From: Sulfolobales archaeon
GTDB lineage: Archaea > Thermoproteota > Thermoprotei_A > Sulfolobales > AG1
DNA: 42,877 nt
Reading direction: 5' to 3'
Assembly: GCA_038881635.1 (NCBI GenBank)
Contig: JAVZPJ010000009.1
Coordinates: forward strand, 1-42,877
Shown: positions 1-42,877 of the stretch, one piece after another
Position numbering within the stretch: the first letter of the stretch is position 1
Layout: each line of letters opens with the position of its first letter
Program-made: the position numbers and the translations under genes
Notes under the pieces: generated by a model
Seen by the model: only the letters and a program-made list of their open reading frames with translations
What the model was told of the DNA's origin: nothing
The model's database searches: none

Positions 1-172
1 TAAGGCAGATTCTCGTAGAAATAAAATCTCAGATCATGATCTGATACCTTAACCATAGATCCTGGAGATAACTCTACTCAAAAAACTCTGATCTCTGAAT
101 TAGTAGATCTAGCATGAGAAACCTGATTCTATAAATATTTACTGTGAATGCATACTATAATGGTTGTTATAA

Positions 173-706
173 ATGCTTCTCTTCAGAATATTAGGAGTTC
201 TAGATGTGAGTTCTGATGTTCTAAACCATGTAGAAGGCTATCTAAAGAGGATCTTCAAGATCTATAGTATTGAAACCGAGGTTCTCAGAGAAAGACCTCC
301 TCCGAGATTCTACTCTATATCGAGAGACCAGTATAGAGCAGATCTGATTATAGAATGGTTGAAGAATTTCAGAAGAAAGTATGATGAGATCATAGTAGGA
401 TTAATAGATGGAGACGGATTTGTTCCAGGATACAACTTTATCTTCGGTCTCGCAGATCCTATATATAGAATTGCAACAGTTTATATGAGAAGACTCTATA
501 GAGAAGCTTTCACAGATCCTCTCTTTCTATCGAGATTAGAGAAGGAAGTCACACATGAGATAGGACATGTTCTAGGGCTTGGACATTGTAGCGATGAGAA
601 GTGTGTTATGAGGTTTAGCAACTCGCTCAAGGAGGTTGATATGAAATCTAGTAGGTTTTGCAGTAAATGTAGATCTAGGATAATACAGTATCTCTACACA
701 TCTTAA
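173..706 (+). CDS. amzA: Archaemetzincin family zinc metalloprotease
   Basis: A 177-residue protein with the extended zinc motif HEIGHVLGLGHC at residues 128-139 (three His ligands, catalytic Glu129), followed by a CVMRFSNSL stretch and a CSKC pair near residues 163-166. The extra cysteines forming a second zinc site distinguish archaemetzincins from other metzincins. Length fits the archaeal family. Start is ATG; an AT-rich TATA-like element (TATAAATATT) lies about 40 bases upstream. The family is predicted to be a soluble metallopeptidase; physiological substrates are not established. No link to the copper ATPase downstream is evident beyond same-strand adjacency. Confidence 0.93.
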   Translation: MLLFRILGVLDVSSDVLNHVEGYLKRIFKIYSIETEVLRERPPPRFYSISRDQYRADLIIEWLKNFRRKYDEIIVGLIDGDGFVPGYNFIFGLADPIYRIATVYMRRLYREAFTDPLFLSRLEKEVTHEIGHVLGLGHCSDEKCVMRFSNSLKEVDMKSSRFCSKCRSRIIQYLYTS

Positions 707-779
707 ATACTCTCAAAAATCTCATCTGCTATCAGATATCTAAGTATCATAATAATATTTATAAGTAGATGAGGATTAA

Positions 780-3218
780 TTGAGGGAAGAGATCTACAGG
801 ATCATAGGAATGCATTGTGCTAGCTGTTCTATAGCTATTCAGAGAAGTTTATCTAGAATAGGTGTTGAAGCTGATATAAGTCTCGCATCTGAAGAAGCTA
901 GAGTTAGATATGATCCTTCTCGTGTGAAGCCTTCCGATATTATCAGAGCTATTAGAAGAGCTGGGTATGATGTATATAGAGAGGAGTTAAATGCTGTTAT
1001 CAAGGGGCTTAGAAGTTATGATGATGAGAGGATCCTTGCAGAGAAACTTGAGAGCATGGAAGGAGTTATAGAGGTTAGAGCTAGTCATATTAGTAGAGAG
1101 ATTTCTATAATCTATAATCCTCTGACCATCTCGAGAGATAGAATAGTAGAATACATGAGATCCCTAGGCTATGAACTGGTTGAGATAAGAGAAGAAGCAT
1201 TGGCTGAGGATGTAGGAGCTAGAATAGCTCTGGAAGATCTGAAGAAACTGAGGATTTATACTATGGTGACGCTACCACTCTCACTATTTCTAGCATTATA
1301 CTACATGATAGGAGTCTTCAGACCTCTAGGTCTCGAACCTTTTCTCTGGGATAATCATTTTCTAAGAGATCTTCTTATCGGCATCCCCATCTCACTGGTA
1401 GTTCTGGTGATAGGATCTATGAGGTTCCTAATGCCGGGAGTGAGATCTCTATTAAACCTCACTCCTGGAATGGATTCTCTAGTGATCCTCGGAACATACT
1501 CAGCATTCTTATTCTCGCTCCTGACCACATTCAATATAGTAAGTGGAGAGGCTTTCTACGAAGCATCTGCAGTGGTCATGTCCTTTATAATTCTGGGGAG
1601 ATATATTGAGACAAGACTCAAGATAAGATCTGGAGAAGCTGTGAGAAGACTAGCACAACTACAATCTCCTATGGCTAGAGTTCTGAGGAACGGTTCTGAA
1701 GAGGTTATCCCTGTAGACAGGGTTAGAGTAGGAGATCTAGTACTGATAAGACCTGGAGAGAGGATTCCTGTAGATGGTATTGTAAAGAGTGGGAGAGCTC
1801 TGATCGATGAATCTATGATAACAGGCGAGTCCGAGCCTGTTGCAAGATCTGAGGGTGATGTTGTTTATACCGGAACAACTGTTATCAGAGGATCTATTGT
1901 CGTCTATGCTACAAGAGTTGGAAGAGATACCGTTCTAGGACAGATCATAAGACTTGTAAGGATCGCGCAGAACTCCAAACCCAGGATCCAGAGGATTGTA
2001 GATAGGATTGCAGGGATTTTCACATGGATCGTTATAGCAACAGCTCTAGCCACAGCATTCTACTGGAGCCTCATAGCTAGAGCACCTCTAGACATGGTAG
2101 TCATGTTCACAGCATCGGTACTAGTAGTAGCATGCCCATGCGCTCTAGGACTTGCAACACCAATAGCTCTTCTCATAGGCTTTGGAAGAGGTGCGGAGCT
2201 AGGGATTCTGATAAGAAATGCTGAGGCAATAGACAGGGCTGGGAGTGTGAGAGTTATCGTGTTTGATAAGACTGGAACTCTTACTATTGGAAAGCCTCGA
2301 GTTGTTATAGTTAGATCTCTTGCCAGCGAGATTAGCGAGTCAGAGATCATAGCTCTCGCAGCCATTGCTGAGAAGAGAAGTGAGCATCCTATAGCACTAG
2401 CTATACTTGAGAAAGCTAGAGAACTCGGTATAGATGTTAGAGATCCTGATTTCTTCGATAGCATCCCGGGTCAGGGTGTTATAGCTAGTGTAGATGGGAA
2501 GACTATTGCTGTGGGCAGTATAAAGCTTATGAATGGTTTTGAAATATCTCTTGATGAGAAGATCGAGAGTTTATCTAGAGAGCTAATGGATCAAGGGCTT
2601 ACAGTAGTTTACGTAGCTATTGAAGGAAGAATCATAGGTTTAATAGGAGTTGGAGACATGCCCAGACCTGAGAGCCGTGACGTAGTGAGATATCTTATTT
2701 CAAAAGGTTATAGAGTTATAATGCTCACAGGAGATAGAGAGATTACTGCGAGAGCTGTGGCAAGGTCTCTAGGTATTAAAGAGATCTTTGCCGAGGTATC
2801 TCCTGAGGAGAAGGCAGAGATCATTGAAAAGATCAGGTCTTCAGGAGATTCTGTTGCGATGATAGGTGATGGGGTTAATGATGCGGCATCTATATCTAGA
2901 GCAACTCTAGGAATTGCAATGGGTGGAGGAAGCGATATAGCTAGAGAAGCTGGGGATATAATACTTGTGAGAAACGATCTAAGAGATGTGATCCGCTCCA
3001 TAGAGCTTGCTAGAGCGATTCGAAGAAAGATATATCAGAATCTATTCTGGGCATTCATATATAATATCATACTCATACCAGTAGCCTCAGGAGCTTTCTA
3101 TGGATTCGGAATCTTCCTAAGACCGGAGCTGGCAGGATTTGCAATGGCTATGAGCAGTATCTCTGTAACACTCTCATCACAGACGCTCAGAAGATGGAAT
3201 CCTAAGACTTTCTCCTAG
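780..3218 (+). CDS. copA: Copper-translocating P1B-type ATPase (CopA-like)
   Basis: An 812-residue P-type ATPase that should export Cu(I), or Ag(I), across the membrane. The N-terminus has one heavy-metal-associated domain with GMHCASC (Cys13, Cys16). A second HMA-like fold follows (about residues 75-135) but lacks a CxxC, so it is probably structural. Then come paired membrane helices, the actuator TGES near 347, the CPC metal-transport motif (VACPCALG) near 451, the phosphorylation motif DKTGTLT near 495, the SEHPIA motif of P1B pumps, and the hinge GDGVND near 695. The start is TTG; a TATA-like AATATTTATAAG lies 15-27 bases upstream, suggesting a leaderless message. It converges with the DsrE-like gene, overlapping by 4 bases. 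Confidence 0.95.
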   Translation: MREEIYRIIGMHCASCSIAIQRSLSRIGVEADISLASEEARVRYDPSRVKPSDIIRAIRRAGYDVYREELNAVIKGLRSYDDERILAEKLESMEGVIEVRASHISREISIIYNPLTISRDRIVEYMRSLGYELVEIREEALAEDVGARIALEDLKKLRIYTMVTLPLSLFLALYYMIGVFRPLGLEPFLWDNHFLRDLLIGIPISLVVLVIGSMRFLMPGVRSLLNLTPGMDSLVILGTYSAFLFSLLTTFNIVSGEAFYEASAVVMSFIILGRYIETRLKIRSGEAVRRLAQLQSPMARVLRNGSEEVIPVDRVRVGDLVLIRPGERIPVDGIVKSGRALIDESMITGESEPVARSEGDVVYTGTTVIRGSIVVYATRVGRDTVLGQIIRLVRIAQNSKPRIQRIVDRIAGIFTWIVIATALATAFYWSLIARAPLDMVVMFTASVLVVACPCALGLATPIALLIGFGRGAELGILIRNAEAIDRAGSVRVIVFDKTGTLTIGKPRVVIVRSLASEISESEIIALAAIAEKRSEHPIALAILEKARELGIDVRDPDFFDSIPGQGVIASVDGKTIAVGSIKLMNGFEISLDEKIESLSRELMDQGLTVVYVAIEGRIIGLIGVGDMPRPESRDVVRYLISKGYRVIMLTGDREITARAVARSLGIKEIFAEVSPEEKAEIIEKIRSSGDSVAMIGDGVNDAASISRATLGIAMGGGSDIAREAGDIILVRNDLRDVIRSIELARAIRRKIYQNLFWAFIYNIILIPVASGAFYGFGIFLRPELAGFAMAMSSISVTLSSQTLRRWNPKTFS

Positions 3219-3556
3219 AATGTGAGAACCTGATAACCTTTCTCCAGGTAATAGGCAATCCTACTTCCAGCAGGTGCTAGATCTATCTCCAGATCTTTTA
3301 TCTGCTTCTCAATACCAAGACTAGATGCAACACCTATACATGCTGAATCTACTGCACCTCTTCTCCTAAGTTCTCTGAGCATATCTCTCAACTCTCCTTC
3401 ATAAGATATAATCCTCTTCTGAGCAGGTCCGAAGAATACTATCTTAAGATCCTCAAACCTCTCATCTAAGACAGATCTATAGGCGAATCTTATGGCAAGA
3501 TCAGCTTTCTCATCTCCCGACATTACCACGAGCAAGACCTTGACCATGTAGACCAC
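3215..3556 (-). CDS. DsrE/DsrF-like family protein
   Basis: A 113-residue protein of DsrE-like Rossmann type: an N-terminal beta strand (VKVLLVVMSG), then an alpha/beta pattern with a FFGPAQ turn and a conserved-looking cysteine in a GAVDSACIGVA stretch. DsrE-like proteins act in sulfur relay or are small proteins of unknown role; no specific role can be assigned. Start choice: a GTG at 3556 lies about 25 bases below CTTTATAAG at 3576-3584, which fits a leaderless start. An ATG three codons in (3547) is the alternative. It ends inside the last codons of the convergent copper ATPase. Confidence 0.75.
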   Translation of the reverse strand: MVYMVKVLLVVMSGDEKADLAIRFAYRSVLDERFEDLKIVFFGPAQKRIISYEGELRDMLRELRRRGAVDSACIGVASSLGIEKQIKDLEIDLAPAGSRIAYYLEKGYQVLTF

Positions 3557-3575
3557 TCATTTGAATATATTCTAA

Positions 3576-3584
3576 AATCTTATA
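3576..3584 (-). promoter_or_regulatory. TATA box of the DsrE-like gene
   Basis: Read on the minus strand this is CTTTATAAG, a good archaeal TATA element centred about 25 bases upstream of the GTG start at 3556. It implies a leaderless transcript. Confidence 0.5.
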
Positions 3585-3639
3585 AAGAAAACAATGATAA
3601 GATGGTAAAGGTTTTTAAATCCTGATCTCACATGCCTAG

Positions 3640-3780
3640 GGGTTCAGCTCTTGTATAGGTTTATACTGGTTGTTTTCACAGCCTCATCTCTCTCCCCTGC
3701 ATCGGTCTTGGGATTGCACCATCCTCTGGGCGTTCAGAGGCGTGCTCTTCTGATGGAGAGGGAGAGCGAAAAACTTTTTA
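3640..3780 (+). ncRNA. Candidate structured non-coding RNA (unidentified)
   Basis: A locally GC-richer patch between two genes. A TATA element (TTTTTAAA, 3612-3619) sits about 25 bases before position 3640, and a T-run at 3775-3779 could end transcription. Nested stems can be drawn by eye: 3690-3696 with 3760-3766 (CTCTCCC/GGGAGAG), 3700-3703 with 3752-3755 (CATC/GATG), 3716-3719 with 3742-3745 (GCAC/GTGC), and 3723-3728 with 3735-3740 (CCTCTG/CAGAGG). A 12/6-base internal loop in the middle recalls the guide pocket of H/ACA RNAs, but no ACA box follows the basal stem. It is not recognisable as SRP, RNase P, 5S or tRNA. A 66-codon reading frame crossing it looks meaningless. Confidence 0.45.
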
Positions 3781-3791
3781 TCAGACTTTCT

Positions 3792-4595
3792 CTAGTCTTC
3801 AATAGTTGCTCTTTCGAAGGTATATGCTGCGACTACCATGAATACCACTGATAGAGCTAGCAGAACTCCTATGTCTATTAAGGGGTTGAAGTATGAGACT
3901 CCTATGAGATAGTATCTGACACCATCTACTGCATATGTTAGAGGATTTACCTTGGCTATCCACTGCATCCATTCAGGCATTCTGTTTATGGGGAAGAATA
4001 CTCCACTTACAAATTGAAGAGGCATTATAAGAAGGTTAATTAGTATCTGAAAACCTTCCATGCTACTCATTCTACTAGCTATAGCCATCCCAAGCGATGC
4101 CAACCCTATTGATAGAACGAATCCATACCCTAGTGCGGGGAGGATTCCCTGGATTCTCAGCTCGTTTGAGAGGAGGAAGCCCATTAAAACTATCATTAGA
4201 GAGCTGAGTATTATAGCTATGGAATCTCCAACAGCTCTACCTAGAAGCACTGCAGCTCTAGGCGCTGGTGCTACTAGCGTCTCCTTAAGAAATCCAAATT
4301 GTTTGTCGAATATCACTGTCACACCACTGATAAAAGACCCCATGAAAACGCTCATAGCTATAACACCTGTGACTAGATAGGTGACATAATCAACACCACC
4401 GAACTGAGCTCTGATGAACTGATCTATGAGAGGATTGGAAAAGTTGAAGACACCACCCATACCCATGCCGAATAGAACAACCCATAGAATAGGCTGGATT
4501 ACTACTGCTATAACTCTAGACCTAGCTCTAATAAATCTCTTAAGCTGTCTATAAACCATTGAGTAGAACACGGTGAGACTTCTATACATCTCCAA
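3792..4595 (-). CDS. ABC-2 type transporter permease
   Basis: A polytopic membrane protein of about 267 residues with the ABC-2 pattern: an amphipathic N-terminus (RQLKRFIRARSR), six hydrophobic segments, and the typical FVSGVFFPINRMPEWMQWI-like loop before a NPLTYAVDGVRYYLIG stretch. It is the membrane half of a DrrAB-like exporter; the substrate is unknown. The ribosome site GGAGGTGA at 4608-4601 overlaps the stop of the upstream ATPase gene, placing the start at the TTG at 4595 (ATG at 4589 possible). The longer frame to 4610 would put the ribosome site inside the protein. It is the last gene of the padR-ATPase-permease operon. Confidence 0.9.
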   Translation of the reverse strand: MEMYRSLTVFYSMVYRQLKRFIRARSRVIAVVIQPILWVVLFGMGMGGVFNFSNPLIDQFIRAQFGGVDYVTYLVTGVIAMSVFMGSFISGVTVIFDKQFGFLKETLVAPAPRAAVLLGRAVGDSIAIILSSLMIVLMGFLLSNELRIQGILPALGYGFVLSIGLASLGMAIASRMSSMEGFQILINLLIMPLQFVSGVFFPINRMPEWMQWIAKVNPLTYAVDGVRYYLIGVSYFNPLIDIGVLLALSVVFMVVAAYTFERATIED

Positions 4596-4600
4596 GAAGA

Positions 4601-5578
4601 TCACCTCCAACGTCTTATAGGCTTAGAATCATTCTCAAGACTATCTCTAAGCTCTCTCCCTGTGAAGTGGAGGAAGACTTCATTAAGCGTAGGTCTTCTA
4701 TAGCTTATCTCAGAGATCTTTACCCCACGTCTCTCATATTCTTCGAAGATCCTTGGAAGCGTTCTAACAGCATCTCTTGTCACGATCTCTATTCTCCTAC
4801 TATCTATAATCTTACACTTAATCGCGAGATCCTCGATATCCTGAATACACGCAGGCTCGGAGGAATCTCCTAAGGTTATCAGGATCACGTCGGCACCAAC
4901 ATATGATTTAAGCTGATCTGCTGTTCCTTCTACAAGGATCTTCCCGTGATCCATTATAGAGATCCTATCACACAACTGCTCAGCTTCATCCATGTAATGT
5001 GTTGTCATAAGTATGGTCACACCCTTCTCCTTCCTAGCAGTTCTCACATAATCCCACACCTTATTCCTGGTCTGAGGGTCTAGTCCTATGGTGGGTTCAT
5101 CTAATACTAGTATCTCTGGATCATGGATCAGAGCTCTAGCAATCTCAAGCCTTCTCCTCATACCACCTGAGAAGTATCTAACAACCTTATTAGAGAACTC
5201 CTCAAGTTCTACGAATTTAAGAGCTTCTCTGATTCTATTCTCAAGATCCAAGCCTCCTAACCCGTAGATCTTTCCATGAATATATAGGTTCTCGTATGCA
5301 GTGAGAAAGACATCTAGAGATGGATCCTGAAACACTACTCCAAGTTTCTTCCTAACATCATTAGGTTTCTTAGTAACATCAATCCCATCAACATATACTG
5401 TACCTGACGTGGGTTTCAGAAGTGTTATTATGATACTTATAGTAGTAGTCTTACCAGCTCCATTAGGACCTAGAAGCCCGTATATCTCACCCTCACGAAC
5501 ACTAAAACTCACTCCATCAACTGCTACAACATCTTTAAATCTTTTAACAAGGTTCACAACCTCTATAATACTTCTCAA
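4601..5578 (-). CDS. ABC transporter ATP-binding protein (DrrA-like)
   Basis: A 325-residue ATPase for the adjacent ABC-2 permease. It shows Walker A GPNGAGKTT, Q-loop VFQDPSLD, signature YFSGGMRRRLEIARAL, Walker B ILVLDEPTIGLDP and a switch His in MTTHYMDEAEQL. The C-terminal extension (about residues 230-325, containing RRPTLNEVFLHFTGRELRD) is typical of the DrrA/NodI group of exporters of drugs or lipophilic compounds. The TTG start overlaps the padR stop (TTGA), with GGGGTGG upstream, so translation is coupled to padR. Confidence 0.93.
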   Translation of the reverse strand: MRSIIEVVNLVKRFKDVVAVDGVSFSVREGEIYGLLGPNGAGKTTTISIIITLLKPTSGTVYVDGIDVTKKPNDVRKKLGVVFQDPSLDVFLTAYENLYIHGKIYGLGGLDLENRIREALKFVELEEFSNKVVRYFSGGMRRRLEIARALIHDPEILVLDEPTIGLDPQTRNKVWDYVRTARKEKGVTILMTTHYMDEAEQLCDRISIMDHGKILVEGTADQLKSYVGADVILITLGDSSEPACIQDIEDLAIKCKIIDSRRIEIVTRDAVRTLPRIFEEYERRGVKISEISYRRPTLNEVFLHFTGRELRDSLENDSKPIRRWR

Positions 5579-6039
5579 CCTTCCACCCCCTCTAAAATAC
5601 CTCTCAGATCTCTTTCAAAACGTGTGAAAACATTTCTAAGAGAATCGATCTGTGAAGGCGACATCGAATCAATCCTCATATAAAGCTCCTTAAAAAGTTG
5701 AAAAACTCTCTCAGCTCCAATCTCTCTAAATCTTCTATGCTTCTCGATGATGCTTCTAGCTTTCAAAACCTTCTCACTATTATCCTTCAAAAACCTATGC
5801 CCTTGCTCTGTAAGTCTATATATCTTGATCTTTTTCTCACCTCTACTCTGAACCTCTATATATACTAAGCCTTCTCTATACAGAGATCTCATGATAGAAT
5901 AGAGCATACTTAGAGGAGGTTTGAAACCTATTACTTCTTCGAGTTTCTTCATAAGTGCATAAGTATGATAAGGTGATTCCTCCAAGAGATCTAGGATCAT
6001 CATCTTTAGATCATCTCTATATCTTCTTCTCACACTCAA
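5575..6039 (-). CDS. PadR family transcriptional regulator
   Basis: A 154-residue winged-helix regulator of the PadR type: DLKMMILDLLEESPYHTYALMKKLEE forms the first helices, YSIMRSLYREGLVYIE the recognition helix and wing, and IYRLTEQGHRFL the usual ending of the fold, then a C-terminal dimerisation helix pair. It is the first gene of an operon with an ABC exporter, a common arrangement in which PadR represses the exporter and is relieved by a lipophilic ligand. The start is TTG, about 34 bases below a TATA box, with a dyad between them. The first 33 codons are duplicated at 7136-7238. Confidence 0.92.
   Translation of the reverse strand: MSVRRRYRDDLKMMILDLLEESPYHTYALMKKLEEVIGFKPPLSMLYSIMRSLYREGLVYIEVQSRGEKKIKIYRLTEQGHRFLKDNSEKVLKARSIIEKHRRFREIGAERVFQLFKELYMRIDSMSPSQIDSLRNVFTRFERDLRGILEGVEG
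5931..6033. repeat. 103-base direct repeat, copy A (5' end of padR)
   Basis: This stretch, the start of the intact padR gene, is repeated at 7136-7238 with a single difference by eye (position 5978 T versus 7183 C), no gaps and the same orientation. Together with the copy at 7136 it brackets the vapBC genes. Confidence 0.95.
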
Positions 6040-6040
6040 T

Positions 6041-6077
6041 ATATCACATTCTATATCATGTTACATATCTTATAAAA
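6041..6077 (-). promoter_or_regulatory. padR promoter with putative autoregulatory operator
   Basis: The TATA element TTTTATAAG (minus strand, about 6069-6077) is followed by an imperfect dyad at 6041-6068, with ATAT at both ends and ACAT-N8-ATGT in the middle. The dyad lies between the TATA box and the TTG start at 6039, where a repressor would block transcription. PadR proteins often bind spaced ATGT/ACAT half-sites; the order here is inverted relative to the usual one, so the assignment is tentative. Confidence 0.4.
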
Positions 6078-6135
6078 TTAATCATGATGCATCTCATAAG
6101 ATATTATAAACACCAATTCTGGAAGGAGGATACTA

Positions 6136-6179
6136 CTTCTTCTCACCACTCCTCATCTAATAGCATGGATTTTAGAAGA
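6136..6179 (-). pseudogene. Remnant of the UPF0148 gene 3' end
   Basis: These 44 bases match 7228-7272, the 3' end of the intact UPF0148 gene, with about five substitutions and one gap by eye. The remnant lies just upstream of the padR promoter. It probably marks the original junction between UPF0148 and padR before vapBC became inserted. Confidence 0.65.
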
Positions 6180-6280
6180 AGATGAAACCTTGCACAAACT
6201 TACTATAATACATGCTTAGAGTACTCATATGATCTTGCACCTCTCTTCTCATAAGAAAACCTCTACATAGGTAGTACTAT

Positions 6281-6306
6281 TGAAACCCGGGCTTCCTCAG
6301 GTTTCA
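6281..6306. terminator. Hairpin below vapC, possible terminator or IS-end relic
   Basis: TGAAACC at 6281-6287 pairs with GGTTTCA at 6300-6306 around a 12-base GC-rich loop. It lies only 3 bases beyond the vapC stop. It may end the vapBC transcript; such hairpins also occur at ends of IS200/IS605 elements, and the sequence alone does not decide. Confidence 0.4.
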
Positions 6307-6309
6307 GAA

Positions 6310-6720
6310 CTACTTCTTATAATGCCGTTCAATGATCTCACTAGTCGTTGCCACACTAACATACTTTCTTGCGATATCCATGAGTTTTCTATCATCTGTT
6401 GCTAGCGTTAGCTTGTCTCTCATCGCAATATATATGTAGGATGCATCATATATTGTCACACCTTCTTTTACAGCTATATCCATAACCTCCTTCTCAAAAC
6501 CCTTTATCGTGTGAAGATCTATTATATCGAAGACTTTGGAGAGCAACTCGATTAATCTATAGGCTGTTTCAATCTTTATCTTCTTTAGAAGATAGCATTC
6601 TTTCCAAACAGCATTAGCAACTTCGTAGATAGCAAGATCCAGGGTGTGTCCGCCTAGAAAAACCCTTAGCTCACCTCTTTTTACAAGATTAAATATTGCA
6701 CTTGCATCGTAGAGATACAA
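6310..6720 (-). CDS. vapC: VapC-type PIN-domain ribonuclease toxin
   Basis: A 136-residue PIN domain protein. Acidic residues in the expected places are Asp5 (YLYDASAIFNL), Glu33 (IYEVANAVW), Asp92 (IYDASYIYIA) and Asp109/110 (LATDDRKL). The protein should be a Mg-dependent endoribonuclease neutralised by the upstream antitoxin; VapC toxins typically cut tRNA or rRNA. It starts 2 bases after the antitoxin stop, so the two are co-transcribed. The pair sits inside a segment bracketed by the 103-base padR repeats, suggesting recent acquisition. Confidence 0.92.
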   Translation of the reverse strand: MYLYDASAIFNLVKRGELRVFLGGHTLDLAIYEVANAVWKECYLLKKIKIETAYRLIELLSKVFDIIDLHTIKGFEKEVMDIAVKEGVTIYDASYIYIAMRDKLTLATDDRKLMDIARKYVSVATTSEIIERHYKK

Positions 6721-6722
6721 TA

Positions 6723-6950
6723 CTACCTACCTTCTCTATCCTCTCTTATTAGCTCGACAACTTCTTCATTTGATACATGGGATAGCTCCTTGGAAAGCTC
6801 TTTAAACTCCTTCTCAAGTTCTTCAAGCATACGTTTCTTAACTTCTTCCTCTAGTGCTCTCCTTATAATAGGACCAGGCTTTATACCATATCTACTTAAA
6901 AGCTCTTTCAGCTTCCTAGGGATCTTAGCAGATACCGTGACATACTCCAT
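6723..6950 (-). CDS. vapB: VapB-type antitoxin
   Basis: A 75-residue protein. The N-terminus (VTVSAKIPRKLKELLSRYG) fits a ribbon-helix-helix DNA-binding domain, followed by a long charged helix and an acidic tail that would wrap around the toxin. This form is common for crenarchaeal VapB next to PIN toxins. It probably represses its own promoter. Upstream (minus strand) is CTTTATATAGG-like DNA at about 6987-6997, a plausible TATA box. Confidence 0.85.
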   Translation of the reverse strand: MEYVTVSAKIPRKLKELLSRYGIKPGPIIRRALEEEVKKRMLEELEKEFKELSKELSHVSNEEVVELIREDREGR

Positions 6951-7135
6951 CTAGAGCACACCCACAGGTAGACATGGTAGTAAACCTATATAAAGTTTAC
7001 AGTGAGATTAAAAGAATTAAAGAATCAAAGCCAGTGTATTTACATAATCTTTACAATGATGTCTATTCTCCATTAATTTAGATGCTCAACTCTCCTCATA
7101 AAAAGGTTGACCTCGATTCTCTCTTTAATGGATAC

Positions 7136-7238
7136 TTACTTCTTCGAGTTTCTTCATAAGTGCATAAGTATGATAAGGTGATCCCTCCAAGAGATCTAGG
7201 ATCATCATCTTTAGATCATCTCTATATCTTCTTCTCAC
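7136..7238. repeat. 103-base direct repeat, copy B (truncated padR 5' end)
   Basis: A copy of the first 33 codons of padR, 102 of 103 bases identical to 5931-6033 by eye. It is cut off at both ends and cannot be expressed as PadR. Its 5' end is fused to the UPF0148 gene, so the last codons and stop of that gene (7222-7238) are made of padR sequence read in another frame. The shared string GTGAGAAGAAG at the junction suggests joining through microhomology. Confidence 0.95.
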
Positions 7239-7590
7239 TACTCTCTCTTCTAATGGCACGGATTTTTAGAAGTATATCAAGCCACCTGCTTATACTCTCT
7301 AGAACTTCAAGTTCGTTATCTTCGGAAAGTTCTCTCATGAGAGAATCAATATGCTTAGAAGCAAGACTTTCTAGCTTGTTCAGAACACTCTCAGTAGAGA
7401 TTCTACTGATCTCCTCATCCTTTGAGACAATATAAACTCTTCCATGAGTAGGACATATGATCTCACCGCTTTTAAGTCTGAAGAGAGGTGAGCCACATAT
7501 AGGACATGTTTCTGCAAGCATTGTAGCTCCTGATCTAAGGAGTTCAGCCATTTTTCTCACAGCTTCTTCTCTACTGCTCTCTCTCTCCAT
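7222..7590 (-). CDS. UPF0148 / Sjogren-scleroderma autoantigen 1-like zinc protein
   Basis: A 122-residue protein with an N-terminal helix (AVRKMAELLRSGATMLAE) and a zinc-ribbon-like CPIC (Cys29, Cys32) plus CPTH (Cys46, His49) motif, as in the archaeal UPF0148 family related to the human SSSCA1 protein. The C-terminal half is helical and charged. The function of the family in archaea is unknown. The final residues (SEKKI) and the stop codon come from the padR-derived repeat, so the C-terminus was rewritten by recombination; the core domain is untouched. Confidence 0.85.
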   Translation of the reverse strand: MERESSREEAVRKMAELLRSGATMLAETCPICGSPLFRLKSGEIICPTHGRVYIVSKDEEISRISTESVLNKLESLASKHIDSLMRELSEDNELEVLESISRWLDILLKIRAIRRESSEKKI

Positions 7591-7654
7591 ATTCTAAGCA
7601 CCCTATGATTATGATAGTATTTTGAAAGACTATAAGACTGCTAGCTCTGATCAT

Positions 7655-7676
7655 CCTCCCGCTCTGAAGGGTTAGG
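7655..7676 (-). repeat. Hairpin repeat, orphan IS605-like end, copy 1
   Basis: CCTCCC, a GCTCTGAA loop, then GGGTTAGG can fold into a short bulged stem. Nearly the same string occurs at 13763-13784, and a degenerate inverted copy at 33728-33750. The form read on the minus strand (AGAGCGGGAGG) resembles right-end hairpins I associate with archaeal IS200/IS605 transposons. No transposase is adjacent. Confidence 0.45.
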
Positions 7677-7693
7677 TACTCGGATTATACTCG

Positions 7694-7702
7694 CTTAAAT
7701 AT
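7694..7702 (+). promoter_or_regulatory. TATA box of the UPF0147-FAU-1 operon
   Basis: TTAAATATA about 30 bases before the GTG at 7728. The message would start at or next to that codon. Confidence 0.45.
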
Positions 7703-7727
7703 ATTTTAGAGCTACTCTAAAGGATTA

Positions 7728-8018
7728 GTGGTGAGGGTCTTGAGTAGCGATGTTAAGAGTCAGAGTAATGAGGCTAAGATAAGGCAGGCTCTAACACTTC
7801 TAACAGCTGTTATAAATGATCCTTCAATACCTAGGAATATTAGAAGAGCAGCTACACAAGCTCTAAAAATACTCCAGGATCAAAGCCTGAGCCTAGGTGT
7901 TAGAGCTTCTAACGCTGTTAGCGTTCTAGATGAAGTGAGTCAAGATCCCAACATGCCTGTTCATGCTAGAACCACTCTATGGAATGTTGTCACAATCCTC
8001 GAAACGATAAGAGATTGA
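7728..8018 (+). CDS. UPF0147 family protein
   Basis: A 96-residue all-helical protein matching the archaeal UPF0147 family: [32 protein letters not shown], then a second similar helical repeat ending in [18 protein letters not shown]. The family is conserved across archaea, of unknown function, and often lies in information-processing neighbourhoods. Starts: GTG at 7728 (leaderless from the TATA at 7694-7702) or TTG at 7740, five bases after a GGTGAG ribosome site. Eight bases separate it from the FAU-1 gene. Confidence 0.9.
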
Positions 8019-8028
8019 GGAGCTTGTG

Positions 8029-9606
8029 ATGAGTGAGAGCAAGTGCTCTGGAAGTGTGAGGGTTAGAGGAGTCTACTCTACAGCTCTAGCTAGCATACTT
8101 CTTGAGAAAGGATATTGTCTTAGCGATGTTAGTGAGAAGATCTATAGAAGAGTAGAAGGTTTGAATATTATATCTGATAAACCTCCTGATACCACTATCA
8201 AGAATGATGATACATTCAGAGATATTCTCGTAATAGTAGGTGTTCCTGAGACTACTAGAAGAATCTATGAGGATCTGAGGAGTATTCTAAAAAACTCTTT
8301 CTTCACAGATCTAAAGCCTTTAAATGCTGTGTATAGAGGTAGAGTTGATAGCAAGATATCACAGAATGAATGCCATGTCTCAACACCCTTAGGCGTGAAA
8401 GGCGTTCTAAGAGATCCCACATGCTACCCTGGTCAGGTTCTCGACCTCACTATAATAGGATATGGAGATGATCTTAAGACTCCTCTAGTTAGAAGAGGAG
8501 TATCTGTAGCAGGTAGATACATGATTTTAAGTGATAGTGGAGTTGTTCAGTTCTCAGAGCATATAAGAGATCCTGATGTTCTAGAGGTTTTAAAAGGATT
8601 CTCAGAGATCATATCTAGAGAAGGTTTTGGAGTTAGATGGAGAAGTTCTGCTAAGAATTCTACTACATCAGATCTGATGCAGGAATATGATCTTCTGAAG
8701 AATAAGATTAGTGAGATTAAAAAGATTCTAGAGAGATCTGGAGAGGAAGAATTCGCTTACGTGAGTGAGAGTATTGCTTTTATACATGTATCATCTGAAG
8801 ATATGATAACACTCGATTCATACAGGTCTAAGCTTCACCCTACAACTCCTTATCATCATGTGATGAGATCCTATACTTTTCTAGGGGATCTAATAGATCT
8901 TCTTGATTCCATATCTGGAGAAGGAGCTGGTAGAGAGATCTTCAGAGGTTTCACAAGATTTCTAAGAGATAAAATGCTCGAGGGTTTAGAAGTATTCTTA
9001 TACCATAGAAGACCTTTCTTCTCTCGAGAGATAGTGATAGGTCCTGCCAGAGCTTTGTACTCTGATTATATTGAGAGAAGTGGGAGAGAGTTTATCAGAG
9101 TTATTCTTGGAAGAATTAGCAAGGGTGAGGGTGTCTATGACGGTCTTGAGATCCCTAAAGAACCTGGAGACAGGATTATAACTCTGGTAAGCGGTTTATC
9201 TCCTCTAATAGTTCATGCATACTATTCAAGCTCTCTAGATCTTAAGGGGGTTTATATCAATGCTAATACACTACCTCATATAACCTATGATCTGGATCTT
9301 AGAAGTCTTAGAGGTAGAATTAAGATAGTGTACAGCGATCTCTACATAGATGCTGTGATAACAAGAGATGGTGGAAGAATTATAGATGAGGAAGAGTTTA
9401 AAGAAGCTTGTGATAGAGGTTTCTTCTCAGAGAGACTATGCATAAACACTAGATCTACTCTAGAGAGAGTATCTAGAGAGAGTAGGGAGATCTACAGCTT
9501 TTTAGAGGGAGATATGGCTAGAATGATTAGAGAGAATACCTTCACCAGAGATTCTGTAGAGAGGTTATTTAGCTTTATAGAGGTGCCTCTCAATGGATCA
9601 GAGTAG
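8029..9606 (+). CDS. fau-1: FAU-1 family ribonuclease (DUF402 at C-terminus)
   Basis: A protein of about 525 residues of the archaeal FAU-1 group, related to the RNA-binding part of RNase E/G. The N-terminus (VRVRGVYSTALASILLEKGY and a KPPDTTIKND stretch) is the family hallmark, followed by an S1-like region. The C-terminal DUF402 domain (about residues 370-485) contains LKGVYINANTLPHI, a YSDLYIDAVITRDG strand and RIIDEEEF. Characterised members bind AU-rich RNA and take part in rRNA 5' processing. Start is ATG at 8029 after a GAGGAG ribosome site. The end overlaps the next gene by 14 bases. Confidence 0.88.
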   Translation: MSESKCSGSVRVRGVYSTALASILLEKGYCLSDVSEKIYRRVEGLNIISDKPPDTTIKNDDTFRDILVIVGVPETTRRIYEDLRSILKNSFFTDLKPLNAVYRGRVDSKISQNECHVSTPLGVKGVLRDPTCYPGQVLDLTIIGYGDDLKTPLVRRGVSVAGRYMILSDSGVVQFSEHIRDPDVLEVLKGFSEIISREGFGVRWRSSAKNSTTSDLMQEYDLLKNKISEIKKILERSGEEEFAYVSESIAFIHVSSEDMITLDSYRSKLHPTTPYHHVMRSYTFLGDLIDLLDSISGEGAGREIFRGFTRFLRDKMLEGLEVFLYHRRPFFSREIVIGPARALYSDYIERSGREFIRVILGRISKGEGVYDGLEIPKEPGDRIITLVSGLSPLIVHAYYSSSLDLKGVYINANTLPHITYDLDLRSLRGRIKIVYSDLYIDAVITRDGGRIIDEEEFKEACDRGFFSERLCINTRSTLERVSRESREIYSFLEGDMARMIRENTFTRDSVERLFSFIEVPLNGSE

Positions 9607-10801
9607 CTTTCTCAATATAATTCTATACATACTACTCTTCGAACTGATAATATACATGATATCTCTGAACAGTAGAGGGAAGAAGATTCTTGAGAGAATA
9701 GGTTTAGACGCTTCTATATTCATGATCCTCGTGAGGAGAAAAAGCGCTCTAGACATACTTGACAGGGTTAGAGGGAGTAGGAAGACGGATATACTTATGA
9801 GAATAGGAGTTCCTATAATGTTCTTTCTAATGATCCTATTCTACATTGCAGTATACCTAATAGGAGTAAGCTATATAGCATCTTTTCTAGGAAGTCTACT
9901 CAGACCAGGAGGCGAGGTTGTAGGACCTCCTCCTATAGCTCCTATAATACCAGGGCTTACCATAGGTGGTGTGGATTTGATCTATCTTCTCATAGCTTTA
10001 GGTCTTTCAATAGCTTTTCACGAGCTTGGACATGCTATTGCTTCAAAGATCTATGGTGTTTCTCTTAAGAGCTATGGTGCCGGGATCTTTCTTATAATGC
10101 CTCTAGCATTTGTAGAAGTTGATGAGAATAGTATGATGAGAGATAGAAGGATAGCTTCTAGAATACTTTCCGCGGGAGTTCTATTCAACATCATTCTATT
10201 TGCAATAGCATTTGCTTCTATCATGCTTATCACATGGATCTCTCCATTCGCAGGAGTTATACAAGGTGCTGTCATAGCCTATGTAGAGCCTGGCTCGCCT
10301 GCTTATAATGCTGGAATACAACCTGGTCTTCTCATCACGTATGTTAATGGATCTCCTGTCTACTCTCTAGATCGATTTCTCCCATATAGATCTGTTATAG
10401 CTAGTGATAGAGATATTATCCTCAACATCACGGGAGTATATCCTAACGGTAGTATCTTTAGCACGCTGGTTTTCAAACCTTCTAATCTAAGTAGGATAGG
10501 TGTTGTATTTGACGGAGTTTCAATACCACTCGCAGGATTCTTCGTAGGAGCTCTTATAATACCTACCGAGAATGGCTATATAAGACTATGGGCGCTCGAG
10601 AGCATCCTCAGATTCATGGTTTGGATGACTATACTCAATCTAAGTCTTGCAGTGATAAATGCTGCACCTCTATATATAACTGATGGTGGTAAGTTTCTCG
10701 CGCTATATCTCTCTAACAAGATCTCAAACGCTGTTCAGCTGGTCACTGTGGCTGGTTTTGCAGCTATATTCATAGTATCTCTGGTATTCTATCTCTCATA
10801 A
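9593..10801 (+). CDS. Site-2 protease family membrane metallopeptidase (M50) with PDZ domain
   Basis: A 402-residue polytopic membrane protein. The zinc motif HELGH (near residues 143-147, in IAFHELGHAIASKIYG) lies in one helix, and the third ligand motif NAAPLYITDGG lies near residue 356. Between them is a PDZ-like insert (about 220-300, QGAVIAYVEPGSPAYNAGIQ). This is the site-2 protease/RseP architecture, used for cutting membrane-bound substrates within the bilayer; the substrate is unknown. The ATG overlaps the FAU-1 gene, with GAGGTG 7 bases upstream, so translation is coupled. Confidence 0.93.
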   Translation: MDQSSFLNIILYILLFELIIYMISLNSRGKKILERIGLDASIFMILVRRKSALDILDRVRGSRKTDILMRIGVPIMFFLMILFYIAVYLIGVSYIASFLGSLLRPGGEVVGPPPIAPIIPGLTIGGVDLIYLLIALGLSIAFHELGHAIASKIYGVSLKSYGAGIFLIMPLAFVEVDENSMMRDRRIASRILSAGVLFNIILFAIAFASIMLITWISPFAGVIQGAVIAYVEPGSPAYNAGIQPGLLITYVNGSPVYSLDRFLPYRSVIASDRDIILNITGVYPNGSIFSTLVFKPSNLSRIGVVFDGVSIPLAGFFVGALIIPTENGYIRLWALESILRFMVWMTILNLSLAVINAAPLYITDGGKFLALYLSNKISNAVQLVTVAGFAAIFIVSLVFYLS

Positions 10802-10810
10802 GGATCTTCT

Positions 10811-11263
10811 ATGTCTGAATTTGAATTTCTAAATCCTTCTGAAGAAGATCTAGGAGCTATCTACAGATTAGAACTCGAATGCTTCTCAGAAGATGCTTAT
10901 AATCCTCAGATTCTTCTATTCTATCTAAAGCTATTCAGAGAAGGCTTTATAATCGCCAGAGATAGAAGTGGAAGGATCGTAGGCTATGTGATAGGAATAG
11001 TAGAGGGAGGAGGTGTAGGTCATGTGATATCAATATGCGTATCCGGAGGCTATAGAAGAAGAGGTCTTGGAAGAATGCTTATGAAGACTATAGAAGAGTA
11101 TTTCAGAAGAAAAGGTGCTTGTATCTCGAGACTTGAGGTTAGAATCAGCAATGAAGCAGCTTTGAATCTATATAGAAGCTTGGGATATGAAGAGAGAGAT
11201 ATCCTCAGATCATATTATTCTAATGGGGAGGATGCCTATCTCATGTATAAGAAGCTCTGCTAG
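10811..11263 (+). CDS. rimI: GNAT N-acetyltransferase, RimI/Ard1-like
   Basis: A 150-residue GNAT domain protein. The acetyl-CoA binding motif ICVSGGYRRRGLGRMLM (about 74-90) is followed by the RLEVRISNEAALNLYRSLGYEE stretch that is diagnostic of the RimI/Ard1 branch. Archaeal members acetylate protein N-termini, including Alba in Sulfolobus. Starts with ATG 9 bases after the protease gene, so it probably belongs to the same operon. Confidence 0.88.
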   Translation: MSEFEFLNPSEEDLGAIYRLELECFSEDAYNPQILLFYLKLFREGFIIARDRSGRIVGYVIGIVEGGGVGHVISICVSGGYRRRGLGRMLMKTIEEYFRRKGACISRLEVRISNEAALNLYRSLGYEERDILRSYYSNGEDAYLMYKKLC

Positions 11264-11315
11264 ATATGAGGAAAGCTTATAAGTAGTATATGGACTACCC
11301 ATACATGTGGTTTTC

Positions 11316-11936
11316 ATGAGAATAGCTCTTGTATCTGGTGGTAAAGATTCTTATTATGCAGTATATAAATACGGCTCGATCGATATAGCTCTCATACTCT
11401 TCTACGAATTCCCTCGACCAAGCCCTCATCTTATTAATCTTGGTAAGAGTGTTGAGAGCATGCTTCTAGCAGGGATCCCCGTTGTAGTAGCTAGAGCTAG
11501 GAGAGGGAGAGAACCTGCTGACACTATTGAGATTCTCAGACTGTTGAATGCTACTACTATCATTGCTGGCGATGTTTATATAGAGGATCATCTTAAGTAT
11601 ATGGAGAATATATCGAGAGAGGTAGGTGCGAGACTCGTAGAACCTCTCTGGGGTTTAGAACCTGCTGAGCTTCTCAGAAAAGAAATCGAGGACGGTATAG
11701 AACCTCTGATCATAGGATCTGATGAGAGAGTGGTGGAGTGGATTGGAAGAGTTCTAGATAGAGATAACATAGATCTTTTCATTGAGAGTGCTAGAACGAG
11801 AGATTTCGACCCCTTAGGTGAGAGAGGAGAGTATCATACTATAGTGGTTAACGGACCTATGCATAGAAGCAGACTTGAATACAAGATCGCAGGTGTTGAG
11901 AGGTTTAATGGATACTCTGTTCTGAGGCTGATCTGA
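11316..11936 (+). CDS. Diphthine--ammonia ligase-like PP-loop ATPase (Dph6 family)
   Basis: About 206 residues with the PP-loop SGGKDSYYA at the N-terminus and the family-specific motif GERGEYHT near residue 170, the hallmarks of the Dph6/MJ0570 family. Dph6 performs the last step of diphthamide formation on elongation factor 2, amidating diphthine with ammonia and ATP. A TATA box (CTTATAAG, about 11277-11284) stands at the right distance for a start near 11307-11316. ATG at 11316 gives the standard MRIALVSGGKDS beginning; GTG at 11307 is the alternative. Its stop overlaps the next start (TGATG). Confidence 0.88.
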   Translation: MRIALVSGGKDSYYAVYKYGSIDIALILFYEFPRPSPHLINLGKSVESMLLAGIPVVVARARRGREPADTIEILRLLNATTIIAGDVYIEDHLKYMENISREVGARLVEPLWGLEPAELLRKEIEDGIEPLIIGSDERVVEWIGRVLDRDNIDLFIESARTRDFDPLGERGEYHTIVVNGPMHRSRLEYKIAGVERFNGYSVLRLI

Positions 11937-12709
11937 TGAGACTTAGGATCTGTTGTGAATTCTTCCAGGACAGGATCTATAGGATTCTCAGAGATGTTAT
12001 TCTAGAGAGTAGATGTGATTGCATAGCTTTGAGTGGTGGTATTGATACAAGTCTTATAGCTCTTATAGCAAGATTTTCTGGATTGGATCTCAGAGGGTTC
12101 ATAAGCATGTATCTAGGAGGTATTCCAAGAGATATATATTATGCATCATATCTAGCCAGAGTTCTCGGGATAGAGCTGGAATTCGTTCCTATAGATCCTT
12201 TGAAGGCTAATGAGATCGCTGAGAAGGTTGTAGAGTGTATTGGTAGAGATAGAATAGATTCACATGGCGATGGAGGATGTATAGAGATTAGAAATGACAT
12301 TGTATTCTACAGCGTTATAGAACATGCTAGGAGGAAGTGTAAGTGTATCTATACAGGATCAGGTGGAGACGAGCTTTTTGCAGGTTATACTTTCATGCTT
12401 CATCAGAGGAGTGATGATCTCGAGAGTATTATAGAGAGATACGCGTTCAAAGGAAGATATCCGGAGCTGGAAATAGCAGAATGTCTAGGAGCAAGAGTTA
12501 TATCTCCATATCTTGATAAGAGGATCATAGATCTAGCTCTGGAGATACCGGTAGAGTGTCTGAGAAGCAGTTCTATGAAGGGTAAGGAGATCCTGAGAAG
12601 AATTCTAGAAGAGAGAGGATTAGAATTAATAGCTTCTCGAGAGAAAACACCTGCAGAAAGCGGTTCTGGAACAAAGATCTTCTGCAGATCCTCATATGAT
12701 CAGCTTTGA
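11936..12709 (+). CDS. Stand-alone asparagine-synthase-like PP-loop protein
   Basis: A 257-residue protein equal to the C-terminal synthetase domain of AsnB without the glutaminase domain. The PP-loop reads ALSGGIDTSLIALI (Ser33-Ser39) and the second motif GSGGDELFAGY lies near residues 140-150; DKRIIDLALEIP and a C-terminal lysine-rich segment also match. Without a glutaminase it would have to use free ammonia, or transfer another nucleophile onto an adenylated carboxylate. It overlaps the Dph6-like gene by one base, so two ATP-pyrophosphatase-fold enzymes are translationally coupled. The substrate is unknown. Confidence 0.8.
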   Translation: MRLRICCEFFQDRIYRILRDVILESRCDCIALSGGIDTSLIALIARFSGLDLRGFISMYLGGIPRDIYYASYLARVLGIELEFVPIDPLKANEIAEKVVECIGRDRIDSHGDGGCIEIRNDIVFYSVIEHARRKCKCIYTGSGGDELFAGYTFMLHQRSDDLESIIERYAFKGRYPELEIAECLGARVISPYLDKRIIDLALEIPVECLRSSSMKGKEILRRILEERGLELIASREKTPAESGSGTKIFCRSSYDQL

Positions 12710-12916
12710 ACAATCCTGGTAATTCTGATAATATGTTTTCAGACTAGTATCTATCTAAACACCTTCTCATGAGGATTATAATGATACTCCTGGTTCAAGG
12801 AGATTATCTCGAAAGTTTATTGAGGTATGCGAGAATTCTTCATTTATAGAGTTAGAAGCAAATGATTAAATACTTAGAAGAAGAGGATCATAATAGTTGG
12901 TGGAGGTGGGAAGATA

Positions 12917-13759
12917 TTGTACATCGTGTGTCTAACCTTTGATTTCGACGCATACTCTCCATGGATCTATAGAAAAGCTATTAACTACACCAACCTATCA
13001 AGAGGAGAATTCGCATCAGTAGGAGTTAGAAGAATTCTCAAGCTATTAAAAGATCAGGGTGTAGAAGCTACATTCTTCGTTCCAGGACACACTGCTGAGC
13101 ATTTTCCAGAGGATGTGGGCATGATAAAAGATCATGGGCATGAAATAGCACATCACGGATACATGCATGAACCGCCAGAGACTCTAGAAAGCGCTGAGGA
13201 GGAGAGGAGAGTGGTTTTGAAGGGGATTGAAGCTCTTAAGAAGGTTTTAAATATAACTCCGAAAGGCTATAGATCTCCTTCATGGGCTTTGACAAAGCAT
13301 ACTCTCTCTATTCTAGAGGAGCTAGGCTTCATATATGATTCAAGTCTTATGGGAGATGACTACACACCCTACAGACCTCCCCTCTATCTAGAGGTTGATA
13401 GCGAGGGGAGAGTTCTTAGAGGACCTCTCTCAAAACTTATAGAAATACCTGTTCACTGGAGTCTCGACGACTACCCTCACTTCGAATTCGTGAGGTATCA
13501 GAATCTCGTGATACAAGGCTTGCGATCTGTTAGCGACGTGCTTGAGAATTGGGTTCTCGCATTCGAGTATATGATGCGAAATATGAGTGATGGTGTTATA
13601 GTATACACATTCCATCCCGAGGTTATAGGTAGAGGTCATACTATGATTCTTCTTGAGAGACTGATAAACCATATAAAATCTCACGCTAGAAGGAGTGAGA
13701 TTGAATTCTTAAAAATGATCAAGGTAGCCGAGAGATATAGAGAGATACTAGGATTCTAA
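12917..13759 (+). CDS. CE4/NodB-like polysaccharide deacetylase family hydrolase (PuuE/HpPgdA type)
   Basis: A 280-residue NodB-fold metal hydrolase. It shows the metal Asp motif LTFDFDAYSPW (residues 7-17), the pair of histidines in EIAHHGYMHE (about 76-85), and the GYRSPSW motif. The Asp-x-Asp form with SPW, and the lack of a signal peptide, resemble the cytoplasmic subgroup that includes PuuE-type allantoinase and HpPgdA rather than secreted chitin deacetylases, so a cyclic amide or imide is as likely a substrate as a sugar. The TTG start follows a strong ribosome site GGAGGTGG and a TATA (ATTAAATAC, 12865-12873). The downstream hairpin repeat begins 4 bases after the stop. Confidence 0.85.
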   Translation: MYIVCLTFDFDAYSPWIYRKAINYTNLSRGEFASVGVRRILKLLKDQGVEATFFVPGHTAEHFPEDVGMIKDHGHEIAHHGYMHEPPETLESAEEERRVVLKGIEALKKVLNITPKGYRSPSWALTKHTLSILEELGFIYDSSLMGDDYTPYRPPLYLEVDSEGRVLRGPLSKLIEIPVHWSLDDYPHFEFVRYQNLVIQGLRSVSDVLENWVLAFEYMMRNMSDGVIVYTFHPEVIGRGHTMILLERLINHIKSHARRSEIEFLKMIKVAERYREILGF

Positions 13760-13762
13760 CCT

Positions 13763-13784
13763 CCTCCCGCTCTAAAGGATGAGG
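13763..13784 (-). repeat. Hairpin repeat, orphan IS605-like end, copy 2
   Basis: CCTCCCGCTCTAAAGG followed by ATGAGG folds as a 6-pair stem with a two-base bulge. It is close to 7655-7676. It lies between two convergent genes and may now serve as their terminator. Confidence 0.5.
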
Positions 13785-13800
13785 TTTTCGGGTTGTGATT

Positions 13801-15204
13801 CTATATAGCTTCTTCTACCTCGAATCTAAGTGCTCTGCCTTCTCTAACCTCTCTAAACACCTTTCCCGCGATTTCTATAGTCTTCTCTATATCCTCTCTG
13901 GTATGTGCTATAGATATGGTCCACTGCTCGTCATATGCCATAGGCTGGGGTATTATACCGTTTACAACCATGCCGAGAACCCAGTTATACCATACTCCCC
14001 ATCTTACTTTCTCTACGAAGTCTCTCCAATTCTTTATAGGTTTATCCGAGAAGTAGATGGTTCCTTTATTAGCTATCTGAACTACATGAGCTTCTATCCT
14101 TAGATCCTCTATAAGATCTCTGTACCCCTTCGCAAGCTCGCTACTAAGCTTATGAGTGTAAGCAAGATTACTCTCTGTGAGAAGCTCTGTCACAGTCACA
14201 TAGGCTGCGTATACCGAGAGTATATTAGCATTAAAAGTACCACCGTGAGGAACTCCTCGAGGTCCTATGAGATCCATGAACTTTCTATCAGCTAAAACCG
14301 CTGAGAATGGGAAGCCTCCTCCCAATGCTTTAGCTACTGCAATTATATCAGCTCTCACACCATAGTACTCTGAAGCACCTCTAAACCACATGCCTGAAGT
14401 CTTCACCTCATCAAATATGAGCACCGAGTTATACTCGTCGGCAATTCTTCTCAACCCCACGATGAAATCCTTGTCAGCAGGTACCACACCCATGTTCATT
14501 GCTACGGGCTCTAGAATTATAGCAGCTATATCATTTCCATGTTCTCTCATTATATCCTCTACAGCACCGAGATCATTCCATGGAGCTATTACAACAGTAT
14601 CTGCAATAGACTTAGGAATCGCTGGAAGAGGAAAACCTGCTGGAACAGACCTAGGTTTTCTAGGATGACCTGCAGCATATGGAGAAGGCTTCACACCTAT
14701 TGATAAAGCCTCATGAGTTCCATGATAATGACCTTCAAACTTCAGAATCTTACTTCTGCCCGTGAAAGCTCTCGCCAGCCTCACAGCTAGAGAAGTGGCT
14801 TCAAGTCCTGTAGACGAGAATCTAACCATCTCATATCCGTATCTCTGCGTGAGAACCTTACTCAGCTTAAGACTCCACTCACTCTCATGACCGTATATAG
14901 TTCCCTCCTCAAGCTTCTCTCTAACCCTGCTCATGAGAATAGAGTTTGAATGCCCTACCACAAGAGCTCCGAAAGCCATGTTATAGTCAATGTACTCGTT
15001 GCCATCAACATCCCATATTCTAGAGCCTTTTCCACGAGCCATTATAAGAGGATGGGGATCGAATATCCTCCAATTGCTATGAACGCCATGTGGCGTGAGC
15101 TTTCTAAGCTCCTCCCATATCTCTCTAGATCTAGGTGTTCTCCTTATATAAGCTTCTCTATAGAGCTCTGTTAAAGTCTTCTCAGAACTCAGAAAGATCA
15201 CCAA
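13801..15204 (-). CDS. Class III PLP aminotransferase (GSAM-like omega-aminotransferase)
   Basis: A 467-residue fold-type I PLP enzyme. The cofactor Asp lies in LIFDEVKTSG (Asp265) and the Schiff-base Lys in IIAVAKALGGG (Lys292). RFSSTGLEATSLAVRLAR and GGTFNANILSVYA resemble glutamate-1-semialdehyde aminomutase. The N-terminal region differs from true HemL (TPHGVHSNWRIFD rather than the usual proline-glycine-gly-valine-asn context), no heme genes are nearby, and the neighbours are transport and oxidation genes, so a catabolic aminotransferase acting on an omega- or beta-amino acid is favoured. The TTG start lies 25 bases below a TATA box, suggesting a leaderless message. Confidence 0.88.
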   Translation of the reverse strand: MVIFLSSEKTLTELYREAYIRRTPRSREIWEELRKLTPHGVHSNWRIFDPHPLIMARGKGSRIWDVDGNEYIDYNMAFGALVVGHSNSILMSRVREKLEEGTIYGHESEWSLKLSKVLTQRYGYEMVRFSSTGLEATSLAVRLARAFTGRSKILKFEGHYHGTHEALSIGVKPSPYAAGHPRKPRSVPAGFPLPAIPKSIADTVVIAPWNDLGAVEDIMREHGNDIAAIILEPVAMNMGVVPADKDFIVGLRRIADEYNSVLIFDEVKTSGMWFRGASEYYGVRADIIAVAKALGGGFPFSAVLADRKFMDLIGPRGVPHGGTFNANILSVYAAYVTVTELLTESNLAYTHKLSSELAKGYRDLIEDLRIEAHVVQIANKGTIYFSDKPIKNWRDFVEKVRWGVWYNWVLGMVVNGIIPQPMAYDEQWTISIAHTREDIEKTIEIAGKVFREVREGRALRFEVEEAI

Positions 15205-15224
15205 ACTTTAAATAAGCTAAATAA

Positions 15225-15233
15225 CTTATAAAG
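15225..15233 (-). promoter_or_regulatory. TATA box of the class III aminotransferase gene
   Basis: CTTTATAAG on the minus strand, centred about 25 bases from the TTG at 15204. It supports that start and a leaderless transcript. Confidence 0.5.
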
Positions 15234-15320
15234 AGAATTATAGATCTATTGTATAGAATACAAAAAAATATGAAACATATATATATCTCGTCTAAATCTA
15301 TCAAGATACGAGGATCTAAT

Positions 15321-15653
15321 ATGAGCTCGGAGAGAACTTATAGAGAAGAGATAAAAGAAATAGGAGATGATGTTCTCGCCATACCCCCTAGACTTATGTG
15401 GTGGGAGTATCTAATAATAATCCTCGTCGTAGGAGTTTTCGAGGCACTTTTAGTATGGTATGTTGTCGAGTACATGCTTGTAGCAAGCCCAGAACCGGGG
15501 TTCTTAGGACTTCCCAAGCCTATTAGCGGAGCTATTATCATAAGCATTACGTGGATAGTGCTGAACTTCATAATTGGAGGTACCTACTACATGGTTATCA
15601 CGAGAAGAATTAAGAGCTTAAGATCATCAGGATCTAGAGTGGTTGAGGTGTGA
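15321..15653 (+). CDS. Small two-helix membrane protein, probable symporter partner
   Basis: A 110-residue protein with a soluble N-terminus (about 30 residues) and two hydrophobic helices (about 32-55 and 70-95), ending in a positively charged tail. I do not recognise the family. It overlaps the following sodium:solute symporter gene and so resembles the small two- or four-helix partner proteins encoded before many such symporters. The ATG at 15321 follows a GAGG ribosome site; a TATATATAT element lies near 15278-15288. A longer frame from 15249 would include low-complexity lysine-rich residues and run over the promoter. Confidence 0.7.
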   Translation: MSSERTYREEIKEIGDDVLAIPPRLMWWEYLIIILVVGVFEALLVWYVVEYMLVASPEPGFLGLPKPISGAIIISITWIVLNFIIGGTYYMVITRRIKSLRSSGSRVVEV

Positions 15654-15655
15654 TC

Positions 15656-17152
15656 ATGATCTCAGCCTGGGCTTTGATCGTTCTAGCAGCATTCGTAGGC
15701 TACTTCATTATAGGAATCATAGCAGGATACATAGCTAAGCTGAGAACCGGAAGAGGTTTGTACGAATTCTATATAGCAGGTGGAACTCTCTCAGCACTTC
15801 TAGTAGGCGTGGGATATATGTCAGCGTATATGGAGGCTTGGGAGTTCGTAGGAATGCCTGCGGTGATATCTTCCGAGGGACTTGAGTGGTGGCTTATCGA
15901 GATGATATTCTACCTAAGCTACGTAGCCTTATTCTATATGGTAGGTCTCCGACTATTTAGAATTGGTAAGATCCACAAGACTATAACACCGGTAGATTTC
16001 ATAGTGTTTAGAGCCGGAGGTTTTGAGAGGATTCTCAGACTAGTTCTAGGGATTCTCATAACCTATGCTACGATAATATATGTGGGAATGATCTATATAC
16101 CTGCTGCAGGTGTTATAACTGCTATGAGTTATGGAGAGCTTTCATATCATCTTCTACTAGTTCTCTACACCGTGTTCATGGTCATATATATAATACTTGG
16201 AGGTATGAGAGCTGTAGCATACAATGATCTAATAGCTGGAGCGACCTTCATAGTAGCATTCATAGCAATGATATACGCTGTGAACATTCATTGGGGAGGT
16301 TTCGGAGATCTAGCCTGGAAAGCTTTTAGCAGTGCTCCCGAGAGATTTGAAAGAACACTCCCTATTCAGTACTTCCTTACAATGCTCTTCTTCTACGGAA
16401 TCTCATGGCTTTTCATACCGCATCTGATAGTGAGATTCTTCGCAGCAAAAGATTATAAAGGCGTTATACTGGGAGGGATGGGTGCTATAACAGGGTTCTT
16501 CTTAGGAGCATTTCTCTCACCTCTATTCCTCGGACTTTCAATCCTAGCTCAGTATGGTACTAATCTTCCTGAGGTGACAGTTGTAGAAGAATATCCTGCG
16601 ATGATGTTTCTAAGCTGGTTCGGAACCTCACCTCTTATCATATTGATCATTCTAGGACTTGTAGCGATCGCGAGATCTACTATTGATGCATTGCTTCTAC
16701 TAACATCTTCTATAATAGATAGAGATATTCTCGAGAGAACACTTAGAATTAAGGTTAGCGAGAGAACACGAGAGATCATAACAAGGGTTATCGTGACAAT
16801 CATAGGAATTCTAGGAATCATAGTCGCGCTATATCCTGAAGCTCCGATGGTTATAATAGGATACGAACTCGCATGGCCTGCATATGCTGTTGTAGCATTT
16901 CCAGCACTTCTAATACTGTTCTGGCGTAGAGCTAATAAGTATGGAATTCTAACAGGATATCTAGTAGGGTTATCCTCCTTGATCTTATTCACATATGTTA
17001 TATGGCCAGAACCTCCTCACAATCCTTTCGGAGTGTGGGAGGGTACTCTGCCAAGTGTCCTAGCTCTGGCTACCACTGTGGTAGTATCTCTTCTAACACC
17101 TCCTCCTCCTAGAGAACATATTGAGTGGTTCTATGGGGATAAGCTGAGGTGA
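15656..17152 (+). CDS. Sodium:solute symporter (SSS family)
   Basis: About 498 residues with 12-13 hydrophobic segments in the SSS (LeuT-fold) pattern. An early FYIAGGTLSALLVGVGYMSAYMEAWEFVG stretch is the usual unwound first helix, TPVDFIVFRAGG the loop after the third, and ILGGMRAVAYNDLIAGATFI the well-conserved SSS signature region. It imports an organic solute with Na+; the identity is unknown. The ATG at 15656 has GAGGTG five bases upstream (GTG at 15650 is also in frame). Its end overlaps the AOR gene region, so it is one operon with AOR. Confidence 0.92.
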   Translation: MISAWALIVLAAFVGYFIIGIIAGYIAKLRTGRGLYEFYIAGGTLSALLVGVGYMSAYMEAWEFVGMPAVISSEGLEWWLIEMIFYLSYVALFYMVGLRLFRIGKIHKTITPVDFIVFRAGGFERILRLVLGILITYATIIYVGMIYIPAAGVITAMSYGELSYHLLLVLYTVFMVIYIILGGMRAVAYNDLIAGATFIVAFIAMIYAVNIHWGGFGDLAWKAFSSAPERFERTLPIQYFLTMLFFYGISWLFIPHLIVRFFAAKDYKGVILGGMGAITGFFLGAFLSPLFLGLSILAQYGTNLPEVTVVEEYPAMMFLSWFGTSPLIILIILGLVAIARSTIDALLLLTSSIIDRDILERTLRIKVSERTREIITRVIVTIIGILGIIVALYPEAPMVIIGYELAWPAYAVVAFPALLILFWRRANKYGILTGYLVGLSSLILFTYVIWPEPPHNPFGVWEGTLPSVLALATTVVVSLLTPPPPREHIEWFYGDKLR

Positions 17153-17157
17153 GGAGC

Positions 17158-18936
17158 ATGATTTTCCCGGGTCAGAAGGTATTAAGAGTAGACCTTGACA
17201 GAGGATCTGTTGAAGAAGAAGAGCTTAAAGATGAGATTATTGAGAGATATGTAGGTGGAAAAGGGCTTGCAGCTTATCTAATGTATAGAGAGCTTAAGCA
17301 GGGTGTGGATCCTCTTTCTCCCGAGAACAAACTATTCATATTCGGAGGTCCTCTGGCATTCATATATCCTACCTTCACTAGAACGATTGTAGCATCTAAA
17401 TCTCCTCTAACTAATACTTTTAGCGATTCTAATGCTGGAGGTTCTTTCGCTGTTGAACTTAGAAGAGCAGGCTATCTAGGGATTGTTGTTGAAGGTGCTA
17501 GTGACAAGCTTGTATGTCTTAAGATAGATCGGGAGGGTAGGAGATTATTCGAGTGCGAGAATCTAAGACTTAGAACAACTTATGAAGTTGGAGAATACTT
17601 CCCAGAATACTCTGTTCTAACCATAGGACCTGCTGGAGAGAATCTTGTTAGAATCTCAGGTGTTTTCATTGATATGAGGAGAAAACCTAGATCAAGACCT
17701 GGAGTTGCTGGAAGAGGAGGGCTTGGAGCTGTCATGGGTTCGAAAAAACTTAAGGCTATCATTGTAAGAGGTTTTATGAGAGAAGAAGATCTAGCGAGAA
17801 ACGTGAGTCCTGATCTGAGAACCAGGCTTTCTAGAGAGTATCTGAAATTCGTTCTTGAAAATGTGATCCCTGGAATAGGTGTTGGAGGTAATCTACCTGT
17901 CTTCAGAGTCTCAGCTGAAGCTAGAATACTTCCTGTGAAGAACTTCAGACAAGGAATTCATGAGGGATGGGAGCAGTTGGTAGATGATGAATGGGCTAAG
18001 ATCAAGATAGGAAAACTCTCATGCCCTACATGCCCTGTAGCTTGTGGAGCTAGGATGAGGATGGATTCTAGAGAGACTGAGAGGATAGAGTACGAGACTG
18101 TTGCTATGAATGGCTCCAACCTAGGTATAACGGATAAAAGAATGCTTATAGAGATCAATAATGAACTTAACGAGCTAGGATTAGATAGTATTTCAGCAGG
18201 TTCTATAGCGGCTTTCGTTGCAGAACTTTCTGAGAGAGGATTGATAGATCTCAAGATCAGATGGGGTGATGCTGAGGCTTTCATGAAGCTCTACAGAGAT
18301 ATAGCCTATAGATCTGGTTTGGGAGATATACTAGCCGAGGGGATAGCTCATGCTTCGAAATACTTCAATGCTGAAGAAATAGCTCTCCATATAAAAGGAC
18401 TTGATATACCAGCCTACGATCCGAGAGGTGTTGTCGGCATGAGTCTTGCTTATGCTACAGCAGATAGAGGAGGAGATCATCTTAGAGCATGGACTGTAGC
18501 TGTAGAGGTTTCTACAAGACCTAGTATAGAGGATCTCGTTAAGCTTACGATAAATCTTCAGAATAGAAATGCAGCACTCTGGACATTAGTAGCTTGTGAT
18601 AATATTGTGAGCAACTCTATCAAACCTCCAGAACCTATGATAGAGATCTACATCAAGATGCTAAACAGTCTCGGGTTTGAGTATGATATGGAGAGATTTC
18701 TAGAACTTGGAGAGAGAATATATAATATAGCTAGAATGTTCAATGCCAGAGAAGGTTTTAGTAGAAGAGATGATAAACTGCCTCCCAGATTCTACGAGAG
18801 GAGAGAGGATACAGGATGGTATATTAATAGAGAGAGCTTTGAGAAAATGCTGGACAGATACTATCAGCTAAGAGGATGGAGTGATCTAGGTATTCCAACT
18901 CCCGAAACTCTCAGAAGACTGGGTATAGAGGTATAG
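17158..18936 (+). CDS. aor: Aldehyde:ferredoxin oxidoreductase (tungstopterin enzyme)
   Basis: About 592 residues. The N-terminal domain contains GGKGLAAYLMYRE and the pterin-contacting NAGGSFAVELRRAGY. The 4Fe-4S ligands are CPTCPVAC near residues 288-295 and a late cysteine in TLVACDN near 479; AYDPRGVVGMSLAYATADRGGDHLRAW is the second pterin-binding segment. AORs oxidise aldehydes to acids and reduce ferredoxin; the tungsten cofactor is expected in a hyperthermophile. The start ATG at 17158 follows GAGGTG at 17146-17151, which spans the symporter stop; a GTG at 17149 is disfavoured because it lies in the ribosome site. Co-transcription with a symporter suggests the imported solute gives rise to the aldehyde. 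Confidence 0.95.
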   Translation: MIFPGQKVLRVDLDRGSVEEEELKDEIIERYVGGKGLAAYLMYRELKQGVDPLSPENKLFIFGGPLAFIYPTFTRTIVASKSPLTNTFSDSNAGGSFAVELRRAGYLGIVVEGASDKLVCLKIDREGRRLFECENLRLRTTYEVGEYFPEYSVLTIGPAGENLVRISGVFIDMRRKPRSRPGVAGRGGLGAVMGSKKLKAIIVRGFMREEDLARNVSPDLRTRLSREYLKFVLENVIPGIGVGGNLPVFRVSAEARILPVKNFRQGIHEGWEQLVDDEWAKIKIGKLSCPTCPVACGARMRMDSRETERIEYETVAMNGSNLGITDKRMLIEINNELNELGLDSISAGSIAAFVAELSERGLIDLKIRWGDAEAFMKLYRDIAYRSGLGDILAEGIAHASKYFNAEEIALHIKGLDIPAYDPRGVVGMSLAYATADRGGDHLRAWTVAVEVSTRPSIEDLVKLTINLQNRNAALWTLVACDNIVSNSIKPPEPMIEIYIKMLNSLGFEYDMERFLELGERIYNIARMFNAREGFSRRDDKLPPRFYERREDTGWYINRESFEKMLDRYYQLRGWSDLGIPTPETLRRLGIEV

Positions 18937-18944
18937 AGAATTCT

Positions 18945-19241
18945 ATGAAGATTATCGTGAGACTATATGGAGTTCTTAGAAGTCTTGCGGGAGATAGAGA
19001 GAGGATCGAGATAGAATTAGATGAAAGAGATGATCTGAGATTGATTCGTTTAATAGAAAGACTTCTAGAAGAATATCCTGAGCTGAGGAGATATATTAGC
19101 GTAGAAGATGACAAGCTTAGAGTCAGAGGAGTAAGTATAATACTAAATGGACAGCATATAATGTTTCTAGAAGGAGAGAATACATTATTAAAAAATGAAG
19201 ATATAATAGATCTAATCCCACCCGTATCAGGAGGGATCTAA
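18945..19241 (+). CDS. MoaD/ThiS-like ubiquitin-fold protein
   Basis: A 98-residue beta-grasp protein: VRLYGVLRSLAGDRERIEIEL, a central ILNGQHIMFL strand and a C-terminal DIIDLIPPVSGG end. MoaD-type proteins donate sulfur to molybdopterin/tungstopterin through a thiocarboxylated terminal Gly-Gly, and AOR genes are often followed by such a protein. Here one extra residue, Ile, follows the Gly-Gly, so it would need trimming or has another role. It lies 8 bases after the AOR gene in the same operon. Confidence 0.88.
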   Translation: MKIIVRLYGVLRSLAGDRERIEIELDERDDLRLIRLIERLLEEYPELRRYISVEDDKLRVRGVSIILNGQHIMFLEGENTLLKNEDIIDLIPPVSGGI

Positions 19242-19379
19242 ATTTCTGAGAGCATAAGCCATGCTATCTCTAGCTAGATATCAGAAGGCTAGAAATACTT
19301 GAACCACCTCGATCACTCGTCTAGAGAGACAGCAGATCTATGTATCTGGAAGATTCTTTTGATCGAATAAAGATCCTGT

Positions 19380-20294
19380 TTACGAGATCTCTCTATGATT
19401 CCTAGATCTTTTTATTATATGACGTGCTACTGCTATATCGAGAAGTGATGTTCCAACAGATTTATAAAGTTTTATCTCTTTAAATAAGCATTTCCGACCT
19501 CTCATATACTCTCCTATCTCAATAAGATCAATTCCAGAAACATCTTCACTTTCTCTAGCTGCACCTGTTACTGTATCAACAAGAGCACACCCAGCTCTTC
19601 TACGTGTTATATCATCTAACTCTTTAACAGGTTTAGGAGCTCCTACAGATATTACTATAGCACCATTTCTGAGAATATCTCCTCTGACCACCGGCTGGGT
19701 GGAGTTTGTTGCCGTAATAATAACATCAGATCTCATTAGAAGATCATCTAGAGAAGTTTCAGATCCTTCATACTTCTTAGCAAGTAGATGACTTTTAGAA
19801 GATTCTATGTCATAAATAAGAATCTTTTTAATATCGAAGAGATTCTTGAAAACCCTCAGATGATACTCACCTTGAACTCCTGCTCCAATGATCCCGAGCA
19901 CATCTATACTACATCTCTTCATGAGATCGCATTCCAAGAGTAGTTTTGCTGCTAATGCTGATGTTGTAGCAGTTCTCCACCCTGTGGCACTTGATGCATC
20001 TGCTATTAATATGATCTCTCCATTCTCAAGACCTGATACTATGATAAAACCTCTCACCCTAGGAGTAGCCTTAGGATAGATTCCTATGAGCTTCAGCACA
20101 AAACCTATCTCAGGATCTATACCAGGCATGAGAGCAATCCACTTATCTTCATACTCGTAGGATACTCTCTCAAATATCAAAGGTTTTCTAATATAGAGAT
20201 CTCTTATCTCGAATAAGAGTTCTAAAGGATCTACAATTCCATCGATCTCTTCTCCAGACATTACTATCATGATGCATAACACCAATGATATCAT
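19380..20294 (-). CDS. Ornithine cyclodeaminase / mu-crystallin family enzyme
   Basis: About 296-304 residues. It shows the family Lys in VLKLIGIYP, the ADASSATGWRTATTSALAAKLL stretch, the NAD(P)-binding GIIGAGVQGEYH loop, and the C-terminal KSVGTSLLDIAVARHI. The family includes ornithine cyclodeaminase, archaeal alanine dehydrogenase and ketimine reductases; the sequence alone does not decide. The N-terminus is uncertain: in-frame starts exist at 20294 (TTG), 20270 (ATG) and 20261 (ATG). A weak TATA (TTTTATTCA, about 20304-20312) favours 20270. Convergent with the AOR operon, it fits amino-acid breakdown. Confidence 0.87.
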   Translation of the reverse strand: MISLVLCIMIVMSGEEIDGIVDPLELLFEIRDLYIRKPLIFERVSYEYEDKWIALMPGIDPEIGFVLKLIGIYPKATPRVRGFIIVSGLENGEIILIADASSATGWRTATTSALAAKLLLECDLMKRCSIDVLGIIGAGVQGEYHLRVFKNLFDIKKILIYDIESSKSHLLAKKYEGSETSLDDLLMRSDVIITATNSTQPVVRGDILRNGAIVISVGAPKPVKELDDITRRRAGCALVDTVTGAARESEDVSGIDLIEIGEYMRGRKCLFKEIKLYKSVGTSLLDIAVARHIIKRSRNHREIS

Positions 20295-20640
20295 ACAACT
20301 CTATGAATAAAACAGCATATCACTAATCTATCTCTAGAAGATCTGTTGAAAAACAAGGCTAGAGCTCAAGAAAACAATTTAGGAGATAGTATTCTAGAAG
20401 AGAACATAGACCCTGCATATCGAGGTATCTGGGTCACATATTCACCGCTAGTAGAAATAATATTTTGAAGACTGACGACCTACTGCTTAGAGTCTAGAGA
20501 CCTCTTATAATCTGCAGTCAAAGAATTCTCTACTCAAGTACGTAGAACGAGCTTGTAAAGTTAACTGAGCTCACAGAAATACCAGAAGGAGTAAAGAGCT
20601 GATCTCCCGAAACTCATCCTCTCTCTATAAGAGTCATAGG
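20295..20640. other. Intergenic region, no gene seen
   Basis: Stops are frequent in all frames and no stable hairpin or tRNA-like sequence stands out. The right end (CTCTATAAGA at 20622-20631) may belong to the promoter of the nucleotidyltransferase gene, though it is closer than usual to the GTG. Confidence 0.5.
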
Positions 20641-21207
20641 GTGAGAAGGTTCAGCTCTGATAAGATATTATTCGGAAAAAGCCTTAAAACATGGTGGTTA
20701 TTAGCAGTGTCTGAGAAGCTTTGCGAACCCTACGCTTTTCTACTTCGCAGACTTCTCGATGTAGCTATAGAGAGATTTGGTAGCGAGCTCGTCTCGTTCG
20801 TCGTGTATGGTTCTGTTGCTAGGTGCGAGGCCGGTAGGGAGAGTGATATAGACATTCTTATAGTCTTGGAGAACCCTCCTAAGAGCAGGATGAAGAGGCA
20901 GGAGTTGTTTATGCTAGTAGAAGAAGGTGTTGAAGAAGAGGTCGAGAGGCTTAGATCTCAAGGGTATAACGTTGATTTTTCACCTATTATAAAAAGTGTT
21001 AGCGAGGCGAGGAGAGTATCACCAATCTATCTAGACATGGTTGAAGACGCTGTGATACTATATGATAGAGAGAACTTCTTCACAAATATCTTGAACAACC
21101 TCAGAGAGAAGCTCAGAGAACTTGGAGCAGAGAGAGTAAGATGTGGTAGAAAATGGTATTGGAGACTTAAGAGAGACTATAAATTTGGTGAGGTAATAGA
21201 GCTGTGA
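20641..21207 (+). CDS. MNT-type nucleotidyltransferase (HEPN/MNT module)
   Basis: A 188-residue nucleotidyltransferase-fold protein with the active-site motif VVYGSVARCEAGRESDIDILI (Gly57-Ser58, Asp69, Asp71) and a third acidic residue in YNVDFSP. In HEPN/MNT toxin-antitoxin systems this partner AMPylates and silences the HEPN ribonuclease. The GTG start is without a clear ribosome site. Its stop overlaps the start of the HEPN gene (GTGA), as expected for a coupled pair. Confidence 0.85.
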   Translation: MRRFSSDKILFGKSLKTWWLLAVSEKLCEPYAFLLRRLLDVAIERFGSELVSFVVYGSVARCEAGRESDIDILIVLENPPKSRMKRQELFMLVEEGVEEEVERLRSQGYNVDFSPIIKSVSEARRVSPIYLDMVEDAVILYDRENFFTNILNNLREKLRELGAERVRCGRKWYWRLKRDYKFGEVIEL

Positions 21208-21629
21208 ACAACATATCTATGGCACAATCCTACCTAAGACAAGCTGAAGAGAGAATTCGCCACGCGAAAGAAGCACTTGATAGAGGTAACTATCCTTACG
21301 TAATTAGGCAGTGCCAAGAGTCGGTTGAACTACTTCTTAAAGCAGCGCTGAGATTAGTTGGTGTTGAGGTGCCGAAATGGCGTGATGTAGGGCCTGTTCT
21401 CAGAAGAGAAGCTCAGAGATTCCCCGAATGGTTTCAAGCCGAGATACCTGCATTAGCACGTATATCGAGGAAGCTACGTAGAGAAAGAGAACCTTCTATG
21501 TACGGAGATGAGGAAAGCGGTATCCCGCCCGACGAGCTCTATGATAGATCTGATGCAGAAGAAGCACTTGACTACGCATCAAAAGTCTACAGCATAGTAA
21601 TCAAGCTAATACAGCAGCACAAAACCTGA
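21204..21629 (+). CDS. HEPN domain protein
   Basis: A 141-residue helical protein: SYLRQAEERIRHAKEALDRGNYPYVIRQCQESVELLLKAALRL is typical of the HEPN fold, including the QCQESVE helix. The canonical Rx4-6H ribonuclease motif is not obvious, so this is closer to the non-catalytic or divergent HEPN group; a KLRREREPSMYGDEE segment occupies the region instead. It may be a toxin controlled by the upstream nucleotidyltransferase. GTG at 21204 overlaps that gene; ATG at 21219 (MAQSYLRQAEE) is also plausible. Confidence 0.82.
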   Translation: MNNISMAQSYLRQAEERIRHAKEALDRGNYPYVIRQCQESVELLLKAALRLVGVEVPKWRDVGPVLRREAQRFPEWFQAEIPALARISRKLRREREPSMYGDEESGIPPDELYDRSDAEEALDYASKVYSIVIKLIQQHKT

Positions 21630-22181
21630 ATCGCGTTAGCTTATTCTAAAGACCTAAACTCCTACTATTATAGTCAGTAGCTATCTGCTAACCTAGAGAA
21701 CACTAGTACCTCTTAATAATTGCATAAGTAGCATATATTGAAGATCACAGCATAAGGTCTTTAAACAATTCTTATCCCAACCTCATATACTTTTCAAATA
21801 TATCATCTAAATTCGAAAATTTCTTTACTTATTACACGAAGTAAATTAATCATGTTTTTAGGCTTAGCCAGCCGTGAAGAGGTAGCCATAGCTAGCTTAG
21901 TATTCTAGCAACATTAGCACTGAGTAGAGCTGAAGAATTGCTAAAGCATTTCGTAGCTAGAGATGAATTTGAACTTGAGAAACACTCTCTATCTTACCCT
22001 ACTTCTTCAACTATCTTATTTCGATAGAGCTAGAGCTCTACTCCATGTAGCTCATCTGCTACGAACGCTTCGGCGAGGTCTGGTTCTCTCAGCGAGTTTT
22101 TGATCCTCTCAATGATCGTAGTCATTAGCGTGTTGGTAGCAAACTTACAGAATCAATAGCTAGAGTCGGGGTTTGTGAAGT
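21630..22181. pseudogene. Non-coding stretch with broken coding fragments
   Basis: No intact gene. On the plus strand, 21859-21890 (LASREEVAIASLV) and, in another frame, about 21909-21990 (LALSRAEELLKHFVARDEFE) read like pieces of a small helical protein separated by frame changes and stops. On the minus strand, about 22143-22036 gives FATNTLMTTIIERIKNSLRE and on to a stop, also protein-like. I cannot name the families. The region separates the HEPN/MNT pair from cbiB and looks like decayed accessory DNA. Confidence 0.4.
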
Positions 22182-23114
22182 CTATAGATACAGCGATCTC
22201 GCTATCACAACTACTACTAGCCATGTTAATACTGCTATCCTAGCTATCTTCAGAGCTCTATCTATATCATTTTTATCAGGATATCTAGCATCTTCATTAA
22301 TCTTGTAATACCCTATCTTCTCAAGAGCTACTCCTAGAGCTCCTGCTATAGCTGATATAGGATATCCCGCATTAATACTCTCAGTCTTCCTCCTATCTCT
22401 AACTAGGATTCTAAAAGCTCTACCGATCTCTCCTCCCGCTATAGGGGTTAGGAGAACTATGAGTATCGCGGTGATCCTAGCTGGAAGATAGTTTACCATG
22501 GTATCTGCTTTCGCGGAAAACCATCCTACATCTCTAAACTCGATATTCTTATAACCCAGAGCACTATCTAATGTGTTTACTAATCTCTGGAAGAGAGCTC
22601 CTAGAGGTCCTAAGAATAAGAAGTAGAATAAAGGTGATATATATCCATCCACAAGACTTTCAGCAAGAGATTCTATAGATGCTGAAGCTATGTGAGCTCT
22701 CCCAAGCTCTCTAGTATCTCTTCTAACAATCTGCTGAGCCCAGTATCTTGCGCACTCGATATCATCTGTCTCAAGACATGATCCCACTCTCCCTACTATA
22801 TCTAGAAGAAGCTTGATCGAGAAAGAAGTCTTCAGAACATATGCTGATACTAAGATGAATAATATAGTATTCATCTGAGAGATCTGAAGTAGAAATGCGT
22901 AGAAGATCATGTGAGATGATACTACTAAAAACCATGTCACAACACCTCTAGCTCTCGAAGAATAAGGTCTACCGATCTTAAGAGCCATCACGTATGCTGT
23001 GTGCACAGGATGTATCCTGAGCATGAAACCTCTGTGATAGGGGTATAAGAGATCCATTAGATGAGCTAGGAGAAGCACTGCTAAGAACTCGTAGAATGAG
23101 AGCCACAACATCAA
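22182..23114 (-). CDS. cbiB: Adenosylcobinamide-phosphate synthase CbiB/CobD-type membrane protein
   Basis: A 310-residue membrane protein with hallmark features of CbiB: RDTRELGRAHIASASIESLAESLVDG, then PLFYFLFLGPLGALFQRLVNTLDSALGYK, and ADTMVNYLPARITAIL. CbiB joins the aminopropanol arm to cobyric acid to form cobinamide (phosphate). It is the missing member of the cobT-cbiS-cobY-cobD-cobS operon, yet lies 10.6 kb below cobS on the same strand. A decayed copy of its 5' end remains next to cobS. The upstream leader is shared with that copy, so the island may have removed it from its operon promoter. Confidence 0.92.
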   Translation of the reverse strand: MMLWLSFYEFLAVLLLAHLMDLLYPYHRGFMLRIHPVHTAYVMALKIGRPYSSRARGVVTWFLVVSSHMIFYAFLLQISQMNTILFILVSAYVLKTSFSIKLLLDIVGRVGSCLETDDIECARYWAQQIVRRDTRELGRAHIASASIESLAESLVDGYISPLFYFLFLGPLGALFQRLVNTLDSALGYKNIEFRDVGWFSAKADTMVNYLPARITAILIVLLTPIAGGEIGRAFRILVRDRRKTESINAGYPISAIAGALGVALEKIGYYKINEDARYPDKNDIDRALKIARIAVLTWLVVVVIARSLYL

Positions 23115-23164
23115 AGGATAATCTCCTCAAGAACCTTATCTCAGCACGTCAACCTAAAAGTCTA
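23029..23164. repeat. Island-flanking repeat, intact copy (cbiB 5' end and leader)
   Basis: The first 85 or so bases of cbiB plus about 50 bases of leader are recognisable again at 33618-33724. In the leader (23121-23164) 38 of 44 bases match by eye; in the coding part CTCTGTGATAG and TAAGAACTCGTAGAA are shared exactly. Confidence 0.75.
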
Positions 23165-23175
23165 TCATAGTAGCT

Positions 23176-23337
23176 CTACAACATCACAGATATCGAAAGA
23201 CCTAGCTTAGAAACCACAATAAATACCATCAGAAGAACTACCGCACTCAAATGACCTAATAATCTAATCATAAAACCTAAAACCTCAAGAACCGTTAGAA
23301 TAACAATTACATTCTCACCTTCAGACGCAAGCTTCAT
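23176..23337 (-). CDS. Possible small membrane protein (53 residues)
   Basis: An uninterrupted frame from ATG to TAG encoding a hydrophobic peptide with two potential helices (NVIVILTVLEVLGFMI and LSAVVLLMVFIVV) joined by RLLGHL. It starts 50 bases downstream of the symporter gene on the same strand and lies at the left edge of the inserted island. I know no family. It may be an accessory peptide of the symporter or a relic. Confidence 0.35.
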   Translation of the reverse strand: MKLASEGENVIVILTVLEVLGFMIRLLGHLSAVVLLMVFIVVSKLGLSISVML

Positions 23338-23386
23338 CTTAACCAGATAAAGTATGTAAAAGTTTTAGACTCCACTATGATTTAGG

Positions 23387-24790
23387 TTAGGATTTACCTT
23401 TAGACCACAAGTAAGAGCCTGTCATGAATAGCACTGCATTTACTGCCAGTCCTAGACCTATAGGTCTTACATCAGCGAATCCATCTGGCCACCCTATATA
23501 GAAGGCGTATCCAACTGCCACCATTAAGCTCCCAATTATGGCTATTATAGCTGCTCTTGGTGATGGCTTAGACCAGTAGAGGCCTAGTATTGTGGGTATG
23601 AATAGAGATGATGATAATATTAGGTATGCTATGTCTAGAGCTATTAATATTTCTTGTACGTAGATCGCTAGTAGTATTCCTAGAATTCCTAGGACGACAT
23701 TTAATGCTACTATAATGTACGTCATTACTTTCTCCTCTAATCTCCTGAGAGCTCCTAGGATATCGTATGTTATGAGTGTTGATGTAGCTATTAATGCTCC
23801 ATCAGCCGTACTCATGAATGCGGCGAACATTGCGGCAATGATGAGCCCTGCTAGGCCGGCTGGTAGGATATCTACAGCTAACTTAGGCATGGCTAGTCTA
23901 GGACTCTCTAAGCCACCGGCATAGTATAGGTATGCTAATATTCCAATAAATGTAGCTGCTAGAGCATATATTACTCCATAGATTCCAGCTATAACCGTCC
24001 CATTAACCCCGATTCTAGTATCTCTAGCTGTTAGAACTCTCTGCCATATATCCTGGCCTAGCATTAAGCCGAAGAAGAATAGCAGAAACCATGTTAGGAT
24101 CATATCGTAGCCTACATGCGTGAGGGATAGATAGCCTTCAGGAAGCATACCTAAGGAAAGACCCTTCTCGGATACCGTTAGATACCCGAATATAGGTAGA
24201 ATTATGATTACGCCTAGGGTCATGAGAAGCCATTGAACTAAATCAGTTAATGTAACCGACCACATGCCACCGAGAGCTACGTAAGCTACTACTACTAATC
24301 CTCCAACTAGAGTTCCAACCTCAAAGGATATGCCTAGGAGCACTGATGTGACGGTACCGATAGCTATCATTTGAGTGACGAATATCATTAACGTGTATAT
24401 AGCGATGACAATAGCCCCTATATACCTAGTTATCCTATCATACCTCTTCTCCAGAAACTCAGCCATGGTATATATTCTTAGTGGTATGATCTTCCTAGCT
24501 ACTATAAGACCACAGGCTATGACACCTAAGCTTATCATTATAACCATCCAAGACCCAGATATACCATACTGATATCCTAGCCTAGCAGATCCTATAGTAC
24601 TAGCTCCTCCAAGAACAACTGCTGCCATAGCTGGGACGTAGAGTAGATATGTTAATCGCCTATCAGCTAGCAGGTAATTGTCTAAGGATTTTATAGCTCT
24701 TCTCTCAGATAATAAGCCAATTATAAGCATAGAAACCATGTACCCGACTACAACGACCATGTCTAAGGCTGTGACACCCGTACAGACCAC
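23387..24790 (-). CDS. Sodium:solute symporter (SSS family), island copy
   Basis: A 467-residue protein with about 12-13 helices. SLDNYLLADRRLTYLLYVPAM and GGASTIGSARLGYQYGISG match helix 1-2 of SSS proteins; ALGGMWSVTLTDLVQWLLM is the diagnostic middle segment; AFMSTADGALIATSTLITYDI matches the Na2-site helix. It is only distantly similar to the symporter at 15656, so it is not a local duplication. The GTG start is 25 bases below a TATA (GTTTAAATATC), indicating a leaderless message. It is divergent from the pentein and carbamoylase genes and probably imports their substrate. Confidence 0.92.
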   Translation of the reverse strand: MVCTGVTALDMVVVVGYMVSMLIIGLLSERRAIKSLDNYLLADRRLTYLLYVPAMAAVVLGGASTIGSARLGYQYGISGSWMVIMISLGVIACGLIVARKIIPLRIYTMAEFLEKRYDRITRYIGAIVIAIYTLMIFVTQMIAIGTVTSVLLGISFEVGTLVGGLVVVAYVALGGMWSVTLTDLVQWLLMTLGVIIILPIFGYLTVSEKGLSLGMLPEGYLSLTHVGYDMILTWFLLFFFGLMLGQDIWQRVLTARDTRIGVNGTVIAGIYGVIYALAATFIGILAYLYYAGGLESPRLAMPKLAVDILPAGLAGLIIAAMFAAFMSTADGALIATSTLITYDILGALRRLEEKVMTYIIVALNVVLGILGILLAIYVQEILIALDIAYLILSSSLFIPTILGLYWSKPSPRAAIIAIIGSLMVAVGYAFYIGWPDGFADVRPIGLGLAVNAVLFMTGSYLWSKGKS

Positions 24791-24813
24791 CCCTTAGAAT
24801 AGTAGAGAGAAGT

Positions 24814-24854
24814 GATATTTAAACTTTTAAAAACTTTAATACCCAAATTATACA
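24814..24854. promoter_or_regulatory. Divergent promoters of the symporter and pentein genes
   Basis: Two TATA elements stand back to back: GATATTTAAAC at 24814-24824 (read on the minus strand for the symporter) and AAATTATACA at 24845-24854 for the pentein gene. Each is centred about 25 bases from its start codon, giving two leaderless messages from one 80-base spacer that could be co-regulated. Confidence 0.5.
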
Positions 24855-24872
24855 CTTTAATTAACGGTTCAT

Positions 24873-26300
24873 ATGGGGTTAGAGTCTATGAGTCTAGATT
24901 TATCTAGATTTATCGAGTCTCTTGAAGGGATAGATTATACTAGTGATGATACGCTGTTGAAGGCTCTCAATCTAATTCTAGACCCTCCTATCTCTACTCT
25001 TAGCTTTAATGATGTTATAATTGATGGCTATAAACTCCCCCAGCCCAGGCTTGAATATATTGAAGAGAACATTATTAGAAGTGTACTAGGAGAGAATGGT
25101 ATAGACTTGTTCATGTCTCTGGATTTAGTTATTAGCATGCTACCTCTTAGCAAGCTGGAATCACTTACATCTAGTAGTAGGGGTGCAATTCTAGAAATGC
25201 TGAGAGAAGAAGCTTATAATACTGCTAGAAGCTTAGCTGAACTCTATAGAATCAAAGCAGAAGATCTCAGAGGCGAGGATGATGTTAAGAGAGAGATTCT
25301 AATGCTAGCACCCTCTATTAGATTACTAGATACTGTTAGGGGAGAGTGGGATAAATGGGTCTGGAAGAGAACCGACCGCTATGGGCGTGAGTCTCCAGAT
25401 CCTAAACTAATTCTAGATGACATCCTTAGGATAGGTAATGCTCTTAGAGACCGTGGAATAAAAGTTTATATTGCTACAGACATGGAACATGATTATGGAG
25501 ATGTTCTAAAACCATATGATATAATCTCGGTTAAGATTCCTCAGAGATTAGCAAAGATTGTATATGTTAGAGATCAGAGTGTCACATGGTTTAAGAACCC
25601 TATACTGGGTAATATGGCTCTAGATTTTAGGCGTGGAGAGGAGGCGGTTTTAAGCGAGATATATAGTAAGCTTAATCTAAGACCACTCTTTAGGATCAGA
25701 TGGGTGGCTGAGGGTAGTAGGCTTATTAGAGCTTATATGGAGGGAGGTAACTTCTTCGTTATAAGAACCGAGTACGGTACAGCGGTCTTGACAGGTGTTG
25801 GTGTTAGAGGTTCTAATCATGCTACATTTAAAATCTTATCTAGTATACTACCAGAAGACGTTAGACTTATCGGCGTCCCCCTAGCTGGATATATTAAAGA
25901 TTGGGCTTCTGGCGCTGTTCATTTAGACGTAGTCTTCTCGTATATCGGTGATGTAGGTGGAGAGCGTTTAGCTCTCGTAGATCCTTCTAGGATAGGATTT
26001 TATTCTCTACTAGAGTATAGAAGGAGAGAAGGCGCTTTTAGGATTATAGAGATGCCCAGATTAATGAAGGAATTAGGTGTCAGGCTAGATGAGCCTCCCC
26101 GTGAAGGCCAAAGTAGTATTACTATGATTAATGCTTTAAATCTAGGTAGGGGTAGGATAGTATCAGATTCATTTAATGAGCTTATTAATAGATATCTAGA
26201 GAGAATGTATGGTATTGATGTTATTAGGGTAGATATCCCCCAGCTAGAAGCTGGTGGCGGTGGTGTTAGATGCTCTACGAGAGAGCTCTGGAGAAGCTAA
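24873..26300 (+). CDS. Arginine-deiminase-superfamily (pentein) hydrolase, substrate unknown
   Basis: A 475-residue protein whose second half carries the pentein active-site motifs: IVYVRDQSVTWF (the TRDP-like Asp), AYMEGGNFFVI (EGGN in place of the usual EGGD), AVHLDVVFSYIG (catalytic His near residue 350, then Asp) and the C-terminal GGGGVRCSTREL with nucleophile Cys467. Penteins such as arginine deiminase turn guanidino groups into ureido groups plus ammonia, or transfer amidino groups. The first 170 residues are helical and unlike classical ArcA. The downstream partner is an N-carbamoyl hydrolase, suggesting it makes a carbamoyl compound. ATG start with a leaderless promoter; the next gene begins inside it. 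Confidence 0.85.
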   Translation: MGLESMSLDLSRFIESLEGIDYTSDDTLLKALNLILDPPISTLSFNDVIIDGYKLPQPRLEYIEENIIRSVLGENGIDLFMSLDLVISMLPLSKLESLTSSSRGAILEMLREEAYNTARSLAELYRIKAEDLRGEDDVKREILMLAPSIRLLDTVRGEWDKWVWKRTDRYGRESPDPKLILDDILRIGNALRDRGIKVYIATDMEHDYGDVLKPYDIISVKIPQRLAKIVYVRDQSVTWFKNPILGNMALDFRRGEEAVLSEIYSKLNLRPLFRIRWVAEGSRLIRAYMEGGNFFVIRTEYGTAVLTGVGVRGSNHATFKILSSILPEDVRLIGVPLAGYIKDWASGAVHLDVVFSYIGDVGGERLALVDPSRIGFYSLLEYRRREGAFRIIEMPRLMKELGVRLDEPPREGQSSITMINALNLGRGRIVSDSFNELINRYLERMYGIDVIRVDIPQLEAGGGGVRCSTRELWRS

Positions 26301-27529
26301 AGAGTAGAGGTTTAAACCTAGATATAGATAGTTTCCTTAGAACATTTAATAGGATAAGTAGTATTGGATGGGTTGAGGGATATGGTTCTATTAGACTTGC
26401 ACTCACTAGTGAGCATATTATGGCTCGTAGAGAGTTGTTAAAGGAGCTTGAAGCTATAGGTGCTAGGGTATTATTCGACGAGGCAGGGAATATTATAGCT
26501 GAGATCGGATCAGGTGGTAGAGCCATAGCTATAGGCTCGCACCTAGACAGTGTGCCTGGCGGTGGTAGGTTTGATGGGGTATTTGGCGTTATCGCAGGAT
26601 TAGAGATTCTAAGAGCTATTGTTAGGAGTGGCTTGAGACTTAAGCATAGGCTTGTCCTCGTAGATTTCAATAATGAGGAGGGTTCTAGATGGAATCCTCC
26701 ACTACTAGGCTCGGCTCTAACTGTAGGAGTTTATATGAGAGACTTCATCTACTCTAGATTAGACTCCAATGGGGTATCCTTTGGAGAAGCTCTAGAGAGG
26801 TCAGGATTTAAAGGTAGTGCTGAGAATAACCTATCTACGAACCCCCCAAGATTCTATATAGAGCTACACATAGAGCAGGGTCCAGAACTCTATAGAGAGG
26901 GATACGATATAGGCATCCCCCAGGGTATAGTAGGATTAAGAGTGCTAGAGTTTATATTTAGAGGGAGGCAGGATCATGCTTCAAGCCATATTAGCCTAAG
27001 GAGAGATCCGGTAGTAGGCTTGTCTAAAGCAGTACTACGACTTAGAGAGTATGCTCTCAAAAACCAGGATAAGCTTAGAATAACAGTAGGAGATATAAGC
27101 GTAAAACCAGGGAAATTCAATGTAGTACCAGCGCTATCTAAGATGACAGTAGATATTAGGAGCTATGATCCACAAGTTATAGATGAAGCAACAAAGTACG
27201 CTATAAAGGTGGCAGAGAACATAGGAGAAGAAGAGAATCTAAGCGTAGACCATAGAGAGCTCTGGACAATACCAAGGATACTCTTCGACCCCGATGTCAC
27301 CTCAGTCATAGAGGAGTCTTGCAGAGATCTTGGATTCAAATATAAGAGAATGTGGAGCTGGGCAGGTCACGATGCGCAGAATATGAGTAGGATCGCTAAG
27401 ACAGCAATGATATTCGTCCCATCCGTTGAAGGCATAAGCCATAGTAAAGACGAGTACACTAGAGAAGAAGACTTAGTTAGAGGATTAATACTACTAGCTG
27501 AAGTAGTTCTAAGATTAGATAAGATCTAG
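26270..27529 (+). CDS. N-carbamoyl amino acid amidohydrolase (M20 family, HyuC/AllC type)
   Basis: A 419-residue binuclear metal amidohydrolase. Motifs in order are AIGSHLDSVPGGGRFDGVFGV (metal His and Asp near 90), FNNEEGSRW (near 135), LHIEQGPELYREGYDIGIPQGIVG (near 200), the lid-domain GRQDHASS and SWAGHDAQNM. The EEGSR and HIEQGP signatures separate the carbamoylase/allantoate-amidohydrolase group from peptidases. It should cleave an N-carbamoyl amino acid or ureido acid to amine, CO2 and ammonia. The start overlaps the pentein gene by 31 bases, so the enzymes are coupled. Confidence 0.92.
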   Translation: MLYERALEKLKSRGLNLDIDSFLRTFNRISSIGWVEGYGSIRLALTSEHIMARRELLKELEAIGARVLFDEAGNIIAEIGSGGRAIAIGSHLDSVPGGGRFDGVFGVIAGLEILRAIVRSGLRLKHRLVLVDFNNEEGSRWNPPLLGSALTVGVYMRDFIYSRLDSNGVSFGEALERSGFKGSAENNLSTNPPRFYIELHIEQGPELYREGYDIGIPQGIVGLRVLEFIFRGRQDHASSHISLRRDPVVGLSKAVLRLREYALKNQDKLRITVGDISVKPGKFNVVPALSKMTVDIRSYDPQVIDEATKYAIKVAENIGEEENLSVDHRELWTIPRILFDPDVTSVIEESCRDLGFKYKRMWSWAGHDAQNMSRIAKTAMIFVPSVEGISHSKDEYTREEDLVRGLILLAEVVLRLDKI

Positions 27530-27871
27530 CTCATCCACGAGACATGTTCTAAGCTGGTTAGAGTACTGAGATTACTGCTAAGAAGCTGTAGAAGGCTTAA
27601 GTGCTCTTAGTAGTTTCTCTTAGAGATCCTTGAATACATTCATAGCCTTCTTTAAATTTCAAACCATTACTAGTGATGAGCAGAATCTTATAATATTCTC
27701 TAGAGACACTAGAGATCTCAAGAAGGAGTTCACGGAGATCATTCTAATACTGCCAGCTACAGTTGTGACCTTAATTCATATTCGGGGTAATAATTAGAGA
27801 AAGAGAAAAGCATAAGGATGAGGAGGCCAATAAGCTAATACTAGCTCTCTGCTTGAGAGTCACTTATATAC
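27530..27871. other. Intergenic region with possible gene relic
   Basis: No intact gene. The plus-strand stretch about 27650-27796 reads through 45 or so codons (RDTRDLKKEFTEIILILP then TVVTLIHIRGNN) without a start and could be a relic. No convincing terminator hairpin was seen between the convergent M20 and livF genes. Confidence 0.4.
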
Positions 27872-28564
27872 TTATATGAATATTAGTTTTTTAAGTAGTT
27901 CTAGTTCTTTTAAGGCTTTTTCAGTTGTGTCAAAGTATTCTAACTTGCCTGTTCTCATTATTCCTATTTTGCTTACATATTTTAACGCTATTTTAAGTCG
28001 AGAGCCTGGTTCCACTATTATCATGGTTTTGCCTTCCTCGTTTAGTCTTTTAAGCATTCTATATATTTCCTCAGTCATTAATGGTGATACTCCTTCAGTA
28101 GGCTCGTCTAAGAGTATGAGTTTAGTTTCTACTAGTAGGGATCTGAGTATGCCAACTATTTTTCTCTCGCCTCCGCTAAGCTTGTCGGTAGGTCTGTTAA
28201 GAAGCCCTTCTATTCTCGGGTATATTTTTTTGATTCTATCTATTTCTATGATCTTTCTTCCAGCAGCTAATTGCATATTCTCTAATGTTGTCAGACCATG
28301 GTATAATCCTCCAGTATCTGATATATATAGTATTCCGAGTCTCGCTATCTTATATGTTGGAAGCCTTGTTATGTCTATGTCTTCAAAGACTATTCTCCCC
28401 TCTTTCCTTAGCTCTATATTCATAATAGATTTTAGAAGTGAAGTCTTGCCCGCTCCATTACTCCCTACGATGGCTATCATATCTCCACGTTCTACTCTAA
28501 AGTTTATAGAGAAGAGCACTTGAATAGCTCCGTAGTATCCATTTAAATTTTCTACTGTGAGCAT
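27872..28564 (-). CDS. livF: Branched-chain amino acid-type ABC transporter ATPase LivF
   Basis: A 230-residue ATPase: Walker A GSNGAGKTS, a LYISDTGGLYHGLTTLENM segment at the LivF-specific position, signature KLSGGERKIVGILRSL, Walker B LILLDEPTEGVSP. The usual VEQN after the switch is VEPG here. It is the last gene of a five-gene Liv importer on the minus strand, overlapping livG by one base. Liv-type importers carry branched-chain amino acids, other amino acids, amides or urea, so the ligand must be found by experiment. Confidence 0.9.
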   Translation of the reverse strand: MLTVENLNGYYGAIQVLFSINFRVERGDMIAIVGSNGAGKTSLLKSIMNIELRKEGRIVFEDIDITRLPTYKIARLGILYISDTGGLYHGLTTLENMQLAAGRKIIEIDRIKKIYPRIEGLLNRPTDKLSGGERKIVGILRSLLVETKLILLDEPTEGVSPLMTEEIYRMLKRLNEEGKTMIIVEPGSRLKIALKYVSKIGIMRTGKLEYFDTTEKALKELELLKKLIFI

Positions 28565-29259
28565 TACTCGCCACCCAGGTATATTTCTTTCACTAGCTTA
28601 TTCTCCCTTATATTTTCGGGTTTTCCATCAGCTATTATTCTACCTCTATCCATAACTATTATCCTATTGACTAGAGTGAACACTACGTCCATATCATGTT
28701 CTATAACTATCAGGCTTAGCGACTTCTTAAGCTCTGAAAGCACCTTAACCATATTAAGTCTATCTTCAACACCTAGACCTGCTACAGGCTCATCTAGTAT
28801 GAGCATTCTAGGCTTTAAGAGTAGGGAAATGCCTAGCTCCACGAGTCTCTGCACCCCCAGAGGTACTTCGACCAGACGTTTATCCAGATATCTCTCAATC
28901 CTTAAAATCTCAGCTACGCTTTTCACCTCATCTGTAGTACCTGCTTTCAAAGCAGCTAAAGCTAGATTCTCTCTCACTTTCAAAACTGGGAAGAGATTGA
29001 CGATCTGAAAAGTCCTAACAAGGCCGAGTCTCGAGATCTTGTGAGGCGGGAGGCGGGTTATATCAATGCCATCGAAAAACACTCTACCTTCATCAGGCTC
29101 TAACTTCTTAGTTATAATATTGACTAATGTAGTCTTACCAGCACCATTAGGTCCTATTATGGCTACAGTCTCTCCCCTGCTGACAGTGAAGGAGACTTTA
29201 TCTACGGCTACAAAACTTCCAAATCTCTTTGTTACATCCTCAACTCTTAAAATCTCCAT
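28564..29259 (-). CDS. livG: Branched-chain amino acid-type ABC transporter ATPase LivG
   Basis: A 231-residue ATPase: Walker A GPNGAGKTT, LVRTFQIVNLFPVLKVRENLALAA (LivG-like), a degenerate signature VPLGVQRLVELG at the place where LivG proteins have the PYGxQR form, Walker B MLILDEPVAGLG and the switch IVIEHDMDVVFTL. It pairs with LivF on the two permeases. Its start overlaps the livM end by 13 bases. Confidence 0.9.
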   Translation of the reverse strand: MEILRVEDVTKRFGSFVAVDKVSFTVSRGETVAIIGPNGAGKTTLVNIITKKLEPDEGRVFFDGIDITRLPPHKISRLGLVRTFQIVNLFPVLKVRENLALAALKAGTTDEVKSVAEILRIERYLDKRLVEVPLGVQRLVELGISLLLKPRMLILDEPVAGLGVEDRLNMVKVLSELKKSLSLIVIEHDMDVVFTLVNRIIVMDRGRIIADGKPENIRENKLVKEIYLGGE

Positions 29260-30230
29260 CTCCTGTAAACCCCCAATCTAAACCTTCCAGTCAAGCTTTC
29301 GAGGAATCCCAGAAGCCCTCCTCTAAAGAATAATATCATCGCTAAAAGAGCTACTCCGAGTAGGAGCATCCAATAGTCTGCTAATCTAGCTACGACAGTG
29401 GTGAGAGAAACAAATATTATAGCTCCAACCAGAGGGCCTAGGAAATAGCTTGAACCTCCTATTAGCGACATTACTAGAGGCTCGGTCCCAAAAATCCAGT
29501 AAGCCACATCAGGAGTGACAACACCATAAAACACAGCATAGAGAGCACCTGCCAAGGCAGAGACGACTCCTGAAACCGCTAAGGCCATCATCCTGAGCGT
29601 GAAAGTAGAATATCCGAGGAAGGGTAGCCTGTCCTCGTTAGCTCCTAGAGCCCTGAGAAGAAGCCCATATCTAGACCTGTTTAGCATATAGAGACCTAGC
29701 ATTACAACAACAAAGAATGCTAATGTAAAATAATAGAAGACCGTGGGCGTTGACAAATCTACGAGAACTCCACGCTTGGGGATGCCTACAAGACCGTCAC
29801 TCCCGCCAGTTAGCCAGCGTAGCTTGACAAGGGCAGACCAGAATATCATGCTCAAAGCTAGTGTTAGAATAGCAAAGTATACTCTCCCGTGCTTCAGAGT
29901 TAAAATACCTACAATTATTGATGCTAGTAAAGCTATGGGAATCGAGAAAAACACGCCAACTAAGGGATCCCTATAGACATTCAGCGTAAATAAAGCCACA
30001 GAGTAAGCGCCAACTCCAAAGAAAAGCCCGTGACCGAAGGATAGAAGCCCTGCGTAGCCGAAGAGAATGTTATAACCCATGGCAAACATTCCGAAAATCA
30101 TTATTAAGATAGCCATATACATATAGAAGCTGTGGCCGGTGAATGGAATAATACTTAGGAGACCTATGAGCAGGAGTAGTACAATGATGTTGCCGTCTAT
30201 TAAAGCCCTTAAACGGAGAGGTATGAGCAT
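29247..30230 (-). CDS. livM: Branched-chain amino acid-type ABC transporter permease LivM
   Basis: A 327-residue membrane protein with about 9-10 hydrophobic segments. GYNILFGYAGLLSFGHGLFFGVGAY and LTGGSDGLVGIP are diagnostic for LivM, as is the RALGANEDRLPFLGY loop that couples to the ATPase. Six bases separate its start from the livH stop. Confidence 0.92.
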   Translation of the reverse strand: MLIPLRLRALIDGNIIVLLLLIGLLSIIPFTGHSFYMYMAILIMIFGMFAMGYNILFGYAGLLSFGHGLFFGVGAYSVALFTLNVYRDPLVGVFFSIPIALLASIIVGILTLKHGRVYFAILTLALSMIFWSALVKLRWLTGGSDGLVGIPKRGVLVDLSTPTVFYYFTLAFFVVVMLGLYMLNRSRYGLLLRALGANEDRLPFLGYSTFTLRMMALAVSGVVSALAGALYAVFYGVVTPDVAYWIFGTEPLVMSLIGGSSYFLGPLVGAIIFVSLTTVVARLADYWMLLLGVALLAMILFFRGGLLGFLESLTGRFRLGVYRRWRF

Positions 30231-30236
30231 ACAGTA

Positions 30237-31100
30237 TCACCTCTCACCGAAGAGACCTTGAGGCCTGAATAATAATATGAGGGTTGCTATAATGTATAAT
30301 ATCACTATGTCTAGCTCCGGTACTATTAAGATTAATATGCTCGAGAAAACCCCTACCACCATAGCCACAATGTAAGCGCCAGTAATGCTACCAAGTCCGG
30401 CTATTACCACTATTATGAAAGCGGTAACTATTAGATAATCAGCGAGCCCTGGACCAACACTTATGAGGGGTACTGTAAGAGCTCCACCAAGACCTGCGAG
30501 TGCTGTCCCGATGAAGAATACTAGAGTATAGAGAAGTCTTGTGTTGATTCCTAAAGCCTCGCTCATCACAGGATCCCGCCATACAGCTCTAATTCTTAAA
30601 CCTGTTAGAGTATGATTCATGAATATTGTTATGGCTATAAATAGTAGGAACCCTATCACTATTATCAGAGCCATATAATAGTTTATGATGATCCCGCCAA
30701 CACTCACACCCCTACTAAGGATTTCAGGTATAGAAACATAGATCACACCCTTACCCCATACGAGTTTCTGAGCCTCATTAGCTATGAGGGCTACACCGAA
30801 TGTAGCTAGAAGCTGGTACACGGTTTCAAGCTTATACACTCTCCTAATAATTGCGATCTCAACGATGGCACCTAAAGCTCCCATTAGTATCATGGTGGTT
30901 AAAAGAGATGCTATGAAATTACCTGTGTAAGCGTAAAACGTATACATCAGATAAGATCCTGTAACATAGAAAGCTGCATGAGCAAAATTTATAACCCTAA
31001 CGACACCGAAGATCAGGACCAGACCTAGAGCCAGTATCCAGTAGAGGGAGCCTTTATAGAGACCTACAAAAGCCTGAACCAAAAAAGGTGTTAAATCCAC
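30237..31100 (-). CDS. livH: Branched-chain amino acid-type ABC transporter permease LivH
   Basis: About 287 residues and eight or so helices. LYWILALGLVLIFGVVRVINFAHAAFYVTGSY is the classical LivH beginning, and TGLRIRAVWRDPVMSEALGINTRLLY is the ATPase-coupling loop. The ribosome site GGAGGTG lies just before a GTG at 31100; the longer frame to 31118 would place the ribosome site inside the protein, so the shorter form is preferred. Follows the binding-protein gene with close spacing. Confidence 0.9.
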   Translation of the reverse strand: MDLTPFLVQAFVGLYKGSLYWILALGLVLIFGVVRVINFAHAAFYVTGSYLMYTFYAYTGNFIASLLTTMILMGALGAIVEIAIIRRVYKLETVYQLLATFGVALIANEAQKLVWGKGVIYVSIPEILSRGVSVGGIIINYYMALIIVIGFLLFIAITIFMNHTLTGLRIRAVWRDPVMSEALGINTRLLYTLVFFIGTALAGLGGALTVPLISVGPGLADYLIVTAFIIVVIAGLGSITGAYIVAMVVGVFSSILILIVPELDIVILYIIATLILLFRPQGLFGER

Positions 31101-31120
31101 TAAAGAAAACACCTCCAAAC

Positions 31121-32416
31121 TTACTCGAAGGGTGGAAATCTATAGTAAAGCATAGCTGGCACGGCTCTCAAATCCTCTAAGAGGGGTACTTCAACACCTT
31201 TATGAACTATCCTTCCATAAGGCACCTCATAGACTGCCTGATGATCCTCGGGCCTTACCCATCTAACCCCGGCTGGAGTTAATATTACCAAGCCTTCTAA
31301 AGCTTTCAATACAACATCTGGATCTAGAGATGCAGAATTCTCCAACGCAGCCTTTATCATGTAAACCGCCGAGTAAGTAGTCTCGGCTGAGTATGCTGGA
31401 AGTCTGCCCCATCTAGCTTTAAACCTGTTTACGAATTCCCTATTAATCTCGGTAGGCGGGTAAAGCCATATATACCTAGCGCTAACCCATGTACCCAACT
31501 CTGCAGTAGGATAGCCTGCCCCTAAAGAATATGCTACATCCATGGAATACCCGAGGGTTGAAATTACAGCCTTAAACTTTCTATAACCTCCCATAGCAAC
31601 CAGCTGTCTCTGGAGGGTCACAAGCTCAACAGCCCATATGCTCGTATGTAAGGCTTCGGCATCTGAGGCTAGCAAAGCGCTGATGAATGGGGTGAAGTCT
31701 TCAGTTCCGAACTTTGGCCATTGCTCACTTACAAACTCAACGTCAGGTCTGAGAGTCTTAAGAGTCTTAGTAAATAGCTCCCATGAAACCCTCCCAAACT
31801 CATAGTCTCCGTTAATCCCAGCCCATCTTCTCACGGGCAAGTCCTTGGCTATGTAGGCTGCCAGGATCCCATCTTGATATACTGGAACGCTGGACCTGAA
31901 TATGAGCTTCTTACCCTTCTTAAATACCAGCTCTTCTGTAAGCCTGTGGGTAGCAGCATGTGTGACAACTACTATCTTACCCAGCTCGTCGACTATTTCA
32001 CCAACTTTTAAAGCATTACCGCTAGAGTCTATGCCCACAATGAAATCAACATTCTCAACAGAGACAAGTTCTCTAGCTTGCTTCACTACATCAGCCATCT
32101 CGTCTCTGAATACGAGCTCGACTCTGCTACCTAGAATACCACCTCTAGCGTTGATCTCCTCAGCAGCCAGCCTAGCACCTTGTTCTATAAACTCTCCATA
32201 AGTAGACCAGAGACCAGACCTTATTCCTATAACTCCAATCTTAATAGTATCCTTTGGTAATTTTCTCTCGACAGCTCCGGGAGCTGTAACTGTTACTGTT
32301 CTGGTGATCTCCTGTACTTCAGAAGGTCTGGTAACCCATCCGAGGACTGATCCCACAACCAAGCCGGCAACGCCTGCACCAAGAATTTTAATGAAACTCC
32401 TTCTATCTATACTCAT
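31121..32416 (-). CDS. livK: ABC transporter substrate-binding protein (LivK/Peripla_BP_6 type) with Tat-type signal
   Basis: About 431 residues. The N-terminus MSIDRRSFIKILGAGVAGLV is a twin-arginine signal with the RRSFIK core and a hydrophobic stretch, followed by a threonine-rich linker. The mature part has the periplasmic-binding-protein type 1 pattern: IKIGVIGIRSGLWSTYGE, GARLAAEEINARGGILG, VELVFRDE, and later YSAETTYSAVYMIKAAL. It would capture a solute outside the membrane for LivHMGF. ATG at 32416 is about 37 bases below a TATA (TAAATATTTAA, 32448-32458). Export in folded form via Tat is unusual for most bacterial LivK proteins but common in archaea. Confidence 0.9.
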   Translation of the reverse strand: MSIDRRSFIKILGAGVAGLVVGSVLGWVTRPSEVQEITRTVTVTAPGAVERKLPKDTIKIGVIGIRSGLWSTYGEFIEQGARLAAEEINARGGILGSRVELVFRDEMADVVKQARELVSVENVDFIVGIDSSGNALKVGEIVDELGKIVVVTHAATHRLTEELVFKKGKKLIFRSSVPVYQDGILAAYIAKDLPVRRWAGINGDYEFGRVSWELFTKTLKTLRPDVEFVSEQWPKFGTEDFTPFISALLASDAEALHTSIWAVELVTLQRQLVAMGGYRKFKAVISTLGYSMDVAYSLGAGYPTAELGTWVSARYIWLYPPTEINREFVNRFKARWGRLPAYSAETTYSAVYMIKAALENSASLDPDVVLKALEGLVILTPAGVRWVRPEDHQAVYEVPYGRIVHKGVEVPLLEDLRAVPAMLYYRFPPFE

Positions 32417-32873
32417 ATTTGCTACCCTATAACTATTATTATACACCTTAAATATTTAGAAAGATAAAAGAGGGAGAAGTTAAATTATTTTTAAATTATT
32501 TATGAAACCTTACGCACACACAGCAAGAAATGCCCTTCGAATAACTAGATCCATATAAATGCTGAGACTCTCCTTAAAGTAAAATGCTCGAGGCGTAAGA
32601 TGTTTAAGGCTGCTCTTAAACTCTCGAGAACTATGCAAGCCTGAGACATATGCGAGAGGAAGATATAAGGCGACCGCATCAGAGCTAAACCCTAAGGTGC
32701 TCGAGCTATATAGATGCTGAAACACTGAAGTATAGTCAGACATAACATGCTTGGACTGCTGAGATGTTTTTAACTCCTTTTAACTTAACTTTTAGTATAC
32801 TAAAGCTCCTATATATCATATGTAAAAAATTTAAATGTTTTTATTATTAAAATTATTTTTGGTGTTGCATATA
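32417..32873. other. Intergenic region with two outward promoters and a possible relic
   Basis: The left end carries the livK TATA (32448-32458) and the right end the AIM24 TATA (AAATTTAAAT, about 32827-32836). Between them, 32606-32716 on the plus strand reads open for about 35 codons (LLLNSRELCKPETYARGRYK and onward to ELNPKVLELYRC), which looks like a piece of a protein, but has no start and ends at a stop. A minus-strand frame at 32510-32743 looks spurious. Richer in G+C than other spacers here. Confidence 0.4.
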
Positions 32874-33551
32874 ATGATCGATTATGTCATTGAGAGAGGT
32901 CCTGCATACTCGATTTTAAAGGTTAAGCTCAGCCCTGGGATATCTATAACTGTAGAGCCTGGAGCTTACATGCTACATAAGGGTGATATTGATGTTCAGA
33001 CGTCTACTATGGGAGCTGCGAGTGCTATAGCTAGGAGGTTATTTGGAGGCGAAAGTTTGTTCCTGAATACTTTCAGAGCTAGGAGTAGTGCTGAGATATG
33101 GATTGCTCCTGAGGTTCCTGGAGATATAGTTGGTGTCAGGCTTGATAATGGAGAGCTTATAATACAAGATACTAGCTACCTGGCACATGTTGGAGATATA
33201 AAGATCGGTATTGCTTGGAGAGGGTTTAAAGGTGTTATTGCTGAAGGCGAGCTAGTATGGCTTAAAGCCTCAGGTAGCGGACTGGTGTTTATTAATGCTT
33301 ACGGAGCAATAGAAGAGCTTAAACTTGATAGAGGAGAGAAGATCACAGTAGATAATGGACACTTCGTAGCACTAGATGGCACTATAAAGTGGGGAGTAAG
33401 GAAGCTCGGAGGCTGGAAGACGTTCTTCCTTGGAGGTGAAGGAGTAGTAGTAGACGTTGAAGGTCCAGGCAGAGTATGGGTACAAACCAGAACACTACCA
33501 GCACTAGCATATATACTATACAAGTATATGAGAAATTATATGAGGAGATGA
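32874..33551 (+). CDS. AIM24/TIGR00266 family protein
   Basis: About 225 residues, an all-beta protein: PAYSILKVKLSPGISITVEPGAYMLHKGDI, SLFLNTFRARSSAEIWIAPEVPGDI and SGLVFINAYGAIEELKLDRGE match the AIM24 family (mitochondrial biogenesis AIM24 and bacterial relatives), a trimeric beta-barrel-like fold of unclear function. The ATG at 32874 is preferred over an upstream TTG-like extension because a TATA box overlaps the extension. It is the last gene at the right edge of the island and points towards cobS. Confidence 0.85.
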   Translation: MIDYVIERGPAYSILKVKLSPGISITVEPGAYMLHKGDIDVQTSTMGAASAIARRLFGGESLFLNTFRARSSAEIWIAPEVPGDIVGVRLDNGELIIQDTSYLAHVGDIKIGIAWRGFKGVIAEGELVWLKASGSGLVFINAYGAIEELKLDRGEKITVDNGHFVALDGTIKWGVRKLGGWKTFFLGGEGVVVDVEGPGRVWVQTRTLPALAYILYKYMRNYMRR

Positions 33552-33617
33552 TGAGAAGAACCTCCAAGTGAAGAATGACTAGAACAACCCTAAGCGTAGA
33601 TGCTGAAGCTGTATGTG

Positions 33618-33724
33618 CTCTGTGATAGAAGTATATAGACCTATATAAGAACTCGTAGAACTAGAACAATAACCTCATAAACCTCCTCACGAACCTTATC
33701 TCGACACATCAATCTAAAAGTCTT
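33618..33724 (-). pseudogene. Decayed copy of the cbiB 5' end next to cobS
   Basis: The stretch matches cbiB start and leader (23029-23164): CTCTGTGATAG at 33618-33628, TAAGAACTCGTAGAA near 33646-33660, and the leader 33681-33724 with 38 of 44 bases identical by eye. About 27 bases of the coding part are missing and the start codon is lost. It lies on the minus strand directly below cobS, where an intact cbiB would be expected. Confidence 0.75.
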
Positions 33725-33727
33725 GAA

Positions 33728-33750
33728 CTCTAGAGCGGGCGGGGGGTTAG
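33728..33750 (+). repeat. Hairpin repeat, orphan IS605-like end, copy 3 (degenerate, inverted)
   Basis: CTCTAGAGCGGGCGGGGGG then TTAG resembles the complement of 13763-13784 (TTTAGAGCGGGAGGAGG then TTAG). The cobS stop codon (33730-33732) and last codons lie inside it. It marks the junction between cobS and the cbiB relic. Confidence 0.4.
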
Positions 33751-34512
33751 AGATAGTATTAGGAGTGATGATATTCTCACAAATTCATAGGAGAAGCCTA
33801 GAACATCTCCATTAATAAATCCAAGTCTTCTCTCAGCATCCATAGCTATTATGAAGCCTGCTATGAGAGGTAGGATGAGTATCATGATAAGAGATGTTCT
33901 CAAGCCTTGTAAAAAGATTAGCGAGATCGATAGAAATACATATATGATGATATTCAGAATAGCATTTCTAAAGATCTTAGAATAGAAGGTGAAGTATCTT
34001 GCCATACCATTGTAAGGTTCTTCTCTCCCGAAGTAGCATGCTATGAACATAGCTTCCGAGGCTGCAACATATGATAGCATGATATATATAGCGGTTTGAA
34101 CAATCTCTATAGAGCTGACCATGATCTGAAGACTTGAGTAGTTTATCATCAGACCGATAATTAGAGATAATACAGAGAAAGTCCCTCTCCTAGGATCCTT
34201 AATTATTTTAAGAGCTTCCTCACCTCTTCTCAGAGATCCTATGACATCTGAGTAGTCTGCAAACCCATCCAGATGAATCCCACCGGTTACTAGGACGTGT
34301 AAAGCGATCAGCATTATAGAGATTAGAAGAGGATTTAGACCGGCTGATACCATCAGGATCAAAGCAGATGAAGCTATGAAACCTTCTAGAACTCCTATAA
34401 ATGGAACCATGAAGAATACCCTGGCTGCTTCTTCGAGATCTGAGTAAGAATTCTTGATAGGAATTCTAGTTAGCAGAGATATCAGAGATAGAAAACCTCT
34501 TAGAATACTCAT
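33730..34512 (-). CDS. cobS: Adenosylcobinamide-GDP ribazoletransferase CobS
   Basis: A 260-residue membrane protein. TGGIHLDGFADYSDVIGSLRRGEEALKIIKDPRRGTFSV is the CobS catalytic region (Mg-binding DGFAD), flanked by hydrophobic helices. It joins alpha-ribazole to adenosylcobinamide-GDP, completing the lower ligand of cobalamin. The start overlaps the cobD stop (ATGA). The C-terminal LTPRPL is encoded by the hairpin-repeat-like sequence and may have been altered by an insertion event. Confidence 0.93.
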   Translation of the reverse strand: MSILRGFLSLISLLTRIPIKNSYSDLEEAARVFFMVPFIGVLEGFIASSALILMVSAGLNPLLISIMLIALHVLVTGGIHLDGFADYSDVIGSLRRGEEALKIIKDPRRGTFSVLSLIIGLMINYSSLQIMVSSIEIVQTAIYIMLSYVAASEAMFIACYFGREEPYNGMARYFTFYSKIFRNAILNIIIYVFLSISLIFLQGLRTSLIMILILPLIAGFIIAMDAERRLGFINGDVLGFSYEFVRISSLLILSLTPRPL

Positions 34513-35591
34513 TCTCGAAGCACCTCTTCATAGGCTGATATGAGAATATTATTCTCATCTCTAAGTCTCACAGAGATCCTGGCATGATAAGGTGTTAGAT
34601 ATGGGTAGACTGAGGCATCTCTTATCACTATTCTTCTTCTCATAAGAAGATCAGAGATCTCTTTAGTAGTTCTACCATGCTTCACCAATATATATGGTGT
34701 AGAAGATCTATAGATCTTAACTCCTAATCTTCTTAAACTCTCACTCACATACTCTACCTCTCTCACGATAGTATCTCTAGACAGTTCTACAAAGGATCTA
34801 ATATCTCTAGAATACTCTCTTAAAAACCTTGCGAAAACATTCTCAGCAATAGAATTAACATTCCAAGGAGATCTGATATCATCAAAAAGCTCTGCAAGAG
34901 ATCTATTCGATGTGTAGAGAAAGCCTATTCTCAAACCTGGAACTGAGAATATCTTTGTAAGACTTCTCACGATAACAAGATTCTCATATCTCTCAGCTAG
35001 CTTAAATCCTCTACCCTCCTCACACTCGCTACATAGATCCTGGAATGCTTCATCGAGTAGTATCACAGAATCTCTGAGATTCTCTAGAACCTCCTCAAGA
35101 ACCTTATTATCTAGAATAGCTCCTGTAGGGTTATTAGGATCAGAGATTAGAACAAGAGATCTCGTATTTCTAATCTTCTTCAAATTCTCAAGAGCTTCAT
35201 ATGAGATCACATATCTATCCCCTGATTCTATGTATGGCACTGATATCATGGGAATATTAAGAGCTCTAGCGAGACATCTGTAATCTCCGAAGGTAGGCTC
35301 GAAAACAATTAGATATTCAGGTCTTAGAGATAGAACTGCTATGTAGAAAGCTTCAGCAGCTCCGTTAAGAGGTATTATACCCTCGTAATCTAATCTATAG
35401 AATTCTGCAATAGATTCTCTAAGAATTCTATACTCATAATCAGGATATCTGCTGTAGATCTCTCTACTAATAGATTCTGATAAAAGCTTCTTCAGAGGAT
35501 CCGGAGCTCCCAGAGGATTTAAAGGTGTTGAGAAATCTATGAAACCCTCAGGAGCTCTCCCACCGTGATGTCTACATCTATCTGCAGACAT
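34509..35591 (-). CDS. cobD: CobD-like PLP threonine-phosphate decarboxylase / aminotransferase
   Basis: A 360-residue class I/II aminotransferase-fold enzyme. The N-terminal HHGGRAPEGFIDFSTPLNPLGAP is typical of the CobD/CobC group; ISDPNNPTGAIL and the PLP Lys in VRSLTKIFSVPGLRIGFLY follow; the RVSVRLRDENNILI-like end (RISVRLRDE) carries the carboxylate Arg. CobD makes aminopropanol phosphate from threonine phosphate. Overlaps with both neighbours show operon organisation. Confidence 0.9.
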   Translation of the reverse strand: MSADRCRHHGGRAPEGFIDFSTPLNPLGAPDPLKKLLSESISREIYSRYPDYEYRILRESIAEFYRLDYEGIIPLNGAAEAFYIAVLSLRPEYLIVFEPTFGDYRCLARALNIPMISVPYIESGDRYVISYEALENLKKIRNTRSLVLISDPNNPTGAILDNKVLEEVLENLRDSVILLDEAFQDLCSECEEGRGFKLAERYENLVIVRSLTKIFSVPGLRIGFLYTSNRSLAELFDDIRSPWNVNSIAENVFARFLREYSRDIRSFVELSRDTIVREVEYVSESLRRLGVKIYRSSTPYILVKHGRTTKEISDLLMRRRIVIRDASVYPYLTPYHARISVRLRDENNILISAYEEVLRE

Positions 35592-36117
35592 TCTCAGCCC
35601 TCCTTAGATCCTCTAGAGTATCTATATCAATGATCTCATCATGATTCAGAGGTATATTAATCCACAAGCCTCTCTCATCATAGAATATCGAGAGCCCTAC
35701 AGGTTCTAGAAGATTCTTTTCAACTCTAACAGCTGTGAAGATCTCAGCTTCATTACCTCTCTCGAAAACACTGTCGAGAAATCTTCTGAGAACATCAATA
35801 CTTCTCACAACAACATCTGCTGATACTATGAGAAGAGGTTTGGGAAGAGATCTCAGAGCCAGAATTAGATCCTCAACATAATCTCTGCCTAGAAGCTCTA
35901 TACAGCTCACATAATCCTCCGAACAGGTCTTCTTAAGAGCTTCTCTAGAACGTTCGGAGAGAAGAATTATAACATGACTGCATAAGATCTCAAGCTGGTT
36001 TAAAAGTCTTAGAATCACAGGTCTTCCACAGACCTCTCTCATAAATTTAAGAGGATCTCCAAATCTACTTCCCACACCACCTGCCATAACCGCGCACGGG
36101 ATCACCTTATCACTCAT
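35578..36117 (-). CDS. cobY: GTP:adenosylcobinamide-phosphate guanylyltransferase CobY
   Basis: A 179-residue nucleotidyltransferase. The N-terminal CAVMAGGVGSRFGDPLKFMREVCGRPVI is the archaeal CobY signature (MobA-like), and IVSADVVVRS supplies the metal Asp. It activates adenosylcobinamide phosphate with GTP and is the archaeal substitute for CobU. It overlaps cbiS upstream and cobD downstream. Confidence 0.9.
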   Translation of the reverse strand: MSDKVIPCAVMAGGVGSRFGDPLKFMREVCGRPVILRLLNQLEILCSHVIILLSERSREALKKTCSEDYVSCIELLGRDYVEDLILALRSLPKPLLIVSADVVVRSIDVLRRFLDSVFERGNEAEIFTAVRVEKNLLEPVGLSIFYDERGLWINIPLNHDEIIDIDTLEDLRRAENVCR

Positions 36118-37223
36118 GATCTCTCTTCAACCTCTCTCAAAACTTCTAGAAGCATGTATGCTAGTAGTGCTGAGACTATGTCATCTTCAAACATCTCTAG
36201 TTCTCCATGTTCTAAGACTCCTGATTCTTTAAGTCTCTCGATCCAGTACATCGTGAACATACCGTTAGTACCTGCCAGATATTGTGCTAAGGCTATCCCC
36301 AGGATCTCATCAGCTACAATCTTCTTACTATCTCTCTTGAAATCCTCTTCCGAGAGACCTGGTATAGCTCCCGAGATGCCATGAAGATCTAGTTCTCTTG
36401 CTGCAATTATAAAAGCCCATACATTAGGATCTCTCAAAACCCTGATCAGGCTTCTTACAGCTTTGTCGCAGGCTTTCGATATATCCAGACCTTCTACGGG
36501 GTTTAGAGAATATATCTTCTTGAAGATCTCTTTTAAATCTTCTAGATCTAATCCTATTAGATCTCTGAGAATCTCATCATAGCTTCTCCTCATAGCATGC
36601 TCTAGTATTAGCCTGTAAACCTCTCTAGCAATAGCATTTCCAATAGTCGTCGACATTCCTGCAAAGAGTATTCCCCCAGGATCATCTGCCGGCTTTAAGA
36701 TTGATATAGAATCCGTGACAGTTCCAGGAGATCTTGAGCTGCATCTCAGAATTATATCTGATGAAGCTAGTGTCTTAGCCTCAGCAATGGTTTTAAGAAG
36801 ATCTATAGAAGCATTATCTGTAAGAGGCAGATCTACAACAGCCACTATATTAATAGTTCCAATCCTAAGAGGCTCGTAAGTCTTAGAATTCAAACATGTA
36901 GAAGGTTTCAAACCAATACTCATATAAAGATCTGTTTTAGCCTCCTCAACCCTAGAAGTTTTAAAACTCTTCTCAAGAGAAGCTGATGTGAGAAGTATGA
37001 GAGCTCTCTCAACCCCTAGATCTCTTAGAACTCTGATATAATACTCTCGAAGGTCGCAGCATACAGATCTTTCATCAATCTCTCTAAAGATAACATGCTC
37101 CACAGTCTCTCCATAGCTAAGCTTATCAATAGATGGTAGAGGTAGTGTTGAGAATACTCTCATAGGCTTTCTAAGTCTTATTACAATAGTATCTCTACCT
37201 AAGATCTCCACCTTATCTCTCAA
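36114..37223 (-). CDS. cbiS: CbiS-type fusion: adenosylcobinamide amidohydrolase (CbiZ) plus alpha-ribazole phosphatase (CobZ)
   Basis: A 369-residue two-domain protein. Residues about 1-215 match CbiZ: IRLRKPMRVFSTLPL, a GVERALILLTSA strand, NIVAVVDLPLTDNA, and the DDPGGILFAGMSTTIGNAIA region. Residues about 250-365 match the PgpA/CobZ fold: KKIVADEILGIALAQYLAG and FEDDIVSALLAYML with its acidic pair. CbiZ cuts the nucleotide loop of pseudocobamides to recover cobyric acid, and CobZ removes phosphate from alpha-ribazole phosphate. Fused CbiZ-CobZ enzymes are known from Methanopyrus (CbiS). It overlaps cobT and cobY. Confidence 0.82.
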   Translation of the reverse strand: MRDKVEILGRDTIVIRLRKPMRVFSTLPLPSIDKLSYGETVEHVIFREIDERSVCCDLREYYIRVLRDLGVERALILLTSASLEKSFKTSRVEEAKTDLYMSIGLKPSTCLNSKTYEPLRIGTINIVAVVDLPLTDNASIDLLKTIAEAKTLASSDIILRCSSRSPGTVTDSISILKPADDPGGILFAGMSTTIGNAIAREVYRLILEHAMRRSYDEILRDLIGLDLEDLKEIFKKIYSLNPVEGLDISKACDKAVRSLIRVLRDPNVWAFIIAARELDLHGISGAIPGLSEEDFKRDSKKIVADEILGIALAQYLAGTNGMFTMYWIERLKESGVLEHGELEMFEDDIVSALLAYMLLEVLREVEERS

Positions 37224-38313
37224 GTCTCACAATCCTCTCATACTCACTGTACAAGGCTTTTAACAGAGTTTCATATCTTATCTTCTTCAGAAGCATACAC
37301 GCGATCAGACTTCCTCCAGCTCCAACTCCTTCTTTCACAAAACCTCTCTCATAAGCTCTCAATCCAGGGTATGGAGAGTCTGAGAAATCTATGGAGGCGT
37401 AGGCTATAGGAACTTCTGGATATATATCTCTTACAAGACCGATGATATCAGAGCTTTCATCTTTAATAATCCATCTGGTAGTTCCCACAGCTACTCTACC
37501 TCTGAGATCAGCTTCTAGTCTTCTTAGAATAGCTAGTACCGCCGCCATCTGAGTACCTCCTGAGAGAAGTATTCTAGAATCTCTCTCTAGAGCTCCTAGT
37601 GTGAAGCCTGCCATAGATATGTGAAGAGGATCTCCGAAGATGGATACGGCTTTGAAAACATCTGAAACAGGTATTTTCTCAGAAGATCTTCTCACAGCTT
37701 TCTCAAAGATCTCTTTCTTAAGATCATGAGGATTCGAAGGTGAAGCACTACTCACTCTACCAACACCTCTAAAACCTAGAGACTCTATGATAGCCATAGC
37801 TGTTGTAGTTCCTCCGGGCATTGACTCTCCTAGGATTATGAGAGCTTCCCTGGATCCAAGAGATCTTCCTAGAACTCTTGATTCCTCGAAAAGTTCTAAA
37901 ACTTTTTCAAGAGGTAGAGCATTCTCAATATCTATCCTACCACCCACACTTCTACCTCTAAGATCTATGTGAGGTATCATAGGCTCTACAAAGCTACCGC
38001 TATCAACAACTATATAGGGGATTCCAGAGATCGATAGAGCTACTCTAGTTAGAAGTGCAGGAGTTGGAATACCCTCCGGAGTGGTAGGTATCACAGGCAT
38101 GGTCTTAGGAGCTCCGAGCATGAGATACTCAACATCTAGAGCGGGTGTGTAGAGAGTCTGCTCAGGGCTGGCTCCAGCAAGACTGATACCAGGTATTGTG
38201 GAGACTCTGGTAGAAGCGATGAAATAGACAGCCATATAACTCTTCACATCACTGTGAAAATCTCTCCAAGAATCCTCATTCCACGCAACTCTAACGCGAG
38301 ACCTGCTACTCAA
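37213..38313 (-). CDS. cobT: Archaeal CobT-type nicotinate-nucleotide:base phosphoribosyltransferase
   Basis: A 366-residue protein of the archaeal CobT family (TIGR00303 type): PTTPEGIPTPALLTRVAL, LIILGESMPGGTTTAMAIIESLGF, and SASPSNPHDLKKE. The reaction yields the alpha-ribazole phosphate used for the lower ligand. First gene of the cob operon; TTG start with GAGGTG upstream and a TATATATA-like element near 38347-38356 on the minus strand. Confidence 0.88.
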   Translation of the reverse strand: MSSRSRVRVAWNEDSWRDFHSDVKSYMAVYFIASTRVSTIPGISLAGASPEQTLYTPALDVEYLMLGAPKTMPVIPTTPEGIPTPALLTRVALSISGIPYIVVDSGSFVEPMIPHIDLRGRSVGGRIDIENALPLEKVLELFEESRVLGRSLGSREALIILGESMPGGTTTAMAIIESLGFRGVGRVSSASPSNPHDLKKEIFEKAVRRSSEKIPVSDVFKAVSIFGDPLHISMAGFTLGALERDSRILLSGGTQMAAVLAILRRLEADLRGRVAVGTTRWIIKDESSDIIGLVRDIYPEVPIAYASIDFSDSPYPGLRAYERGFVKEGVGAGGSLIACMLLKKIRYETLLKALYSEYERIVRLER

Positions 38314-38545
38314 AATCTACGCACCTCATATATGTACTAACCATCCATATATATTGCTTCCCAGACTTGAATAGACTTTCATATTCAAATGATCTCTCAT
38401 ATTCATGCTTAGAAGATCTGTTGAGATCTCGCATGCTTAAGATTCATTTAACCTGCTCCATGATCCTACTCTAGTATTATGTTTTGAGGAGGTTGCGGGT
38501 GGATTTAATTATCTTGAAATCTACATATGATGCGGGTTCTCTAGA

Positions 38546-39763
38546 ATGTTCGTAGGAATTGTTGAAGGTTTCTATGGTTCTCAGTGGGATTTCCTCGATA
38601 GGATTTCTATGATCTCTTTCATGGGTAGAATAGGCTTGAATCTTTATATGTACGCTCCTAAAGATGATCCTTATCATAGAATTATGTGGAGAAGTCCCTA
38701 CCCTATGCATATTCTCGATCAGTTTGGAAGACTTGTTGATCTCTGTCAGAGACATGGAGTGAGCTTCGGCTTCGCCATATCTCCGGGACTTGATATAGAG
38801 TACTCTTCTCAAGAAGATCTGAGGATCTTGATTAGAAAACTAGATCTCATAATGAATCTAGGTGTGAGAATCATAGGTCTGTTCCTAGACGACATACCAC
38901 CAGAACTTAGAGGAAGAGGTTTCAAAACTCTTGCAGAAGCTCAAGCAAATCTTACTAACAAGATCTATAGAGAGCTCTCTCCAGAGAAACTGATCTTCGT
39001 ACCAACCTTCTACTGGGGTTATGAAGAGAAGTATCTGAGAGAGTTGGGAGAGCTTCTCGAGAGAGATATAGATCTTGTGTGGACTGGAAGATATGTTGCA
39101 TCTCCAGAGATATCTTTAGAGGATGTGGAGAAGTTTAGAGAGATTACTGGAAGATACCCTGCTATATGGGATAACTATCCTGTTAATGATTTCTTCACGG
39201 TAAGAGGTGTTGTGAGACTTCACATGGGATTTTTCAAGGGGAGAAATCCAGAGATCCTGAGAAGAGTTTCCGTATTCATGGCTAACCCGATGAACCAGGC
39301 TGAAGCTTCTAAAATACCTATCTATACTCTGAGCAGACTTGCTAAGGGATACACTCCTCAAGATAAGGATCTCTATAAGGCGGCTGAGTACATTGTTAAT
39401 GAAGAGGTTCTCGAACCATTCAAACTCTTTATAAAGCTTAATCTTTCAAGCATACTAGATCTAGATGCAGATCTTGAGCCAGGTCCGGAGCATGCGAGAG
39501 CTATATTAGATGCTGTAGATTCTCTTAGAAAGAAACTTAATAATAAGAAGTTATTAGAGGAGATAAGACCTGTTCTAGAGCTTCTAGATCTTATTGCCAG
39601 AAGACTTGGTGAGAATTCTATTATAGAGAGAATTAGTGGAAGGATTCAGTCTGCTGGATTATACTACCCTCCTATATCTGATGAATCTATGAAGAGAGTT
39701 TTTGGAGTTATCGCTAGGAGAAAGCCTAAATGGGTTAAGAAGATAGATCTAGAGGGTTTCTAG
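38546..39763 (+). CDS. GH84-type beta-N-acetylglucosaminidase (O-GlcNAcase-like)
   Basis: A 405-residue protein with the GH84 catalytic domain in its first 300 residues: GIVEGFYGSQWDF, NLYMYAPKDDPYHRIMWRSPYP, FAISPGLDIEYSS, and the catalytic Asp pair in IIGLFLDDIPPE (about residues 114-115). ANPMNQAEASKIPIYTL also matches the family. No signal peptide, so it should act in the cytoplasm on N-acetylglucosaminides. The remaining 100 residues are helical. It is followed at 1 base by a NamZ-like gene. A TATA (TTTAATTAT, 38502-38510) gives a very short leader. Confidence 0.9.
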   Translation: MFVGIVEGFYGSQWDFLDRISMISFMGRIGLNLYMYAPKDDPYHRIMWRSPYPMHILDQFGRLVDLCQRHGVSFGFAISPGLDIEYSSQEDLRILIRKLDLIMNLGVRIIGLFLDDIPPELRGRGFKTLAEAQANLTNKIYRELSPEKLIFVPTFYWGYEEKYLRELGELLERDIDLVWTGRYVASPEISLEDVEKFREITGRYPAIWDNYPVNDFFTVRGVVRLHMGFFKGRNPEILRRVSVFMANPMNQAEASKIPIYTLSRLAKGYTPQDKDLYKAAEYIVNEEVLEPFKLFIKLNLSSILDLDADLEPGPEHARAILDAVDSLRKKLNNKKLLEEIRPVLELLDLIARRLGENSIIERISGRIQSAGLYYPPISDESMKRVFGVIARRKPKWVKKIDLEGF

Positions 39764-39764
39764 A

Positions 39765-40925
39765 TTGATTCTTGGAGTAGACTTATTTCTAGGAGAAGGT
39801 TTGTGGAGATCCTATTCTAATAAGAGAATCGCGATCCTAACCAATGCCAGTGGTGTGACTTCTAATCTGACCTACACCGTAGAAGAACTCCTAGCAAGAG
39901 GATTGAAATTAGAAGGAGTTCTAGCTCCTGAGCATGGGTTCTGGACTTTTGAGGGAGCTGGAGAGGTTTTTAAGAGTTATTATGATGATTATCTAGGTGT
40001 TCCTGTTCTAAGATTCTACGGATCTGATTATGATGAGGTCAGAAGATCTCTTGAGAATGTAGATGTTGTAATAGTAGATATTCAAGATCTAGGGCTTAGA
40101 TTCTATACATATATATCGGCGGTAATAGATCTCATAGACATATTCTCGGATGTAGGAGGATCTGAGATCTTGATTCTAGATCGTCCGAATCCTCTGGGAG
40201 GAATTGTATTAGAAGGACCTATAGCCAGAGATAGCCTCCGCTCCTACATCTCTAGATACTCGATACCTGTTAGATATGGAGCTACTATAGGAGAGCTCTC
40301 GAGATTATACGCGTATGAGAAGAGTAGAGATATAGATATCAAGGTGATCCCTGTAAGAGGGTGGAGAAGATCAGATGATATACTAGATATAGAATCACAT
40401 TGGATCCCTCCATCACCAGCCATACCAACGCCGGATACAGTATTCGCATACGCTTCCACAGTATATCTAGAGCCTACCAATATTAGTGAGGGGAGAGGTA
40501 GCTACACTCCATTCAAGATCTTCGGAGCACCTTTTATAGATCCGAGAAAACTCGCTGAAGAGCTTAATAAGAGAATAGATCCTGATATAGTGAGATTTAG
40601 ACCACTCTTCTTCAAACCTCAGACAGGTAAACATGCTGAGAAGATCTGTGGAGGTGTTTTCATGCATATAATACGTAGGAATAGGAAGAGATATAAAGCA
40701 TTCAATGTAGGACTAATCATTCTGAGAACACTATACGAACTCTATGAATCTCAGATCATACTTAGGAAGATAGGGGATCTATATGGGATAGATTTTCTCA
40801 TAGGAGATATAAGAGCTAGAGAAGTTATATTCGGAAGAAAATCTCTTGAGGAATACCTAGAAGAGATCGAGACAGAGATTAAAGCTTACGAAGAGAGACT
40901 TAAACCTTTCATCATGTATAAATAA
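39765..40925 (+). CDS. namZ: DUF1343 / NamZ-type exo-beta-N-acetylmuramidase-like protein (GH171)
   Basis: A 386-residue protein matching DUF1343, whose founding bacterial enzymes (NamZ) release MurNAc from peptidoglycan fragments: APEHGFWTFEGAGE, VDIQDLGLRFYTYISA, LDRPNPLGGIVLEGP, WIPPSPAIPTPDT, and TNISEGRGSYTPFKIFGAPFID. No signal peptide is evident. Start TTG lies 1 base after the GH84 gene, with a ribosome site in that gene's end. The combination points to processing GlcNAc/MurNAc-like disaccharides taken up by the cell, though archaea lack murein; the substrate could be another N-acetylated sugar acid. Confidence 0.88.
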   Translation: MILGVDLFLGEGLWRSYSNKRIAILTNASGVTSNLTYTVEELLARGLKLEGVLAPEHGFWTFEGAGEVFKSYYDDYLGVPVLRFYGSDYDEVRRSLENVDVVIVDIQDLGLRFYTYISAVIDLIDIFSDVGGSEILILDRPNPLGGIVLEGPIARDSLRSYISRYSIPVRYGATIGELSRLYAYEKSRDIDIKVIPVRGWRRSDDILDIESHWIPPSPAIPTPDTVFAYASTVYLEPTNISEGRGSYTPFKIFGAPFIDPRKLAEELNKRIDPDIVRFRPLFFKPQTGKHAEKICGGVFMHIIRRNRKRYKAFNVGLIILRTLYELYESQIILRKIGDLYGIDFLIGDIRAREVIFGRKSLEEYLEEIETEIKAYEERLKPFIMYK

Positions 40926-41138
40926 GATTCACAGCTCTATAGCATTTACAAGCTTACAAGCCCTCGCTCTCTAGAGCTACGAGAGAATATGCTTTATAAG
41001 GATAGAGATCTCTTACAATACTCGCATTCACTTTAGAATTTTACTATGCTTCTAAAGTTATTGATAGCTATTAATGGAAAGAAAAGAACAAAGAATATAA
41101 ATAATATAAGGTATTCTAGAGTGAGAGAGGTGTGGTGC

Positions 41139-41606
41139 TTGAATTCCTCTATAGTTTTCCCAAGCCGTGAGTGGGCTGAAGAATACTGCAGAGTTTTAAA
41201 CGAATCTTCTGAGTATAGAGATCTTGGCAGAGGATGGGTGTGGCCTATACTCTTCATAGTCACCGAGCTCCCCCCAGATCTGAGGAGTCAATATCCTTCT
41301 GGGAATCCTGGTTTCATCGCTGATCTGTATAATGGGGAGTGTAGAGGTGTTAAATTCTATGATGATGCGAGCAGTATAGATGCTCCATTCATATTATCAG
41401 CTAGATATAGAGATTGGCTCGATATATTATCAGGTAGAGAAACTCCTGTATCTGCTATGCTTAAGAGAAAACTTATTCTTAGGAAAGGTGATATGGCTGC
41501 TGTTCTGAGATATGCCTACCGCAACTGTTTCGGGTTTTATATAGGTTTGTATTGGGTGATGTTATTCTTCTGCTATGATCAGCACATAGACTTCTTTTCC
41601 GTGTAG
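41139..41606 (+). CDS. SCP2-domain protein (sterol-carrier-like), C-terminus uncertain
   Basis: About 155 residues of SCP2 type: FPSREWAEEYCRVLNESSEYRDLGRGW, LYNGECRGVKFYDDAS, FILSARYRDWLDILSGRETPVSAMLKRKLILRKGDMAAVLRYA. Such stand-alone domains bind acyl or isoprenoid lipids. TTG at 41139 has GAGGTG at 41127-41132 and is preferred over the frame opening at 41046. After GDMAAVLRYA (about 41518) the sequence becomes hydrophobic and unlike the family, runs antisense through the 47-residue gene, and a +1 shift would stop by about 41541, so the end may be frameshifted. Confidence 0.75.
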   Translation: MNSSIVFPSREWAEEYCRVLNESSEYRDLGRGWVWPILFIVTELPPDLRSQYPSGNPGFIADLYNGECRGVKFYDDASSIDAPFILSARYRDWLDILSGRETPVSAMLKRKLILRKGDMAAVLRYAYRNCFGFYIGLYWVMLFFCYDQHIDFFSV

Positions 41607-41705
41607 ATGCTTGATCTTTTCCTTATCTCTTCCCAATGGATAGAGAACATAGTCTCCTCTCCTATACTTTATAACACTACATCTAACTATCTCGACTCTA
41701 GCCAT
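41562..41705 (-). CDS. Small conserved-looking basic protein (47 residues)
   Basis: ATG to TAA encodes MARVEIVRCSVIKYRRGDYV followed by LYPLGRDKEKIKHLHGKEVY and VLIIAEE. The beta-rich pattern with two basic patches and HGKEVYVLII end resembles small crenarchaeal proteins of unknown function. A GGTGG ribosome site stands 8 bases before the ATG, and CTTTATAGG-like DNA overlaps it, giving a short leader. It overlaps the 3' end of the SCP2 gene antisense by 45 bases. Confidence 0.65.
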   Translation of the reverse strand: MARVEIVRCSVIKYRRGDYVLYPLGRDKEKIKHLHGKEVYVLIIAEE

Positions 41706-41782
41706 GTATATCCACCTATAAAGATATGGAGAGAAAATAATATAAGCTCTACTCTATAGTTCTATATAGGGTGAACTACTCG

Positions 41783-42877
41783 ATGAGGGAGGGAGAGCTT
41801 GTTGAAACACTTAAGATGAGGGCTCTCCCCGAGGGTAGTGATGACCACGGTGCATTAGTTGAGTTTCTGAAGCTCTATCGTGATGCTCTTCAACTAGTAG
41901 TAAACAGGTTGTGGAGTTTAGATGAAGTACCTTCAATCAAAACTCTACACGGAATGTTCTACTCAAAACTTAGGGAACTTGGTTTTAGAGCGCACCACGT
42001 AAAGCAGATCTACGTCTACGCTAAAGCGGTAGTTAAAGCTACAAAACAGAACGGTGGGAAGAAACCAGTTCTAAGAAAACTATCGGCTAGAATAGATAAA
42101 TACGACTACAAGCTAGACCTAGAGAACAGAATGCTTGTTCTAAAGATACATAGCGGTAGAGAGGTTAAGCTAAGACTACTAACATCTATTGACAGGATAG
42201 AGAAGTTCAGAGCTTGGAGCAACTATGAAATAGCTGTGAAGGTAGTTGGAGACAAGGTCTACGTAGCGGTATACTTCAGGAGAACGGTTGAACCGAGGAG
42301 AACCAGAACCGTTATGACAGTAGACGTGAACTTCGACAACATTACACTAGCTGTATTCACACCTAGTGGAAGAATAATCAGACTCAAACGTCTTGAAACA
42401 CCCCTCAGGAAGATATTAACACATAGGATATGGATTGAAAGAATTCAAGGAAGATACGCTAAATCCTGGAGATTCATCGGGGGAGTAAGAGAAGCTATCA
42501 GGAAGCACGGTGAGAGAATAAGGAACATAGCCTGGGACTACGCTCACAGAGTTGGAGACTCCATAGCTGAACTAGCCAGTAGATATAGCTCTATCATAGT
42601 CTTAGAGAACTTGAATAAACTCAGGAGTAACGTGAATAGAGGTAGCAATTTCAACAAGAAGCTATCCCTGTGGTTCTACAGAAAGATACAGTTCACTATA
42701 AGCTATGAGGCTTTAGAAAGAGGACTGGAAACTAGATACGTCAACCCAGCAAAGACATCATCAACATGTCCGAGATGCGGGAGCAGGTTAAAGGACAGCG
42801 GTGGTAGAGTGTTAAAGTGCACTAGATGCGGATTCACAGGAGATAGAGATGTGATTGCATGCATAAACCTGTTCTAC
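41783..42877 (+). CDS. tnpB: TnpB, IS200/IS605-type RNA-guided endonuclease (runs off the window)
   Basis: 365 codons are visible without a stop; the 3' end lies beyond the window. RuvC residues are all present: Asp in MTVDVNFDN (near 182), Glu in IIVLENLNKL (near 273), Asp in TGDRDVIACINL (near 352). A four-cysteine zinc ribbon (TCPRCG and CTRCGF, about 329-347) separates the last two. TnpB is the programmable nuclease of IS605-family transposons. No TnpA gene is seen upstream. TATA-like ATAATATAAG at 41731-41740 and a GGTGA ribosome site precede the ATG. Codon choice (more CTA and ACA) differs from the neighbours. Confidence 0.92.
   Translation, partial: MREGELVETLKMRALPEGSDDHGALVEFLKLYRDALQLVVNRLWSLDEVPSIKTLHGMFYSKLRELGFRAHHVKQIYVYAKAVVKATKQNGGKKPVLRKLSARIDKYDYKLDLENRMLVLKIHSGREVKLRLLTSIDRIEKFRAWSNYEIAVKVVGDKVYVAVYFRRTVEPRRTRTVMTVDVNFDNITLAVFTPSGRIIRLKRLETPLRKILTHRIWIERIQGRYAKSWRFIGGVREAIRKHGERIRNIAWDYAHRVGDSIAELASRYSSIIVLENLNKLRSNVNRGSNFNKKLSLWFYRKIQFTISYEALERGLETRYVNPAKTSSTCPRCGSRLKDSGGRVLKCTRCGFTGDRDVIACINLFY

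Follow-up and report, generated by a model that had tools for sequence, protein, structure and literature searches.

The cobalamin operon of this Sulfolobales archaeon is interrupted between cobS and cbiB by DNA of foreign origin, and a decayed partial copy of cbiB has been left beside cobS. In the window (the whole stretch of DNA analysed, 42,877 nucleotides), the arrangement is probably best explained as a patchwork of at least three foreign fragments joined at the cobS–cbiB junction with duplication of the target. An acquisition between families with a readable scar is a real finding, mostly explained, and richer than the initial annotation had described.

Split of the cobalamin operon

The genes of the operon occupy the following positions, and matches to protein profiles agree with their earlier identification as cobT, cbiS, a cobY-like gene, cobD, cobS, and cbiB.

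34509–38313, minus strand: cobD, cobY-like, cbiS, and cobT, in overlapping reading frames
33730–34512, minus strand: cobS, intact (TIGR00317 above cut-off)
22182–23114, minus strand: cbiB, intact (PF03186 and NF002281 above cut-off)
23115–23163, minus strand: cbiB leader with a GAGGAG Shine–Dalgarno-like motif, repeated near cobS at approximately 33680–33723

The distance from cobS to cbiB in the window is 10.6 kb. In nearly all of the relatives checked, cobT-cbiS-cobY-cobD-cobS-cbiB form an unbroken run with a cobS–cbiB gap of 32–101 bp. The initial annotation had proposed a comparison of this junction in relatives, among which a cbiB always distant from cobS would have spoken against an insertion, and the comparison favored the insertion: where both genes were on one contig, the gap was ≤101 bp in 24 of 27 relatives, two others had gaps of 255 and 309 bp (measured from weak partial cobS matches), and the cob cluster was reshuffled in the remaining one (G021). 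The same contiguity was observed in the great majority of loci in a second collection in which both genes were found. In the congener (G001), cobS and cbiB are approximately 32 bp apart within an intact six-gene run, which is adjoined by homologues of the window genes at 3.8–11.3 kb. Given this adjacency in the relatives, cobS followed directly by cbiB is the ancestral order and the arrangement in the window is derived; as expected of an acquired island, the insert is absent from the same site in the congener and other relatives. In G021 (L265:4831–11999), cbiB is next to cobT, with cobS at the opposite end; this locus was considered as a second insertion and rejected, because the cluster is merely permuted.

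The intact cbiB, with start candidates TTG at 23114 or ATG at 23111, retains every residue that is invariant in an alignment of ten relatives. Because it also keeps its leader and a ribosome-binding-like motif, the loss of its position in the operon seems to be tolerable.

Decayed copy of cbiB beside cobS

The remnant beside cobS (hereafter pseudo-cbiB) consists of two pieces, which together define the minimum extent of the duplication.

33618–33723, minus strand: piece one, leader and first codons (reads MRLLF*FYEFL, with a stop at codon 6)
33597–33621, minus strand: piece two, cbiB codons ~137–146 (match to 22676–22700)
22676–23163, minus strand: minimum stretch copied to the cobS side (488 bp)

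Positions 33646–33723 align with 23082–23163 on the minus strand with 79% identity over 82 bp. The score of this alignment was 82, whereas shuffled queries scored 19 on average and 32 at most, so that the alignment suggested by the initial annotation is far above chance and the decayed cbiB start that it described is real. No other second copy turned up in the genome besides this repeat (E = 6.7e-14), which begins 6–7 bp past the cobS stop codon and contains no cobS sequence. The duplication is nevertheless longer than the leader and first codons originally recognized, reaching approximately codon 146 of cbiB. The second piece matches the middle of cbiB with a score of 35, which was equalled by none of 2,000 shuffles, and the next best segment of the window scored 25. 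The two pieces join at a shared AGAG, a motif that lies at each boundary of the ~330 bp now missing, indicating that the copy spanned at least 23163–22676 and that the ~330 bp were deleted later. A third cbiB piece at 33551–33596 was considered and ruled out, because the sequence there corresponds to the 3′ flank of the AIM24 gene in the genome G410 (see below).

The cobS–cbiB junctions of eight relatives scored only 14–20 against the pseudogene copy, whereas the two copies in the window scored 80 against each other, which indicates that the duplication arose in the window's own lineage. The copies of the leader repeat differ at 13 of 78 compared sites, which is below the synonymous divergence of the island genes, and the duplication therefore need not predate the transfer.

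Foreign blocks between cobS and cbiB

Most of the insert is made up of three blocks that match DNA of G410, a genome from another family.

23379–27700: block 1, 87.4% identical to G410:C13:13799–18122
23387–24790, minus strand: SSF symporter (block 1)
24873–26300, plus strand: arginine-deiminase-like pentein (block 1)
26270–27529, plus strand: M20 carbamoylase (block 1)
27710–32430: block 2, 87.7% identical to G410:C54:928–5631
27872–32446, minus strand: livF, livG, livM, livH, and livK (block 2)
32835–33551, plus strand: block 3, AIM24 (PF01987), of which 32858–33533 matches G410:C6:8253–8927 with 87.1% identity

The nine genes of the insert are foreign. Their nucleotide identity to G410 is 0.866–0.902 and their dS 0.34–0.51, whereas cobS, cobD, cbiS, and cobT of the two genomes have a dS of ~2 (near saturation) and share 37–55% of their amino acids. 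The inserted genes are thus far closer to a distant lineage than are the genes that flank them, and with dN/dS values of 0.11–0.20 they are under purifying selection. Base composition was uninformative as proof of foreignness, as the GC content of the island genes (0.40–0.43) resembles that of the window (0.41).

The initial annotation had read the insert as a single metabolic island that entered between cobS and cbiB, duplicating the target, one copy of which then decayed. The insertion, the duplication, and the decay are upheld, but the island is not single: in G410, the three blocks lie on three contigs, and the genome's own cobS–cbiB pair is intact on a fourth. This layout, together with truncated neighbors at the seams, does not support a single mobile island that moves as one unit. 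Weaker similarity of block 2 to G410 extends upstream to ~32.52 kb. No source was found for the ~300 bp at 32.52–32.83 kb, and the 215 bp between the cbiB leader and block 1 (23164–23378) had no clear match to cobS, to the DNA downstream of cbiB, or to G410.

In terms of direction, the window copies were closest to G410 in all seven of the proteins compared with several relatives, and the pentein has a G410 homologue with 87% identity. Within the genus of G410, the symporter-pentein-carbamoylase set, Liv, or AIM24 is also encoded by other members. The pentein was not found in the window's own family, AIM24 was not found in the five other members of that family searched (two of them incomplete), and the Liv versions in that family share only 49–67% protein identity. 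This distribution, present in one genus and missing or distant in the other family, suggests that the lineage of G410 was the donor and that of the window the recipient. Against this, the window's LivK is not nested within the donor genus, with identities of 90% between the window and G410, 87% between the window and G433, and 92% between G410 and G433. The loci L242:716–4830 and L197:13974–18000 show that the orientation of the symporter relative to the pentein and carbamoylase genes in G429 is opposite to that in G410 and the window.

Seams and truncated donor neighbors

In G410, the carbamoylase gene is convergent with a class-III aminotransferase gene, and livF is convergent with a VIT1/rubrerythrin-type gene. 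Remnants of these neighbors, and of the gene following AIM24, are preserved at the seams of the insert.

27600–27700, minus strand: decayed C-terminal end of the class-III aminotransferase gene, with a stop and a frameshift inside
27711–27767, plus strand: decayed C-terminal end of the VIT1/rubrerythrin-type gene
33575–33595, plus strand: first codons of the gene following AIM24 in G410 (ATGAGAACAACCCTAGC there), cut at the cbiB seam

The remnants of the aminotransferase and VIT1-type genes abut each other at ~27.70 kb. These broken ends suggest that the donor had blocks 1 and 2 in settings like those in G410 and that the blocks were joined later. At the other end of the insert, the start of the gene following AIM24 runs directly into cbiB sequence at ~33.596 kb. 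As expected of illegitimate capture by end joining or template switching, the seams at 27.70 and 33.596 kb are non-homologous and lie between pieces found apart in the donor, whose layout is known from G410 alone.

Cargo of the insert

The motifs YVRD, EGGN, HLD, and GGGGVRC of the pentein are conserved in nine homologues, with C467, H350, D352, E290, and D234 invariant, and the protein has the fold and the catalytic cysteine, histidine, and acidic residues of an arginine deiminase. Its best structural matches are also arginine deiminases (Foldseek E = 8.7e-11 to 4bof; TM 0.50–0.58). A sequence search against solved structures gave no match. The protein, at 475 residues, differs from arginine deiminase in having an extra N-terminal part, and it scored below both curated arginine deiminase cut-offs (37.7 vs 414 and 32.8 vs 489 bits), with only the broader PF02274 passed. 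The carbamoylase is a member of the allantoate/N-carbamoyl amidohydrolase group. From what is known of these families, the two enzymes could act in sequence on a guanidino compound, yielding first a ureido compound and then a free amine, with release of ammonia, and the symporter and Liv importer could supply the substrates.

Origin of the insert

Transfer and insertion are well supported, and capture in a single episode is likely. In the patchwork reading, an ancestor in which cobS was followed directly by cbiB would have taken up three or more chromosomal fragments of an archaeon belonging to another family, G410 being the closest genome sampled, and these would have been joined end to end at this junction without evident homology. 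At least 488 bp of the target, comprising the leader and ~146 cbiB codons, would have been copied in the process, leaving the cobS side with a useless 5′ half of the gene, whereas the complete cbiB and its leader remained on the far side. The half-gene would then have decayed by point changes and the AGAG-flanked deletion, as would the truncated donor neighbors at the seams, whereas the donor genes that arrived complete stayed under purifying selection. The capture may have occurred during the repair of a chromosome break by end joining or template switching, which would account for the joining of the pieces as well as for the long duplication of the target.

Counting against the patchwork, only one close donor-side genome has been sampled, and its three-locus layout could itself be derived. 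The three loci could instead have arrived on one long donor segment, with the DNA between them lost by internal deletions; an import trimmed in this way would leave similar seams, inside truncated donor genes, and would account for the similar divergence of all the genes. However, this would require the loss of at least ~30 kb (on the relevant sides, contig C13 of G410 accounts for 13.8 kb and C54 for 17 kb), and the target duplication cannot be put down to deletions alone. We regard this course of events as conceivable but rather doubtful.

It is somewhat less probable still that cbiB was duplicated first and that foreign cassettes then gathered singly between the copies, as at a stepwise hot spot. 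The other side of cbiB is also filled, with the stretch at 12.9–21.6 kb lying between cbiB and a pair of genes that are its direct neighbors in several relatives, and a nucleotidyltransferase–HEPN pair at 20.7–21.8 kb is closely similar to DNA of two other families, both of which would suit a site of repeated insertion. A simple tandem duplication, however, should have left DNA from downstream of cbiB upstream of the intact gene, where no significant match to it was found, and the similar divergence of the nine genes from one genome favors one episode.

An integrative element or transposon that used cbiB as its target is very improbable: direct repeats do flank the foreign DNA, but Pfam and NCBIfam scans identified no integrase, transposase, or other recombinase of its own among the genes between them, neither junction has a tRNA, a duplication of at least 488 bp far exceeds usual target or attachment sites, and the insert corresponds to three loci in the nearest genome. 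A chimera in which assembly or binning fused two organisms of the metagenome hardly fits either, even for an 18-contig draft, given that both joins fall at the cobS–cbiB junction, that the repeat, at only 79% identity, is too diverged to mislead an assembler, and that the pseudogene fragments at the seams bear stops and frameshifts.

Other inserts in the contig

A second insert with a similar architecture was found in the same contig.

5931–7243: PIN-domain gene lying between a gene of the PadR type and the former neighbor of the latter, with a direct repeat

The PIN-like gene (the domain match is weak, with 23.0 bits against a cut-off of 23.6) is flanked by a 108-bp direct repeat with 98% identity, which corresponds to the 5′ end of the PadR-type gene. 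In the congener, the PadR-type gene and the former neighbor are 45 bp apart, and a decayed 3′ end of the latter also lies on the far side of the PIN insert. In ~400 kb of the organism's own genome sampled, five close pairs of direct repeats were detected, two of them in this window. A recurrent, recombinase-free capture process in this lineage, which copies 0.1–0.5 kb of a gene junction and leaves both flanking genes intact, is a speculative suggestion, drawn from the common architecture of two inserts (at cbiB and the PIN gene) in one 43-kb contig.

The nucleotidyltransferase–HEPN pair and its flank (20665–21849) share 87–89% DNA identity with genomes from two other families, and this module has therefore moved between lineages as well. 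The region 12917–21629 contains genes for a polysaccharide deacetylase, a class-III aminotransferase, a second SSF symporter, an aldehyde ferredoxin oxidoreductase, and an ornithine-cyclodeaminase-like protein. This set parts cbiB from a diphthamide-synthase-like and asparagine-synthase-like pair, which adjoins cbiB in several relatives, and parts of it co-occur in the congener on a different contig.

Relationship to known processes

The presence of foreign genes inside a conserved operon with its flanks retained resembles the gene-block splitting and mosaic operons produced by horizontal transfer (e.g., PMC4481853), with the difference that the scar is preserved here, in the form of a target duplication, a half-gene, and truncated donor neighbors. 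The joining of foreign DNA at non-homologous ends is shared with homology-facilitated and double illegitimate recombination in natural transformation, as described in work cited in PMC13344027, a paper that itself reports several discontinuous donor segments near each other in one bacterial transformant. These processes are described in bacteria, whereas the present case involves an archaeon from a group of hyperthermophiles, the acquisition of whole operons, and an extensive duplication of the target. DNA import by the Ced and Ted systems is documented in Thermoproteota, with Aeropyrum of the Desulfurococcales among the related orders (PMC9905601); this import is described as feeding homologous recombination, unlike the joining proposed here.

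The locus is a legible record of how a gene set for transport and degradation crossed between archaeal families and entered an operon without the loss of any gene, and in this hot-spring archaeon one can still discern from which lineage the genes came, which pieces were joined, where the seams lie, and how the target was duplicated. It also provides a searchable signature, namely a half-gene copy beside the upstream gene, a foreign block, and an intact downstream gene, which could be used to gauge the frequency of DNA capture without mobile elements in archaea.

Follow-up and report, generated by a model that had tools for sequence, protein, structure and literature searches.

Two overlapping genes in the window, which is the whole 42,877-nucleotide stretch of Sulfolobales archaeon DNA analysed here, probably act in succession to strip the guanidino group off an arginine-like acid, as judged from their sequences and those of their relatives. 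The route appears to resemble known arginine breakdown but with a different starting compound and, in the window's branch, a different second enzyme. The substrate would lack an alpha-amino group and would most likely be 4-guanidinobutyrate, giving GABA; for this two-step module the case is close to evenly balanced.

The first gene (24873..26300, + strand) predicts a divergent pentein of 475 aa that is a candidate guanidino-acid deiminase. The product matches Pfam ADI (4.1e-12, 46.3 bits, cut-off 22.8) but reaches just 32.8 bits of the 489.1 required by the ArcA equivalog TIGR01078, in agreement with the original prediction of a divergent enzyme of the arginine deiminase (ADI) superfamily that is not classical ArcA. 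It belongs to a family of 11 long penteins, found one per genome in 11 genomes, and a pattern scan of the genome contigs detected only one relative, which is 87% identical. PDB sequence searches using the single pentein or a 203-residue core alignment gave no informative match. The AF2 model (pLDDT 81.1, pTM 0.85) is nearest in fold to ADI, with a VIA match to 1lxy_A of Z 27.0 and rmsd 2.8 over 297 aligned residues, and further VIA matches were to ArgZ/AgrE (Z ~22), AgDI (Z 19.7) and AstB (Z 19.0). A helical extension (residues ~1-130) precedes an ADI-like pentein core (131-475). The helical N-terminal part noticed earlier is therefore present, but its length is ~130 and not 170 residues, as alignment to the pentein fold starts at residue 131. 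When folded alone (residues 1-141), the N-terminal domain has a pLDDT of 81.5; Foldseek found no match with E <0.001, and the best VIA match has Z 5.2. A profile match of this domain to aNop56 (E 0.065) was taken as chance and rejected.

Alignment indicates that the catalytic residues are kept. These are Asp234, the guanidino-binding Asp of the RD motif (codon 25572..25574), Glu290, the catalytic His350 and second guanidino-binding Asp352 of an HLD sequence (25920..25928), and the nucleophilic Cys467 (26271..26273), all encoded on the + strand like the residues that follow. Arg253 (25629..25631) and Arg312 (25806..25808) are also kept and align with Arg180 and Arg232 of Mycoplasma arginini ADI, to which the available text of PMC3474736 assigns a carboxylate-binding role. 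Lys228 (25554..25556) stands where ADI and DDAH have the residue that touches the alpha-amino group of the substrate. Passages of PMC10958460 describe binding of the alpha-amino group by Asp73 at the equivalent position in DDAH, and Asn155 in ADI is described as touching the amino/carboxylate end of the substrate (PMC3474736, PMC11659421, in the text available). Lys is present in 11/11 long penteins, resting on the family alignment for the G152 and G335 proteins, while the 22 other penteins have Asn (20), Asp (1) or Val (1). The replacement of an alpha-amino-binding Asn or Asp by Lys favours the earlier guess of a guanidino acid over arginine. The EGGN motif (E290 to N293, 25740..25751) does replace EGGD, as first reported, and is invariant in all 11 members. 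However, the stress originally laid on it has shifted to Lys228, because EGGN also occurs in 2/18 short penteins with Asn retained at the alpha-amino position, and it was discarded as the key difference.

These features can be read in other ways. In the main rival reading, a divergent ADI pathway, the pentein would convert arginine to citrulline, and M20 would be a citrullinase yielding ornithine, CO2 and ammonia; in relatives, citrulline would be handled by the usual catabolic ornithine carbamoyltransferase (OTC). The nearest fold being ADI is consistent with this, and Lys228 might offer the arginine carboxylate a new mode of binding, but the alpha-amino contact is gone in 11/11 penteins, and we regard this pathway as rather unlikely. 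The lost contact would also fit an arginine with a blocked alpha-amino group (N-acyl, opine or peptide-linked), and AstB, which acts on N-succinylarginine, has the same fold; considered with the transcarbamylase features given below, a blocked arginine is very improbable.

The second gene (26270..27529, + strand) predicts a 419 aa M20 carbamoylase, a candidate ureido-acid amidohydrolase. The carbamoylase signatures reported originally hold up, with 312.6 bits for the TIGR01879 hydantoinase/carbamoylase model over residues 26-415 (cut-off 204) and 404.4 bits for NF006771 (cut-off 399). The best solved relative is N-carbamoyl-L-amino acid hydrolase 3n5f (1.1e-58), and the M20 N-carbamoyl-beta-alanine amidohydrolase 8c46 is also among the closest. 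All five M20 metal-ligand motifs (GSHxDS, FDG, EEG, HIEQG and SHS) were found in the window protein. The HAGxTP loop typical of M20 carbamoylases is seen in distant M20 relatives in the alignment, but the corresponding loop in 4/4 genomes with the pair is HAS-S, which is one residue shorter (the G416 copy is partial). M20 carbamoylases are known to act where one or two carbons separate the ureido group from the carboxylate, which counts against an M20 citrullinase. A search of the open-access literature listed no enzyme paper on an M20 citrullinase, a further point against it, nor any on a guanidinobutyrate deiminase or a beta-alanine/GABA transcarbamylase.

The ORF coordinates, strand and 31-base overlap originally given for the two genes were all confirmed. 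The overlap (26270..26300, + strand) suggests translational coupling, and the ATG start of the M20 gene at 26270 takes its A from the third position of the Arg466 codon and its T and G from positions one and two of the codon for the catalytic Cys467. As there is no other ATG, GTG or TTG in the first 50 codons of the M20 ORF, the overlap in the window is not a start-calling artefact. The search for the pair in other genomes, also proposed at the outset, showed that it is conserved, with an identical 31-bp overlap in 4/4 genomes holding both enzymes. A gene for an SSS-family Na+/solute symporter (23387..24790, - strand; PF00474, 2.2e-37) adjoins the pair in the same four genomes, in two orientations and with 75-89% identity to the window copy. 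The symporter noted earlier is thus an SSS transporter kept beside the pair, and is likely to provide substrate uptake. The Liv-type cluster is real and is transcribed from the other strand towards the pair. However, it is not beside the pair in G389 (L002) or G413 (L062), the two other genomes with readable flanks, and the Liv importer, once considered a possible supplier of substrate, was dropped from the module.

The 11 long-pentein genomes differ in the partner of the pentein; neither this variation nor the aminotransferases described below had been noticed at the outset. M20 adjoins it in 4, and a transcarbamylase adjoins in 3 (G052, G104 and G064) and lies ~4 kb away in a fourth (G128). 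The remaining 3 are unresolved or without both partners, and the genome of G158 (94% complete) encodes a long pentein but neither M20 nor a transcarbamylase above cut-off. The four pentein-linked copies are the only transcarbamylases among 398 Thermoproteota genomes that are >60% identical to that of G052. In the pentein tree, the M20-linked members cluster (88/92), and the OTC-linked G052 pentein is their sister (90/97). The presence, in four more distant genomes, of a transcarbamylase in place of M20 with the same pentein family implies, at the level of gene content, that M20 would act on the ureido product of the pentein, and M20 appears to stand in for a phosphorolytic enzyme in the window's lineage.

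The linked transcarbamylases carry NxxxSMG in 4/4 copies, whereas the other copies from the same genomes carry DxxxSMG (8/8). According to the available text of PMC7004355, the Asp of DxxxSMG binds the ornithine alpha-amino group, and the D231A replacement lowers kcat/KM for ornithine 580-fold. The matching loss of the alpha-amino contact in pentein and transcarbamylase suggests a guanidino acid that lacks the alpha-amino group and weighs against the divergent ADI pathway. The link between the two changes is not strict, since NxxxSMG transcarbamylases also occur in G201 and G348, which lack the long pentein and whose own penteins carry Asp and Asn at the position of Lys228. In favour of citrulline, the linked transcarbamylases exceed the curated OTC cut-off (366-381 bits, cut-off 280.85), and the order of pentein, transcarbamylase and amino-acid permease in G052 resembles an arcA-arcB-arcD cluster; the same kinds of gene are grouped in other orders in annotated Halobacterium and Staphylococcus records. 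Carbamate kinase, which the ADI pathway also uses, is above cut-off in 8/11 long-pentein genomes, and that of the window genome (G000:C1:197281-198201, 380.5 bits, cut-off 358.25) is unlinked to the pair. In the GDGNN loop, all four linked transcarbamylases also have Trp at the place of the first Asn (GDxWN), a change that points to a smaller, not larger, pocket and so speaks against a blocked arginine. Saccharopine-dehydrogenase-like genes, which recur in G128, G152, G064 and G088, would suit that substrate, but the account available from PMC4581275 assigns the known N-acylornithine transcarbamylases to the knotted type.

Class III aminotransferases, of the GABA type or others, are found repeatedly near the pentein loci. 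In the window, a GSAM-like class III aminotransferase gene (13801..15204, - strand; PF00202) lies ~9.7 kb from the pair, a weak contextual link, and its product is 46-50% identical to aminotransferases encoded beside the transcarbamylase (G104 and G064) and beside an M20 (G088). In G389, a GABA-AT-like gene follows M20 (TIGR00700, 463.5 bits against 506.65), and in G201 a related NxxxSMG transcarbamylase gene adjoins one of the semialdehyde-reductase family, with a GABA-AT (511.2 bits, cut-off 506.65) nearby. The GABA-AT orthologue of the window genome sits on another contig. The aminotransferases near these loci form four subfamilies with 23-32% identity between them, and class III aminotransferases also serve ornithine. 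Aldehyde:ferredoxin oxidoreductase genes, which are common in these archaea, recur near several of the loci and were not counted as evidence. An agmatinase/arginase-family enzyme is present in 11/11 long-pentein genomes, indicating that other guanidino routes exist.

The same two steps might act on another guanidino acid that has no alpha-amino group, with 3-guanidinopropionate giving beta-alanine, guanidinoacetate giving glycine or taurocyamine giving taurine. A methylmalonate/malonate-semialdehyde dehydrogenase-like gene adjoins the pentein gene in G064 (444.7 bits against 448.5), and the relationship of M20 to 8c46 is in keeping with beta-alanine. For taurocyamine, taurine:2-oxoglutarate aminotransferase is the closest solved relative of aminotransferases located close to the pentein (G128 and G152) or to a Sulfolobaceae M20, a likeness tested on the G128 copy. 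Set against these are the GABA-AT-type genes of G389 and G201 and the standing of 4-guanidinobutyrate as an established arginine-derived metabolite, as described in the available text of PMC2242806, and a substrate from this set is improbable.

Under the preferred 4-guanidinobutyrate reading, the substrate would probably be taken up by the adjacent SSS symporter. The pentein would then deiminate a carboxylated guanidino compound that has no free alpha-amino group, releasing ammonia and forming a ureido acid (4-ureidobutyrate from 4-guanidinobutyrate), and the translationally coupled M20 would hydrolyse this to an omega-amino acid (GABA), CO2 and ammonia. Genomic context suggests that a class III aminotransferase, unlinked in the window genome, could convert the product to the semialdehyde. 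In sister lineages, a modified catabolic transcarbamylase would use phosphate to split the ureido acid, from which carbamate kinase could make ATP via carbamoyl phosphate; M20 hydrolysis would take the place of this phosphorolysis in the window's lineage. A broader proposal is more tentative: a new Thermoproteota deiminase pathway for guanidino acids that lack an alpha-amino group (4-guanidinobutyrate), defined by a hitherto unrecognised signature-Lys pentein family and existing in two forms, with either an NxxxSMG transcarbamylase or a coupled M20. In the energy-conserving form, a new omega-amino-acid transcarbamylase would phosphorolyse 4-ureidobutyrate to GABA and carbamoyl phosphate. Shi et al. 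(2015), in the portion of PMC4581275 available, consider a catabolic transcarbamylase for carbamyl-beta-alanine still to be proven, and this form, if real, would provide an enzyme of that kind. The pathway would be a third deiminase route next to those for arginine and agmatine, and would explain an archaeal protein family now loosely filed as arginine deiminase or OTC, with pentein Lys228 and transcarbamylase NxxxSMG as a signature for reannotation. It would also be a clean natural case of a single step with two solutions, an ATP-saving phosphorolysis and a hydrolysis, through exchange of the partner enzyme at one locus.

The closest known system is the ADI pathway, and ArcA shares the fold, the catalytic residues and the two carboxylate arginines; a transcarbamylase neighbour in relatives and carbamate kinase in the genomes extend the similarity. 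The window pentein differs from ArcA in having Lys at the contact for the alpha-amino group and EGGN instead of EGGD, in its N-terminal helical domain and in the lack of the classical inserted helical region, and is far under the ArcA cut-off. An M20 hydrolase takes the place of OTC in the window, and the linked transcarbamylases of relatives have NxxxSMG, not DxxxSMG. The M20 N-carbamoyl amino acid and beta-alanine hydrolases (3n5f, 8c46 and yeast beta-alanine synthase) are alike in the full-length TIGR01879 match, but the window enzyme and its three counterparts have the shortened HAS-S loop and are pentein-coupled. The agmatine deiminase pathway also deiminates and then removes the carbamoyl group by phosphorolysis or hydrolysis. 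However, the window pentein keeps the carboxylate-binding arginines and matches the AgDI structure at Z 19.7, below the Z 27.0 for ADI, and the two linked transcarbamylases scored against the putrescine transcarbamylase model TIGR04384 (PTC) reach 285.1 and 270.5 bits (cut-off 500). The known N-carbamoylputrescine amidohydrolase of that route is nitrilase-type, whereas the window hydrolase is M20. ArgZ/AgrE arginine dihydrolase, which includes a pentein domain, and citrullinase are alike in removing the entire guanidino group without ATP, but ArgZ/AgrE performs both steps in one enzyme and the known bacterial citrullinase is nitrilase-type, while the window has a pentein followed by M20. Finally, the 4-guanidinobutyrate branch (guanidinobutyrase and GABA-AT), as far as it is set out in the available text of PMC2242806, has the start and end proposed here, 4-guanidinobutyrate and GABA. 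Its known enzyme is a urea-releasing ureohydrolase, whereas the window's route would proceed by deimination and decarbamoylation without urea.

The pentein gene (24873-26300, + strand, 475 aa) and the M20 gene (26270-27529, + strand, 419 aa) share 31 bases in the window, and re-derivation of the ORF coordinates returned the positions, strand and overlap of the original prediction. The window is one contig of an assembly that totals 1.4 Mb and is 97% complete. The overlap is real, as the first 50 codons of M20 include no ATG, GTG or TTG besides the ATG at its start. That ATG is made up of the last base of the codon preceding the catalytic Cys of the pentein and the first two bases of the Cys codon, a geometry that points to translational coupling of the two genes.

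The pentein matches Pfam ADI (4.1e-12) and was expected not to be a classical ArcA, which agrees with a score of 32.8 bits against the ArcA equivalog profile, far below the cut-off of 489.1. An AF2 model built from an 11-row alignment (pLDDT 81.1, pTM 0.85) has arginine deiminase 1lxy_A as its best structural match (Z 27.0, rmsd 2.8, 297 residues, model residues 131-474), followed by DDAH and ArgZ/AgrE (Z approximately 22) and agmatine deiminase (19.7). Residues 1 to ∼130 form a separate helical extension, to which structural comparison assigned no fold; the extension had been predicted, though at 170 residues, which is too long. In the alignment, the pentein lacks an insertion that classical ADI carries between its first modules. 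M20 exceeds the cut-offs of two curated profiles (TIGR01879, 312.6 against 204; NF006771, 404.4 against 399), as predicted for a carbamoylase, and its closest solved structures are N-carbamoyl amino acid hydrolases.

A search of 398 Thermoproteota genomes returned the long pentein (>40% identity) in 9, one of them the window genome; 18 more carry short penteins with 26-39% identity over partial matches. An order-level search found it in 5 of 214 genomes, 2 of them new, and a search of the family of G104 in 5 of 22, none new. All 11 genomes of the resulting set were surveyed for partner genes, and their penteins form a single clade (100/100). Short penteins at loci L042, L044 and L046 (G246, G216 and G062) lie in a conserved block with phosphomutase-like and GSAM-like aminotransferase genes, named by eye from the sequence start.

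M20 is present in 4 of the 11 genomes, each time with the 31-base overlap: the window genome, G389 (91% identity), G413 (61%) and G416 (65% over the part present). An SSS symporter, 75-89% identical to the window copy, is next to the pair in all four, transcribed divergently from it in two genomes and in the same direction in the others. In the other seven genomes there was no strong M20 carbamoylase match (none in three, fragments in four, E 2e-5 to 4e-4). An OTC-type transcarbamylase instead adjoins the pentein directly in G052, G104 and G064 and lies ∼4 kb off in G128. The G064 pentein is split across two contigs, with the C-terminal piece adjoining the transcarbamylase, and the G152 pentein lies at the edge of its contig. 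G158 (94% complete) has neither M20 nor an above-cut-off transcarbamylase, and G335 (82% complete) only fragments. The linked copies of G104, G064 and G128 are 65-66% identical to that of G052, compared with 43-46% for other full-length OTC-type copies in the same genomes, and across the 398 genomes only the four linked copies match it at >60%. M20-linked penteins cluster with moderate support (88/92), the transcarbamylase-linked G052 is their sister (90/97), and the remaining transcarbamylase-linked genomes form a separate clade (100/100). Because transcarbamylase linkage occurs on both sides of the tree, the topology suggests that it is older and that M20 replaced it.

The pentein retains Asp234, Glu290, His350 and Asp352, and Cys467 is kept in every sequence long enough to include it (9 of the 11). 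By alignment, Arg253 and Arg312 are equivalents of the two ADI arginines that bind the substrate carboxylate (PMC3474736). Six residues before the catalytic Asp, Asn155 of Mycoplasma arginini ADI contacts the amino/carboxylate end of the substrate (PMC3474736), and Asp73 of human DDAH1, at the same position, binds the substrate α-amino group (PMC10958460, PMC11659421). This residue is Lys in all 11 long penteins (Lys228 in the window), and Asn (20), Asp (1) or Val (1), never Lys, in 22 others, 18 of them short penteins from these archaea and 4 from plasmids. The linked transcarbamylases retain the STRT and HCLP motifs and all four read NxxxSMG, versus DxxxSMG in 8 other OTC-type copies. DxxxSMG is recognised as the signature of OTC (PMC4581275); its Asp holds the α-amino group of ornithine, and the D231A substitution cuts kcat/KM for this substrate by a factor of 580 (PMC7004355). 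The α-amino contact is thus lost in both the pentein and the transcarbamylase of one locus, and the carboxylate contacts of the pentein are retained. These residues suggest that the substrate would be a guanidino acid without an α-amino group, the most likely candidate being 4-guanidinobutyrate, which would give GABA. In G371, a short pentein with Asn directly adjoins a DxxxSMG transcarbamylase (L048:2585-4384), apparently an ordinary ADI pair and a contrast case.

Several findings count against this substrate. The linked transcarbamylases score above the OTC cut-off, G201 and G348 combine NxxxSMG transcarbamylases with short penteins keeping Asp or Asn, G158 is without either partner, the GABA-AT orthologue (76%) of the window genome is on a different contig, and agmatinase/arginase-family genes occur in all 11 long-pentein genomes. 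A route from arginine through citrulline to ornithine, with M20 as a citrullinase, therefore keeps some weight as the main rival, though we consider it the less likely reading.

Neighbouring genes point to ω-amino acids, and to GABA more than β-alanine. Downstream of M20 in G389 is a GABA-AT-like class III aminotransferase (463.5 of 506.65). GSAM-like enzymes, 46-50% identical across genomes, are found in G104, G064 and, 9.7 kb away, the window; G128 and G152 have class III aminotransferases of another type. In genomes that we take to be Sulfolobaceae-like, M20 relatives (∼50% identity) adjoin or lie close to the same pair of aminotransferase types (G088; G393, G081 and G067), the arrangement in G067 being judged from its matching gene order; the G081 and G067 loci also contain an agmatinase-family gene. 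The M20 carbamoylases beside class III aminotransferases at L114:6739-13851 (G081), L117:7147-9768 (G393) and L116:5131-9022 (G088) carry Q in place of the H of the HAG motif. In G201, the NxxxSMG transcarbamylase (∼55%, related to the linked ones) adjoins a gene of the 3-hydroxyacid dehydrogenase family, whose top-scoring profile is 2-hydroxy-3-oxopropionate reductase (326.6 of 340.75), and lies 1.3 kb from an above-cut-off GABA-AT (511.2). This locus (L132:7367-11825) also holds two ECF S-components, and the only pentein of that genome is short. A malonate-semialdehyde-type dehydrogenase is by the pentein in G064. Class III aminotransferases also act on ornithine, and the solved protein 7vno, presumably an ornithine aminotransferase from an archaeon, matches well too (360 and 281 bits, where the top GABA-AT entries reach 402 and 345), so the aminotransferases alone are indecisive as to the acid.

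Elsewhere in the window, consecutive genes (15650-19241, + strand) encode another SSS symporter, an aldehyde:ferredoxin oxidoreductase and a ThiS/MoaD-like protein; oxidoreductases of this kind also occur close to the pentein loci of G389, G413, G104 and G064. An ornithine cyclodeaminase/mu-crystallin family protein (19380-20294, - strand) is nearest to pyrroline-2-carboxylate reductases, and cobalamin genes for CbiB, a CobD-like aminotransferase and CbiS are at 22182-23114 and 34509-37223 (- strand).

A search of openly accessible literature found no route in which a deimination step precedes either hydrolysis by an M20 enzyme or a catabolic ω-amino-acid transcarbamylase. Arginine can be broken down to GABA via 4-guanidinobutyrate by an established route whose enzyme releases urea (PMC2242806), and a catabolic β-alanine transcarbamylase was named by Shi et al. 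in 2015 as possible but unproven (PMC4581275).
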